Under the pieces are notes generated by a model that worked only from the letters and a program-made list of their open reading frames with translations, was not told where the DNA came from and did no database searches. From NCBI GenBank assembly GCA_034509425.1, contig JAVTVJ010001381.1:124001-188000 (forward strand): 64,000 nucleotides of DNA, written 5' to 3'. This DNA comes from Eopsaltria australis (lineage: Eukaryota > Chordata > Aves > Passeriformes > Petroicidae). The position numbers and the translations under genes were made by a program. This document shows positions 1 to 64,000 of this stretch, in pieces (within the stretch, counting starts at the first letter, position 1; each line of letters starts with the position of its first letter).

Positions 1-249
1 GGGGCAAGAAAAAGGCCACAATGAACAGGGATGGTGCCAGTACTCAACCATCAAGTTTACTATTCCTCCTGCCCTGACCCCACATTCTGCTGGAAATGGA
101 GACCACCTGGAAGGATGGGAAACGACAGGAGATAGTAGTTAGTGTTATGGGGATGGTTTAAGGATGTAGCCTAAATTGCATGTGTGAGTAGGAAAGGATT
201 ATATAGGATCAGAGCATGACGCAAATGGTATGGAATAAGGGGTGGAGAT
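1..249 (+). mobile_element. ERVL internal sequence, 3' non-coding end
   Basis: This matches, in reverse complement and with point differences, the stretch beside the LTR of the minus-strand ERVL at about 8411-8660. It is therefore the region between integrase and the 3' LTR of a plus-strand ERVL that enters from outside the window. No open frame of note. The last bases (about 235-249) are purine-rich and sit directly before the LTR, as expected of a polypurine tract. Confidence 0.75.
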
Positions 250-818
250 TGTATTGGGTCTGACTGGGGTAAAGCTCACAGGCCTTACACTGCTGTGCTT
301 TGCTTTGGTACCTGGCATTGATAACAGAGCAGTGTTTTGGCTACTGCCAAGCAGTGCTGTCCCTCTGATATTCCTTCCCCCACTGAAGGGGATGGGGGTG
401 GGCAAGATCCTGGGAGGGGACACCAGCAGGCCAGCTGACCCCAGTCAGCCAAAGGGATATTCCATACCATATGACATCAGCTCAGATATATAAGGGAAGG
501 AAGGGAGGAAGAGGAGAAGGCACTCAGGACTCGTCCATGTTTGCCTTCATGTACAACCATTACGCGTGCTGAAGCCCTGCTTCCCAGGAAGTGTCCGGAC
601 ATCGCTACTGATGGGAAGTAGAGATTGTTTTTCCCTCTGCTCTTGCGCGCGCAACTCTCAGCTTGCTTGCTCTATTTTTCTCCCCGCTGTAATAAAACTG
701 CCTTGTCTTACCCTGGTAATCTTTTTCCCACATTATCCTCTCCCCTCTCCCAGTGGGAGAGGGAGTGATAGAGTAATTGAGTGGGCATCTGGCACCTGGC
801 TGGGGTCAACACACGACA
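250..818 (+). repeat. 3' LTR of plus-strand ERVL (family A)
   Basis: A 569-bp LTR beginning TGTATTGGGTC and ending ACGACA. It has a TATA box (TATATAAG, 487-494) and AATAAA at 691-696. Four other copies lie in the window: 7843-8410 and 22143-22712 (minus, flanking one ERVL), 29490-30057 (plus, solo) and 59242-59795 (minus, solo). The two solo copies carry 5-bp target duplications, which fits class III. Small open frames in U3 recur in every copy in both orientations and are taken as chance. Confidence 0.85.
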
Positions 819-917
819 GAAGGGAAGCCAGGGACAGCTGCTCCCTGATTGAGACTGGGACAGGGGTCTTTTTATTGGGAAGGCAGGGGGTGGGGTTAGA
901 GCCAGTTGGCCAACTGG
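819..917. other. Spacer between two ERVs, with a 16-bp palindrome
   Basis: A 99-bp segment between the ERVL LTR and the ERNI-like LTR. It ends in a perfect 16-bp palindrome, CCAGTTGGCCAACTGG (902-917), which abuts the TG of the next LTR. No gene is seen. Confidence 0.5.
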
Positions 918-1590
918 TGTCACGATCCGCTAACAGTAGAGCGGGGGTCGTGATGGTTCGTTACTTTGAATCTCAGAGTGCAAAAGAAAACTGGGACAAG
1001 TATTTTTGCTTTAATCAAAATCAAAAGCACTTTATTGAGTGCCAACAACATGGTTATGCGATAGGAGAGAGAGAGAGAGATGTAGGGTTGAGAGAGAGGA
1101 GGAAAGAAAGGGGTTAATAGCTACCACGGCATGAGGAAGTCCTCTTGGCCGTCTCCGATGGATTCTGTCTCGTCCGTAGGGAGTACTCATAGGGGTGCCT
1201 TTTGAGAGTCTTTTTATAGTCTTTTCGAAAGTGAGGGGCAGGTAACCAAGAGATGAGGCAATCCCTCCAGAGGCGTGGGGCAAATGGCCAGGAGGTGGGG
1301 GAGTAGGGCCCATTGTTTTAGGGTACAGGTGCAAGTGTACAAGACATATAGTCCTTGTGCAGTCCTTTCCACCCTGTTAGCTGAGCGGCACGGTTCCACG
1401 GGCATGTGTCAGCACGCCTCTGCAGCACAGCTCTGCAGCATACCTGGGTGCCTGGCAGGCACCCCACCTGGATCTGGCCGGACTTCATTGTGCAAAAGTC
1501 CTTTTCCCCTCTTAGGGTCTTTGGGTTTTCAGCCTCTGCTTCTGTAGATGGTCGTGAGGCAGATGAGGGATTTCCGTCCAGACTCTTACA
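918..1590 (-). repeat. 3' LTR of ERNI-like copy 1
   Basis: In element orientation it runs from TGTAAGAGTC (ending at 1590) to GATCGTGACA (starting at 918). The TATAAA and AATAAA boxes seen in the plus-strand copy are present as their complements. A GA/CT microsatellite near 1065-1100 corresponds to the CT run of copy 2. Confidence 0.8.
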
Positions 1591-2031
1591 CCACCCCATG
1601 GCTCACGATCGTCGTAAGGAACCTGTAGTGTTGTCACGATGTCTTCGGGAGTCTGTAGCTTTGTCACGATGTCTTCGGGACTCGTCCGTGCCAGTAGCAT
1701 ACCCTGGAAAACAGAGACAAAAGAGAAAGAGAGAAGGGAAAAGAAAAGGAAAAGAACCAAAGGATAAGTAATTTCAATCACATAAAATTTTGCTTAAATC
1801 TCAACAGGGCAACAATTGCCTTATTATAGTAAGATTACATTAATAATTATTTGGATAAAAACAGTTTAATTTATTTTATAGTTTAAAATCATATTAATAA
1901 ATGTTTGAATCATTATACTTTGGATTACATTGATGCACTGAATCACAAAAACAATAAAAATACCTTATAATTTCATTAATAATTGATTAAATTACAATAA
2001 GCAGTAAAATACTTATCTAATTTCGTATTTT
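1591..2031 (-). other. AT-rich 3' non-coding region of ERNI-like copy 1
   Basis: This lies between env and the 3' LTR. The first 200 bases next to the LTR contain two near-identical units with the core TTGTCACGATGTCTTCGGGA (about 1632-1690). The rest is AT-rich and corresponds to the tandemly repeated AT-rich block at 16756-17100 in copy 2. Confidence 0.6.
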
Positions 2032-5000
2032 ACCTTAGCTCGCCTTGTATCAATAACGTCAGGGGTGTCCACAGAGGATGAAATTTCAACCAGATTATGC
2101 ATATTCATTATAGATGTCAAATGTGTTATTCGTTTCATCATTCTCCAATTCATGATATACAAGATTTCCGATAAAACAAAACCAATTCAAACTAAAATCA
2201 AGAGAACAATGATGGGATGACACAATTTATTCAGGACCCCTGTGGCAGTAGGTGACCACCCAAAAAGGGTATCCCACCAACTGTGGTCAGCATCCTTTCT
2301 TACCCTTTCCAGAACACGATGTATTTTGTTTACATTGTGATGAACAGTTACCAAGGTTTTCTGTCCGTTCTTCTTTATGTTCTCCAAAATTTCGATTAAA
2401 TCCTGATGAAGCAACAATTGCTTTACCAAGGTAAGGCTCATCCCAATCGGGGTAGGAACAACTTGGTGTATCAGCGAGTAACTGGATTGCAAAAGGTGAT
2501 AAGAAGTAACTGGAGCTAAATAAGAAAAATCACATCCTATGATTTTAGTAAAATTACAAACACAAAAATTCGAATGATTTTTAATATCCGTTACTAAATT
2601 TTATTCAACTACTCGGTCACAAGCAGTTCTCAAGCATGCACATCCATTGCCTATATACACAAGGACTGTTTCAGGATTCTCTTTAGGATGAATTTCAAAA
2701 TGACAGATATTCTGTTCTGTGTCTAAGCAAATGTCCTGAGCTCTAATTGCATTACTTTCACAGATGAACCCTAGTTGCTCCCGGGCAACACAAGTTTCTA
2801 AATCAACAGTTCGCCATTTCATACCAATTTGACAGGCCCATTGCTTATGTTCGAAAGGATAAAGAATAGTTCCATTCTGGTTCAGCCCCAAAGCAATGAT
2901 GGGAAAGATTGAATGCACTGAAGCATTGCGTACAGTTAACATTCACTGAGTTAATATGTTTGATAACAACCACTGGTGGGTTAATGACAACTGCAGTGGT
3001 TGTTGTAATTTGGTTAAATCTCTAATTGTGACAGCCAATTTATTCATTAGTACTTCTGAATCAATGCTATTCAAGATTCCCAATCCTGTTCCCACAACAC
3101 CGGTTATGTCTCTTTGTGTTAAAAGATGAACAAGTTGGCTGAATTTCCATGCATTAGCAATTTAACTTGTTCAAGAGACTGTCCTGGGTTAGGCCAGAGG
3201 GGTCAAAATCTAGGAAGTGATCTGTGCTGCAGGAATGCAGGAAGGAATACAACTTCCTTCCTGCGAGAGAGAGAGCCAATAATCAGGTAGTTTTAAGAAT
3301 TGATAGGTAGATAAAGCAATTAAAAAGTTGGTCCGCCTTCAAGGAAAAAACCATATATAAGCAGAGACTTTCTGACGCTCTTCCTCTTTGGACCTGCTGC
3401 TACTGTGTAGAGAGGAGCAGCTCCTGCTTCTCTCCTGGTGAGGCCCAAGCGCTTCCCCCCCCCGCCCCCCCGCTGGAGGGATGGGGGGAAAGGGCAGCCA
3501 GTGCCCGCTGCAGCCGGCAGGCATGGGAGAAACAGTGGAATTTTCAGCAGATCCAGCTCAGCCGGTGTGTCAGCTACACAAGAAGGAGAGCCGGGCCAGG
3601 CAAGGACCGGGCCGGACTCCATCCAGCTCGGGCCAGGCCCTGCCCTGTCACCTCGGGCCCAGATGGCCCCACCAGGCCGAGCCAGCTTGGCCGAGCCAAG
3701 CAGAGACTCTTGAGAGCGTCTGGCATCCAGCTCGGACCTGTTCAAGCAGCCCGGCAAAGAGCACGTGATCTTCACACTGCCGGAGAGAGAGAGACAGAGA
3801 TTAACTCTCTCCATGCCTGGACTAAACTCACAGACATCCATCCTTCCTCGCAGAGAGAAGAACGAGTGAAGACATCTACATAGTGCAGCGCAGAGACTTT
3901 ATAGTCAGTGAGGAAAGCAGAACTGATACCTAGAGGGAGGTGCATGAGAAGTTGCTTCAAAAGTGAAGCTGAAAACTTTTAGAGAACCATGGTTGGGGAC
4001 TGAGCTAATAAATTCTCTGTAATATATGGAGATATAGTCCAAAGGGGGATGTGAGGTTCTTATTGCAGCCAATGAACTGAAATACTTAAGTACAGACAAG
4101 TAAGTGTTGAAAAAGTACAGCCTGATGAGAAACTAGAACCAAAAGAGAGGAGAGGCTGTGACTCAGAGCCCTGGTCCCAGGGAGAATGCTAGAGAACCTG
4201 AGTTGTCAGGAGAACCTGTGCTGCTAAGCACAGAAGAAAGGATTTTTCTTTGTTGCTGCAATTGAACTAGGCATCCTTAAAACAGGTACCCTGTGGACTG
4301 TTCATAACCCACCATAGTGGCTGTGGGAAGGCTACTGGTGTGGGAGAGATCCACCATTAAGTTGGACTTTGCTCCAGGCGGCGGTTAATGGTGAGGCAGA
4401 AGACCCATAAAAACTGTATTTTTCTTACAGAAGATCCATAGTGTAAGCAAAAGAAACTTCTCTCCCTAAATGAACTAGAACAAGAGCTGTTTCTGAAGTG
4501 GTAAACTGACTAGAAGTCAAAGTGTTGTCTTTTGTATGTTGTCAGGGAGAATGAAATGGAGAGTGGGGAAAGAGGGGTAGTCTGGGGAGTTTGTTCTAGT
4601 TTTTTCTTGAGTTTTTTTTTTCCTTTTTTCCCTTTGTCTTAGATATATTAATAAAACTTCTTTGTACTTTTTAAAGTTCGAGCCTGCTTTGCCTACTCCT
4701 AATCCTTGTCTCACAACAAGCAATCAAGTAAATTTAAGTAAGTGTGCTGGCATTTAGCCACAAACCTGAATAGGCGAACTAAAACCACGACAGAGACCAT
4801 ACCTGGTCCTCATTATATTTGGTCCAATTTCAAAAATTTTCAGGCTTAGCATAACCGATGGTTGGGTGATAGGTATTACAACATCAACTTCAAGTCCCCC
4901 CTGGTATCTTTTATTGTTTTTACCACACATGATTTTATGGGAAAATTGTACAACAGTTAAGTACAGCAAAAAGTTCAACAATTAATTTACATTGTATTAT

Positions 5001-5051
5001 AACATCATCACCTCGTGTTACCATAAAGGGAGGGAAAAACATTATTCTTGT
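2032..5051 (-). pseudogene. env remnant of ERNI-like copy 1, split by a solo LTR
   Basis: Read from about 5051 to 4793, interrupted by the LTR at 3180-4792, then from 3179 to about 2032. The upstream part keeps the cysteine-containing segment whose intact relative in copy 2 looks immunoglobulin-like. The downstream part keeps the surface/transmembrane region in pieces (open segments 2942-2601 and 2492-2187), including the WWDTLFGW motif before the hydrophobic anchor. Stops and frame changes separate the pieces, so no Env could be made. The frame resumes across the LTR after the duplicated 5 bp. Confidence 0.75.
3180..4792 (+). repeat. Solo LTR of a class III-like family (family B), copy 1
   Basis: A 1613-bp LTR, TGTCCTGGG to CCACGACA, with a perfect 5-bp duplication GAGAC on both sides (3175-3179 and 4793-4797). 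It is a clean insertion into the env of the ERNI-like provirus. A TATA box (TATATAAG, 3354-3361) lies only 174 bp from the 5' end. The only clear AATAAA is at 4650-4655, almost 1.3 kb downstream, which would imply a very long R. The interior is GC-rich with C runs near 3455-3475. No convincing protein is encoded. Confidence 0.85.
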
Positions 5052-5213
5052 CATCCAGCACAAGGGGGGTGCTTATACCATGATATGTAGCTACTGCACT
5101 CAGTATGGGCTTTGCTATGGCATTTATTTTAAATCTATAAATTCTTCATGTCCCTCGGAGTTCCCCTGTGAAAAGTAAACACAACAGAGCCTGCCACCAA
5201 GGGGCAGAAAAAG

Positions 5214-6908
5214 TTAAAATGATGGAATTATCCAGCGTGTATTTGTCCGATGCTCCTTCCCTAGGGCATCAGAGGCTGTCCATGCTTTTTGCTGCCAAAA
5301 AGAAAGCCACTCAGTCCATTCCTTAAACACAGCATAGAAACAAGTATAGATACAAACAAGAAAGATATTCTGTACTTCACGTTGGAAAACACTCCAAACA
5401 ACTATCAGCTCGCCAGCTTGGGCGCTGCCTTCCCCCTCTGTTTCACCGGAGGAAGTGTGGAGGGCTACCTTAATAACTGAGGCAGGTTTGTCTTGGCTGC
5501 TACTGAAGCCTTCTTGTATTGCCAGGTTTTTTACAGCTCCTTCAGTTATTGAGAAAGTGTTACAATAATGTTCAATCTGAGCATCCCACTTTCTAACTGA
5601 GGCCTTCTGGGCCACCCCGTCAGGTTGGGGGTTCCCGGTAGAAGCTGCCCTAATAACTTTGAAAGGGCCACTCAAAACAATTGGTTGTTGCCATGTAATT
5701 TTCTCCACTTCAACGAGAGCTAAGCTAACCACAAACAGCCCCTTTTCCCAGATAGTGTGTCTTTTTTCAGCATCTCTGAAGCCATGGGAATAAATACCAA
5801 CAGGCCTTGTTGGGCCCTCAGGGCCCCGCTGCCAGATGTGTACTGACAGCCCTGAGGAAGCACACCCCCATTCCACTTGGAAAGGATCTGTAGGGTGAAT
5901 AGGGCCTAGGGCTTGGTGAGCTGTTGCTTCAAAAATCAGTAATTGTAAGGATTTTTCTTGAGAAGTATCCCATTCCCATTTCACCCCTTTTCTCAGCAAG
6001 TTATAAAGAGGTCTGGCAATTATGGAAAAATCAGGGATGTGTTTTCTCCAGAACACCAATAACCCTAAAGCATGTTGGAGATCTTTCCTGGATTCAGGCA
6101 TTTTAATCTGATCTAAAAAGATTATGGTATCAGGTGGGATATCCTTCCACCAAATTCCCAAAAACCAGTTTACCTGGTTTTGAGGACAAAGCTGTTTTGG
6201 GTCATTGCCTGGACTTTGAAGGAAAGGCTGCTTTGGCTCACTGCCCAGGCTCTGAGGGAGGGGTTGCTTGGGCTCACTGCCCAGACTTTGAGAAAGCAAG
6301 GGGGATCCACTGGGTTTTCTATTGTCTGGGTGTTTGCTATGAGGAACCCCAATGTACCTGCTACCCAGTGTTTGCTCTGATTTCTCTTCTGGGGTTTTTA
6401 CAGGTCCACATTTTCTATTGTAATTAGTCAGATCTTCTGCAACCTCACTACATGTATAAACTTTGCGATCACTGGCAGGTGAATTCAAGTGTGAACCCGA
6501 CAGCTGAGAGGGTGTAGAATATGGGGCATTCCCGGGATCAATAGATCCAGTTTGGTCTGTCGACTTTTCAAGGAATCTTTCCAGCCTCTCTACAGGGCCC
6601 ACAACTGCTATGGTTTCCTGTAAGACAATCGCTGTGGGTTTGAGTGATTCTGGAGGACCCCGAATAAAAGGGGCCATCATTTCAGGTTTCACAGGCAGTT
6701 GCATAGGGGATTCATATTCAGGAATCAACTTCTTTTCATGTGTCGTTTGCAGACAAGCGGCTTTGTGGACGCTTTCTAGAAATTGATCAGAGGTACTAAC
6801 AATAGCTAAAGGGTCTCCCCTTTCTAGAGGATTGAGTCCCCCAACCTGGAAAGTTGCATGTTGAGTTGGGAACGAGGTGTTATGTGATCTATAGCTGATG
6901 AAAGGCAT
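5214..6908 (-). CDS. ERNI-like ORF2 with RT connection-like domain, copy 1
   Basis: A 564-codon frame without internal stops, on the minus strand. Its N-terminal two thirds is low in similarity to anything I know and includes a tandem 12-residue repeat (QSLGSEPKQPLP type, about 6200-6290). The C-terminal half resembles the thumb/connection part of a gammaretrovirus-type reverse transcriptase: a conserved FWRKHIPDFS segment, then an ALGPIHPTDPF segment, then EKGLFVVSLALVEVEK. The YxDD palm and a catalytic RNase H are absent, so it is not an active polymerase. The first about 25 residues follow a deletion relative to copy 2 and are probably not native. An ERNI-type regulatory protein is the best comparison, by layout only. 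Confidence 0.6.
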   Translation of the reverse strand: MPFISYRSHNTSFPTQHATFQVGGLNPLERGDPLAIVSTSDQFLESVHKAACLQTTHEKKLIPEYESPMQLPVKPEMMAPFIRGPPESLKPTAIVLQETIAVVGPVERLERFLEKSTDQTGSIDPGNAPYSTPSQLSGSHLNSPASDRKVYTCSEVAEDLTNYNRKCGPVKTPEEKSEQTLGSRYIGVPHSKHPDNRKPSGSPLLSQSLGSEPKQPLPQSLGSEPKQPFLQSPGNDPKQLCPQNQVNWFLGIWWKDIPPDTIIFLDQIKMPESRKDLQHALGLLVFWRKHIPDFSIIARPLYNLLRKGVKWEWDTSQEKSLQLLIFEATAHQALGPIHPTDPFQVEWGCASSGLSVHIWQRGPEGPTRPVGIYSHGFRDAEKRHTIWEKGLFVVSLALVEVEKITWQQPIVLSGPFKVIRAASTGNPQPDGVAQKASVRKWDAQIEHYCNTFSITEGAVKNLAIQEGFSSSQDKPASVIKVALHTSSGETEGEGSAQAGELIVVWSVFQREVQNIFLVCIYTCFYAVFKEWTEWLSFWQQKAWTASDALGKEHRTNTRWIIPSF

Positions 6909-7117
6909 GCTCCTAGTACAGAGCAGATTACAGTTTTACCTCGGCCAAGTTTGAATTTTGACCCATGCTGTAAAGAGTGAATTCTATCAATCACATTTTC
7001 TAAATTGAACCAGTTGTTTTGTGCCCACTCTTCCCCTCCTGGAGAGGGTCGGGCATTGTGTTTTGCTAACAAGGCATGAAATGCAGCTGTGTCTTTTGTT
7101 TTAGTGTTTGAGGTCAT
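6824..7117 (-). pseudogene. ERNI-like ORF1, truncated (copy 1)
   Basis: It starts MTSNTKTKDTAAFHALLAKH and is clearly homologous to the frame starting at 12469 in copy 2. It keeps the first about 75 codons, then enters sequence altered by a deletion and ends at 6824. The coiled-coil-like segment of copy 2 (12715-12850) is missing. It overlaps the start of the long ORF2 frame. Confidence 0.6.
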
Positions 7118-7535
7118 GTTTTCGAAGGGATAGTGAAAACCACTTTAGGGAAGTAAAACTTAGTTGCATCCACAATCCAGAGAACTGGGCTGTGTTTCCC
7201 TTCCCTTCCCTAAAGCGGCGAAGAGACTGAGTCTACTTGGAGGGTCTGTTTAGTTACTATCCGTTGTATCTCCTAACACCCAGTAGACTGACTCCTTACA
7301 CACCCACCTTTTAAAAAGAAACACAACACTTTTGTGAAATTCTGAAGACAGAACCCTCAACAGAGTATAGGGGTGCTTTTCACCTAGGCATGTGCAGTTT
7401 GCGGGAAATTCGAGATGCCCCCCTTGCTTTCTAGGCACCGCTCACCCTTTTGGAGTGCCGGGCTAGGTGCGGCTGGAGCAAAACGTCCTTCCCCTGTTAC
7501 AGACTACACAAAACCTTGCAGCCCCTTCTGCCTCA
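7118..7535 (-). other. Leader region of ERNI-like copy 1
   Basis: Non-coding sequence between the primer binding site and the first ATG, matching 12030-12468 of copy 2 in reverse complement. Short frames here are not conserved between the two copies. Confidence 0.6.
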
Positions 7536-7555
7536 GAATCCTGTCCGTGACGCCA
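7536..7555 (-). other. Primer binding site, tRNA-Ser type
   Basis: The minus strand reads TGGCGTCACGGACAGGATTC, 5 bases inside the 5' LTR edge and identical to 12010-12029 in copy 2. It would pair with a 3' end of tRNA-Ser type, a match judged from memory of serine tRNA acceptor sequences. Confidence 0.6.
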
Positions 7556-7560
7556 ATTGA

Positions 7561-7842
7561 TGAGACGATCCGCTAACAGAAGAGCGGGGGTCGTGATGGA
7601 ACGTTACTTTGAATCTCAGAGTGCAAAAGAAAACTGGGACAAGTATTTTTGCTTTAATCAAAATCAAAAGCACTTTATTGAGTGCCAACAACATGGTTAT
7701 GCGATAGGAGAGAGAGAGAGAGATGTAGGGTTGAGAGAGAGGAGGAAAGAAAGGGGTTAATAGCTACCACGGCATGAGGAAGTCCTCTTGGCCGTCTCCG
7801 ATGGATTCTGTCTCGTCCGTAGGGAGTACTCATAGGGGTACC
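7561..7842 (-). repeat. Truncated 5' LTR of ERNI-like copy 1
   Basis: It keeps only the R/U5 side (282 bp). The sequence stops at 7842 within the part that reads cataggggtacc, and the next base starts an ERVL LTR. The missing U3 is not found on the other side of that ERVL. Confidence 0.75.
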
Positions 7843-8410
7843 TGTCATGGGTTGACCCTGGCCAGGTGCCAGGTGCCCACTCAGTCACTCTATTACTCCC
7901 TCTCCCACTGGGAGAGGGGAGAGGATAATATCGAAAAAAGACGATAAGGGCAAGAAAAGGCAGTTTTATTACAGCGGGGAAAAAAAATAGAACAAACAAG
8001 CTGAGACTTGCACAAACAGGAGCAGAAGAGAAAACAATCAATCTCTACTTCCCATCAGTAGCGATGTCCGGACACTTCCTGGGAAGCAGGGCTTCAGCAC
8101 ACGTAATGGTTGTTCAAGGAGGCAAACATGGACCAGCCCTGAGTGCCTCCTCCTCTCTTCCTTCCCTTATATATCTGAGCTGATGTCATATGGTATGGAA
8201 TATCCCTTTGGCTGACTGGGGTCAGCTGGCCTGCTGGTGTCCCCTCCCAGGATCTTGCCCACCCCCATCCCCTTCAGTGGGGGAAGGAATATCAGAGGGA
8301 CAGCACTGCTTGGCAGTAGCCAAAACACTGCTCTGTTATCAACACCAGGTACCAAAGCAAAGTACAGCAGTGTAAGGCCTGTGAGCTTTACCCCAGTCAG
8401 ACCCAATACA
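7843..8410 (-). repeat. 3' LTR of minus-strand ERVL (family A)
   Basis: 568 bp, reading TGTCATGGG at 7843 to ACCCAATACA at 8410 on the plus strand. The TATATAAG and AATAAA boxes are present on the minus strand. It directly truncates the ERNI-like LTR to its left. Confidence 0.85.
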
Positions 8411-8740
8411 ATTTCGACCCCTTATTCCATACCATTTGCATCATGCTCAGAAATCCTTTCCTACTCACACATGCAATTTAAGCTACATCCTTAAACCATC
8501 CCCATCACATTAACTACTATCTCCTGTCCTCTCGCATCCTTCCAGGTGGTCTTCATTTCCAGCAGAATGTGGGGTCAGGGCAGGAGGAATAGTAAACTTG
8601 ATTGTGGAGGACTGGCACCATCCCTGTTCATTGTGGCCTTTTTCTTGCCCCTTGCTGAAATTTGTTCTTCGTCAGCTCATGTCCCTTCTGATACTTTACA
8701 TCCTGCAACATACAACTTCCAACATACATTATTCTTACCC
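8411..8740 (-). other. 3' non-coding region and polypurine tract of ERVL
   Basis: Corresponds to 1-249 in reverse complement. On the minus strand a purine-rich AATAAGGGGTCGAAAT run abuts the LTR. No gene is seen. Confidence 0.6.
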
Positions 8741-9583
8741 CAAGGTTCAATCACCTTGGGGTACACATCGGGTCTCCCCATCCTCCCACATTACCCACCA
8801 AGTGCACCCAGGTCCTTGGGCAAAGACAATCCCACGAATGGGTTTGCCCTTCCCCATGGGGGACACAACCCACACTGACTTCCCCAGCCACTTCCCTATG
8901 TGTAGTGCAGGAACCTTGTCTCCCTCCATAGTGTCTAAGGGTTTAGTTTGGGCGGGACCAGGGCAGTTAACAGATCCCCTAGTATTGACTAGCCAAGCGG
9001 CTTCTCCCAAGTTCACATCCTAATGCTTCCATGTCCCATTACCTAGTGCCCGTAGCATAGTTTTTAACAGTCCATTATATCTTTCAATCTTCCCAGAGGC
9101 CTGTGGGTGATAAGGAATATGATATATCCACTTAATGCCATGCCTCTTTGCCCAGGAGTTAATAAGATTATTTTGAAAATGAGTCCCATTGTCTGACTCA
9201 ATTCTATCTGGGGTTCCATGTCACCACAAAATGTGTCTTTCAAGACCTGAAATTGTGTTCTGAGGCGTGGCGTGGTTTACTGGATACGTTTCCAGCCAGC
9301 CAGTTGTGGCCTCCACCATGGTGAGGATGTAACTCTTGCCTTGGCGTGTTCGTGGCAATGGCCCAATGTAATCAATTTGCCAGGCTTCACCATACTGGAA
9401 CCCCAGCCACCGCCCTCCACTCCAAAGAGGCTTCACTCGTGTGGCTCGCTTGATGGCAGCATACGTTTCACACTGATGAATAACCTGTGTAATTGCCTCC
9501 ATGGTCAGATCCACCCCTCGATCACGAGCCCATCTGTATGTTGCATCCCTTCCAAGATGCCCTGATGTTTCGTGGGCCCATCA
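8741..9583 (-). pseudogene. ERVL integrase (pol 3' end), broken
   Basis: Integrase inserts viral DNA into host DNA. The zinc-binding part keeps HETSGHLG-type histidines and CETYA, where the second cysteine of the expected CxxC is lost. The catalytic core keeps WQIDYIGPLP (first Asp), ESDNGTHF (second Asp) and YHPQASGKIERYNG (Glu). WQIDYIGPLP and VEATTGWLETYPV are characteristic of class III ERVs. In-frame stops occur at 9581-9583, 9221-9223 and 9020-9022, at least two in a context expected from CpG decay. A C-terminal segment continues to about 8741. Confidence 0.85.
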
Positions 9584-10462
9584 GGCTATAAATAGCTCAC
9601 CCTTTCTCTCCCAATCTAGGTCCACCTGAGCTATTCCAATTTTGGTGGCCTTATCTACCCGTTCATTGTTTTGATGTTCCTCAGTGGCACGACTTCTGGG
9701 CACATTGGCATCTACATGGCGTACTTTCCCAGTCATGTTCTCTATCCGTACAGCAATGTCCTGCCATAATGTGGCAGCCCAGATGGGTTTTCGCCTGCGC
9801 TGCCAGCTGTTTTTCTTCCACTGCTGCAGCCATCCCCATAGGGCGTTAGCCACCATCCAGGAGTCAGTATAGAGATAGAGCATGGGCCACTTTTCTCTCT
9901 CAGCAATCTCTAGGGCTAGTTGGATGGCTTTTACCTCTGCAAACTGGCTTGATTCACCTTCTCCTTCAGCAATCTCAATGACTTGTCATGTGGGATTCCA
10001 CACAGCAGCTTTCCACCTCCGATGGTTTCCTGTCACTCGGCAGGATCCATCAGTAAATAAAGCATATTTTCTTTCTTTTTCTGGTAACTCGTTATATGGT
10101 GGTGCTTCTTGGGCACGAGTCACCTTCTCAGACACTGCTCCAAAATCACTGGCTTCTGGCTAACTCAAAATCTCTTCTAGGATTCCTGGGAAGTTGGGTT
10201 TTCCCATTCGGGCTCGTTGTGTAATTAAGGCCACCCACTTACTCCATGTAGTACTGGTTGCATGATGCATGGAGGGAATGTTTCCTTTGAACATCCAGTG
10301 TAGGACAGGCAATCGTGGTGCCAAGAGGAGACATGCTTCTGTCCCAACAACTTCTGAGGCTGCTCGAACCCCCTCATAAGCCGCTAGTATTTCTTTTTCA
10401 GTTGGAGTACAGTGGGCTTCTGATCCTCGGTAACTCCTGCTCCAGAATCCTACTGGCTGACC
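9584..10462 (-). pseudogene. ERVL RT connection and RNase H, broken
   Basis: RNase H degrades the RNA strand of the RNA:DNA hybrid. Acidic positions are visible in TDGS-like, AEVKAI, LYTDSWMVANAL and NNERVDKATK segments, consistent with the D-E-D-D set. The upstream connection reads GFWSRSYRGSEAHCTPTEKE. A TGA interrupts the frame at about 9986-9988, and the region is separated from RT by a TGA at 10463-10465. The same region exists in the second ERVL at 63300-64000. Confidence 0.8.
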
Positions 10463-11324
10463 TCAGGTTTCTCCTGCGGTCCTCTGCCAAAGGCTCCAGG
10501 TGAGGCCCTGCTCCCCAGCTGCAGTGTAGAGTATATTTTGCACATCTGATCCTGTCCGAACAGGCCCAAGAGCCACTGCACGAGCTATTTCCTGATTGAT
10601 TTGCTCAAAGGCCTGTTTCTGCTCAGGGCCCCACTTGAAGTCATTCTTCTTCCGGGTCACTTGATAGAGGGGGCCCACAAGTTGCCTATAGCCTGGAATG
10701 TGCATTCTCCAGAATCCTACAAGGCCCAGGAAAGCTTGTGTTTCTTTCTTATTAACTCGTGGAGACATATTGGCAATTTTGTCAACCACCTCTGTAGGCA
10801 CATGACGGCGCCCATCCTGCCATTTTATTCCTGGAAACTGGATTTCCTGTGCAGGTCCCTTCACCTTACTTTGTTTTATGGCCAGACCCGCTTTCAGAAG
10901 AATTTGGATTATTTTCTTCCCTTTTTCAAAAACTTGTCCTGCTGTATCACCCCACACAATGATATCATCAATATATTGCAGGTGTTCCGGAGCTCCACCC
11001 TCTTCCAGAGCAGCCTGGATCAGGCCATGGCAGATGGTGGGGCTGTGTCTCCACCCCTGGGGCAGTTGATTCCAGGTGTACTGGACACCCCTCCAAGTGA
11101 AAGCAAATTGTGGCCTGCACTCTGCCGCCAGAAGGATTGAGAAAAATGCATTAGCTATGTCAATTGTGGCATACCATTTGGCTGCTTTTGACTCTAGCTC
11201 ATATTGGAGGTCCAATATGTCTGGTACGGCAGAACTTAGAGGTGGTGTGACTTTATTCAGGCCCCGATAGTCCACTGTCAGCCGTCATTCCCCATTTGAC
11301 TTCCGCACTGGCCATATGGGGCTC
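10463..11324 (-). pseudogene. ERVL reverse transcriptase, palm to thumb
   Basis: This half of RT lies left of the nested ERNI-like provirus. It keeps DYRGLNKVTPP, the FAFTWRGVQYTW strand, LPQGW and YIDDIIVWG, the polymerase active site with both aspartates present. The thumb has FLGLVGFWRMHIPGY. It is open for 270 codons from 11275 to the TGA at 10463-10465. The residues before DYRGLN (SPIWPVRKSNGEW type) continue to the insertion point at 11324 and join, after the nested provirus, to the N-terminal part at 18022. Confidence 0.85.
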
Positions 11325-11815
11325 TGTAAGAGTCTGGACGGAAATCCCTTGTCTGCCTCACGACCATCGACAGAAGCAGAGGCCGAAAACCCAGAGACCC
11401 TAAGAGGGGAAAAGGACTTTTGCACAATGAAGTCCAGCCAGATCTTGATGGGGTGCCTGCCAGGTGCCCAGGTGTACTGCAGAGCTGTGCTGCTGAGCTG
11501 TGCTGCAGAGGCGTGTTGGTACATGCCCGTGGGAACCGTGTCCGCCCGGCTACCGGGACGGAAAGAACCGAACTATATGTCCGATACAGCTGCACCTGTA
11601 CTCTAAAACAATGGGCCTTACTCCCCACCTGCTGGCTACTTGCCCCTCGTCTCTGGAGGGATTGCCTCATCTCTTGGTTACCTGCCCCCTGCTTTTGAAA
11701 AGACTATAAAGAGACTCTCAAAAGGTGCCCCTACGAGATCTCCCTACGGACGAGACGAATCCATCGATCCGGACAACGAGGATCTCGTCGTGCCGTGGTA
11801 GCTATGCCCCCCCTT

Positions 11816-11863
<48 letters not shown>

Positions 11864-12004
11864 CGCATAAGCATGTTGTTGGCACTCAATAAAGTGCTTT
11901 TGATTTTGGTTAAAGCAAAAATACTTGTCCCTGTTTTCTTTTGCACTCTGAGATTCAAAGTAACGAACCATCACGACCCCCGCTCCTACGAGCGGATCGT
12001 GACA
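11325..12004 (+). repeat. 5' LTR of ERNI-like copy 2
   Basis: 680 bp, TGTAAGAGTC to GATCGTGACA. TATAAA at 11705-11710 and AATAAA at 11888-11893. A CT microsatellite (about 11822-11858) lies in R and is shorter and interrupted in the 3' LTR, so it accounts for most of the length difference. Otherwise the two LTRs are nearly identical by eye. Confidence 0.85.
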
Positions 12005-12009
12005 TCAAT

Positions 12010-12029
12010 TGGCGTCACGGACAGGATTC
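12010..12029 (+). other. Primer binding site, tRNA-Ser type
   Basis: TGGCGTCACGGACAGGATTC, five bases after the LTR, identical to the site in copy 1 at 7536-7555. Confidence 0.65.
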
Positions 12030-12468
12030 TGAGGAAGAAGGGGCTGCAAGGTTTTGTGTAATTTGTAACAGGGGAAGGACGTTTTGCTCCAGCCGCACCT
12101 AGCCCGGCACTCCAAAAGGGTGAGCGGTGCCTAGAAAGCAAGGGGGGCATCTCGAATTTCCCTCAAACTGCACATGCCTAGGTGAAAAGCACCCCTATAC
12201 TCTGTTGAGGGTTCTGTCTTCAGAATTTCACAAAAGAATCTCTTAGTGCAAAAGGGGGAGTGTTGTGTTTCTTTTTAAGGTGGGTGTGTAAGGAGTTAGT
12301 CTACTGGGTGTTAGGAGAGGCAACGGATTGTAACTAAACAGAGCCTCCAGTAGACTCAGTCTCTTCGCCACTTTAGGGAAGAGAAGGGGAACACAGCCCG
12401 GTTCTCGGGACTGTGGATGTAACTAAGTTTTACCTCCCTAAAGCGGTTTTCACTATCCCTTCGAAAAT

Positions 12469-12963
12469 ATGACCTCAAACACTAAAACAAAACATACAGC
12501 TGCATTTTACGCTTTGTTAGCAAAACACAATGCCCGACCCTCTCCAGGAGGGGAAGAGTGGGCACAAAACAACTGGTTCAATTTAGAAAATGTGATTGAT
12601 AGAATTTACTCTTTACAGCGTGGGTCAAAATTCAAACTTGGCTGAGATAAAGCTGTAATTTGCTCTGGAGTAGGAGCATGCCTTACATCGGCTATAGATC
12701 ACCGCTTTAAGCGGTGCAGTGAACAGGAAACAACAATAGACTCTCTCCAAAACTTGGTGGAAGTTTTGCAGAAACAATTAGAGGAAGAAAGGAGTTACAT
12801 TTTCTTGTTACAAGGTCTCTTGAGAGAAAAATGTCTTAAAAACTCAAGGAACACTGACTCACCACAAGACAGAGGAAAAGGAATCACTTTACCCCCACAA
12901 AGAATTAAAGCAAGTAAAAAATTGTGGGGAAAACTGCTGTCCTCCTATGACACCTTTAATTAA
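12469..12963 (+). pseudogene. ERNI-like ORF1 with coiled-coil segment, one stop
   Basis: It starts with ATG at 12469 (MTSNTKTKHTAAFY) and runs in one frame to TAA at 12961-12963, except for a TGA at 12643-12645. The same codon in copy 1 encodes arginine, so the stop is a later change. After the stop the frame encodes a helical heptad-like segment (about 12715-12850: LQNLVEVLQKQLEEERSY) compatible with a coiled coil. ORF2 overlaps its end in the +1 frame from 12947. A Gag-like matrix origin is possible but not shown. In ERNI a coiled coil mediates binding to geminin; equivalence here is inference. Confidence 0.55.
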
Positions 12964-14737
12964 AACAGAATATGTCTCCCAAGTGTCACTCACCGGAGGA
13001 GACCAAATTCATTTAACTGAACAGGAGGCCAGTGGATACTGGGGACATGGAGTCTTCTTAACAACAGGAGACAGACGACACACATGGTCCCTAACTCAAC
13101 GAGCAGCCTATTGGGCTGGGGGACTCAACCCTCTAGAAAGCAGAGACCCTTTAGCTATTGTTAGTACCCCTGATCAACTTCTAGAAAGCGTCCACAAAGC
13201 CGCTTGTCTGCAAACGATACATGAAAAGAAGTTGATTCCTGAATATGAATCCCCTGTGCAAATGCCTGTGAAACCTGAAATGAAGACCCCTTTAATTCGG
13301 GGTCCCCCAGAATCACTCAAACCCACAGCGATTGTCTTACAGGAAACCATAGCAGTTGTGGGCCCCGTAGAGAAGCTGGAAAGATTCCTTGAAAACCCGA
13401 CAGATCAAACTGGATCTACTGATCCCGGGAATGCCCCAAATTCTACACCCTCTCAGCTGTTGGGTTCACACTTGAATTCACCTTCCAGTGATCGCAAAGT
13501 TTATACATGTAGTGAGGTTGCAGAAGATCTGACTAATTACAATAGAAAATGTGGACCTGTAAAAACCCCACAAGAGAAATCAGAGCAAACACTGGGTAGC
13601 AGGGACATTGGGGTCCCTCATAGTGAAGACCCAGACATTAGTGGACCCCCCTTGCTTTCTCAAAGTCTGGGCAGTGAGCCTAAGCAACCCCTCCCTCAAA
13701 GTCTGGGCAGTGAGCCAAAGCAGCCTTTCCTTCAAATTCCAGGCAACGACCCAAAACACCTCTGTCCTCAAAACCAGGTAAACTGGTTTTTGGGAATTTG
13801 GTGGAAGAATATCCCACCTGAAACCTTAACCTTTTTAGATCAGATTAAAATGCCTGAATCCAGGAAAGATCTCCAACATGCTTTAGGGTTATTGGTGTTC
13901 TGGAGAAAACGCATCCCTGATTTTTCCATAATTGCCAGACCTCTTTATAAATTGCCGAGAAAAGGGGTGAGATGGGAATGGGATGCTTCTCAAGAAGAAG
14001 CCTTACAATTGCTGATTTTTGAAGCAACAGCTCACCAAGCCCTAGGCCCTATTCACCCTACAGATCCTTTCCAAGTGGAATGGAGATTTTCTTCCTCAGG
14101 GCTGTCAGTTCACATCTGGCAGCAGGGCCCTGAGGGCCCAACAAGGCCTGTTGGTATTTATTCCCATGGCTTCAGAGATGCTGAAAAAAGACACACTATC
14201 TGGGAAAAGGGGCTGTTTGTGGTTAGCTTAGCTCTGATAGAAGTGGAGAAAATTACACAACAACAACCGATTGTTTTGAGTTGCCTTTTCAAAATTAGTA
14301 GGGCAGTTCCTACCGGGATCCCCCAACCTGACGGGGTGGTCCAGAGGGCCTTAGTTAGAAAGTGGGATGCTCAGATTGAACATTATTGTAACACTTTCTC
14401 AATAACTGAAGGAGCTGTAAAAAACCTGGCAATACAAGAAGGCTTCAGTAGCAGCCAAGACAAACCTGCCTCAGTTATTAAGGTAGCCCTCCACACTTCC
14501 TCCGGTGAAACAGAGGGGGAAGGCAGCGCCCAAGTTGGCGAGCTGATAGCTGTTTGGAGTGTTCTCCAACGTGAAGTACAGAATATCTTTCTTGTTTGTA
14601 TCTATACTTGTTTCTATGCTGTGTTTAAGGAATGGACTGAGTGGCTTTCTTTTTGGCAGCAAAAAGCATGGACAGCCTCTGATGCCCTAGGAAAGGAGCA
14701 TCGGACAAATACACGCTGGATAATTCCATCATTTTAA
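12947..14737 (+). CDS. ERNI-like ORF2 with RT connection-like domain, copy 2
   Basis: A 596-codon frame, intact. Residues 1-200 have no family I recognise. Around residues 230-280 is a tandem 12-residue repeat (QSLGSEPKQPLP, QSLGSEPKQPFL, QIPGNDPKHLCP). From about residue 300 to 440 it resembles the thumb/connection of a gammaretrovirus-type RT (MPESRKDLQHALG, FWRKRIPDFS, HPTDPFQVEW, EKGLFVVSLAL). No YxDD and no RNase H catalytic set, so it is not a polymerase. The frame is preserved in both copies although their LTRs and other genes are damaged, which may mean recent insertion or selection. The start at 12947 overlaps ORF1 in a different frame; the true start could be upstream by frameshift or splicing. 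Confidence 0.65.
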   Translation: MTPLIKTEYVSQVSLTGGDQIHLTEQEASGYWGHGVFLTTGDRRHTWSLTQRAAYWAGGLNPLESRDPLAIVSTPDQLLESVHKAACLQTIHEKKLIPEYESPVQMPVKPEMKTPLIRGPPESLKPTAIVLQETIAVVGPVEKLERFLENPTDQTGSTDPGNAPNSTPSQLLGSHLNSPSSDRKVYTCSEVAEDLTNYNRKCGPVKTPQEKSEQTLGSRDIGVPHSEDPDISGPPLLSQSLGSEPKQPLPQSLGSEPKQPFLQIPGNDPKHLCPQNQVNWFLGIWWKNIPPETLTFLDQIKMPESRKDLQHALGLLVFWRKRIPDFSIIARPLYKLPRKGVRWEWDASQEEALQLLIFEATAHQALGPIHPTDPFQVEWRFSSSGLSVHIWQQGPEGPTRPVGIYSHGFRDAEKRHTIWEKGLFVVSLALIEVEKITQQQPIVLSCLFKISRAVPTGIPQPDGVVQRALVRKWDAQIEHYCNTFSITEGAVKNLAIQEGFSSSQDKPASVIKVALHTSSGETEGEGSAQVGELIAVWSVLQREVQNIFLVCIYTCFYAVFKEWTEWLSFWQQKAWTASDALGKEHRTNTRWIIPSF

Positions 14738-14889
14738 CCTTTTCTGCCCCTTGGTGGCAGGCTCTGTTGTGTTTACTTTTCACAGGGGAACTCTGAGGGA
14801 CATGAAGAATTTATAGATTTCAAATAAATGCCATAGCAAAGCCCATACTGAGTGCAGTAGCTACATATTATGGTATAAATACCCCCTTT
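14738..14889 (+). promoter_or_regulatory. Candidate env splice acceptor of ERNI-like copy 2
   Basis: A pyrimidine-rich run ends in TTTACTTTTCACAG at 14772-14785, shortly before env. The env frame is open from about 14806 but shows no ATG, so its start may come from an upstream exon. Confidence 0.4.
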
Positions 14890-16764
14890 GTGTTGGACCA
14901 CAATAATGTTTTCCCCCCTTTTATGGTAACTCAGGGTGATGATGTTTCAATACGATGTAGGTTAATTACTGGAACTTTTACTGAGTCTGTACCCAGCTAT
15001 AGCATGGGGCCGCATAGTCAAATTTCATTTTACAAAGTTAAAAATCAGGATTGTTGGCTAAACCTAACTGCTGTGCAGTTTTCTTATAAAGTGACATGTA
15101 GCAAGAACAATACTAACTACTGGGGGGAATTTGACATTGAAGTATTTATGCCTACAACCCCACCACCGGTTAGGTTGAGCCCAAAAATTTTCAAAATTGG
15201 ACCACATATAATCAGGAAAACAGGCCAACAACAATTATTGTTTAACCCGGTATGGTCTCTCAAACATGTCAAATTACTCATGAAAAGCAACGTTTCGGAA
15301 ATTCAGCCGGCTTGTTCACCTTTCTTGTAAACTTCTTTTGAAGGGTGGACAACCTGGCTGCGAAACAGAAACTTTATTAAGAAAAGAATGCAGAACGACA
15401 TAACCGGTTTTGTGGGAACAGGATTGGAAATTTTGAATAGCATTGATTCAGAAGTGTTAATGAATAAACTGGCTACCACCACTGCAGATTTGACCAAATT
15501 AAAACAACCACTGCAGTCATCATTATTGGCTTTAGGAACTCACCAGTGGCTGTTATCAAACATGCTACCAGATTGGGAAAGGGTAAATGTGAACGACCAC
15601 AAATTGATAATTGATGCACTTGGTGCCACACAAAATAATGTTTCTTTAGCCCTTAGCTGCATCCAGGCTCAATTGTGGATGCAGTCAGTTGCCGCCTCAA
15701 TTATAAGAGAAGGTGAAGAAGGCACTTTTCCTACTGAAATTCGGAAAATAATTTGGGATAGTGCCACTAAATTTGAAAGAGAATTCCAATCGTGGTGGAA
15801 CTTAGTGAATTTCACTTACAACCCTGCTACAAACACAGCCACAGCTTTTGTGTTAACTATACGCAATGCTTCAGTGCATTCAATCTTTCCCATCGTTCCT
15901 TTGGGGCTGAACCGGAATGGAACTATTCTTTACCCTTTTGGACATAAGCACTGGGCCCGTCAAATTGGTAAAAAATGGCAAACTGTGGATTTAGAAACTT
16001 GTGTTGTCCGGGAACAACTAGGGTTCATTTGCGAAAGTAATGCAATCAGAGCTCAGGACATTTGCTTAGACACGGAACAGAATATCTGTCATTTTGAAAT
16101 TCATTTTAAAGAGAATCCTGAAACACTGCTTGTGTATATAGGCAATGGATGTGCATGCTTGAGAACTGCTTGTGATCAAATAGTTGTAGAAAATTTGGTG
16201 ATGGACACTAAAAATCATTCGAATTTTTGTGTTTGTAATTTTACTAAAATCATAGGATGTGATTTTTCTTATTTAGCTCCAGTTACTTCTTATCACCTTT
16301 TGCAATCCAATTACTCACTGATACACCAAGTTGTGCCTACCCGCATTGGGATGAACCTTACCTTGGTAAAGCAATTGTTGCTTCATCAGGATTTAATTGG
16401 AATTTTGGAGAACATAAAGACGAACGGACAGAAAACCTTGGTAACTGTTCATCACAATGTAAACAAAATACATCGTGTTCTGGAAAGGGTAAGAAAGGAT
16501 GCTGACCACAGTTGGTGGGATACCCTTTTTGGGTGGTCACCTACTGCCACAGGGGTCCTGAATAAGCTGTGTCATCCCATCATTGTTCTCCTGATTCTAG
16601 TCTTAGTAGGTTTTGTCTTGTCAGCGATTTTGTATATCATGAACTGGAGAATGATGAAACGAATAGCATACTTGACATCCATAATGAATATGCATAATCT
16701 GGTTGATGTTTCATCCTCTGTGGACACCCCCGACATTATTGATGCAAGGCGAGCTAAGGTGTAA
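14806..16764 (+). pseudogene. ERNI-like env, two frames, with Ig-like N-terminal part
   Basis: Part one is open to TAA at 15328-15330; part two is open from about 15388 to TAA at 16762-16764. The first part has GDDVSIRCRL and, about 50 residues on, a YKVTCS segment, spaced like the B- and F-strand cysteines of an immunoglobulin domain. Part two has a helical region with LATTTADLTKLKQPLQSS, a cysteine-rich middle (CACLRTACD), a membrane-proximal WWDTLFGW and one hydrophobic anchor near its C-terminus (LCHPIIVLLILVLVGFVLS). I see no furin site and no CX6CC motif, so it is not a standard gamma-type Env. A stop and a change of frame separate the parts, so a complete product is not expected. Confidence 0.65.
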
Positions 16765-17100
16765 TAAGAAATTGGATAAATACTTTACTGCTCATTGTAA
16801 TTTAATCAATTATTAATGAAATTTTAAGGTATTTTAATTGTTTGTGATTTAATCAATTGATGTAATTTTAAGGTGTAATAAGAAATTGGATAAATACTTT
16901 ACTGCTTATTGTAATTTAATCAATTATTAATGAAATTTTAAGGTATTTTTTATTGTTTGTGATTCAATCAATTAATGTAATTTTAAGGTGTAATGATGTA
17001 TTAATGTAATTTTGAAGTATAATGATTTAAATAATTATTAATATGATTTTAAGTTATAATAAGAAATTAAACTGGTTTATTTGAATAATTATTAATGAAA
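16756..17100 (+). repeat. AT-rich 114-bp tandem repeat after env
   Basis: A unit starting AAGGTGTAATAAGAAATTGG at 16756 recurs at 16870, giving a 114-bp period, followed by a decayed third part from about 16985. The env stop lies at the very start of the first unit. The corresponding region of copy 1 is AT-rich but less regular. Confidence 0.75.
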
Positions 17101-17346
17101 TTTTATTATAATAAGGCAATTGTTGCCCTGTTGAAATTTAAACAAAATTTCATGTGATTAAAATTACTTATTCTTTTGTTTTCTTTTTCTTTTCTTTTCC
17201 CTTCTCTCTTTCTCTTTTGTCTCTGTTTTCCGGGGTATGCTACCGGCACGGACGAGTCCTGAAGACATCGTGACAACACTACCGAGTCCTGAAGACATCG
17301 AGACAACGCTACAGGTTCCTGACGACCATCGTGAGCCACGGGGTGG

Positions 17347-18021
17347 TGTAAGAATCTGGACGGAAATCCCTTGTCTGCCTCACGACCATCGACAGAAGCA
17401 GAGGCCCAAAACCCAGAGACCCTAAGAGGGGAAAAGGACTTTTGCACAATGAAGTCCAGCCAGATCTTGATGGGGTGCCTGCCAGGTGCCCAGGTGTACT
17501 GCAGAGCTGTGCTGCTGAGCTGTGCTGCAGAGGCGTGTTGGTACATGCCCGTGGGAACCGTGTCCGCCCGGCTACCGGGACGGAAAGAACCGAACTATAT
17601 GTCCGATACAGCTGCACCTGTACTCTAAAACAATGGGCCTTACTCCCCACCTGCTGGCTACTTGCCCCTCGTCTCTGGAGGGATTGCCTCATCTCTTGGT
17701 TACCTGCCCCCTGCTTTTGAAAAGACTATAAAGAGACTCTCAAAAGGTGCCCCTACGAGATCTCCCTACGGACGAGACGAATCCATCGATCCGGACAACG
17801 AGGATCTCGTCGTGCCGTGGTAGCTATGCCCCCCCTTTCCTTTTCTCTCTCTCTTTCTTCTCTCTCTCTCTCTCCTCTATCGCATAAGCATGTTGTTGGC
17901 ACTCAATAAAGTGCTTTTGATTTTGGTTAAAGCAAAAATACTTGTCCCTGTTTTCTTTTGCACTCTGAGATTCAAAGTAACGAACCATCACGACCCCCGC
18001 TCCTACGAGCGGATCGTGACA
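17347..18021 (+). repeat. 3' LTR of ERNI-like copy 2
   Basis: 675 bp. TATAAA at 17727-17732 and AATAAA at 17905-17910. It ends GATCGTGACA at 18021, next to ERVL RT sequence. Two short units with CCTGAAGACATCG cores precede it (about 17250-17310). Confidence 0.85.
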
Positions 18022-18289
18022 GGCTGTTGAAGGGTGAGCGGGTCCTGCTGATAACTCCTTGGCTCTCCAGTCGACGAATTAGTTCATGGATAGGAGTCAC
18101 AGAGTCCCTGCCGGTATGATACTGCCTCTGGTGCACTGTCCTGGTAGCAATCGGTACTTGTTGATCTTCCACCTGCAGCAATCCTACAATGAAGGGATCT
18201 TTTGAGAGGCCAGGTAGGGTGGATAACTGTTTGATCTTCTGTGTATTCACTGCAGCTATGCCAAAGGCCCATCAATATCCCTTTGGATC
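18022..18289 (-). pseudogene. ERVL RT N-terminal part
   Basis: The minus frame encodes an RT fingers segment ending RRLESQGVISRTRSPFNS at the insertion point of the nested provirus. It continues logically into 11324. It lies downstream of protease in the same element. The open frame runs from 18250 to the junction. Confidence 0.8.
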
Positions 18290-18572
18290 CTAAAAATACC
18301 CTCTCCTGAGGTAGTCGATGCCAAGGATACAAGGGGCCTCTGGGCCAGTCACGATGGGGTGCATTTGCCATCTGTCCCCTGTTAAGCTCACCTCAGCTTT
18401 TACTACCGACAACTCTTGGCATCCCCCTGTCACTCCAGAGATCCAGATGGCTTCTGCACTCTTGTGCCTTGATGGCATCAGTGTACACTGTGCACCGGTG
18501 TCCACTAAAGCTTTGTACTTCTGTGGATCTGATGTGCCAGGCCATCGAATCCACACCGTCCAGTATACCCGG
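18290..18572 (-). pseudogene. ERVL protease
   Basis: A retroviral aspartic protease domain of about 88 residues with the active-site motif ALVDTGAQCTLMPS and the C-terminal GIDYLRRGYF segment in place of the usual GRD. It would cut the Gag-Pol polyprotein. The frame is interrupted on its upstream side by the solo LTR at 18573-20204 and continues after the duplicated CCCGG at 20205. Confidence 0.8.
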
Positions 18573-20204
18573 TGTCCTGGGTTAGGCCAGAGGGGTCAAA
18601 ATCTAGGAAGTGATCTGTGCTGTAGGAATGCAGGGAGGGATACAACTTTCTTCCTGCGAGAGAGAGAGCCAATAATCAGGTAGTTTTAAGAATTGATAGG
18701 TAGGTAAACCAATTAAAAAGTTGGTCTGCCTTCAAGGAAAAAACCATATATAAGCAGAGACTCTCTGAGGCTCTTCCTCTTTGGACCTGCTGCTGCTGTG
18801 TGGAGAGGAGCAGCTCCTGCTTCTCTCGCTGGTGAGGCCCAAGCGCTTCCCCCCCCCCCCCCAAAGGAAGGGATGGCAGGGGGGGAAGGGAGGTTTTACG
18901 GCAGCCGTGCCGCTGCAGCCGGGCAGGCATGGGGGAGGAAACGATTGGAATTTTCAGCAAATCCAGCTCAGCCGGTGTGTCAGCTACACAAGAGGGAGAG
19001 CCGGGCCAGGCAAGGACCGGGCCGGACTCCATCCAGCTCGGGCCAGGCCCTGCCCTGTCACCCCGGGCCCAGATGGCCCCACCAGGCCAAGCCAGCTCCG
19101 CAGAGCCAGGCAGAGACTCTTGAGAGTGTCTGGCATCCAGCTGGGACCTGTTTAAACAGCCCGGCAAAGAGCACGTGATCCTCACACTGCTGGAGAGAGA
19201 GAGAGAGACAGAGATTAACTCTCTCCATGCCTGGACTAAACTCACAGACACCCATCCTTCCTCGCAGAGAGAGGAACGAGTGAGGACATCTACATAGTGC
19301 AGCGCAGAGACTTTACAGTCAGTGAAGAAAGCAGAACTGATACTCACAAGGGGGTGCATGGGAAGTTGCTTCAAAAGTGAAGCTGAAAACTCTTTTGGAG
19401 AACCATGGTTGGGGACTGAGCTAATAAATTCTCTGTAATATATGAAGATAGAGTCCAAAGGGGGATGTGAGGTTCTTATTGCAGCCAATGAACTGAAATA
19501 CCTAAGTACAGACAAGTAAGTGTTGAAAAAGTACAGCCTGATGAGAAACTAGAACCAAGAGAAAGGAGAGGCTGTGACCCAGAGCCCTGGTCCCAGGGAG
19601 AATGCTAGAGAACCTGAGTTGTCAGGAGAACCTGTGTTGCTCAGCACAGAAGAAGGGATTTTCTTTGTTGCTGCAATTGAACTGTGCATCCTTAAAACAG
19701 GTACCCTGTAGACTGTTCATAACCCACCCAAGTGGCTGTGGGAAGGCTACTGGTGTGGGAGAGATCCACCATTAAGTTGGACTTTGCTCCGGGCGGCGGT
19801 TAATGGTGAGGCAGAAGACCCATAAAAACTGTATTTTTTCTTACAGAAGATCCATGGTGTAAGCAAAAGAAACTTCTCTCCCTAAATGAACTGGAACAAG
19901 AGCTGTTTCTGAGGTGGTAAACTGACTGGAGGTCGAAGTGTTGTCTTTTGTATGTTGTCAGGGAGAATGAAATGGAGAGGTGGGGAAGGAGGGGTGGTGT
20001 GGGGAGTTTGTTCTGGTTTTCCTTGGGTTTTTTTTCTTTTTCCCTTTGTCTTAGATATATTAATAAAACTTCTTTGTACTTTATAAAGTTTGAGCCTGCT
20101 TTGCCTACTCCTAATCCTTATCTCACAACAAGCAATCAAGCAAATTTAGGTAAGTGTGCTGGCATTTAGCCACAAACCTGAATAGGCAAACTGAAACCAC
20201 TACA
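18573..20204 (+). repeat. Solo LTR, family B, copy 2
   Basis: A 1632-bp LTR, TGTCCTGGG to CCACTACA, flanked by a perfect 5-bp duplication CCCGG (18568-18572 and 20205-20209). TATATAAG at 18747-18754 and AATAAA at 20062-20067, the same long spacing as in copy 1. It is inserted at the gag/pro junction of the ERVL, in the opposite orientation. Confidence 0.9.
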
Positions 20205-21984
20205 CCCGGTCATCCCTTTCCTTCTCCTGGTCGGAGGCAGGGACCCTCTATTCCTGTTCTTGGTCAGAGTATTCGCTGTCTGACCTTTGTGATGTCAAAT
20301 CAGAAGTTCCCTCCTCAGGACTGTAGGAAACAGTTTTAGTTTTCTTATATCTGGGAAATCGCTGATTGTCTTCTGGTTTCTCTGTGGTAACTACACTGAC
20401 AGTCTTCTTGGGTGGCCCCTTCTTAACAGGTCTCTTCCCCCTCAGTTCTCGGACCCGGGCGCTCAGCTTAGAGGTGGGTTCACCATCCCATTTCCTCATG
20501 TCCTCTCCATGCTCACACAGAAAAAACCAGAGCTCGTTACGTGGCTTGTTCTTGGGGGTTCCTTTCCCTCTGACTGGGGTTGGAGAGGAGCGATCTCTTG
20601 AGCTGCTTCTAAAAGTTGGGGTGGTGGCTCACAGGGATGAGGGAGCACCCAGAGTTTCTTCTACATTTCGGGGCCAGGCAGACGCCAACTCTACAGTTGG
20701 TGTATCCATTTTTGGGTAATAAAGTGCTGCCAAGCTGCTGGAATATGATGCTGGGGCGCCTTGAACCACCTTCCTCCACATGGCAAGTGTACAAGGGATA
20801 TCCTCTGGATCTATGGTGACGCTATCATCCTTTAGATCACTATAGACAATTTCCAGCACTGCTAATTCTCTCAAGTACTGGATACCTTCATCCACATTGG
20901 TCCACTTCCCTGGGGACTTTACAAGATCTTCCTTAAAAGGATATCTTGCCTTCACACTTGAAAGAAGCCGTCTCCAGAGGCTACAAGTTGCTCCTTCCTT
21001 TGCAAGTCCTCTCAATTTCCCGATCCCTAGCATGGGATCCCAGCTGTTGGGCTTCATGACCTTCTAACTGCTGACTATCGGCCCCATTATCCCAGCATCG
21101 CAGCAGCCATGCAGGGATCCTCTCACCTGACTGGCGGCTGTAATCCTTTCGCAAGTCTCGAAGTTTGGATGGGGTCAGGGACCGAGTAACTTCGGTCTCC
21201 TGTTTAATCTGCCTCACTCCCTTCGATTCCTTTGCTGAGGGACCTGCCTCTTGATCTAGCCCCATCTCTTCTTCCTCTTCTTCTTCTTCTCTTACGAATC
21301 GGCCTGAGACTTGCCTTGTCCATTTTTTTTTTGTTTCACTACTGGGGCAATTACTGTAGTTGCTATGGTTTGGGTTCCTATCTCAGACATAGTTGTTATG
21401 GTTTGTATCCCTGCCTCAGCCACAGTTGTAGTTTGTGTCCCTGTCTCAGCTACAGTGTCCTCAGACACAGTTTGGGTTCCTGCCTCAACCACAGTCCTCT
21501 GAGAATATTGAACAGAGGCCCGGTAGGCCCAGGCCAGCCCCCAGTACAGGGCGAGAAGCTGCTCGCATTCCTGCGAGTAAACGAGGCACCCTTCTGTCAG
21601 CCGACGGGCCAGTTTGTTAGGGTTATTTACCTCTTCAGGAGTAAACTCCCAGGCAACGGGAGGTGATAACCACCCTAGGAACCTACCCAAATCCCTCCAT
21701 ACGCCTTTCCACCCAGGAACTGGGTACCTCAGGGCAGATTTTAACAGCTCCTCACCCAAGGGTTGTTTCCTTCTGTACCAGGGAGATGACAATTTCCATG
21801 AATTCCATAAGGTAACAACAGTGTTGGCTAATATTATTAATAATATCAGGAATCTTATGTAAGGGTTGGCAATAATCACAGGAGCCTGCAGTAAAAGATC
21901 ATCCATACTCAAATTCACCCAGGGCAGAGAGAAGGAGTTATATTCATTCACAGTCATTGTTTGTTTCAACATTTTCCCAAACAT
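20205..21984 (-). pseudogene. ERVL gag, broken
   Basis: Gag forms the particle. The N-terminal frame is open from 22032 (a GTG) to 21292, with its first ATG at 21984. It contains a strongly hydrophobic stretch (about residues 50-78 of the open frame) and, near 21367-21492, four spaced GTQT/GIQT motifs. Further pieces follow at 21265-20981, 21057-20629 and 20499-20248. The third keeps a matrix/capsid-like segment with KSPGKWTNVDEGIQYLREL, and the last a basic tail after the LWFFLCEHGEDMRKWDG motif, which I associate with ERVL Gag. No CCHC zinc knuckle is seen. Several frame changes mean no complete Gag. Confidence 0.75.
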
Positions 21985-22115
21985 AGCAAAACAAAGATAA
22001 GCAGTGTGGCAGCCGAAGGCCGTATGCCACACAGGAGTTTACTACTTGAGAGCTGCTATTGGTAATTAATAGAGCATGCAATATATGAATATATGCATAA
22101 AACTGCCTTTATCTC

Positions 22116-22134
22116 GCCCCACGTTCGGGCGCCA
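22116..22134 (-). other. Primer binding site, tRNA-Lys type
   Basis: The minus strand reads TGGCGCCCGAACGTGGGGC, eight bases inside the 5' LTR. It equals the lysine (Lys1,2) site with one extra G. Class III elements are better known for leucine primers. Confidence 0.65.
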
Positions 22135-22142
22135 AAAGAGAC

Positions 22143-22712
22143 TGTCATGGGTTGACCCCGGCCAGGGGCCAGGTGCCCACTCAGTCACTCTATCACTCCC
22201 TCTCCCACTGGGAGAGGGGAGAGGATAATATTGAAAAAACTATCAGGGTAAGAAAAGGCAGTTTTATTACAGCGGGGAAAAAATAGAACAAGCCAGCCGA
22301 GAGTTGCGCGCGCAAGAGCTGAGGGGAAAACAATCAATCTCTACTTCCTATCAGCAGCGATGTCCGGACACTTCCTGGGAAGCAGGGCTTCAGCACACGT
22401 AATGGTTGTTCAAGGAGGCAAACATGGACCAGCCCTGAGTGCCTCCTCCTCCTCCTCTCTTCCTTCCCTTATATATCTGAGCTGATGTCATATGGTATGG
22501 AATATCCCTTTGGCTGATTGGGGTCAGCTGGCCTGCTGGTGTCCCCTCCCAGGATCTTGTCCACCCCCATCCCCTTCAGTGGGGGAAGGAATGTCAGAGG
22601 GACAGCACTGCTTGGCAGTAGCCAAAACACTGCTCTGTTATCAACGCTAGCCACGAAAGCAAAGTACAGCACTGTAAGGGCTGTGAGCTTTAACCCAGTC
22701 AGAACCAATACA
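22143..22712 (-). repeat. 5' LTR of minus-strand ERVL (family A)
   Basis: 570 bp, TGTCATGGG at 22143 to CCAATACA at 22712 on the plus strand. TATA and AATAAA boxes are on the minus strand. The right neighbour is a family B LTR broken at exactly this point. Confidence 0.85.
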
Positions 22713-24042
22713 CCCACTGACAACACAAAAAAGCAACACTTTGAACTTTCAGTCAGTTTACCACCTCTAAAATAGTCTTTTCTCAGTCCATTTAGGGAGA
22801 GAAGTTTCTCTTGCTTATGCCATGGACTTCTCTACAAGAAAGTACAGTTTTTATGGTTTCAGTCTCACAACCAGCAGCTGCCTAGGAGGAGAATCTGCTT
22901 GTTTCAGAAGATCCCTCCCACACTAATAGCCTTCCCACAGCTACTACGGTGGGCTATGGCGGCCCATGGGAATTTTTTTTAAGGATGAGTGGTTCTACTA
23001 CAGTAGCAAAGAAATCCCCTTCTTCCATTATTGGCAACCTAAATCCTTCTCCACCATTACCTGGGGCGAGGGATCACACCTTTTTCTCTTTCTCTGTTCA
23101 AGCCTCTCATCAGGCTGCAGTTACTTCAGTATCTACTTATCTCTACACAGGTGCCTGGTTCAGTGACTGTAGTTAGAACATCACATCCCCCCTTTGGACT
23201 ATTTTTTCATATATTACAGGTAATATTTTAGGTTAGTCCCAAGCATGGCTTCACAAAAGAATTTTCAGCTTCATTATTGAAGCACTCCTCATGCTCCTCC
23301 CTCTAGACGATGGTTCTGCTTCTTTCATTGACTTTGGAGCCTATATGCTGTATTTCTGTAGGTGTCCTCTTTTCTGTCTCTGTACAGGGGAGGATGGATA
23401 TCTGCAGGTTCCATCTGGGTACTGAAAAGGTTAATCTCTCACTTGGGCCTTACGATGGTCACATGGTCTTTGCCGGGTTGTTTGAAAAGTTTGAGCTGGG
23501 TGGCAGAAGCAGCCAGAGTTTTGGTAGCCTTGCTCTGGGAAGCTGGCTCTGCCCGGTGGGGCCGGCCCGGCCCAAGGTGGCAGAGCAGGGCCTGGCCTGA
23601 GTCGAATGGAGCCAGCCCAGGCCCTGCCTGGCCAGGAGCAGGGGCCCAGCCCTTTTCACTGTAGTTGGAATATTGGTTGAACTGAGTCTGAACAGGAGAG
23701 CTTAGGCCAGGTCCTCTCCCACACCCAGCTGCACTGCCACTCCAAGCCCCCCCTTCCCCCAGCTGAGGGGGAAGGGGGGGAACAAGGCCCAGTCTTACCA
23801 GAGAGAACGGAGGAATGGCTATCACAAGCAGCAGCCAGAAAGGCCAAGAGGGAAACTTCCAACATCTTTTGCTTATATAGGGTTTTTTTCCTCAAAGATA
23901 GAACAACTTTACATTGGTTTGCATACCTGTCAGTATTCAAAACTAGCTGGTTACTGGTTCTGTCTCCCAGGAAGCAAGCTGTACTACTTCCTGCAGCATA
24001 GGTCACCTCTGAGACTGACTCTTCCTGGGCAAACCCAGGACA
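22713..24042 (-). repeat. Partial family B LTR, copy 3 (minus)
   Basis: It aligns in reverse complement to the first about 1.35 kb of the 1.6-kb LTRs: from the GTTGTCAGTGGG side at 22713 to the end TTTGCCCAGGACA at 24042. A TATATAAG box is present near 23866. The poly(A) side of the LTR is missing; the break coincides with the edge of the ERVL. It is more diverged than copies 1 and 2. Confidence 0.7.
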
Positions 24043-24055
24043 CATGGCTCCAGCC

Positions 24056-24571
24056 TGTTACTTAGGCTAAGTAGAGGGGAACTATGGGAGAAAGACTTAG
24101 CTAGAATAGATGAGGCATGGAAAAGACCCCACAACTCAGCAGTTATAGCGTAGGTATGATTTAATATGGCGCCAGGAGCAAGGGGGATCACTCCTCCAAA
24201 AACTTGCGCACCGTCAGTGGCTCTCAGCTTGGTATATATTAGGTTACAGGTTACATATGCATTAAATTACACAATACATTCATACATATTCACTACCTAT
24301 CTCCGCTTTGTATTATAATGAGTTCAAAAGTAATTTCCATATGCTCGTGCCTGCTCAGTGCCCTCTGGTGGTTGTGGGCTGGGGTCTCTGGGATGAAGTA
24401 ACGAGTCTTACTCGGGTCACCTTGCCTCCTTGCACATACTCTCTGGTGTCTTGATCTTAGTCCAAGTTCCAAGGCTAGTTTTGGCCAGTTTTGGGGTCCA
24501 GAAAGCAGGAACCAAGTTATGGTTTCTTCCTTTTCATAATAGTCTTTCATTCTCCTACCTTATTGTAACAG
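24056..24571 (-). repeat. Probable LTR of an unassigned family
   Basis: The ends are perfect short inverted repeats, TGTTAC (24056) and GTAACA (24571). On the minus strand a TATATACC box (about 24230) is followed by ATTAAA (about 24154), in the order expected of an LTR. I found no clear target duplication. Confidence 0.4.
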
Positions 24572-24944
24572 ACATGATAGATGTCAAGCAGGTGGCCCAT
24601 AGTGTTCCAGCAAACAGCTTCCCAAACTATTTCTTAACCCTTTAACTTTCTTGTATCATAGAGACGTGAGAGACATGAGAGATGTGCTGTGTGAATGCTG
24701 CATGTCCACACCGTGGTGTATGGTGGTTGGTTGACTTGGGCTTGTTCTGCCTTAAAACTATGTAAACTGATAACTGGCTGACTGCTTAGAAAGGCTGGGT
24801 TTTTGGTAGTAAAAAGCTCTCCTTTGCACCTGCCTGGCATCCCTGTGTTGCTCCTTGCTGCCACACATAAGAATCCAAAACAATTCAAAGGGCAATAATT
24901 GAATATTCCCTCAGGTTTGGCTCTTATTCTTGCCAAAGTTAATG

Positions 24945-25820
24945 GCAAAAGCCATACCTATGGCATCTCAGTTTCTGTCACCAGCTTCAAAAGGTGTTTC
25001 TTTATTCCTCCATTTATCCTTTCTACTTGACCTGAATTATCAGGGTGCCAGGGGGTATGGAGGTCCCACTGAATTCTCAAAGCAGCCATAATCCCTTTAA
25101 GGATCCCCCTGCAAAATGAGTTCCCCGGTCCGGTCCAAGCCCACTGCCTTCACAGTCTCATTTGTTAACTGATTAAATAGTTGCTGAAGCAGCTAGAAGC
25201 TCTTCTGGTCACCCTGCTAGCCAGCATGCCACTACCAGAGGATATCTAAGCCCTCTTGCCCAGGGCATCTCAGCAAAAGATACCCAACATCCCTAGAAAG
25301 GATATATACCCTAAGGTCATTTCCCTGTCTTGCAATCTCCTTTGTAGTCTGGCTATTAACTTGAGCCAGGCACGCCTCAGTAGCTCGTTTTGCTAAAACA
25401 AAGAGACCCAAGGCAGTACATCTTGAAGAACACCTCTGCCAATCCTTGAGAGTCTCAAATACTCCCCCCATGGAGCAGCCCTAGTATTTGCAGAGTCAAA
25501 GCTCCTGGCATCCAGTGTTTACTGTCCTTTGTAACTCAATTCTCCCCTCTTCCTTCTTGCCCCACTACTTTTAATTATCTCCAGCTCCTCTGGTGGAAAA
25601 GACAGCACTAGCACCACCACTTCCCCCATCCCCTGGCAACTGCAGAGCCACAGGGAGCAAAGGGCAGATCCCAGAGACCTCTGGCAGAAGTGCTGCTTTC
25701 TGAACATCTCCACTGGCCAGTTGGTTACCTATTGTCTCTTTTGAGTACCCTGCCTGATGTCCCTTAACAGCTCTTATTCCTACCTCTTTTGGTAAATTCA
25801 CCACCTCCAACAAGTGAGTA
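24945..25820 (-). pseudogene. Class I pol remnant: RNase H end and integrase
   Basis: Minus strand. 25813-25700 encodes an RNase H C-terminal segment (RAVKGHQAGYSKETIGNQLAS). 25471-25232 and 25230-24945 encode integrase: a zinc-binding/linker part, a degraded LDRG-type second Asp region, then HTPWHPDNSGQVERINGG with the catalytic Glu. The motif style is gammaretrovirus-like and close to the integrase at 39085-40503, but this copy is much more decayed and frames change several times. Confidence 0.65.
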
Positions 25821-26985
25821 ACTGAGCAGTTTTTCCCTGAAAGTTAACAAACTTCTTTCCTCCCAGCTTTCCAAATACATGTATCACCCCACATGCATAC
25901 TTGGAATTTGTAAATATTCACTAACTTTCCTTGAGGTTTGAGAGTTGGTAGAAGGCTTTTCTGTATTTTATTCATGTCTTATTTGCAGTCCATGGCTACC
26001 CGTCCTGGTTTAGGAAGGGGATCCAATCATTTCTCATGTAACATTTGCTTGGGTTTTTTAAGATTCTTTAATTCACTAATTAGTAAATCAGAAAAAATTT
26101 AGCCAAATTATAATAATTTTGAAGCCTTCTGAGGCAGAACTGGGAAGGTTAGTACATATTTGTATAATTTCAAATATGTATAAATTATTATATGTATACT
26201 ACCTTTAGCCACACCATTTTTTTCAGTAAAAAGACAAAACAAGTTAGACAAAAATCAAACACAATATTATGTAGAATGCTTTAGCTAATATTTGATCTCC
26301 CATCAAGTTACTTGCAATGAAAACACAAATAAATTACAAACATTAGCAAACTGACAAGGCAAGCAATTATGGTGACTCTTTAAATTTCATTGGTTTTCAT
26401 GCAGCTCCATCACATCGGTTGGTAGGTTCCTATAAAAGAAAATTCGGTCCACTAGACCGATTATTAAAAAGAACTAAAAACTTCTTGTGGCTAACATAAA
26501 GTGACAGAGTCCATGTGAAGAAATGGTTATCACATTTAGGTGTGATTTTACTGCTTGCAGTTTTTCTGCTCTCAAACTGTTTTCCTTATCTTCGATGCAG
26601 AGATGTTTGGCATTCCTAGAAAAGAGAAAAGAAACAAACTTCCCCAGCAAAATATGCCTGGTGAAACAAGTTGTTAATAGCATTAACTTATGCAGGTGGA
26701 GTTTTAGATTTTATTCTCTGAAAGGCTTGTTGCATCACTTTAGTTTTTTCCACAGGTTTTCAGTGGAGTTTCCTCCAATAGATTGTTCAGCGGAGGGAGT
26801 GAGACTGCTTTTAAAAAGTTTTGCAAGAGTTGCAGTCTGTGAAGCAGGCTTCTGCTTTTCACTCTGGAGCAGTTTGCCTTATCAGTTTGTATCGCCTGCA
26901 CGGGGACTGTCCCGGTGGACAGAGTCTGGCAGCGTGTCCCAGAAGTGTCCCTCAGAGAGCCACTCTGGTGGTGCTGCTTTAGCTC
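25821..26985. other. No recognisable gene
   Basis: AT-rich in the first 700 bases. An open frame at 26523-27185 has no family features. The first part may be decayed pol sequence continuing from the left; nothing specific is supported. Confidence 0.4.
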
Positions 26986-26989
26986 CTGC

Positions 26990-27400
26990 TGCAGCACTCT
27001 GCTACCCTGCCGGCGGGCGCAGTAATGCAAGCCCCAGCAGGTCCAGGGGTAAAGAAAAAGGGAGGGATCTTCTGTATGGATATTCAAGGAGTTTATTAAG
27101 GGTTCCTTGCTCAAACAGGTCCAGGGGCAGAAGACCCAGAGCAAAGGAGAGCACAGACTTTTATACAGCAGTAACTAACCAATGAGGAGAGGGTCCAGGG
27201 GCGGGGGGAAGGCAGGACAAGCTTACACAGTCCAATGAGGGGAGGGAAGGGGAGGAGAGAGAGAACCACAACCAATGGGGTATCGAGTAACATAGAACTT
27301 TCTAGATACAGATACATATGCATAAGGGGTGGAGAGCCAATAGTCCAATCATGGGGGTACAATTAACATAGCAAGAACACATCAATCACGTGGAAGAAAC
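26990..27400 (-). repeat. LTR-like promoter and poly(A) region
   Basis: On the minus strand TATAAAAG (about 27155) is followed 60-70 bp later by AATAAA (about 27091), the usual LTR arrangement. The edges could not be placed and no target duplication was found. It lies between the class I pol fragment and the class I protease fragment. Confidence 0.35.
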
Positions 27401-27999
27401 TATTATCCTCCAGAGGGAAGGGGAGGATTTTCAAACCCAAGTAACCCTCCACCATGGCCCCTCAGATCCCCTGGGACCTTCCGGATCTTCCTGGGCCTCA
27501 GTGGTAGCCTCAATGGCTGCCACAAGTTTGCTCCTTTTGTTCCAGTGATTTTCCTTTTGGACATGATCGAGTTCGGCAGCAAGCAATGCCACTGCCTAAA
27601 GCCTTTCTTAATAACCAATCACTTTTTGTTTTATAGCAACCAGTTGCTCCCCATCCCAATTTTTGCATCAAGTCCACCCTAGGGGTAGGGAGGCTACTAA
27701 CAAATTAATCAAGGAAGGATAACAAAATATTTTCCCCTAAAGTTTTCCTATAGCCCCCACAGAGGGAGCTGCATGATAAATACCTAGGCCTGCATAGGGA
27801 CACCACCATTCCCACAAGGCAGCAACTGTAGAATTGGCCTCAGTATTAGAACCTGCCAATTCTAGTTCTCCACAATAACCATAGACTGGTGGGGGGTTCC
27901 CCACAAGGTAGGAGTTGCAGAATTGGCTTCAGGACGAAAACCTGCCAATTCTGGCTTTTCACAACAAAACACACAAAAGCACATGGGCGTGGGTCCCCT
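27401..27999. other. No recognisable gene; short direct repeat
   Basis: It contains two diverged copies of a unit with CTGCCAATTCTGGCTTTTCACAAC-type sequence (about 27815-27880 and 27895-27965; only part of the motif is shown). No protein family is seen. Confidence 0.35.
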
Positions 28000-28290
28000 T
28001 CAAACAGGAGCCTTTTGACTCCACACAAAACCCCATGTAGAAAAAGGAATTAAAACCCCAAATTCATTTACCACAATTTCCACAATTCCCTCAGAGAAAG
28101 ATGCATTCAATCTTCTAAGCCTACAGAAGAAACTACAATTTTCGCAACCCCTTGAACAATCAAAGATCTTTTTGACAATTTTTCCCCCTTTAGGGATAAA
28201 ATTTAAGGTGGATTGAGAGGCCCCTGTGTTTACTAGGAAACACACCTCCTCTCGATCCAGATCCAGCTTAAAAGTTAACAAGGGCTCCAG
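28000..28290 (-). pseudogene. Class I protease remnant
   Basis: Open for 93 codons on the minus strand. It has the aspartic protease core CFLVNTGASQSTL, in which the expected catalytic Asp of DTG is Asn, so this copy would be inactive. The preceding LLTFKLDLDREE strand fits a gammaretrovirus-type protease N-terminus. It stands alone; the RT that should follow is absent. Confidence 0.6.
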
Positions 28291-28640
28291 TGTGGTTGGT
28301 CCCTCATATAATGGGAGCCGCTGACACTCCTAACAATCCATTTCCATTATCCTCTGAACTTCCTTCTCCTGAGGATCCAGCTGTCTCTGTGGACAGCCCT
28401 GCTTCTAGTGTCCCTACAGATTCCTTCCCAGCTGCTGTTTGGGTCAGCTCTCCCCTGCCAAACAAAACTAAACCACTGATAACACTGGATTACCAGTAAT
28501 AAAGTAACTAAAAAATCTATATCAGGCCAAACAAACGGAACTAAACCACAAAATCAAACCAGTCTATCTCCACTGCAAAGCCAAATCTTCCTGCTTTAAA
28601 TCAGATTTCCTAGGGGGCCTTCTAGGAAATTGCTCCCTTA

Positions 28641-28890
28641 CCAAGGAATTCACACTCTTATGAGTTTTAACTCCTAAGATTCCTACCAAGGCATTTAACT
28701 CCTGACAGCTCCAATCTGAGAAATTCTTACCAAGGCATTTAACTCCTGAGAATCCCTATTCCAGAACTTCACCAAGGCGCTCAACTCCTAAAAATTCCTG
28801 TCTGGAAAATTCTTACCAAGGTGTTTAACTCCTGAGAGTCCCTATTCTGGAACTCCACCAAGGCATTCACCTCCTAAGAATTCCTGACCT
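28641..28890 (-). repeat. Minisatellite, six units of 42-45 bp
   Basis: The core CCAAGG followed by CATTTAACTCCTGA starts at 28641, 28686, 28730, 28772, 28816 and 28858, giving periods of 45, 44, 42, 44 and 42. The units are diverged. It lies between a class II gag end and a class I protease remnant. No spacer/repeat structure of CRISPR type. Confidence 0.8.
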
Positions 28891-29089
28891 GGAGCATGGA
28901 GTCGACAGACCAGTGCTGCGCCCTTCACATAGTGTCCCTTGTGGAGTCACTATGGCGGTGTGCTGCTGACGCCTACACAAACATACAGACTAACCCTGCA
29001 GGGTGGATATAAGCAGACTGCAGTTTGCAGCATGGGTTGCAGGGCAGGCAGAGGCGGCTGCTGATTTGTTGTCATCGCGCGAGGCCGGC

Positions 29090-29489
29090 CCACCCTTCAT
29101 TGTCCTTTTCCCTGCTGCTGGTGGTGTTTGCAAGCAGGACAGTCAGTAATAACAGGCTTTCCATTTCGGTTAGAGTTTTTTGGCTCAGGGCAGTTTCTTG
29201 CAAGGTCTTGGGGACTTCCACAATAAAAACACTGGCGCTTTTCATTACTGTCCTTCCCTGCTGTTATTGCCCCCACCACCCTGTTCTGAACACTTTGGTC
29301 AGGTGTGGGCTTCTCAGATACCACTTCTGTGCAAGCCTCCGCAATTTGTTCAAGGGTGCGTGCAGGGTCCAGGGGGAGAGTCCTTATAATACTCTGGCAT
29401 TGGTCATTGGCATTAAGACCTGCCAATGTCCTGATCAGCTCCCTCTGAGCCTCTACACTTTCTACTTGCCTAACTACTGCTTATCTCAA
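29090..29489 (-). pseudogene. Class II gag remnant: capsid end and nucleocapsid
   Basis: Minus strand. It encodes a capsid C-terminal segment (LNANDQCQSIIRTLPLDP), close in pattern to the equivalent ANEDCKRVIDSLPVEP part of the intact class II gag, followed by a zinc knuckle CFYCGSPQDLARNC. In this knuckle the expected histidine is replaced by alanine. A second possible CxxC follows (CPACKHH). It continues across the nested ERVL LTR into 30058-31091. Confidence 0.65.
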
Positions 29490-30057
29490 TGTATTGGGTC
29501 TGACTGGGGTAAAGCTCACAGCCCTTACAGTGCTGTACTTTGCTTTCGTGGCTAGCGTTGATAACAGAGCAGTGTTTTGGCTACTGCCAAGCAGTGCTGT
29601 CCCTCTGACATTCCTTCCCCCACCAAAGGGGATGGGGGTGGACAAGATCCTGGGAGGGGACACCAGCAGGCCAGCTGACCCCAATCAGCCAAAGGGATAT
29701 TCCATACCATATGACATCAGCTCAGATATATAAGGGAAGGAAGAGAGGAGGAGGAGGCACTCAGGACTGGTCCATGTTTGCCTCCTTGAACAACTGTCAC
29801 GTGTGTTGAAGCCCTGCTTCCCAGAAAGTGTCCGGACATCGCTGCTGATAGGAAGTAGAGATTGATTGTTTTCCCCTCTGCTCTTGCGCGCACAACTCTC
29901 GGCTGGCTTGTTCTATTTTTTTCCCCGCTGTAATAAAACTGCCTTTTCTTACCCTGATAGTTTTTTCAATATTATTCTCTCCCCTCTCCCAGTGGGAGAG
30001 GGAGTGATAGAGTGACTGAGTGGGCACCTGGCACCTAGCCCGGGTCAACCCACAACA
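29490..30057 (+). repeat. Solo ERVL LTR (family A)
   Basis: 568 bp, TGTATTGGG to CCCACAACA. The flanks are CTCAA and CTTAA, a 5-bp duplication with one transition. TATA and AATAAA boxes are present. It is inserted antisense into the class II gag remnant. Confidence 0.85.
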
Positions 30058-31091
30058 CTTAATCAATCTACACATTTAATAAATTATTCGCCTGGGGCTT
30101 GCTTTATGTGGGAGAAGCTAATAGGGGGAGAGGAGTCTCAGCGGGTGAGGGACAAAGCCCTTTCTGCAGCTAGTTTTAAGTCACCCAGGACTGGCTCCTG
30201 GAGATACTGGGTTTAATCCTGGGGCTTATCCAGGTTGCCTTCACCGGTAAGGTGTTCTAGGATTAAATTAGCCCTGTTGGGATCTCTCTAGTAGCTAGCA
30301 TGGAGATCCCAAAGCAATCTTTTCCATGTCCTCCCCTATAACAGGTACTGAGTGGGAGACAGCAGGCACGACATGGTAGTTTTTATATCATGCAGCACTA
30401 AGATATTTCCGGCAAACGTGGCCTGTAGTAGCCTTTTAAAGTAGGGGGATTCTCGCCTGAAGTTTTTCTCAGCTTTGCACAGCTCTTTTAGATGGGAGTA
30501 CGGGAAGGGTTCCCACCGGGGATTCTGCCCCTGTCTATTGTAAGTGCCTGGGATTGCTACGAACTCACAGTTCCTGTTTACTTCCTGGTTGCCGGGAGTC
30601 AAATTTCCGGCTCCCAGAGCGTGGGAATTGGAGGGGGGAATTGTGGGAACTGAAGGGGGAGGCGTGATTGAGGGTGGAGCTGCCGATGGAGGGAGCGGGG
30701 GTGTGGGTGGGACTCGTGATGCGAAAGGGATTCCCCGTGTGGGCAGGGTCCCGGCGCGGTCACACATAGTGCGGGAGGGGAGGGGTCCAAAGTGAACACA
30801 CCCACCGACGCAGTAGGGGAGGGGTCGGGAGCGGCGGGGTGGGGAGGGGGGGCCCGACGTAGAATGATATGATGGCGCAAGGGGTGGGGACAAGGGGAAG
30901 CCCTGCGTTTCAGTGGGAATTTGTGGGGAAGGAGACAACATGGCGGAATCGGCCACGAGGTCGGCACCATGTTGTGGGGTTGCATAGCTGATCGCATTTT
31001 GGCAGCACGGGGCTGGGATCGGGCCCGATATTGGGGAAGGCAAAACGGCAGGGCTGGCTACGTTGCCGTCGCTATATTTTCAGCTTACTGG
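30058..31091 (-). pseudogene. Class II gag remnant: proline-rich and capsid N-terminal part
   Basis: A 235-codon open segment (31043-30336) with a long proline/serine-rich stretch and then a capsid start (NRQGQNPRWEPFPYSHLKEL) that matches the pattern of the intact gag at 48866 (NRMGANPRWDPLPQWTIKD). It is thus an older relative of the 46755-55573 provirus. The matrix end is cut at 31091, where the class I 5' LTR begins. Confidence 0.7.
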
Positions 31092-31704
31092 TGTGATAAA
31101 TACATGTTATAGTATTGGCTTTTCGCAAGTGTCAAAATGAATACTATGTGTATAATGTTAATCCTTATAGAAGTAGCTTTTGTTATAGATATATAATGAT
31201 TACTAAATGCTTTTTTCTTTGTTCTAACTTAGATATAGTTGAGAAATAACTAATATAGCTGTGTTAAAATGTACCTAACTTACAATAAACCACCTGCTTA
31301 GCTGGATGAACACGGGTATGACAGGCACCTGCCACAGGATATCTCTATCAACAACAACCATCTGTTTGAAACTGATGGATGAAGGAAGATACTGAACTCT
31401 CCAAAAGGACCACGCATGCTCTAAAAAGGCGGACCCAAGGAGGAGCCATGCTAACTAGTTCTTGGAACATGTAAAATAGTTTAGGGGAAAATTTAAATAT
31501 GCATAATTGTCTATGAATATGCAATAGGCTGATGCAATAAGAGAAGTATATAAAGAGAATCTCTCATGATAACAGGTGTGCTCTTGGCTCAGTGCCAAGG
31601 GTACCCAGCATCCTGGGCATTGTAACCTTTTACTCTATCTTGTCCCTTATTGTCTTTTATTAAACCTTTAAATTTTAACAGGAGAGTGGACCTCGTTTTT
31701 CACA
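31092..31704 (+). repeat. 5' LTR of class I provirus
   Basis: 613 bp, TGTGATAAATACATG to TTTTTCACA. TATATAAA at 31547-31554 and ATTAAA at 31659-31664 as the likely poly(A) signal. Confidence 0.85.
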
Positions 31705-31706
31705 AT

Positions 31707-31726
31707 TGGGGGTGTCGCCCGGGATC
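31707..31726 (+). other. Primer binding site, tRNA-Pro-like
   Basis: TGGGGGTGTCGCCCGGGATC. It resembles the proline site used by many gammaretroviruses with a small insertion and changes. The assignment is tentative. Confidence 0.5.
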
Positions 31727-32495
31727 AACACCTGGCCGCGGACACCCCAGGAGATCCTGAGCGGGGAAAGGCGTGCCCTGCCTGAATTCAGGCAGCCCCA
31801 CTCCGTTTCTTCTGAGGAGGACCGGTGGTTGCAGGTCAACACCCATGGACAAGACGGGACAAATAAAGCAAACGAAAAGGGTAAAAGGCTTCCCTGGAAA
31901 AAAAAAAAACCATGGTAGCAAGCCCCACAAATCTTCGTGCATGTGGCCTGGGCCAGAAGAAGATACAAGGATTGGTAAGTACTGCCAGGGGTTGCAAATA
32001 CGGGGATTGAATGATGTGTGTGTGAGATGCAGGCTGGGTATTCCAGACTTGCGGAATAAGAGCAGAGTTTTTGAGTGCTGCAGTTCCATTTTTTTCCACG
32101 AGAAAGACAGCCAGCAAGGAAACAGAGCGAAAGAAAAAAGGAGTGAAAGATCCCCCGGGGGGTAACTGGGACTGGGTTCCAGGGAGGGGGAGGACCCTTA
32201 GGAAAAAGGGAGTGAGGAGTTTCCTAGCACAATTCACTAGGAAACAGGGGATGGAAGTGGAAGTCCCAAAAAGTGCCAGGTTGAGGGTTGAGATCCACAG
32301 AGGATAAAGAAATTCCTCAAGATGGGACGTGTGGAATTGAGAGAGGATAGGAAAATATCCTACAAGATAGGACGTGTGGGGTTAAAAGGTTGAGGAGAAT
32401 ATTCTGAGGATACTATAGCCAAGAGCATCTGGGGTTGGCCTATCTAAAAAGCTATACCTGTGAGTAGATATTAACTAATAATTTGAAAGGTACTT
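31727..32495 (+). other. Leader of class I provirus, first part
   Basis: Untranslated leader between PBS and gag. Short frames are present but none has retroviral features. It continues after the nested LTR at 33116-33389, which contains a G-rich run (about 33330-33362). Confidence 0.55.
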
Positions 32496-33115
32496 TGTAG
32501 CGGTGGTTCTGAACCAGGAAGGATTAGAGTCCCTCCGTAGACTTGCAGAGGACAAAGACTTCTGGTGGCATGTTCCACAGACAGAGAATTTCCCCCCTGA
32601 GCTGCCAGAGACAATGGTTTAGACCACCAAGCCACGAACCCCAAGTTCCTGCTATTGGTTCCTTGATTTGTCTGTTATGTATCCCAGTTCTGGAACATTC
32701 CCTGTTACCCGGTTGTTCATTCGTTGTTCTCTCTTCCCCCCTCCTCTCCCTAAACCTCATTCGACTACGCACCCTGGACCCTCCCTTGTATTGCCTCTGC
32801 ACCCTCAGATTATTGGATGTTATCGCTCCCTTAAATGCCCATGTTATGAGCTATTCGGGGCTCTTAGTCCCTGAGCTCCCTTGGGGGTAATAAACCTGCT
32901 GAACCCTCATACTAAGAGTCCTCCTTCTTTGGGTAGTTCTTTGCTATCCTGCAGTGCTCTGAGGGCACCAACACCTCAGCCCGACGCAGACTAGCGGAGC
33001 CCACCGCCGGCTCCCCGGTGAAGCCTCCTCGATCGGAACGCGGACAGCTTCTCAGGGTCGCGCTAGCGCTCTGCTGCTGGGACCAGAGCGGGATTAATAA
33101 GCAGGGAATGCAACA
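32496..33115 (+). repeat. Solo class II LTR in class I leader
   Basis: 620 bp, TGTAGCGG to AATGCAACA, with AATAAA at 32889-32894. The flanks are GTACTT (32490-32495) and GTACCT (33116-33121), a 6-bp duplication with one transition. Confidence 0.75.
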
Positions 33116-33389
33116 GTACCTTATTCTTGTGTTGTTCTGCTGTGAGTGAGACATATCAAAGAAATAAAAGTGAGTGTGAATGAGTGAAAAATATACATAA
33201 TATAGATTGTTGTTTTAAAATATTTATTGTCTGGAGGGGGATAAATTATATTATTAAAAGGGGAAAAGATTTTCTGTGGGGTGAAGGGTGGGTGATATTT
33301 AAGTTATCAGAAGAGTGGGTTAGAGCAGGGAAATGGGGGGAGGGGGAGGGGGGGCGGGGGCAGGGACAAACAGATAAAACCCTGAGGAA

Positions 33390-33929
33390 ATGGGACAAAG
33401 GAGTAGTAAATCGAGTTTAAGAAAAGGAATACAGAAGGTGCCCCCAGAAATACCCCAAGACAGTCCCCTGGGAATTAAGTTAGCTGACTGGGATATTGAC
33501 CCTAGTACAAAAGAGAAAGATAAAGTAAAAATGATTCAATATTCTCTGATAGAATGGACAAAAAAGGAAATAAGACTTGATCATGTTTATTGGCCTAGAT
33601 ATGGATCTTTTGAGGTTTGGATTTGCCAGGCCTTAAACAATTTTGAAAATTCCAAAGAACCATTTGATCCAGAAGAAAAAGGATATGCTTTCTGTTGGAC
33701 AGGAGACACAAAACCCCTGGAGGTAAAAATTTTTAAGGTATCAAAGACCCTAGAGGCAGAGCAAGTCAAAGAAAAAAGAGAAAAAGGCTGGGACCCCCTA
33801 GAAATCTTGCCAGCCCCTCCTCCTGCTGGCCAGGGGATAATACACCCTCTTCCACCTATGCCGAGGTGTGGCAGGACGTCTACCCCCCTCACCTCCTCCT
33901 CCTGTGTGCCACAGATAATGGGTGCATAA
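33390..33929 (+). CDS. Class I gag, matrix part
   Basis: ATG at 33390 gives MGQRSSKSS; the MGQ start is the usual gammaretrovirus myristoylation context. About 130 residues of matrix-like sequence follow (IEWTKKEIRLDHVYWPRYGSF), then a proline-rich end (LPAPPPAGQG). The frame closes at 33927-33929, well before capsid, so this is a truncated gag. Confidence 0.75.
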   Translation: MGQRSSKSSLRKGIQKVPPEIPQDSPLGIKLADWDIDPSTKEKDKVKMIQYSLIEWTKKEIRLDHVYWPRYGSFEVWICQALNNFENSKEPFDPEEKGYAFCWTGDTKPLEVKIFKVSKTLEAEQVKEKREKGWDPLEILPAPPPAGQGIIHPLPPMPRCGRTSTPLTSSSCVPQIMGA

Positions 33930-34480
33930 AGAGATAACCCAAGGGCAGGAAGGCCCAGCAGGGGTCATCTCTGGTTCCAGAGGGCTCAAGCCTCAGCTAA
34001 GAATTAACATCTTAGTCTGCAGAGCTGATAGGAGGAGAGAGAAAAGAAAAATCACTGACTTAAGAGTCATGGTTTTACACTATAAAAGATACACGAGCTA
34101 TCACTGGGGAAGAAGTCTCTCACACCCTAAAAGTGTTTGAAGCTTCTCCCCAAAGTTTGGACGCAGGTTTCGTGGTTACTTCTCTGGGGGTTGAGAGAAA
34201 GGATTTCAATGTGCTGCACCAGCAATTGGATGGTAAGATACATTGAATCCTAAGCTTATACTATTTCTTCGCTAGCTGTAACTGAAAAAGGTACCATTCT
34301 CGTGCACTGTATATGTTAAACTACTAGTAGTCTTCCTTTTTGTTTTATTTCTGTGTAGTACTGGTTTGCTTTTAAGTCTTATATCTGTTACTTTCCCCGT
34401 CTATTAATAGATAGTTCGTTCTATAATAGACAGAATCAGACATCATTAAAAGAACTTATACACGAGAGTGGGTTTTGGGG
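33930..34480 (+). other. Unresolved segment inside class I gag
   Basis: Not coding in any frame that fits Gag. It contains TATAAAAG at about 34081, so a further nested LTR is possible, but no edges or target duplication were found. Confidence 0.35.
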
Positions 34481-35935
34481 TGCTGGTTGCCTCAATAAGG
34501 TTACTACCTACTGCCAAGGCCTGAGCAGAAGGCAAGGACTGATATTTAACTCCCACATCCATTCGTAACACGGGGGCTCCAGCACCTCTCCCTGCCATAC
34601 TGGGAGATCCCACTTTGAGAGCCTGAAATCCCCTACCCATGCCAGGTGCTCCTACCTCCACTCCTGCTGCCATACTGGCTGCCTCTGCTCCTTTAATGGT
34701 TCTGCCAGTCGAACCTCCTGTTTTTCCAGTAATGGTCCTGGCTACCCAGCCCACTTCTGCTCACATCTCTATGATTCCGGCTTCGCAATCCACTTCCGTA
34801 AACATCTCTATGGTTCCCCAGCCCACTTCCACCCACCCCTCCATGGTTCTGGCTTCTGCATGAGCACCATATCAAAATACTACAAGTTCAGTTAAAACTC
34901 AAAGGCAGCTTGATAACCCCTCTACCCCAAAACAAGGGAATAGGGTTATGAAGGTCAAAGAATAGGAAAGCTGGGAACAAGGGGTCAGAGTATTTCCATT
35001 ACGAGAAGTGCCCATGGGAGGAGTTCAAGGAGGGACCGGATTTGTAAATGCTCCTTTGACTTCCTCATAAGTCAGAACTTTTAAAAAGGAAATCAAGGGA
35101 TTATTAGAGGATCCCATAGGCCCAGATGAGCAACTAGACCAATTTTTAGGCCCCAATATTTTTACTTGGGAAGAGATGCAGTCCATAATGAATATAATAT
35201 TTTCCCAAGAGGAGAGGCATATGATTAGAGCTGCTGGGATAAGAATTTGGGAAAGAGAAAACCAAGAAGATCCAGCTGGGGATCAGAAAATGCCTATAGC
35301 AACCCCTAACTGGAATCACAATGAAGAGGCAGGGCAAGAACATATGAATGATTATCCTAATCTGATAATGAGAGGAATAAAAGAGGCAGCACCCAGAGGG
35401 CAAAACGTCAGCAAAACTTCTGAGGGACGGCAGGGAAAGGAAGAAACTCCCACTGAATGGTTAGAGAGGCTCCGAAAGAACATAAAACAATACTCCGGAA
35501 TAGACTCTGAAACTATAGCAGGGCAAACCATATTAAGAGTTAACTTTGTCACTCATGTCTGGCCAGACATTAAAAGAAAGCTGGAAAAGATTGAGGACTG
35601 GCATGAAAAGTCATTAAATGAATTATTAAAAGAGGCCCAAAAAGTTTCTGTACATAGAGATGAAGAAAAAAAACTAAGTGGAAGCAAAAATCATGATAGC
35701 CACTATGTGAGAAGACAATTTCCATAAGAATTTAAAGCCTCCAGGTACTACCCTCAAACATCTAGGTTTTAGAGACAAGGAGAAAGGAAGAAACAGAGCA
35801 CCTGCACGATGAAAATCTCAGGAGCAAACAAAAAATGTCTGTTTCTCTTATGGGGAAGAGGGACATTATAAAAGAGAATGCCCTCACCTTAAAAAGAACC
35901 TGAAAATATTCCAAGAGATACACCCTGAAGAAGAA
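34481..35935 (+). pseudogene. Class I gag: proline-rich linker, capsid, nucleocapsid
   Basis: A linker with imperfect repeats of a QPTSAHISM-type unit (about 34740-34860) precedes capsid. Capsid runs from PLREVPMGG (about 35000) through LDQFLGPNIFTWEEMQ and IMRGIKEAAPRGQN to about 35727, with a TAA at 35068-35070. After a frame change the nucleocapsid shows CFSYGEEGHYKREC (35840-35881), a CCHC knuckle whose second Cys is Tyr, so zinc binding would be impaired. Frame changes lie between matrix, capsid and nucleocapsid. Confidence 0.75.
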
Positions 35936-35955
35936 TAGGGAGGTCATGGGCTCTG
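35936..35955 (+). promoter_or_regulatory. Amber read-through site between gag and pol
   Basis: TAG at 35936-35938 followed by GGAGGTCATGGGCTCTG. The nucleocapsid and protease are in the same frame on both sides. The bases after the stop are very close to the known gammaretrovirus read-through context, so this stop is taken as functional design and not damage. Confidence 0.65.
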
Positions 35956-36278
35956 TTTTCTGGGGGATAAATACCTTCTAGAGCCTTTGATAACCTTAAA
36001 GATGGGCCCCCAAGAGGAGGTATTCGAATTTATAATGGATACTGGGGCAGAGAGAACTTGTGTAGTAAATATTCCAAGGGAATGTGATGCAAATAATGAC
36101 ACTGTGAAAGTAACAGGAGCAAAAGGGAAAGGGTTTAGGGTTCCTGTCATTAAAAATGTAGTAATTGAAGGGGAAACCAGAATAGGGATGGGAGATGTCT
36201 TATTAGTTCCTGGAGCAGGTTGCAACTTATTGGGGAGGGACTTACAGATACAATTAGGAATAGGGGTTATACCCGAAG
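35939..36278 (+). CDS. Class I protease (pol start), interrupted
   Basis: An aspartic protease with FIMDTGAERTCV (catalytic DTG) and the conserved NLLGRDL end. It is open from the amber codon to the solo LTR at 36279, so it is complete through GRD. The frame then reads seven codons into the LTR and stops. Downstream pol resumes in the same frame after 36903. Confidence 0.8.
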
Positions 36279-36903
36279 TGTTGGGGAAGATGAAATAGGA
36301 AAGCCTTATAAATATGATTACCTGGCAAAAGATGCTGAGAATGTAGAAACTATAAGTGAGATTGAAATGAAGACAAGCTTTGAGATACCAAACCCCAGTT
36401 ATTGAACAACTAGAAAACAATGGCATGGCCGACTGCAGGTAATCCCCCCTTTGATTAAACAATACCCTCTGCTTGCAGACAGGTCCAAGGGTCAGAGCAG
36501 ACCCTACCAACTTGGCAGAAGGTCCAAAAAGCAGTTTTTAGGGTTTAAAATATAACGCCATATGGTAATGCAATAGTTCTCATAGGCTGTATGCAAATGT
36601 TATAAGATTTGTAGTTTGTTCTAGATTGGTTAATGAAAATTAGAATATTCAGCACAGAAGATGATTGATTGTATTGTAAATGGCAAGCTCGCTCTCTTAG
36701 ATCCTCTCCAACTCTCTCTTTGATCCTCTCTTCGATCTCTTCTCTCCTCTCTTGCTTCTCTGACCTGCTCCGGGCTGCATCTGGCAGCCCCTAGCAGGTG
36801 TCCTACACCTACGCCTTTTCACAATAAACTTCATGCTGTATGACCCGACTTCAGAGATCTCTCGTCTGTCCCGACCATCTGAAACTGACCCGCAAATTCT
36901 ACA
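36279..36903 (+). repeat. Solo class II LTR between protease and RT
   Basis: 625 bp, TGTTGGGG to TTCTACA, with AATAAA at 36823-36828. The flanks are CCGAAG (36273-36278) and CTGAAG (36904-36909), a 6-bp duplication with one transition. Placing the edges here makes protease and RT continuous. Confidence 0.75.
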
Positions 36904-37990
36904 CTGAAGAAGGGAAAATGACAGCTAAAGTGTTAAAACTTGGACAAGAAGATGAGGAAAAAATTAATAAAAAGGTTTGGGCCAGGGAAGGAAATAGGGG
37001 AGGATTTAATATTGACCCTATAAGAGTCACGATCGAGAAAGAAGAATGTCCCATCCGTATATGCAGTACCCTATATCCTTAGAAGGAAGAGAAGGCTTAA
37101 AGCCGGTAATAGAATAATTAATAAAGGATGGGACATTGGAACCCTGTATGTCTCCTCATAATACCCATGTTCTTTCAGTAAAAACGCCTGATGGGAAGTA
37201 TAGATTAGTAGAAGATTTAAGAGAAGTGAACAAAAGAACTCAAAACCGTTACCCAGTGGTACCCAACCCCTACACTCTTTTAAGTAAAGTCCCACCTCAG
37301 CAACAGTGGTCTAGTGTAGTGGATCTAAAAGATGCTTTTTGGGCTTGTCCATTAGCAGGGGAAAGCTGGAATATTTTTGCCTTTGAATGGGAGGATCCAA
37401 ACACTGGGAGGAAGCAACAACTAAGATGGACAAAACTACCACAGGGATTCACCAAATCTCCAAATCTATTTGGGCAAGCTTTAGAAGAACTATTACAAAC
37501 TTTCCCCACTCCTCCCAGAATACAAATGATCCAATATGTAGATGATCTTTTATTATCAAGGGAAGTTGAAGTTGAAGTGGAAGTTAGAGAAGCTACTATA
37601 ACATTTCTGAATTTTCTTGGGGAAAAAGGATTAAGAGTATCAAAAGGGAAATTACAATTCGTAGAATCAGAGGTGAAGTATCTCAGTCACTTAATAAGCA
37701 AAGGAAGCTGAAGATTGCATCCTGAGAGGGTGGAAGGGATTTTATCTCTACCCGCTCCTTCTTAAAAGAAGGAAGTTAGGAGACTGCTTGAACTGTTGTC
37801 CTATTGTAGATTATGGATTGAAGGATATACCCAGGCAGTAAAATTTTTATATGAAAAATTGACAGAAGGGGAGGATATAAAATGGGCCAGGGAAGATGAT
37901 AATAAATTGAAGTTGAAACTAGCTTTGGTACCAGCCTTGAGCTTACCCTCACTAGAAAAACCCTTTCATCTGTATGTAAATGTGGAAAGT
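36904..37990 (+). pseudogene. Class I reverse transcriptase
   Basis: The RT reads KVWAREGNRGGF, then LVEDLREVNKRT, the LPQGFTKSP turn and the active site YVDD at 37535-37546. Both catalytic Asp codons are present. A stop near 37081 precedes the 191-codon open part (37136-37711). Another stop occurs at about 37709 and a third near 37760. The connection domain begins SLEKPFHLYVNVE and is cut by the solo LTR at 37991. Confidence 0.8.
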
Positions 37991-38614
37991 TGTTATGGTG
38001 GTCCAAGCCCCCAAAACCCCTTTTTCCCCCCCTAGGAAGCTCTGGGCTAGGGACTCCCCTGGGGTAGAGCCCTAAGTGGTTTGCCCTGTAGATGGGCCGA
38101 GCTTCCCGGGGGCTGGCTACCCTGTCCCCACTTGTCCGGTCACCTGCCACTCTCCTGTCTATCATATTTAGGTTCCAGAAAGTTCTCTGTTACTCAGTAG
38201 TTGATTGTGTTATCCCCTTGTCAGTCTCCCCTTCTCCTCCCCCTTCCCTTCCCAGTTGGTTCCTGTCCCCTGATCCCTCCCTGGTATCTCCCCAGAGCCC
38301 GTCAGTGATTGGTTTGTAATCCCTCAATAAAAGTCTGATGCAAAGGCCGCTCCAGGTCTTTCACCTGGATACCCAGAGAGCTGTTAACACTGTGTTACAG
38401 TGTCTCTATTATTCTGGGGTGAAAGATCCCTCCCGCTATACTCCGGCTCTTTGGTTACAGTGTCCACCGTAAAGGGAGAAGCGGCCTGCGGCCAGGGACG
38501 TAAGGATCCGACAGCAGTGAACGTGCTCAGGCTGGGGACACTCACTTGTAGCCGCCGTCGGGCTGCTGTCCGAAACCCTGGTGGGCAACTGGCCAGCCCA
38601 CACCATCGGCCACA
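37991..38614 (+). repeat. Solo class II LTR in RT connection
   Basis: 624 bp, TGTTATGG to CGGCCACA, with AATAAA at 38326-38331. Perfect 6-bp duplication GAAAGT (37985-37990 and 38615-38620). Length and end sequence are close to the LTRs at 32496 and 36279, suggesting related class II families. Confidence 0.85.
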
Positions 38615-39084
38615 GAAAGTGGAATAGCTCATGGAGTTTTAGTCCAGGAATGGGGGGAGTGAAAAAGTCAGTAGCTTATTTATCAAAATTGCTAGATCCA
38701 GTAAGTCATGGTTAGCCAATATGTATTAAAGCTATATCAGCTACTCCTATTCTGGTAGAAGAGAGCCGTAAACTCCCTTTTGGAAGTAAACTAACGGTGT
38801 ATACACCCCATGCAGTACGAAATGTGTTAAAACAAAAAGCTGAAAAATTGATAACAGACTCTAGGATGTTAAAATATGAAGCACTTTTGATAGACAGTGT
38901 TGACTTGACACTAGAAGTAAGCAAAAGTGTAAATCCAGCTCAATTCTTATATGGAGAACCAAAAAGTAACTTAACACGTAACTGTTTAGAAATTATACAA
39001 TACTAAACTAAAATTCAGGAGGATCTAGCTGAACTAGCCCTCCCAGAAGGAGAAAGAATATATGTTGATGGTTCATCTAGATGT
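38615..39084 (+). pseudogene. Class I RT connection, broken
   Basis: It continues the connection domain (GVLVQEWGGVKKSVAYLSKLLDP, shown only in part here as YLSKLLDP), then LTVYTPHAVRNVLKQ. Stops near 38714 and 39003 separate it from RNase H. Confidence 0.65.
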
Positions 39085-40690
39085 TTGCAAGGAAAGAGGA
39101 TGTCAGGATATGCCTTGGTTGATGAGAAAAGTATGCAGACCATCGAAAAAGGGAAATTACCTTCAAACTGGTCAGCTCAATCTTGTGAGTTATATGCTCT
39201 AAAAAGGGCACTGGAATATTTAGCAGAAAAGAAAGGGACCATATATACCGATTCAAGGTATGCCTTTGGAGTAGTGCACACCTTTGGAAAAATTTGGGAA
39301 GAAAGACAATTACTAAATTCAAAAGGTAGGGGACTGATGCATGAGGGACTCATTTTAGAGGTTTTAGAGGCATTAAAATCACCTGAAGAGATAGCTGTGG
39401 TACATGTTAAAGGACACCAAAAGGGAATGACCCCAGAAATAAGAGGGAATAATTTGGCAGATCAAGAGGCTAGAGATGCAGCAGAAAATGGGACCAAAAG
39501 GGTTATGTTAGTTTTGACCCCAGATCAGGAAGATTTGGAAATCCCAAAATTTAGTGAAGCAGAAGAAAGAGAATTAAGTAAAATAGGGGGAGAGCAAGAT
39601 CAATCCGGGAAATGGAAACTTCCTGATGGGAGGCCATTACTTAACAAACCTCTTGCTAGGAAAATATTAGAAGATATGCATCAAAAAACTCACTGGGGTA
39701 CTCAAGCCCTGTGTGATCACTCTTTAAGGAATTATGGGTGCATTGGGATTTTTGGATTAGTAAAACAAGTAACTGAGAGATATATAATTTTTCAAAAAGT
39801 AAATAAAAAGGTAAAGAGAAAAACAATGTTAGGAGGCAGTGAGTTAGCTTTGCAACCATTTCAAAGTATCCAAGTGGATTTTACTGAGCTTCCTCAAGTG
39901 CAGAGGTGGAAATTTTTATTGGTAATAGTAGACCATTTAACTCATTGGATAGAAGCTGTTCCCACTGTCAGAGCTGCAGCTAATGTGGTATGTAAAACCC
40001 TTTTGGAACAAATTATTCCCAGGTATGGAATGGTTAATAGAATAGACTCAGATAGAGGAACACATTTTACCTCAAAAATCCTACAGCAAATAACTCAAGC
40101 CTTGGGAATAAAATGGGAATTACATACCCCATGGCACCCCCAGAGTTCAGGCCGACTGGAGAGGATGAACCAGACTTTAAAGAGAACTCTAACAAAACTA
40201 ATGATTGAAACACAAATATCATGGGCAAAATGTTTACCTTTGGCCCTATTGAGGGTCCAAACACAACCCACATCAGACCTGCGAGTGTCACCATATGAGA
40301 TGATGTTTGGATTACCCTTTCTGACCACCCAACATGAAACTGCTACCTATGAAGTGGGGGAAATGAGTGTTAGAAAATATGTCACCACAATTGCAAGGAC
40401 GCTTAAAAATTTGCAGTTGAAAGGGCTAATCCCTCAAACCACACCTTTAGAATTTAAAATCCATAATATCTATCCAGGGGAGTGGGTACTAGTGAAAACT
40501 TGAAAAGAGCAATCTTTAACTCCACAATGGGAAGGTCCTTTTCAGGTACTACTGACAACTGAGGCCGCGATCCGAACCAGGGAAAGAGGATGGATCCACA
40601 CTAGCAGAATCAGGGGACCTGTAGAGGAACCTAAGAAGTGGATCATAATCTCCAAACCGGGTGATACCAAGTTGACTTTCAAGCAGGGAC
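39010..40690 (+). CDS. Class I RNase H and integrase
   Basis: An open frame of 472 codons (39085-40503), with RNase H starting slightly upstream at YVDGSS (about 39062). The RNase H acidic set is visible: VDGSS, SCELYAL, YTDSRYAFG, GNNLADQEA. Integrase keeps the core: VDFTELP (Asp), DSDRGTHF (Asp), and 35 residues later the Glu of QSSGRLERMN, a D,D-35-E arrangement. In the zinc-binding region part of the HHCC set looks lost. After a TGA at 40501 the C-terminal GPF module (WEGPFQVLLTT) continues to about 40645. Confidence 0.8.
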
Positions 40691-40914
40691 AAGGGAGCAA
40701 TGAACTGGGAAGACCCAAATGATCTAAGGAGTGTACAAAGAATCACACCTAATTAGAAAGTAAGGCCAAGCTTATATCAGTGGTTTCAAGTGTCACCTGG
40801 ACAAGTTCTGAGACACCTCTGTTACCCCCTTGGGAGGAAAACTTCCACTTCAAACAGGAAGAATTGGACTGTTTCAGCCAGAAAGCCCTCATATTTTGAC
40901 CTTAGCCTGTGACT
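40691..40914 (+). other. Pol-env intergenic part of class I provirus
   Basis: Non-coding; it ends in the 6-bp target GTGACT next to the nested solo LTR. Confidence 0.5.
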
Positions 40915-41345
40915 TGTCTCAGCAGACACGGACACACGACACACCAATAATCCAAGTACAGAAAAAGCTTTTTATTAGTCCATGTTAGTACCTTTATACC
41001 TTTTTTTACAGCTACCGTGGTTTGTTATGATTGGCTGCGTGACAAACAATGACAGGGCTGTCTACAAAACAAGAACTATTCATAGCACTATACAACAAAC
41101 TATGCAAGCAATTAGCTACACACTACAAGTACATTCTTGATGTTCCTCAGCAAGGCCATCTCCTCCTTTGGGTGCAAAACATCTTCTTCGGTTATCTTCT
41201 TGGCTGTTCTTGAGTCCTTCACTGTGGCTGCAGACTTTCACATCCTCACTTTCTCATGAAGTTTTCTCACGGGTAAATTTTGATTGCTTCTAAGTCAATT
41301 TCCAAGAGGCTTTCAGGCCTGCTGTCAGCCTCATCAAACCCCACA
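40915..41345 (-). repeat. Solo class II-type LTR (minus)
   Basis: 431 bp, TGTCTCAGCAG at 40915 to AACCCCACA at 41345. Perfect 6-bp duplication GTGACT (40909-40914 and 41346-41351). On the minus strand TATAAAGG (about 40990) is followed by AATAAA (complement of 40971-40976). Confidence 0.85.
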
Positions 41346-41351
41346 GTGACT

Positions 41352-43637
41352 TATATAAAGAAGAGGAGGAATTACAACCTCCATCAGTACCATCCCCTAT
41401 ATCGTGTCTAATTCACCCCAATACCAGGACATACTAGCTGGGTTAAATATAAATGCTTAGGTTGTGGAAAAATTGGTATTGCAGCTCACGAAAACAGCGA
41501 TCTCATTGTAGGAAGTGTCAAGTGCCAAAATCTATCCCCTATCCAGACAGAAGTAAGAAAAACTAAAATAATAACTTTACTTTGTGGATGGGAATTACTA
41601 GTGCCTGTTAAATGGGAGATACCTGAGAAACAATGGGAAACTACAATTAAGGAGTGTAAAAAAATGGTTTTCCTGGAAATTAGCAAAAAGGAAGTGACCA
41701 GGAAATAGAGGGCAAGACCGGGTTGGCCGCTGTACTGTCCACCGAGAAGATCATATACATCTGCTGTGGGTAGCAACCCCATAGGCATGGGAGGTGGGGG
41801 TATAAGCCATGCCAGACCTCTGTTGTTCCTTTTTCTGTCACTCATTCTTTTCCCTTTTGGGATGCCAGTAAAATTATGTTGCCAATGCTACCGAAGGCTT
41901 TACATGGAAAGAAACCGAGGTTCCTATTTTATTTCTCACACCCATGTCAACAGTCACTGTTATAACCCATCCAAATTAGGTACCTGTATACACAACGGGA
42001 AAAAATACTGGATTGCAGAAAACTTAGGAAAAAGTGATAATAGGCTTGGAAGTGAATGTCCAAAAGGGGAAAGATGGGTTTGTTTCACATTTGCCCTTAA
42101 GGGTAGAGTGCAGGATTTGGTTAAAGAACAATTAGTAAACAAAAAGGCAAAACCAACACAGCCATCTAACTGTATCAAAACCACTTCAGGATTGGTATAC
42201 GAAATTCAAACAATTAGAAAAGGAAATAGATATCTCGAGATCCAGGAAAAACTTGTTTGTGGAATTGGGGGAAAGAATAAGTAAGGAACTTAATGTAACC
42301 AACTGCTGGGTCTGTGGAGGGGCTTTAATGACAGAGGAATGGCCGTGGAAAGGCAGTAGCTTGGGCCCAACTGAACTCCTTAAGTGGAACCAGACAAACA
42401 TAAGGAGGGAAACCTGACCAAGAGGATGGATTTTAAGTTCAACAGTAACAGGAGAAGAATGTCGCTGGCGCACTGGGAAGAATTTTGTTAATGAAGTCGG
42501 GCATACTCCCTGTAAGAGATATAAAGTCAGTAATGGAACCTTTACGCAGTGGATCCCAGAGGCATCAACTCTGTATTTGACCCATAGAATGACAAAAGAA
42601 AAAAAATTCTAAGTATAAAAGTGAAATTAAACTTTTCCAATGTAATGATACAGGCAAGAATCCTTATTTTAGGATCCCAGATATATCCAAATTTTGGGAA
42701 AATATGGATCAACAGAAAGATGATTATTGGAAAGCACCAGATGGCTTATTTTGGATATGTGGGAAAAGAGCATATCCAAAACTCCCCTCCCGATGCAAAG
42801 GGAGTTGTACTCTGGGGATCATACAGCCAGGGTTTTTTCTTCTACCAAGGCCAGATGGAGATCAATTAGGAGTACCAGTTTATGATGACCTAAAAAGGAA
42901 AAAGAGGAATTGGATTGGAGGATCTCAAAAATGGGGAGATGAGGAATGGCCCCCTGAATGCATATTGGAAACATATGGGCCAGCCACTTGGGCACAAGAT
43001 GGGAGTTGGGGATATCGAACCCCCATTTATATGCTAAATTGTCTTATAAGACTCCGAGCAGTTGTAGAAATAATGTCAAACAAAAATTCTAAGGCAATGG
43101 AATTAATAGCAAGTCAACAAAGTCAAACAAGGAGTGCAGTATATCAAAACAGGTTGGCTTTAAACTATTTGCTAGCTGAAGAAGGGGGTGTTTGTGGAAA
43201 ATTTAATACATCAGATTGTTGTTTGAAAATAAATGACAATGGGGATGCCGTCCTGGATGTAGCCAAAGATATCAGGAAAATAACCCAAGTACCAGTCCAA
43301 AAATAGGAATCGATACTAAAAACTAGCTGATGGGATAATATATTGGGAGCGGAATGGTGGAAGAATCTAGGCTTCTTCCTTTTATGTGCTACAGCTGGGT
43401 TGATATTTCTTCCTTGCTTGATCCCGTTTTATTCGGCTAATCACCAGCATAGTCCAAAGCATGCAAGTGGTAACAATGCCTATGGACCCAAAATTGGCTA
43501 CATCTGGAACGGCACAAAAAAGATGTTAAAGAAACCAAATGGTACAGAAGACGCCTTTGAAGAAGCAAATTTGATTTATGAAAGAAATTAACAAAGAAAT
43601 GAAGGCTAGAATTATTGCTCAAGCCAAATGATCTATA
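41352..43637 (+). pseudogene. Class I env, broken
   Basis: The surface part is open at 41787-42284 with a signal-peptide-like start (LLFLFLSLILFPFG) after ATG at 41787, and many cysteines. Frame changes and stops follow between 42285 and 42700. The next open part (42704-43306) holds the transmembrane ectodomain with YQNRLALNYLLAEEGGVC and a disulfide motif in which seven residues lie between the first Cys and the CC pair. A stop near 43304 separates it from the anchor (WWKNLGFFLLCATAGLIF, about 43355-43420). No complete Env can be made. Confidence 0.75.
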
Positions 43638-43656
43638 AAAAAAGAAGAGGGGGGAT
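43638..43656 (+). other. Polypurine tract of class I provirus
   Basis: AAAAAAGAAGAGGGGGGA directly before the 3' LTR; primes plus-strand DNA synthesis. Confidence 0.8.
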
Positions 43657-44269
43657 TGTGATAAATACATATTATAGTATTGGCTTTTCGCAAGTGTCAA
43701 AATGAATACTATGTGTATAATGTTAATCCTTATAGAAGTAGCTTTTGTTATAGATATATAATGATTACTAAATGCTTTTTTCTTTGTTCTAACTTAGATA
43801 TAGTTGAGAAATAACTAATATAGCTGTGTTAAAATGTACCTAACTTACAATAAACCACCTGCTTAGCTGGATGAACACGGGTATGACAGGCACCTGCCAC
43901 AGGATATCTCTATCAACAACAACCATCTGTTTGAAACTGATGGATGAAGGAAGATACTGAACTCTCCAAAAGGACCACGCATGCTCTAAAAAGGCGGACC
44001 CAAGGAGGAGCCATGCTAACTAGTTCTTGGAACATGTAAAATAGTTTAGGGGAAAGTCTGAATATGCATAATTGTCTATGAATATGCAATAGGCTGATGC
44101 AATAAGAGAAATATACAAAGAGAATCTCTCACCATAACAGGTGTGCTTTTAGCTCAGTGCCAAGGGTACCCAGCATCCTGGGCATTGTAACCTTTTGCTC
44201 TATCTTGTCCCTTATTGTCTTTTATTAAACCTTTAAATTTTAACAGGAGAGTGGACCTCATTTTTCACA
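43657..44269 (+). repeat. 3' LTR of class I provirus
   Basis: 613 bp, the same length as the 5' LTR. Differences by eye include clusters near 44055-44060 and 44110-44160. Confidence 0.85.
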
Positions 44270-45104
44270 TTAAACACATAGTAAAATGAATCAAGGTCAC
44301 CTCTGGCAAATATTGCTAAGCACCCAGCGCTGCTTTTGCCTTTGCTCTACTAATAAATGTTCAATATTATTCTACTAAAATTTTAGCTCGTGAACTCGTT
44401 TTTCGTATTCATGTCCTTCTATGGGGTGATCACGTGCTGTTCACCTGTCAGCTTCCAGCAGGCTCCTCTCCTGTAGGGGTCTGCCACGTGATGCCTCCTC
44501 CCCCCAATGTCAGGCGGAAACAAACCTCTCTGTGCCACCATGTGCTTCTTTGTGCTGCCATGTGCTTCTGCAGGTGCGTCCCACAGCCCGCAGCTCAACT
44601 CCATCCCATCTCTTCCCACAGGGCAGCCCCTTCCTTTTCCAAGTGGGTTGTTCAACTGGCTGTGCAGCTGGTATCTCTGACTGGGGATACTGCTGCTTTC
44701 TGTGGGTTTTGCCTGTTTCTTTTTGGGTTTTTTTTGCTTCGACACTGTGACTGGGCTTGCCAGCTTGCTTTTGCTGCTGCTCTGCTGGTGGGAAGCCTAG
44801 AGCAAGTGAATGCTGCGCCATCACCTGGTAACACCCTCGTTTCCCACCAGGGGCTGCCCCCCTCCACAAAGCCCAGACCGGAAGGACCAGCCAGCACCGG
44901 TGAGAAATCCCAGGGAGCCTTTTTCCTGACATGTTTGGGAGCCGGGCTGCTGCTGCCCAGCCCCTGCAGTGCCTCTGCTACTGCTCCAGGGTTTTCTGCT
45001 ATACTGTAGCCTTTCACCCCCTGCCGGCTGGGAGGTCCTGCGGTTCCAACTACAGCTGCAGAGTTTCTGCTGCCTCTGGCTTGCCACCCTAGGTGAGCTC
45101 TCCC
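44270..45104. other. Unassigned sequence, possibly old LTR
   Basis: AATAAA at about 44351 in AT-rich sequence, then GC-rich sequence with small open frames and no family features. It may form, with 45591-46100, an old LTR split by the solo LTR at 45105. Confidence 0.35.
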
Positions 45105-45586
45105 TGATAGCATAGGGGTGAAAATGATTTTGGGTTTGTAGTATCTTTAGGTTGTGAGGACAATAGGCCTCATAGGCCTTAAGGTAGGCCTTAGGTGTTG
45201 TCTTTGTTAGGTTAAAGTGTAGTTATGGGAACTGTCGTACTTGTGTGCTTTTTTGTAACGATTGCTTATGACGAGATTAATGAGATGATTGCTTAGAGGG
45301 TAGTAGGAAAGGGGGGCTGAAACTTATGTTTGGGTAAAAGCAATATATGCAATAGCAACAGTATCGAAGCTAAAACTCATGCTTGAGTGAAGACAATGTA
45401 TCCAAGAGAGTAGTGTTGAATTAATGGTTAACTGATGATCATAGGCTGGTTGTAGTATAAATGTCACCATTTTTTGGACCCAAGGCGGAGCCTGATTTGA
45501 GGTCCAACACGACCCCTGGCTCCCAGGGCCCTTCATTAAAGCACCCATATAATCATTCCGTGATTATGTGTTTTCCTACGCTAACA
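45105..45586 (+). repeat. Solo LTR, family E copy 1
   Basis: 482 bp, TGATAGCATAGG to CTACGCTAACA. Perfect 4-bp duplication TCCC (45101-45104 and 45587-45590), as expected of class I. TATAAA at 45456-45461 and ATTAAA at 45535-45540. A second copy is at 58664-59173 on the minus strand. Confidence 0.8.
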
Positions 45587-45590
45587 TCCC

Positions 45591-46748
45591 TGCCATTCCA
45601 GCTTGCTGCTTCCCAGGTTTCCTGCTACAGCTCCTTTTGCTATCCAGAGGGGGCAACAGCATCAGATCCCCCTGTAAGTTTTTAAAGGAAGCCCCTTCTC
45701 CGTCCCGTTGGCTGCCCCCACCCTTGTCCATGTGAGAGAGATGGCCGAATTAGTGCCATAGCACCTTCTGCAGCCACGGGAGAATCATCACACCTGCCCT
45801 GCCTGGTTGGGGAGCCACCAGCAACCCTGCTGGCTGTGATCATAAGCACACCAAAAGGGAAAGTGCTTGCAGCCGCAAGAAGGCTGTTACTGGGTTTCGA
45901 GGGGGGGGTAAGGTTCCACAATTTCAATATCTACCATTTCTTCAATTTTTTTCTTTTTCTTCCTGTGCCTTGTGGGCACCCTTTTTTTTTTCTGTTAATA
46001 AACAGTTTGGTTTTTTTTCACTTTCACCAACTGGTATTCATTTCTCTCATTGGCAAATGGGATTACTGAAGCCCTTCTCTTTAGAGGAAATGCTCACTCC
46101 AGGGCATTTTCTCCTAAAATTTGTCTCTAAACCAAGACAACAAGAGCTTCTGTCATTAAATATTTTCATGCTATGCTGCAGTGCTTTAAAATAGCAAAAG
46201 CAGGTGAAAATCTGAACTTTAAGGCCAGGAATTTAATGTAATCAAGTAGTGAAGAAGCAATGTTAGTGAAAGAAGGTGGGACAAGAGGGAGGGGATGTTA
46301 CTACAGGGCTGTATAGCCCCCATGTTTGACCACAAGATTTAGCGAGGTGTTCATTCATCCTTGAGTCTTAGGTTTGGCAATGGCAGAGGCATCAGTGATG
46401 GACAGGTACAATCTCAAGTGTGAGTTAGCCCAGGCAGGCAGTCAGTAGCCCATCAATGGGCTGGCGACTGTCTGCTGTATGTGGGGAACCCCAAGGCAGA
46501 GGGACCAGAACCTGACACTGGGGAGTGTCCATGAATGATCACAGCAGAAAGTATCCAAGAGTGTTTCCTTGGCTCCAAACCTGAAAGTACCTGATTTCTC
46601 AGGCCAGGTGCATTATCAGCAAATAGCAGCAGCAATCACCAGACCAAATCCTGCCCAAAAGACATTCATAACTGGTGAGAAATGGAGAAGACAGTACCCA
46701 AAAAGCATCAAAGTGGGGACACACAAGGTATCAGAGAACTGGGAACTG
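45591..46748. other. Unassigned sequence before class II provirus
   Basis: The first part contains TTAATAAACAG (about 46002) in a T-rich context and may be an LTR end. From about 46200 on I see no repeat or gene; it may be unique host sequence. Confidence 0.4.
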
Positions 46749-46754
46749 ATCACA

Positions 46755-47443
46755 TGTAGGGGTAGTGGACATAGAATTAAAACTACTAAAGCCCCCTGGC
46801 CACTCCTGGTGGGTGAGCCCAGGCAACACCCCTGTCTCAGAGACTACAATGGTCTAAACCTTCGAGAAATCTCTCCCCCAAACTCCACCTAGTTAAATAT
46901 TATTCGTTTATGATATTGTCACTCCAAGTTTATATCCTCCCCAAGTTCTGGAAAATTCATCGTTCTGTTATACGTGATTTGTTGTTACCCCCTGCTCCCG
47001 CCTGTACCCCGATCCTGTTGGATGTGACTCCCCTTCCCCGCCCCAACTTCGCCCACTTGCTGTTCTGTCATTGGTTAATCTTTGCAGTTAAAAGGGCATG
47101 TCTGAGCTGGCTCGAGGCTTCTTCTGCCCCAGGAGTCAGAGAATAAATAGCTCTGTTACCGGCAGTGGAGTCGTTCCCTTTGTACCTCGTGGTCCCTCCG
47201 TGATTCCTCGGGATAACCCAGACGGCCCTCGACGTCCTGTCGCCCCGGCGGGATTTACTCCCTCACGTCTAACCACCGAAAGGTCTGGTTATTCGTGGTC
47301 AACCGGGAGAGGATAGGACAACCACCTGCAGAGAGTCTCTAGGCTTCCTGGACCAGAGAAGGAAGCCGTCCTCCGCCTGCCTGAACCCGAGGCAGCAGCG
47401 AGGACCCGAACGGCTTCGGACTGAATATTTTTTTATTTTATTA
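46755..47443 (+). repeat. 5' LTR of class II provirus
   Basis: TGTAGGGG to TTTTATTA. TTAAAAG (about 47078) is a weak TATA-like box and AATAAA is at 47142-47147, leaving an unusually long U5 of about 280 bp. The end TTATTA, and not CA, is fixed by the target duplication after the 3' copy. Confidence 0.9.
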
Positions 47444-47445
47444 AT

Positions 47446-47463
47446 TGGCGCCCAACGCCGTGA
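47446..47463 (+). other. Primer binding site, tRNA-Lys-like
   Basis: TGGCGCCCAACGCCGTGA, two bases after the LTR. The first 12 bases equal the Lys1,2 site; the rest differ. Confidence 0.6.
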
Positions 47464-47767
47464 TTCCTCGAAATCACGAGGGACGGCTTGCCATCGAACG
47501 GCAAAGACGCACGTTGTGGGCCAACCCCTGCAAATCTGCCTCTTGTTTTAGAGGGGGGATTTGTTAGGGAGGGTGGCGACCCCTCGCTCCGGGAGTGAGG
47601 GAACTGCCCTGACCGCGAGAACCCTTCGTCTCCGTTTTTGGATTTATTTCGGGTGAGGAAAATTGCAGCGCTGCGTCGAGGCTTCGTGCCTAAAGGAATC
47701 CGGTGGAGCGGTAAGCTCAAAACATTTATATTTTTCTTTGAGGCGAAGGGAAAAAGAGTTTGAGAAG
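47464..47767 (+). other. Leader of class II provirus
   Basis: Untranslated region that should hold packaging and splice-donor signals; I could not place them with confidence. The gag frame is open upstream from 47663, but the first in-frame ATG is 47768. Confidence 0.55.
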
Positions 47768-49879
47768 ATGGGTATTCATCTCTCAAAAACGGACAGGGAA
47801 CTTTCTCGTTTGTATTATACGGTTAAGATTAAGTTAGTAGAAGCCGGAGAAAATTTTGATAAGGTTTTGTTAAAAGACTTTATTAGGTGGGTGGTCAAAT
47901 ATGTTCCCTATTCTCATCCTTCTGTTATATTACGAGTTTCTTTTTGGGATTCTGTGGGACATCGTTTAACAGAATTTGCGGAATCGGGGGATGATTCAGT
48001 TAGGAAGTTTTTTCCGTTGCAGATTTTAGTTTACAAGGTTTGGGTTAGAAACAGGGGAAGTTCGATTGTTCGGGAACCTGGGATCCCTAACCCAAATGAG
48101 CCCTTAATCACCCTCGATCCTAACTCCTCTGTTCCTAATCCCTTTGTCCCTGGTGGGGAAGCGGCGGGGGTACCTCTCTATAGCCATCGGCTACAGGGAG
48201 AAATCCGGGGTGTTCGAGACCCCGACTCTCGCAGCTCCTCTACCAACCCCTTCGGCACCGGTACCGGCCATCCCGGGGCTGACCCTACCCCTACCCGCGT
48301 CCCTAATCCCGTCTCCCAAGTTGCGCCAGTGGCGCCTTTTGTACCCGGTTGTTCTTCCCCGAGTTATCATTGTTCTATAGGAATTCAAAGTGCATCACCG
48401 CAAAATGGCCCTGAAATCATTAAAACTGCGCCACAGCAACACGGTGGCGGCGAATTTCATGCTGCACCACCACGAAATGGGGGCTGTGCCAGCTCGCCGC
48501 GATGCGGTCATCACTGTGTTGTGTGCGCATGCTCAGGTGCGGACGGCGGGAACCCCTTGCCCTCCTCCCTTTACCCCACCCCCGATCCGTCGATCGATCC
48601 TGCGTCGGTCCCTCCCCTGGCGGCCGATGATGTCACTGCGACGGGTCCCCTCCCACCTTCCCAATCCCACCCCTCGGGTCCCTCCGCCCCTACAGCTGCC
48701 GCGCGGTCCACCCCTCCCGCCGCCGCGCGGTCTGCCCACCCCCCGCCTCCACCAATCCCGCCCATTCCTAGCCCCACCCCTCCTCCGTTTTCCCACGGTC
48801 CAGATTCCGGTTCCCACGGACCTGGATCGGAAGGGGGGAGGCCGGCAGCGGCACCACTTGTGGCGCCGATCACATATAATAGAATGGGGGCCAATCCACG
48901 ATGGGATCCACTTCCCCAGTGGACAATTAAAGATATCTGTAAGGCTGGCAAAGAATTTGGCCGTGATTCTGGATATTTTAAGGGATTGGTGAATGCGACC
49001 TTTGAATCCTCAGTTCTTGTTTCAAAAGATATTAAGGTGTTAATGGCAAGTTTGTTAACGGAAAGCCAATTTGGAGTTTGGGAGCAGAAATGGAAAAGAG
49101 AAGTGCAAAAATTACGAGGCATGTACAAAACTGACCCTAACAAAGCAAATCTAACTATGGACCATCTAGTGGGAGAGGGGAATTATGTGAAACCAATAGA
49201 TCAAGCTACAAATGATCCTGAAAATGTTCTAGTGGATGTTCAAAATATAGCAAAAAGAATTTTGTTCAGCATTCCAGTCGTGATGGGTCCTATTAAAAGT
49301 TATACAGAAATTAGGCAAGGGCCTGATGAGAACTTTGGCGTGTTTGTGGACCGCCTCAGAGAAGCCATGTCTAGGACCATCACAGATCCCAAAATGTTGA
49401 AAGAAATATTACTAGAATTAGTTCGCCAGAATGCTAATGAAGACTGTAAACGTGTCATTGATTCATTACCAGTGGAACCCCCTCCCACCATAGATTTGAT
49501 TACTGAGCGTTGTTCAGAAATCAGAGCGAAATTAGAACCTGATAATAGACGACGAAAAGATCTCTTTGCAGCTGCTGTGGGCACTCGTGATAAACTGATA
49601 TGCTATAACTGTGGTAAATTAGGCCATTTTTCTCGAGAATGCAAGAACCCAAAAGCTAACAAGTCCATCCAACAAAGTAACGTTAATACTAAGACTTCTC
49701 CGAGTGTTTTATTCCAGCAACAACCACAGAATGCCATGGTACCCCAGATGACACCGCAATGGGGACCTTATCCACCCATGTTTCCATGGTGGGGGCAGCA
49801 GTACCCGGCTCCAGCGCAGACGTCGGGAAACGGGAGTGGGAGGGCGGAGCAGTGCCGCGCTCCGGAACAAACAAATTAA
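47768..49879 (+). CDS. gag: Class II Gag polyprotein
   Basis: 703 residues, no stops. ATG at 47768 gives MGIHLSKTD; Gly2 suggests myristoylation and membrane targeting. Residues 1-110 are matrix-like. About 120-365 is proline/serine-rich, with a run of HPPPPPIPPIPSPTPPPF that could hold late-domain motifs. Capsid begins near residue 367 (PITYNRMGANPRW) and includes the major homology region near 515-535 (IRQGPDENFGVFVDRLREAM). Nucleocapsid has a single CCHC knuckle, C612-C625 (CYNCGKLGHFSREC); two are usual in alpha- and betaretroviruses. The end overlaps pro. The tail is rich in P, Q and W. Confidence 0.9.
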   Translation: MGIHLSKTDRELSRLYYTVKIKLVEAGENFDKVLLKDFIRWVVKYVPYSHPSVILRVSFWDSVGHRLTEFAESGDDSVRKFFPLQILVYKVWVRNRGSSIVREPGIPNPNEPLITLDPNSSVPNPFVPGGEAAGVPLYSHRLQGEIRGVRDPDSRSSSTNPFGTGTGHPGADPTPTRVPNPVSQVAPVAPFVPGCSSPSYHCSIGIQSASPQNGPEIIKTAPQQHGGGEFHAAPPRNGGCASSPRCGHHCVVCACSGADGGNPLPSSLYPTPDPSIDPASVPPLAADDVTATGPLPPSQSHPSGPSAPTAAARSTPPAAARSAHPPPPPIPPIPSPTPPPFSHGPDSGSHGPGSEGGRPAAAPLVAPITYNRMGANPRWDPLPQWTIKDICKAGKEFGRDSGYFKGLVNATFESSVLVSKDIKVLMASLLTESQFGVWEQKWKREVQKLRGMYKTDPNKANLTMDHLVGEGNYVKPIDQATNDPENVLVDVQNIAKRILFSIPVVMGPIKSYTEIRQGPDENFGVFVDRLREAMSRTITDPKMLKEILLELVRQNANEDCKRVIDSLPVEPPPTIDLITERCSEIRAKLEPDNRRRKDLFAAAVGTRDKLICYNCGKLGHFSRECKNPKANKSIQQSNVNTKTSPSVLFQQQPQNAMVPQMTPQWGPYPPMFPWWGQQYPAPAQTSGNGSGRAEQCRAPEQTN
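49825..49864 (+). promoter_or_regulatory. Gag-pro -1 frameshift signal
   Basis: The heptamer G GGA AAC (49825-49831) is in register with the gag frame. After a 13-base spacer a hairpin can form: CGGAGC (49845-49850), 8-base loop, GCTCCG (49859-49864). pro is the -1 frame and is open across this point. GGGAAAC is a known betaretrovirus slippery sequence. Confidence 0.75.
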
Positions 49880-50619
49880 ACGCTGGCGGAGAGAAGGACT
49901 TTGCGACGCACATAGACATTCCGGACTTGACAAGAAAATTCAGGTATGACATTGTTACAAGTTTTGCACTACACTTAACATCGAATGAGTTCCAGCACAT
50001 TGCTGTGTCCATTCAGAATGCTCCAGCACACCCAATGTCTGTGTTGTTAATTGGAGACTCCAGTCGAGGTCCTCCAGGTATCTTTGTAGTGCCCGAGATA
50101 AAGACATTCTGTCCAAATAAGAACCTTAGTCTGAGCCTGTGCCCGAACATGACACCTTGGTTCCTGCCACAAGGAACTTGGATAGGGCAGGCAATTGTTT
50201 TACCCGACAGCCTTCCTAAAGACAGGTCAACCCCGTTTGTCTGCTGGACTGAGGTTGTCGGAAAGGACAAACCTATTGTCACTTGTAGATTGGACAACGG
50301 TCGTTCTACTACCATTTGCCATGGGATGCTAGACACAGGCGCGGATGTGACTGTTATATCGAAAGCAGACTGGCCATTGGCATGGGGGACCAAAGAAGCT
50401 CCACGAGGGCTGTACGGTGTGGGGGGTGAAGTAACTCCTCAAAGGAGCACTTCTGATATCTTGATTAAGGGCCCTGATGGACACATAGCATCTGTCTGTC
50501 CCTTCATTCTTCCCCTGGGCTTTAACTTGTTTGGGAGGGATGTCATGTCCCAGTGGGGGGCGACCCTAGAGATCCCTCCTGCGACACCTCCGAGAGATTT
50601 CTTGGGGGGGCCACTGTAG
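49829..50619 (+). CDS. pro: Class II pro: possible dUTPase-like part and protease
   Basis: Reached by -1 frameshift; the frame is open from before 49759 to TAG at 50617-50619. The C-terminal about 110 residues are a retroviral aspartic protease with HGMLDTGADVTVIS and the NLFGRDV end. The preceding about 110 residues lie where betaretroviruses carry dUTPase. The LPQGTWIGQAIVLP segment recalls its C-terminal strand, but the catalytic motifs are not evident, so the part may be a degenerate dUTPase. No G-patch domain follows the protease. Confidence 0.8.
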
Positions 50620-50664
50620 CACGCGCCACTCCAGCCATTAAGTGGTTGACCGACCAACCGGTCA
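50601..50664 (+). promoter_or_regulatory. Candidate pro-pol -1 frameshift region
   Basis: A run of seven Gs (50604-50610) lies in register for a G GGG GGG slip, seven bases before the pro stop. pol is the -1 frame and open here. A hairpin TGACCG/CGGTCA (50647-50664) is possible but farther away than usual; a pseudoknot was not resolved. Confidence 0.5.
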
Positions 50665-53336
50665 GAGTGGAGCAGTGGTCCCTGCACGGTGAGAAGCTGC
50701 GTGCCCTCCAAGATCTGGTAGACGACCAGCTGAGAAAAGGACATATCACCCCCTCAACAAGTCCCTGGAATTCCCCTATTTTTGTTATCAGAAAGCCAGG
50801 GACGGGGAAATGGAGACTCCTCCATGACCTTAGAGCTATCAATAAGGTCATGGAGGAGATGGGCCCCCTACAACCAGGTCTCCCATCCCCCGCAATGTTA
50901 CCTAAAGACTGGCCCATGGCCATCATTGACATTAAAGACTGCTTTTTTTCAATACCTTTACATCCCGAAGACGCGCCTCGCTTTGCTTTTTCTGTTCCAT
51001 CAACAAACAGGGAGGCACCAATGAGGAGATACCACTGGCTCGTATTACCGCAGGGAATGAGAAATTCCCCTGTGATATGCCAGTGGTATGTCTCCGAGGT
51101 GCTTTCCCCTGTGCACAAAGCATTCCCCAAGGCCAGAATTGTCCATTACATGGATGATGTCCTAGTTTGTGCCTCCGAGGAGAATTACATGGAACAGACT
51201 TTGACTCAGGTCATCCAAGCCATACAGTCAGTAGGCATGGAAATACAGCCCGATAAAATACAGAGGAACCAGCCGTGGAAGTATTTAGGAGTGAAGATAA
51301 CGGACAAAATCATCGTGCCCCAACTCCTAAAGATAGAAGACCATCCCAAGACCCTACAACAGCTTCATCAATTGTGCGGCTCCTTGAACTGGATCCGGCC
51401 GTTGCTGGGACTCAAAACGACAGAGTTGGCGCCCCTCTTCACACTCCTAAGAGGTGGACGAGCATTAGACAGCCCTGTGACGATGACACCCGACGCCATC
51501 AAGGCCATCGAAAAAGTAATGCTGGCAATTTGTACACGACATGCTCACCGTACTAACCCGGTCCTCCCCTTCCGCTTCACCATATTGGGGAGGACCCCAC
51601 AATACCATGGGTTAATCTTTCAGTGGGATGGAGGGGTCAAGGATTCACTCCTGATCGTAGAGTGGATATTCTTGCCCCACACCCCGTCCAAAACAATATC
51701 GACGCCACAAGACCTAGTGGCTGGGCTCGTTACGCGAGCTCGGTCTCGGCTCCGCACCCTTGCGGGGTGCGATTTTGCGTACATAACAGTTCCCTGGAAG
51801 AATGAGCAATTTGAAGAAGTCTTTCAGGAGAGTGAACACCTCCAGCTAGCTCTGGAAAATTATTCAGGCCAAATTGGGTGTGAAAAGCTGAAGCATCACC
51901 TGTTCAGCTCTGAATTTCAATTGGCACCGAAATTTGTTCAAAGTAAGATACCAATAAAAAATGCTTTGACAATTTTTACCGATGGCTCTGGGTCGTCTCA
52001 CAAGGCGGTTGTGACCTGGAGAGACCCAGAAACCCTCGTGTGGGATGAGGAAGTGCACACTGTGGAGGGTTCTCCACAGGTTGCAGAGTTGTCAGCGGTG
52101 GTCAGAGTATTTGAAAGGTTTCAGGAGCGACCTATCAATTTAGTAACAGATTCAGCGTATGTGGCCGGAATAGTTTCCAGAGCAGAGCATTCTTTAATCA
52201 AAGAGGTTCCAAACAAAAAGTTATTTGGGTTGCTTGTGAGATTAGTCCAGCTCCTGTCCCACCGCAAGCACCAATTCTTTGTTATGCACGTAAGATCACA
52301 CTCAGAGTTACCAGGTTTCATCGCCGAAGGTAATGCGCGAGCTGACGCCCTTGCGATGCCTGTATTGAAATGTAACACCCTGAACATCTTCGAGCAGGCA
52401 CGCTTGAGCCACAGGTGTTTCCACCAGAACGCTCTGGCGCTCCGGAGAATGTTCAATCTCTCCGTTGAGCAAGCCAGAGCCATAGTGGCCACATGTCCGA
52501 GCTGTCAAGAACACCAAATACCAGCTTTTAATCAGGGGGTCAATCCACGAGGACTTAATGCCAATGACATATGGCAAACTGATGTTACCCATTTTCCATC
52601 CTTTGGGAGGTTGAAGTACCTGCACGTGTCTATAGACACCTTTTCGGGTGCAGTGTACGCCTCCGCGCAGACTGGTGAGAAAGCCCGAGATGTCAGGAAA
52701 CATCTCACCCTGGCATTTTCTGTACTGGGAGTGCCAAGGGAAATTAAAACTGACAATGGTCCTGCATATGTCTCTGCGTCCATCCGAGACTTTATGCAGG
52801 ACTGGGGCGTCAAACATGTGACGGGCATTCCGCATTCTCCCACCGGGCAAGCCCTAGTGGAGAGAAAGCACCGAGACTTAAAAAGGATCCTCCTACAACA
52901 GCGGGGAGAGGCAGAGAGAAAGACGCCAATTGAGCAACTCTGCAAGGCTCTATTCACTTTAAATTTTCTAAATTGTTCTGAGGACGAGCCGACTCCCCCC
53001 GTATTCAGGCACTTTACGGGCTCAACGCAAGCAAAATTGGCTGAAAATCCGCCTGTGTTGTACAAGGACCCTGAAAGTCTACAAGTAAAGGGGCCAATGC
53101 CACTAATCGTCTGGGGGAGGGGATATGCTTGCGTCTCCACCCCAGGCGGACCGCGCTGGCTCCCGGCTAAGAACATCAAGCCTTACCGGAAAGAATGCCC
53201 TGTCCAATCAGAAAACACTGGAAAAGACAAACATACTGCGTGGAAACGCAGAAAGAAGAAAGCTACAACGAACGAACTACAACGACCAGACGAGACAGAC
53301 TACAGACACCATGACGGACGACGGAACAGTATTTAA
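50607..53336 (+). CDS. pol: Class II Pol: RT, RNase H, integrase
   Basis: The frame is open from 50553 to the stop ending at 53336 (927 codons); translation would enter it by frameshift near 50607. Numbering from 50553, RT has LPQGM and YMDD at residues 199-202. RNase H has FTDGSGSS (Asp477), AELSAV, VTDSAYV and EGNARADALA. Integrase has an H-x3-H...CPSC zinc site, then Asp677 (WQTDVTHF), Asp734 (KTDNGPAY) and Glu770 (QALVERKHRDLK), a D,D-35-E core. All catalytic residues I can check are present. The C-terminus is a highly basic tail (WKRRKKKATT). Confidence 0.9.
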   Translation, partial: GATVARATPAIKWLTDQPVRVEQWSLHGEKLRALQDLVDDQLRKGHITPSTSPWNSPIFVIRKPGTGKWRLLHDLRAINKVMEEMGPLQPGLPSPAMLPKDWPMAIIDIKDCFFSIPLHPEDAPRFAFSVPSTNREAPMRRYHWLVLPQGMRNSPVICQWYVSEVLSPVHKAFPKARIVHYMDDVLVCASEENYMEQTLTQVIQAIQSVGMEIQPDKIQRNQPWKYLGVKITDKIIVPQLLKIEDHPKTLQQLHQLCGSLNWIRPLLGLKTTELAPLFTLLRGGRALDSPVTMTPDAIKAIEKVMLAICTRHAHRTNPVLPFRFTILGRTPQYHGLIFQWDGGVKDSLLIVEWIFLPHTPSKTISTPQDLVAGLVTRARSRLRTLAGCDFAYITVPWKNEQFEEVFQESEHLQLALENYSGQIGCEKLKHHLFSSEFQLAPKFVQSKIPIKNALTIFTDGSGSSHKAVVTWRDPETLVWDEEVHTVEGSPQVAELSAVVRVFERFQERPINLVTDSAYVAGIVSRAEHSLIKEVPNKKLFGLLVRLVQLLSHRKHQFFVMHVRSHSELPGFIAEGNARADALAMPVLKCNTLNIFEQARLSHRCFHQNALALRRMFNLSVEQARAIVATCPSCQEHQIPAFNQGVNPRGLNANDIWQTDVTHFPSFGRLKYLHVSIDTFSGAVYASAQTGEKARDVRKHLTLAFSVLGVPREIKTDNGPAYVSASIRDFMQDWGVKHVTGIPHSPTGQALVERKHRDLKRILLQQRGEAERKTPIEQLCKALFTLNFLNCSEDEPTPPVFRHFTGSTQAKLAENPPVLYKDPESLQVKGPMPLIVWGRGYACVSTPGGPRWLPAKNIKPYRKECPVQSENTGKDKHTAWKRRKKKATTNELQRPDETDYRHHDGRRNSI

Positions 53337-53487
53337 TGGACAATAATGCAGAACGCATGTTTTATAAATTGTCGTTTCCCCGTTTTCCATTCCCACTTTC
53401 CCTTACCCTTTTAGTCCCTCCCTTTCTACCTTCCTATACTTCCTTACCCACTCTACCCTTGAAAACCCCATCTTCCGTCTCCCCTCG
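53337..53487 (+). promoter_or_regulatory. Polypyrimidine tract and candidate env splice acceptor
   Basis: A long C/T-rich run (about 53367-53480) contains TTACCCTTTTAG ending at 53414, a strong acceptor candidate for a spliced env message. No ORF of note. Confidence 0.55.
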
Positions 53488-53530
53488 AAATAAAGGAAAA
53501 GGGGGAGTTATGGGAGGAGTTCATAGAAAG
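53488..53530 (+). repeat. Second polypurine tract with trace of U3 start
   Basis: AAATAAAGGAAAAGGGGGAG (53488-53507) matches 54864-54883, the tract before the 3' LTR, at 19 of 20 positions. The next about 23 bases also resemble the first bases of U3 (both reach CATAGAA). It lies between pol and env. Confidence 0.7.
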
Positions 53531-53556
53531 GAGATGAGGGGAGGGAGAGAGTTATG

Positions 53557-53580
53557 GTGAAAAAAAAAAAAAAAAAAAAA
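53557..53580 (+). repeat. Homopolymer A run before env
   Basis: An uninterrupted A run of about 20 bases after ATGGTG. It makes a poly-lysine reading in the env frame and is prone to length variation. I do not read it as a retrogene tail. Confidence 0.7.
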
Positions 53581-53640
53581 GGGAGAAACGGTGAGATGTA
53601 TAATCATGTAACCTTTGTGATTTGTAGAGAAATCTTAAGA

Positions 53641-54987
53641 ATGAAGAGAACCCAGAACTACATCCTGCCCAGTCGCGCAATCATTGTCCTTACGATGTTG
53701 GTGATCACCCTGCCATCCTTGAATACGTGGATTGTGCAACAACCCAAAGAGAACATCTGGGTGACACTCGCAAAAGCTCTCAAACAAGATAGCATGTGTT
53801 TAAGCATGCATTCGGCACATGACCCTATGTCGACATGCCTAGTAGGTATCCCCCTGCGAGAGGATGACCATTCCTTCGCAGGCAAGTGGCCCAATCCAGT
53901 TGAGACCTGGGACGCCTGGATGAAGACCCTCCCGCAAGCACCAGAGGAACCCCAAGAATTGGCACTATTGGGGTCCGCTAAGGCGACATTCTGTATCAAA
54001 TTTGATTACCCCTATACAATGGAAGATATAAACCATTATACAATTCGGAAAATCCCCCACAAAGAGGTGTCTCCCATAAAAAGGTCAATCTATAGCTACA
54101 AGACTTGGTGCAATTACACCGCAAATACACGGTCTAAGTCCAGCGCTGTTCCCAAGATTCTCCCTAGCGGTATGTTCCTAATCTGTGGAGACAGAGTTTG
54201 GGCCGGGATACCGTCCCATCTTCTAGGTGGGCCATGCACGTTGGGCCAACTCACCCTCATGACCCCCAACAAAACACAGATTTTGGAATGGAGAAAATTT
54301 TATAATCAGACGCGTCCAAAAAGAGAATTGGTGAATTGGGACGAAAATTGTAATTCGGAAGTTACCCACTGGAGTTTTTCTAAGAGGGTGGCTGCCTCCA
54401 TATTCGTGCCCTGGGTGGCAGCAGCAAAGGCGTTGGGGGAATTAACCCATCTAGAATGTTGGCTTGGGAAACAAACTAACTTAACGTCCCGTGTGCTGAC
54501 CCAGTTACTAGAAGACGAAGACACTACTAGGCAAGCCACCCTGCAAAACAGGGCGGCAATCGACTTTTTACTCCTCGCACACGGGCACGGGTGCGAGGAT
54601 TTCGAGGGGATGTGTTGTTTCAATCTATCATCAAATTCAAAAAGTATACATGCTACCATTCAAGAGTTGGACGGACGACTAAGGGAACTCAAGGTTGAGA
54701 GCAAAGACTGGTTGCAGCACATGTTTGATGGCATGGGACTTTCGTCGTGGGTAATAGGTTTGGTCAAATCATTGTTGTGGGTTCTTGTCATCGTTGTTAT
54801 AGTCTTGTTACTGTTTGCATGTTTAAAAAATGTTCTTCTAAATTTAGTTAAAAACACCTCCCTAAATAAAAGAAAAGGGGGAGATGTAGGGGTAGTGGAC
54901 ATAGAATTAAAACTACTAAAGCCCCCTGGCCACTCCTGGTGGGTGAGCCCAGGCAACACTCCTGTCTCAGAGACTACAATGGTCTAA
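53641..54987 (+). CDS. env: Class II Env, alpharetrovirus-like TM, short SU
   Basis: The ATG at 53641 (MKRTQNYILP) is followed by a signal-like hydrophobic stretch; 53596 is an alternative start. SU is only about 225 residues up to the furin-type site RPKR (54313-54324), clearly shorter than in avian leukosis-type viruses. TM has an internal fusion-peptide region ending in CWLGKQTN, the helix LQNRAAIDFLLLAHGHGC and CEDFEGMCC, a CX6CC motif implying a disulfide link to SU. One hydrophobic anchor (about 54748-54835) follows. The last about 34 residues are encoded inside the U3 of the 3' LTR; TAA at 54985-54987. Five or more N-glycosylation sequons. No stops. Confidence 0.85.
   Translation: MKRTQNYILPSRAIIVLTMLVITLPSLNTWIVQQPKENIWVTLAKALKQDSMCLSMHSAHDPMSTCLVGIPLREDDHSFAGKWPNPVETWDAWMKTLPQAPEEPQELALLGSAKATFCIKFDYPYTMEDINHYTIRKIPHKEVSPIKRSIYSYKTWCNYTANTRSKSSAVPKILPSGMFLICGDRVWAGIPSHLLGGPCTLGQLTLMTPNKTQILEWRKFYNQTRPKRELVNWDENCNSEVTHWSFSKRVAASIFVPWVAAAKALGELTHLECWLGKQTNLTSRVLTQLLEDEDTTRQATLQNRAAIDFLLLAHGHGCEDFEGMCCFNLSSNSKSIHATIQELDGRLRELKVESKDWLQHMFDGMGLSSWVIGLVKSLLWVLVIVVIVLLLFACLKNVLLNLVKNTSLNKRKGGDVGVVDIELKLLKPPGHSWWVSPGNTPVSETTMV
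54864..54884 (+). other. Polypurine tract of class II provirus
   Basis: AAATAAAAGAAAAGGGGGAG then A, directly before the 3' LTR and inside the env frame. Confidence 0.85.
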
Positions 54988-55573
54988 ACCTTCGAGAAAT
55001 CTCTCCCCCAAACTCCACCTAGTTAAATATTATTCGTTTATGATATTGTCACTCCAAGTTTATATCCTCCCCAAGTTCTGGAAAATTCATCGTTCTGTTA
55101 TACGCGATTCGTTGTTACCCCCTGCTCCCGCCTGTACCCCGATCCTGTTGGATGTGACTCCCCTTCCCCACCCCAACTTCGCCCACTTGCTGTTCTGTCA
55201 TTGGTTAATCTTTGCAGTTAAAAGGGCATGTCTGAGCTGGCTCGAGGCTTCTTCTGCCCCAGGAGTCAGAGAATAAATAGCTCTGTTACCGGCAGTGGAG
55301 TCGTTCCCTTTGTACCTCGCGGTCCCTCCGTGATTCCTAGGGATAACCCAGACGGCCCTCGACGTCCTGTCGCCCCGGCGGGATTTACTCCCTCACGTCT
55401 AACCACCGAAAGGTCTGGTTATTCGTGGTCAACCGGGAGAGGATAGGACAACCACCTGCAGAGAGTCTCTAGGCTTCCTGGACCAGAGAAGGAAGCCGTC
55501 CTCCGCCTGCCTGAACCCGAGGCAGCAGCGAGGACCCGAACGGCTTCGGACTGAATATTTTTTTATTTTATTA
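54885..55573 (+). repeat. 3' LTR of class II provirus
   Basis: 689 bp, six differences from the 5' LTR by eye. AATAAA at 55272-55277. It is followed by the duplicated ATCACA. Its first 103 bases encode the Env C-terminus. Confidence 0.9.
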
Positions 55574-55579
55574 ATCACA

Positions 55580-56634
55580 TGCAGCAGCTTGGGAAAAAAG
55601 AGAGACCACTGTTGCTTCTAGCAAGATCCATCTTTATTACGTACACTTCAGTATTCATATGTTTCTACTATGGGAAAGTTTAGGGGAAGTTTTGGGAAGG
55701 CACAGAAGGAAAGACAAAACAGCCACACCACCAAGCACCAGTTAGAGCAGACATTTCTGCCCTTATCAGCCATTCACTCAAACATGCCACCTCCCAGCTT
55801 TCCAGGTGGTAAAGGAAAACATTCACACATGGTGTTTATGGCTGGAGTCAATCCTTTGCACCTTTCCCAAGAGAACAGAGAGCCTTTATCAAAGTTGAGA
55901 TAAACATGACAGGCTGCTGCTTCTACACAGAGCTCTAATCAAGGTCAGGATGGCTGCAGCAGGCCACTGCTTCTACAGTCACAGTCACTTTAAAGAACCA
56001 ATACAAACTCTAGGAGAAAATGTTATATTATTGTTGTAACTCTTGTTTTTCTTGCAGAAATATTTATCTCCCGCACTGTCAGGGTGCAGGTTTGAACATG
56101 GGCATCCCTAAACCCTCCAGCTCCTTAGCCTGCCTGTGAGTATGAGCCATCATATTTTTCTTGGGGGATGGCATCTGCAAATGATAAACATTTTTGCAGC
56201 TGCAGCCAGGAAGGAGCACCCATTTCCACACAGTGAATCAAAGCCAGGACTAATGATTTGAAAGGCTGTAGGTGATAACACTGAAGGCTGGTTTTGCACA
56301 GATCCAATCTTGGTTCTCAGCTATGTCTTTCATTGGTCTTTTTGCATGGCACAGCACCGTGCTTTGATCTCTTGTATGGTGATAGGCACATGGTCTGTAC
56401 CTCCACTGGACACCCTCCCAAGTTTGATGATAAGGACAATCCTCAACATTTAACATTATACTAATCCCTGCTTCATTTGGAACCTGGCTAGTTAATTTTC
56501 ATACTACACTGCTCATTTCCAGCTTTTAATGTAGTTTTAAAGTTGCGTGAAATAGAGAATGGATACAAAAATCAAAAAAAATTACTGGATACTTCTCATG
56601 CTGTATTGGGTTTGTACAGCCAAACTTTGGTAGT
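55580..56634. other. No recognisable gene
   Basis: TTTATT-type sequence near 55632 (AATAAA on the minus strand) hints at an old LTR, but no edges were found. The rest looks like unique sequence. Confidence 0.4.
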
Positions 56635-56815
56635 GGGGGGGGGGGGGGGGGGGGGGCANNNNNNNNNNNNNNNNNNNNNNNNNNNNNNNNNNNNNNNNNN
56701 NNNNNNNNNNNNNNNNNNNNNNNNNNNNNNNNNNNNNNNNNNNNNNNNNNNNNNNNNNNNNNNNNNNNNNNNNNNNNNNNNNNNNNNNNNNNNNNNNNNN
56801 NNNNNNNNNNNNNNN
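56635..56815. other. G homopolymer and assembly gap
   Basis: 22 Gs (56635-56656), two bases, then 157 Ns (56659-56815). Sequencing through the G run probably failed. Any feature spanning this point is uncertain. Confidence 0.95.
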
Positions 56816-57560
56816 AGAGGTGACTTCTGTGAGAAGCTGCTAGAAGCTTCCTCCATGTCTGGCAGAGCCAATCCCTGGTGGCTCCAAAGACATGTGCTGC
56901 TGGTCAAGGCTGGGCCAATTAGAAATGGTGGTAACACCTCTGGGATAACAGATTTAAGAAGAAAGAAAAACAAAGTTATTGTGCAAATGTAATTGCGGCT
57001 AGAGAAGAGCAGGGTGAGAACATGTGAGAGGAACAACTCGGGAAACACCAAGGTATGTAAAGAAGGAGGAGGAGGTGCTCCAGGCACCAGAGCTGGGATT
57101 CCCCTGCAGCCTGTGGTGAAGACCACGGTGAAGCAGGCTGTTGCCCTGCAGCCCATGGAGGTCCATGGGGATGCAGAGATCCACCTGCAGCCCATGGAGG
57201 AGACCCACGCTGGGGCAGGTGGATGCCTGAGAGGAGGCTGTGACCCTGTAGGAGACCCGTGCTGGAGTAGGGTCCTGGCAGGGACCTGCAGACCCATGGG
57301 GAAAGGAGCCCATGGTGGAGCAGGTTTCCTGGTAGGACTTGTGTCCCTGTGAGGGACCCATGCTGCAGCAGGTTGTCCTTGAAGGACTGCACCCCATGGA
57401 AGAGTGTCCCATGTTGCAGCAGTTTGGAGAGGACTCTTGCCTGTGGGACAGATTCACATTGCACCAGTTTGCGGAGAACTGTTGATCATGAGATGGACTC
57501 ATGTTGGAGAAGTTAATGGAGAACTGTCTCCGATGGGAGGGACCCTGATGCCAAACTGAT
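56816..57560 (+). repeat. LTR-like sequence with degenerate ~50-bp tandem repeats
   Basis: Units with a GACCCATGCTGCAGCAGG-type core begin near 57201, 57253, 57309, 57356, 57406, 57451 and 57495, with spacings of 44-56 bp. Related sequence, including the GCTGCAGGGGAATCCCAGCTC-type segment (complement; shown in part), occurs in the LTR-like region at 61150-61230. The left edge is lost in the gap. Confidence 0.55.
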
Positions 57561-58430
57561 TTTTGCTTTTATATATTTTTCATATATATTTGTAGCTCTG
57601 CAGCTTATTATTGTACAACTATATAGATTCATAGCTGTTGGCGTATGAATGCAAGACTCACAAGCTGAGAGTAAAATGAACCTGTTTATTGCAGAGAAAA
57701 TGAATCTGTTTATTGCAGAGTTAAGACAGTACTTATACACTTAGTGTGAGAATCTTTGTTCAGTCCTTTGCACGCAACCTGGTTGTAGGCCTGTAATAAA
57801 TCCGTCAGCCTGACAGTTTGTTAGTTATCTCAAGATTTGCAGGCTTCGAAGAAACAGGATGCCTTTTCTGTTCTCAGATAGTGTGCAATCTACTTTCTCT
57901 TGTGCTTCCCAGGAATTTTCCGCAGCGTCAGGCTTTGCTGTTTCCTCATACATAGCTAGTATTTTTCCTACCCTGTTAGACAGAAAGACAAAACACATTC
58001 CTAGGACCCTATCCTAATCTTGCTTCTTCTGAGAACCAAGGTCGAGCCACCTTCCCAAGACACTTTCTCATGTATAAGACATAAAGTAGAGCTAGTAGCA
58101 AGGAAGGGGGCCAAGCCAAGACAGGTAATTACTTCATCACCTGTGTTTCTAATTGGGGATTCTTGTCAATTATGCTAATTTGCTAAACTTATTAAGCTGT
58201 GTGGAGATAGAGCTAGAAAGCAGAAGTGAGAGCACTGCTGAACTCATGTCAGAAGTGGACGCAGTAATACTGCTAGGCCGCAAACCGTGGCAGGCAGTGA
58301 GGCCTACCACAAGATAGTTAGCATAAGCAAAAGGCATGTTTGGTATGTATCTGTGCCGGTTAGTGCTAGCTTCTAGTTTTGCAATATTATTAAGAAACAT
58401 AGATATGGTTGTTATAGTGATTACTGCTTA
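57561..58430. other. Unassigned sequence with a 24-bp tandem duplication
   Basis: AAAATGAACCTGTTTATTGC and its near-copy start at about 57673 and 57697 (24-bp period), each with AATAAA on the minus strand. No gene is seen. Confidence 0.4.
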
Positions 58431-58546
58431 TATAAGGATCTATTTTTCTTAAATGCTGAAAAGGTATAAATACTCAGCTCTGTATCAATAAAATCGGCTT
58501 ATTGCATTCAAGCCATCTGCCCCGTCTCTTCCATCGCCGACAGTCA
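58431..58546 (+). repeat. LTR 3' part of an unassigned family
   Basis: TATAAATAC (about 58472) followed by CAATAAAATCGGC (about 58489) and an end GCCGACA at about 58546, the usual order of TATA, poly(A) signal and LTR edge. The 5' edge was not found. Confidence 0.45.
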
Positions 58547-58663
58547 CCTGACAAACAGTACTTGCCCTACATCATGTGTACATCTTTGACGCATTTCAGC
58601 ATGTTCTGCACCTGGAGGGACCTTCATTAAACGGTAACCGCATTTTATCACCTAACCTTGTCT

Positions 58664-59173
58664 TGTTAGTGTAAAAACACATAATCACAGAATGATTATA
58701 TTCAGGTGCTTTTATTGAAGGGCTTTGGGAGCCTGGGGTCTATACCCAAATCAAGCTCCGCTATGGGTTCGAAAAATGGTTACATTTATACTTGTTCTTT
58801 ACATAATCATCATATGATCATCAGTTAATCATTAATTCAATATTGCTCTATTGGATATATTGTTTTCACTCAAGCATGAGTTTCAGCTTCGATACTGTTT
58901 CTATTGCATATATTAGTTTTACCCAAGCATAAGTTTCAGCCTCCCTTTTCTACTACCCTTCTAACATTTTTCATGACTGTTGGATTGAATGATTATTCTT
59001 ACTTATATTTACTAAGCAATCATCTCATTAATCTTGTTAAAAGCAATCATTACAGGAAAGCACACAGGTGCGGTTCTCATGGTTATAATAGAAACAACAC
59101 TTATACCTTAAGGCCTACTGTTCTCGCAGCCTACTACCACAACCTTAAAATCATTTTGACTCTTATGCTATCA
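58664..59173 (-). repeat. Solo LTR, family E copy 2 (minus)
   Basis: 510 bp, TGTTAGTG at 58664 to ATGCTATCA at 59173. 4-bp duplication GTCT (58660-58663 and 59174-59177). On the minus strand TATAAA is the complement of 58785-58790 and AATAAA of 58711-58716. Related in reverse complement to 45105-45586. Confidence 0.75.
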
Positions 59174-59241
59174 GTCTGACTCTTGATTTTAGTGTCTGAA
59201 AAGGTAACAACCACACGTTTGATGAACTGACTATAACCCCC

Positions 59242-59795
59242 TCTTGTGGGTTGACCCCGGCTAGGTGCCAGGTGCCCACTCAGTCACTCTATCACTCCCT
59301 CTCCCACTGGGAGAGGGGAGAGAATAATATGGAAAAAGACTACCAGGGTAAGAAAAGGCAGTTTTATTACAGCGGGAAAAAAAAAAAATAGAACAAGCAA
59401 GAGCAGAGGGGAAAACAATCAATCTCTACTTCCCATCAGCAGTGATGTCCGGACACTTTCTGGGAAGCAGGGCTTCAGCATGCGTGATGGTTGCACAAGA
59501 AGGCAAAACAGGGATGAGTCCTGAGTGCCTCCTCCTCCTCTCTTCCTTCCCTTATGTGTCTGAGCTGATGTCATATGGTATGGAATATCCCTTTGGCTGA
59601 CTGGGGTCAGCTGGCCTGCTGGTGTCCCCTCCCAGGATCTTGCCCACCCCCATCCCCTTCAGTGGGGGAAAGAATGTCAGAGGGACAGCACTGCTTGGCA
59701 GTAGCCAAAACACTGCTCTGTTATCAATGTCAGCTTCTAATACAAAGCACAGCACTGTAAGGGCTGTGAGCATTACCCCAGTCAGACCCAATACA
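59242..59795 (-). repeat. Solo ERVL LTR (family A, minus)
   Basis: 554 bp, with a changed end TCTTGTGGG at 59242 and ACCCAATACA at 59795. Flanked by CCCCC (59237-59241 and 59796-59800), a 5-bp duplication, although low in complexity. It is inserted in LTR-like sequence. Confidence 0.75.
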
Positions 59796-59800
59796 CCCCC

Positions 59801-60110
59801 ATTCCCTGTCTCCCTGCAATGCTGGGGGAGGAGGTAGAGCTGGGAAGGAGGGAGGGGTGGGGGTAAGGCTTTTTTAAGGTCTTATTTTACTTCTCATTAA
59901 TCTGCTCTGATTTTAATTGGTAATAAATTCAACTATCTCTAATTAGAGCCTGTTTTTGCCAATGATGGCATACGGTGAGTGATCTCTCCTAGCCCTTATC
60001 TCAGCTCATGAACCCTTCATTATGTTTTCTTTCCTGTGTCCAGCTGCAGAGTGGAGTGATAGAGTGGCTTTGGTGGGTGCCTGGCATCCAGCCAGTGTCA
60101 ACCCACTAGA
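59801..60110 (+). repeat. Old LTR 3' part, related to ERVL family A
   Basis: AATAAA near 59922 and an end GAGTGATAGAGTGG...GTCAACCCAC near 60050-60107, similar to the U5 end of family A LTRs on the plus strand. The solo LTR 59242-59795 lies inside or beside it. Confidence 0.5.
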
Positions 60111-60427
60111 AGTGGTTTAGGAATGGTATTTCTGAATTTAGTCTTCCCACTGAAACATTCTACTCTCCCCCTCTCCTTCCCCCTGAGGCCAGCTGGAGAG
60201 GAGAACTGGAGGCACAAAAAGGTAAAGATCACAAAATGAGATGAGAACAATTTACTGGAAAAAATAACAAAATAAGAAAATGAACAGTAACAGCAGCCAT
60301 ATTAATAACCGCGTGTACAAGGGAGGTGAACGATTCACACATGATTGTTCACCACACAGAGCCTGGCAATACCCAATCGTGCCATCACAATACATGATCT
60401 GGGAGACACCCTTTCCCCCATACCCAA

Positions 60428-61775
60428 TGTAGCAGGTTGACAGCTGGCCAAATGCCAGTGCATTCACAAAAATAATCTACTCATCTTCCTGTACTATAAT
60501 TGAGCAGAGGAGGAGAAAAAAATCAGTTAAAATAAAGATCATGGGATTGAGATAAGGATTAGGAGAAAATACTTTAAGGGCAAGACAGGCTCAAAACTTT
60601 AAATAGTATAAAGAAAACTTTATTAAAATAACTAAAAGATGAATGATAAGAGGTAAAATAACCGTTCAGAACACCTTCCCTCCCCCCAGCCCCTCTTTCC
60701 TTCCCATCGACAAGGCAAAGAGGCAAAACCTAGGATTTTCAGTCAGTTTATCACTTCTAAAAAGAATCTTTCTTCAGTTTGCTCAGGGATAAGAGTCTCC
60801 CCTGCTATGCCATGGAGTCCTTCCCACAGGAAACAGCTCTCTGTGAACTCTTCTAGCATGGTTCCAATTTTCACAGCTAACAGTCCACCCGGAAAAAACC
60901 TGTTTGCATTGGGAAATCCCTTCCACATCTTGACAGTCTTCCCACAACTGCTTTTCTAGGGCCACTGGCTTATGGGGTGCAATTTTTAAGGATGAGCTGT
61001 TCTAGTCTACAAGCAGAGTCCTCTTCTCCTTTTTCTGAAAGCAAGGCTTCTCTCTCTCTGTTCAAGCCTCTCACTGAATCACAGCTTTCCAGCATCCAGA
61101 TGCAGGAGAATGCTGCATCCCCCCATACACTTCATGAATTACAGGGAAATAGTTTGTTGTATTATAGTCCTCACCACAGCTTGCAGAAGAATCTCAGCTC
61201 CAATGCTTGGAGCACCTCCTCTTCCTCCTCCTTCTCCACTGACCTTGGCATGGACCTGTTGTTCTCCTCACGTGTCTTTACCTTTCCCTTTATCTCTGAT
61301 TCAGGAGAGAATTGGTGCCTGTAGGTTCATTTGTTCTCCCAGCTCTATAAATTGATAAGATTTTATAGAGCTCTTCAGCGCTGAAAAGGTTAATCTCGTC
61401 CAAGCTTTGCATTGGGGGATTGCCTCTTGCTGTTGTTCATGTGATCCCTGTCAGGCACTGGCCGCGGGGGTCGCTCCTGGTGCTGATCTCAGTCACACAG
61501 TTGTTCACGGCACCGGGATGGCTTTATCAGCGGTGGGGTCTCAGCTGCCACGCTGGGGCCCAGCAGGGCCCAGCAGGGCCAGGCCCGGGGCCCCGCCCGG
61601 AAGAGAGAGCCAGACTGGTCTTCCACTCTTTTGCAGAGAGCGGGAAGCATGAACTTTCCACTTTTTTTTTTTTTATTCTTACATGTGTTATCATAGAGGT
61701 GTTTTCAGCTTTTCTAATTGGCTTAGCAGTGTGTCTCTCTTCAGAGCCAGCCAGCTATTGGTTTTGCCAGGCACA
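60428..61775 (-). repeat. Diverged family B LTR, copy 4 (minus)
   Basis: It aligns in reverse complement to family B: the poly(A) side near 60535-60640 (complement of AATAAAGTTTTC-like sequence), the CAGTCAGTTTATCACTTCTAAA part at 60735-60765 and on to a TGTGCCTGGCAAAAC-type end (complement) at 61775. Edges are approximate and no target duplication is evident. Older than copies 1 and 2. Confidence 0.5.
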
Positions 61776-61835
61776 GAGGAAGCTGTTCGTGCTCCTCACA
61801 GAAAAATCACTTCGGTAGCTGATGTTTTTCTTCCT

Positions 61836-62398
61836 CACCAAAATCAATTTATTGCAAAACCAGCTGTGGTAGTTTTAAAGCAAATCAGTGAGAGGCTCAA
61901 AGTCAGGACTACAATTTAATAGGAAAAATGTAATAATACAAAAAACACTGACAGAGTCAGAATACAACTTGACACCCTGTCGGTCAGGGTGTTGGTAGTA
62001 GTCCACTTAGAAGGTGGTTGCAGTTCTTTGGGAGTGATAGATGTGATTCTGTTGAAGCAATGATCCTGTGAAAGGTGTAGTTCTCCTCTGAAGGTCTAGT
62101 GGTGGTATAGAAGGATCTGGTCTTCCTCTGGGAATCCAGTGGAAAAAGCTGCCTGTCGTGCTTCAAATCTTAGTTTATATGCAGATCGGGATACATTGGT
62201 TCCTCCCCCTGGGCGGGGCATCTCACAATGGGATGATGAGCCACTATCTGCAATGTTTGGGGTGAGTAAAGTGCTCTATCTGGCCCCAACGACTGGCCTA
62301 TTAGCACACCATTCTGCAGCCATCAGGAACACTGCTATGCCCGGCCCCAACATCCCATGAAGATGGTGATAGAATACATACCATTGTAACCTAAGACA
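61836..62398 (-). repeat. 3' LTR of a second minus-strand ERVL
   Basis: The right edge is set by CTAAGACA at 62398 next to the polypurine tract. On the minus strand TATAAA (about 62172) precedes AATAAA (about 61850). The left edge near 61836 is approximate. It differs from family A. Confidence 0.55.
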
Positions 62399-63300
62399 TT
62401 ATCCACCCCTTATTCTATCACTGTCTATGTGATACTCAAACCAATACCCCCTTTATATATATATACATATAAAGTGAAACTTTACACACAGTTCTCACTT
62501 AAGTTTTTTTGTGGTACACAATGGGTTTCTCTATTTTCCTGCATTACTCACTAAGTGTAACTAGGTTTTTGAGCAAAAACAACCCCGCGGATGGGTTTGC
62601 TTTTGTCTGAGGTGGGACTAATCTAAATAGTTTTTCTTAAAATACCTTTAATGTGTACCACAGGGACTCTATCTCCGTCTACTGTGTGCAAGGGTTCAGA
62701 CTGGGCAGGACTAGCTCGATTGATGGAGCCTCATGTGTTGACTATCTAGGTGGCTTTTGCTAAGTGCACTTCCTAATTTTTGAAAGTCCCCCTGCCAAGT
62801 GCCTTCAGGGTGGTCTTAAGTAGTCCGTTGTATCATTCAACTTTCTTGGCAGCTGGTGCATGATAAGGGATATGATATATCTACTCGATGCTATGTTCTC
62901 TGGCCCAGCTGTTTAAAAAGCTATTTTTGAAATGGGTCTTGTTGTCAGACTCAATTCTCTCAGGGGTGCCATGTCTCCACAAGACTTGCTTTTCTAGGCC
63001 TAAGATGGTGTGTCGGGCAGTAGCATGAGGCACAGCATAGGTCTCCAACTATCTAGTGGTTGCTTCTACTATGGTTAGTACGTAGCGCTTGCCTTGGCGG
63101 GTTTGGGGAAGGGTGATGTAGTCAATTTGCCAGGCTTCCCCATACCTATACTTCGACTATTGTCCACCGTACTACAGAGGCTTCACTCACTTGGCTTGTT
63201 TGATCATAGCGCAGGTCTCGCAGCCATGGATGACCTGTGAGATGCTGTCCATGGTCAAGTCTACTCTTCAGTCACGAGCTCATCGGTACGTTGCATCTCG
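62399..63300 (-). pseudogene. ERVL integrase, second element, broken
   Basis: Minus strand, after a polypurine tract at 62401-62415. It keeps CETCAMIK (zinc site with both cysteines, unlike the copy at 9584), EAWQIDYI (first Asp), HGTPERIESDN (second Asp) and an IYHIPYH segment. The Glu region is degraded. Many in-frame stops, several at tryptophan or arginine positions. Clearly homologous to 8741-9583 but more decayed. Confidence 0.7.
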
Positions 63301-64000
63301 TCTCTGATGACCAGAGGCATCATGGGCTCAACGAGCTAGAAATAATTCTCCCTTGTGCTGCCAATCTAGATTTACTTGTGATACTCTCAGTTTGGCAGCT
63401 TGGTCCACCTGCTCGTTGTTACGATGCTCTTCATTGGCCCGACTCTTGGGTACGTGTGCATCTATGTGTCGAACCTTCACAGTCAGCCTCTCTACACGGG
63501 GAGCGATGTCCTGCCAAATCTCAGCGGCCCAGATGGGTTTCCCTCTGCGCTGTCAGTTGGCTTTTCTCTAGTGATTCAACTAACCTCACAAAGCGCTAGC
63601 TACCATCTAGGAGTCAGTGTAGAGATAGAGCCGAGGCCACTTCTCTCGCTCAGCAATATCTAAAGCCAGCTGGACGGCTTTAAGCTCTGCGACCTGACTC
63701 GATCCACCTTCTCTCTCAGTAGTTTGTGCAACTCGTCGTGTGGGGCTCCATACAGCAGCTTTCTACTTCTGGTTAGTGCTCACAATTCGGCAGGAACTAT
63801 CAGTGAAGAGGGCATATCTTCTTTTACTCTCTGGTAGCTCGTTATATGGTGGGGCTTCTTCTGTACGTGTCACTTGCCCCTCTTCTTCTTCAGAAGATAA
63901 TCTAAAAGTTTCACTTTCAGGCTAGGTTGTTACAATTTCTAGAATCTCAGGGCGATTAGGGTTTCCTATACGGGCTCGCTGTGTGATTAGTGCAATCTAC
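63301..64000 (-). pseudogene. ERVL RNase H, second element, runs off window
   Basis: Minus strand. LYTDSWLVASAL, AAEIWQDIAPRVERLTVKVR and NNEQVDQAAKL segments match the RNase H of 9584-10462. Stops interrupt the frame. The element continues beyond 64000 toward RT and gag. Confidence 0.7.

What the first reader, a model, noticed from the sequence alone, without database searches (positions are those of the whole stretch)
46755..55573. Young class II provirus with all four genes open
Directly seen: perfect 6-bp target duplication, 689-bp LTRs with six differences by hand count, and uninterrupted gag, pro, pol and env frames with catalytic residues of protease, RT, RNase H and integrase present. 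Every other provirus here is broken. With neutral rates usual for birds, 0.9% LTR divergence points to an insertion of at most a few million years, possibly still polymorphic. That dating is inference.
Basis: partly seen in the sequence, partly recalled or inferred. Interest (0 to 1): 0.75.

Follow-up and report, generated by a model that had tools for sequence, protein, structure and literature searches.

The report
Young intact hybrid bird retrovirus
A retrovirus copied itself into this genome (apparently a songbird's) recently enough that all four of its genes are still readable, and it is a mix: its inner machinery resembles mouse mammary tumour virus and human HERV-K, while its cell-entry protein resembles that of chicken leukosis viruses.

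Summary
In detail: a provirus at 46755-55573 with two 689-bp LTRs (6 differences), a 6-bp target duplication, and gag, pro, pol and env frames without stops. CpG o/e is 0.69, against 0.22-0.46 in six other stretches. Capsid, protease and integrase score better with betaretroviral than alpharetroviral structures, pro has its own frame between two candidate slip sites, and the primer site is of lysine-tRNA type; Env is of the alpharetroviral 'avian gamma' type. Gene models in a white-eye and a swallow carry related RT and Env together, so the pairing predates this copy. A second polypurine tract lies before env. Envelope swaps are a known kind; I did not find this pairing in seven paper searches. 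The host genome could not be searched, so empty sites, copy number and activity are untested.

The parts
46749..46754 (+). target-site duplication, left copy (ATCACA)
46755..47443 (+). 5' LTR, 689 bp, TG...TTA; AATAAA at 47142, TTAAAA (TATA-like) at 47088
47446..47463 (+). primer binding site, begins TGGCGCCCAACG (lysine-tRNA type; assignment and 18-base length recalled)
47768..49879 (+). gag, 703 aa from first Met: capsid N and C domains, one CCHC zinc knuckle
49825..49831 (+). gag-to-pro -1 slip site G GGA AAC, in gag phase, predicted hairpin downstream
49693..50619 (+). pro frame; retropepsin with DTG at 50332-50340; about 130 aa of unassigned sequence before it, where betaretroviruses carry dUTPase (recalled)
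50604..50610 (+). candidate pro-to-pol -1 slip site G GGG GGG, in pro phase, predicted structure downstream
50526..53336 (+). pol frame: RT (YMDD 51147-51158), thumb, RNase H, integrase (HHCC, D,D-35-E)
53488..53507 (+). internal copy of the polypurine tract, 19 of 20 bases identical to the one at the 3' LTR
53554..54987 (+). env, 477 aa from first Met; RPKR cleavage site 54313-54324, CX6CC 54592-54618, ends inside the 3' LTR
54864..54884 (+). 3' polypurine tract abutting the 3' LTR
54885..55573 (+). 3' LTR, 689 bp, 6 differences from the 5' LTR
55574..55579 (+). target-site duplication, right copy (ATCACA)

Best explanation
A recently inserted endogenous retrovirus of a bird, most likely a passerine, belonging to a lineage that pairs betaretrovirus-like gag, pro and pol with an alpharetrovirus-like (avian gamma-type) envelope. 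Shown: the anatomy, the open frames, the in-phase slip sites, the domain affinities and the young LTRs. Inferred: a viral or germline RNA was reverse-transcribed from a lysine-tRNA primer and integrated with a 6-bp staggered cut. If transcribed, it would make Gag, Gag-Pro and Gag-Pro-Pol by two -1 frameshifts and, by splicing, an Env cleaved at RPKR whose SU and TM are held by a disulphide at the CX6CC motif. The pairing arose by an older envelope swap in the lineage, not in this copy.
For: LTR pair, TSD and ORFs. Age: 5 of 6 LTR differences in CpG, 68 CpG sites against 621 others, Fisher p 4.5e-5; CpG o/e 0.69 in the provirus against 0.22-0.46 in six other stretches and 0.36 in the whole window. 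Beta-like core, bits (virus names recalled unless the row states them): capsid 59.3 for 8c9m 'Gag protein' and 56.2 for ERV-K capsid (named), against 30.1 for 1d1d (RSV, recalled) and 28.7 for the row named Rous sarcoma virus; protease 51.3 for 3sqf (M-PMV) against 39.9 for 1bai (RSV) and 37.9 for the row named RSV; integrase 237.5 for 7usf (MMTV) against 165.0 for 7jn3 (RSV) and 129.2 for the shorter chain named RSV; RT-RNase H best 460.7 for 7sr6 (HERV-K, recalled; row says 'Polymerase'; no row labelled as an alpharetroviral RT among the 60 shown of 335). Env: Avian_gp85 8.2e-15; best structure ASLV TM 1.6e-19, 73.2 bits, next Syncytin-2 31.0; cysteines 275 and 311 flank an internal hydrophobic segment starting nine residues after the cleavage site, CX6CC present, no C..C match, and these cysteines are invariant in the 7 sequences of alignment A2. 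Relatives: every named row among the 120 listed Env hits (of 300) is a bird; the top hit is 54% identical over 82% (Haemorhous). Among those 120 proteins, P0093 (Zosterops) and P0095 (Hirundo) carry RT 70% (127 aa) and 61% (148 aa) identical to this pol in the same gene model, P0120 a 47-aa pol piece (49%) and P0056 a gag piece (36% over 83 columns).
Against: No tree was built; the beta placement rests on pairwise scores. In the capsid and protease lists some lentiviral chains score above RSV too (38.5 and 33.8, labels recalled; tethered HIV-1 protease dimers head the list at up to 56.6 bits with two matched stretches each), so 'closer to beta than alpha' is firmer than 'closest to beta of all' for those two domains. 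Only one canonical zinc knuckle is seen, where betaretroviruses usually have two (recalled), and no dUTPase match was found. Gag found no relative at E<=0.001 in two protein searches. The G-run slip site is unusual and could be a weak shifter. The bird host is inferred from Env relatives only.
Confidence: 0.85

Rival explanations
1. An older insertion that looks young because the LTRs were homogenised by gene conversion, or because selection keeps the genes open (for example a co-opted env).
For: LTR dating cannot see conversion. With a uniform rate equal to the LTR divergence, the chance that all four frames stay open by luck is only 0.012.
Against: With CpG-aware rates the chance of neutral survival is 0.20 (both figures assume one indel per ten substitutions), so no selection is needed. 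CpG o/e is high over the whole provirus, not only the LTRs, and the TSD is perfect.
Confidence: 0.08
2. An alpharetrovirus in the broad sense, of the alpha-beta intermediate group known from birds, rather than a beta-like core with a foreign env. (This is a rival on classification only; it can hold together with the youth and anatomy of the main reading, so the odds are not exclusive.)
For: The env is alpharetroviral in type. Passages in PMC3758190 describe an avian class II gag-pol with features of both genera, basal to the alpharetroviruses. One zinc knuckle and no dUTPase match also depart from a plain betaretrovirus.
Against: pro is in its own frame between two in-phase slip sites and the primer site is of lysine type. 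Capsid, protease and integrase all score higher with beta than alpha structures. The bird recombinant in that passage has a gamma-type env; this one has the avian gamma type.
Confidence: 0.2
3. A mis-assembly that joins pieces of several proviruses.
For: The window is dense with repeats and holds a 157-base run of N at 56659-56815, about 1.1 kb from the provirus.
Against: No other copy of this LTR or of these genes at high identity lies in the window. LTRs, TSD, frames, slip sites and CpG level form one coherent unit, and two gene models in other species join the same kinds of pol and env.
Confidence: 0.03

Closest known systems
TgERV-F of songbirds (Henzy et al. 2014; paper not held, known here through passages of PMC10536682)
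   Same: a class II provirus in songbirds with a swapped envelope, active within the last few million years according to those passages
   Different: there an alpharetroviral pol carries a mammalian gamma-type env; here a beta-like pol carries the avian gamma-type env
Type D betaretroviruses such as Mason-Pfizer monkey virus
   Same: betaretroviral gag-pro-pol with a disulphide-linked (CX6CC) env acquired by recombination (passages)
   Different: their env is of the gamma type; here the internal, Cys-flanked fusion segment and the lack of CXXC are of the alpharetroviral type
HERV-K(HML-2) and MMTV
   Same: best or near-best relatives by sequence among solved structures for capsid, RT and integrase (labels partly recalled); pro in its own frame (recalled)
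   Different: env of the beta type without SU-TM disulphide in MMTV-like viruses (passages); two zinc knuckles and a recognisable dUTPase (recalled)
Avian leukosis and sarcoma viruses
   Same: env type: gp85 family match and TM
   Different: gag and pro share one frame and the primer is tRNA-Trp in those viruses (recalled); integrase, capsid and protease here score lower with theirs than with beta ones
Avian ERVK families of passerines
   Same: class II elements with recent and ongoing activity in Passerida (passages of PMC11009239)
   Different: the passages I saw do not describe envelope type; whether this element belongs to a named ERVK family was not tested

Membership tests
Endogenous retrovirus (provirus) | paired LTRs, target duplication, primer site, polypurine tract, gag-pro-pol-env order | tested here: met
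Betaretrovirus | pro in its own frame, two -1 frameshifts | tested here: met
   frames and in-phase slip sites at 49825 and 50604; shifting itself not tested
Betaretrovirus | lysine-tRNA primer site | tested here: met
   TGGCGCCCAACG at 47446; assignment to tRNA-Lys recalled
Betaretrovirus | capsid, protease and integrase closer to beta than alpha structures | tested here: met
   some chain labels recalled
Betaretrovirus | RT within the betaretroviral clade on a tree | not tested
   no reference RT set was in hand; viral-contig scans gave no relative
Betaretrovirus | dUTPase in pro | tested here: inconclusive
   130 aa before the protease match nothing in PDB or Pfam at E<=10; single-sequence model unusable, pLDDT 32.7
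Betaretrovirus | two CCHC zinc knuckles in NC (rule recalled) | tested here: not met
   one canonical CCHC found
Betaretrovirus | beta-type or gamma-type (type D) env | tested here: not met
   env is of the avian gamma type
Alpharetrovirus | protease in the gag frame (rule recalled) | tested here: not met
   pro is in a separate frame
Alpharetrovirus | tRNA-Trp primer site (rule recalled) | tested here: not met
   site begins TGGCGCCC, the lysine type
Avian gamma-type Env | CX6CC in TM; fusion segment internal, about nine residues after the cleavage site, flanked by two cysteines | tested here: met
   definition in passages of PMC3758190
Avian gamma-type Env | no CXXC in SU | tested here: met
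   no C..C match in the env frame; criterion from passages of PMC9967133

The most novel reading that the evidence does not exclude
The provirus is a fresh trace of a betaretrovirus-like virus of songbirds that still circulates or did so within the last few hundred thousand years, uses alpharetrovirus-type entry, and carries a second, internal polypurine tract next to env as a working plus-strand primer or as a scar of the envelope swap.
Probability: 0.2. Interest if true: 0.65.

Novelty: new variant of a known kind. Interest (0 to 1): 0.42.

Why it matters
Passages of a 2013 review state that the avian gamma-type envelope was then known only from alpharetroviruses (PMC3758190), and passages of a 2023 review name bird recombinants with gamma-type env (PMC10536682). 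A young, intact provirus with a beta-like core and the avian gamma-type envelope shows that this envelope type is also carried by another class II core in birds, and it offers a clean reference for tracing the exchange in passerine genomes. The CpG result is also a caution: uniform-rate LTR dating can overestimate the age of CpG-rich young proviruses.

Tried and rejected
Host genome: the genome search on the host assembly was asked eight times in the same form and never answered; copy number, solo LTRs and empty sites are therefore untested.

Gag relatives: two protein searches gave none at E<=0.001. The tool needs shared 5-residue words, so this is not evidence that Gag is without relatives.

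IMG/VR: scans with pol and env gave no relative. Rfam: no match in the window at gathering scores. tRNA scan: none.

Another slip-like heptamer, CCCAAAA at 49648 in gag phase, lies before the pro frame opens at 49693, so a shift there would meet a stop; not used.

dUTPase: suspected from position and from what looked to me like a weak motif, but no match; the structure model had pLDDT 32.7 and was not used for a fold search.

Extension of the polypurine repeat: an alignment of 50 columns looked suggestive, but the 100-base flanks scored on their own are no better than shuffles (740 and 790 of 1000 mononucleotide shuffles reach the score), so only the 20-base core is claimed. Its chance estimate is post hoc: the pattern was written after seeing both sites.

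W chromosome: the density of proviruses fits the published picture (passages of PMC8310711), but nothing I looked at ties the window to W.

Papers: Henzy 2014 and a 2012 mBio paper, recalled as the survey of avian ERVs by Bolisetty and others, are not held. Seven searches of the library were made. I saw their listings, passages of PMC3758190, PMC9967133, PMC8310711, PMC11009239 and PMC10536682, and the outline and abstract of PMC6523648. I did not find this pairing described in what I saw; most subscription papers are absent from the library.

Full report
What is there. The window holds a complete provirus at 46755-55573. Self-comparison gives one LTR pair there, 692 aligned bases with 6 mismatches and no gaps, which trims to 689 bp each at 46755-47443 and 54885-55573. 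The flanks carry ATCACA on both sides. Both LTRs end in TTA rather than the usual CA. Because the two bases before the primer site (AT) also begin the right flank, 5- and 4-bp readings of the duplication are formally possible, but 6 bp is what class II integrases usually leave (recalled).

Genes. Stop-to-stop frames are gag 740, pro 308, pol 936 and env 486 codons, none with a stop. Pfam finds both capsid domains, one zinc knuckle, retropepsin, RT with thumb, RNase H, three integrase domains, and in Env the avian gp85 and TLV-coat families. Catalytic motifs are present, except that the fourth acidic residue of RNase H was not checked. The gag, pro and pol frames step back by one each time. G GGA AAC at 49825 lies in gag phase and a run of seven G at 50604 in pro phase, each followed by a predicted structure (these folds were not compared with shuffles). 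The first is a classical slip site; the second is a candidate. Env runs into the 3' LTR, and one of the six LTR differences (54960) falls inside it.

Age. Methylated CpG decays much faster than other sites (established knowledge), so the uniform-rate date (point values 0.95, 1.32 and 2.29 My for recalled rates of 4.6, 3.3 and 1.9e-9 per site per year) is likely too old. Non-CpG sites, 1 of 621, give 0.18-0.42 My with upper bounds of 0.98-2.36 My. CpG o/e over the provirus is 0.69; in the six other stretches measured (two other proviruses, a gag remnant, both flanks and 20.3-29.0 kb) it is 0.22-0.46, and 0.36 for the whole window. Neutral survival of all four frames has probability about 0.20 with CpG-aware rates and 0.012 with a uniform rate (both assume one indel per ten substitutions and set transition weights), so open frames need no selection if the insertion is as young as the non-CpG sites say.

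What kind of virus. The core is beta-like. Best matches among solved structures, by sequence (names recalled where the row gives none): RT-RNase H 460.7 bits with 7sr6, HERV-K; capsid 59.3 with 8c9m and 56.2 with ERV-K capsid, RSV 30.1 or 28.7; integrase 237.5 with 7usf, MMTV, RSV 165.0; protease 51.3 with 3sqf, M-PMV, RSV 39.9. In one search tethered HIV-1 dimers stand first (up to 56.6 bits, two matched stretches each), and some lentiviral chains lie between ERV-K and RSV, so for these two domains the claim is 'closer to beta than to alpha'. The primer site begins TGGCGCCCAACG, the lysine-tRNA type (recalled). Env points elsewhere: its best structure match is the ASLV TM (73.2 bits; Syncytin-2 31.0). 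It has an RPKR cleavage site, a cysteine at the ninth residue after it, an internal hydrophobic segment, a second cysteine, CX6CC, and no C..C match. These are the features that passages of PMC3758190 and PMC9967133 give for the alpharetroviral, or avian gamma, type. So the provirus is a chimera by the standards of known genera.

Features against a plain betaretrovirus label are one zinc knuckle and no detectable dUTPase. I therefore say that it works like a betaretrovirus in its core and like an alpharetrovirus in its entry protein, and do not file it in either genus.

Relatives. Env's top relatives are passerine proteins (top hit 54% identity over 82% of the query; the highest identity in any listed row is 60%, over 28%), with a rail, an owl, raptors, a quail and others further down (120 of 300 rows listed). 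No near-identical record was listed. Searched against the 120 listed Env relatives, this pol matched RT in P0093 (Zosterops, 70% over 127 aa) and P0095 (Hirundo, 61% over 148 aa) and a 47-aa piece in P0120; gag matched a piece of P0056 (Taeniopygia, 36% over 83 columns); the other 116 gave no gag, pro or pol match. Those gene models tie related pol and env together in other birds, so the swap is older than this insertion. The host is thus probably a passerine; this is inference.

An extra polypurine tract. The 20 bases just before the 3' end of the internal region recur with one change at 53488-53507, in the non-coding gap before env. Up to three mismatches allowed, the window holds just these two, against 0.03 expected and 0 of 100 shuffles with two; the pattern was written after both sites were seen, so the estimate is post hoc. 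It may be an internal plus-strand primer, as in lentiviruses (recalled) and foamy viruses (abstract start of PMC5294762), or a scar of recombination. The flanking similarity is no better than shuffles, so I leave the cause open.

Surroundings. Other proviruses lie to the left: 11325-18021 (LTRs with 3 substitutions and one 5-base gap in 680 columns), an inverted relative of it at about 909-7843, and 31092-44269, class I by Gag_p30 and TLV_coat (12 differences in 613). The ORFs I scanned in them are split or short, and not every ORF was scanned. So the target is the only one in the window seen with four long frames, but not the only one with similar LTRs.

Verdict. Full-length ERVs are common on bird W chromosomes (passages of PMC8310711), which lowers surprise; the beta-like core with avian gamma-type envelope and the doubled polypurine tract raise it somewhat. 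Odds and scores are as in my first version; the corrections made on re-checking (counts, labels, scope of lists) did not call for a change.

Noticed in passing
53488-53507 and 54864-54883: Polypurine tract present twice, before env and before the 3' LTR, 19 of 20 bases identical; above chance by a post hoc estimate.
   Followed up: partly
47441-47443 and 55571-55573: Both LTRs end in TTA instead of the canonical CA, while the neighbouring proviruses at 11325-18021 and 31092-44269 end in CA.
   Followed up: partly
11325-18021: Another provirus with very similar LTRs (3 substitutions and one 5-base gap in 680 columns), flanks GGCTC/GGCTG, RNase H-like domain but no RT match at E<=10 in its 637-aa ORF; an inverted relative lies at about 909-7843.
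   Followed up: partly
31092-44269: Class I provirus, LTRs 12 differences in 613, no target duplication of 4-6 bp found, ORFs split.
   Followed up: partly
250-819, 7842-8410, 22142-22712, 29490-30055, 59244-59798: Five copies of one repeat of about 570 bp, 88.7-96.5% identical; the fourth interrupts a class II gag remnant at 29178-30626.
   Followed up: no
49876-50265: About 130 aa between the slip site and the protease with no database match, in the place where betaretroviruses have dUTPase.
   Followed up: partly
56659-56815: Run of 157 N, an assembly gap about 1.1 kb to the right of the provirus.
   Followed up: no
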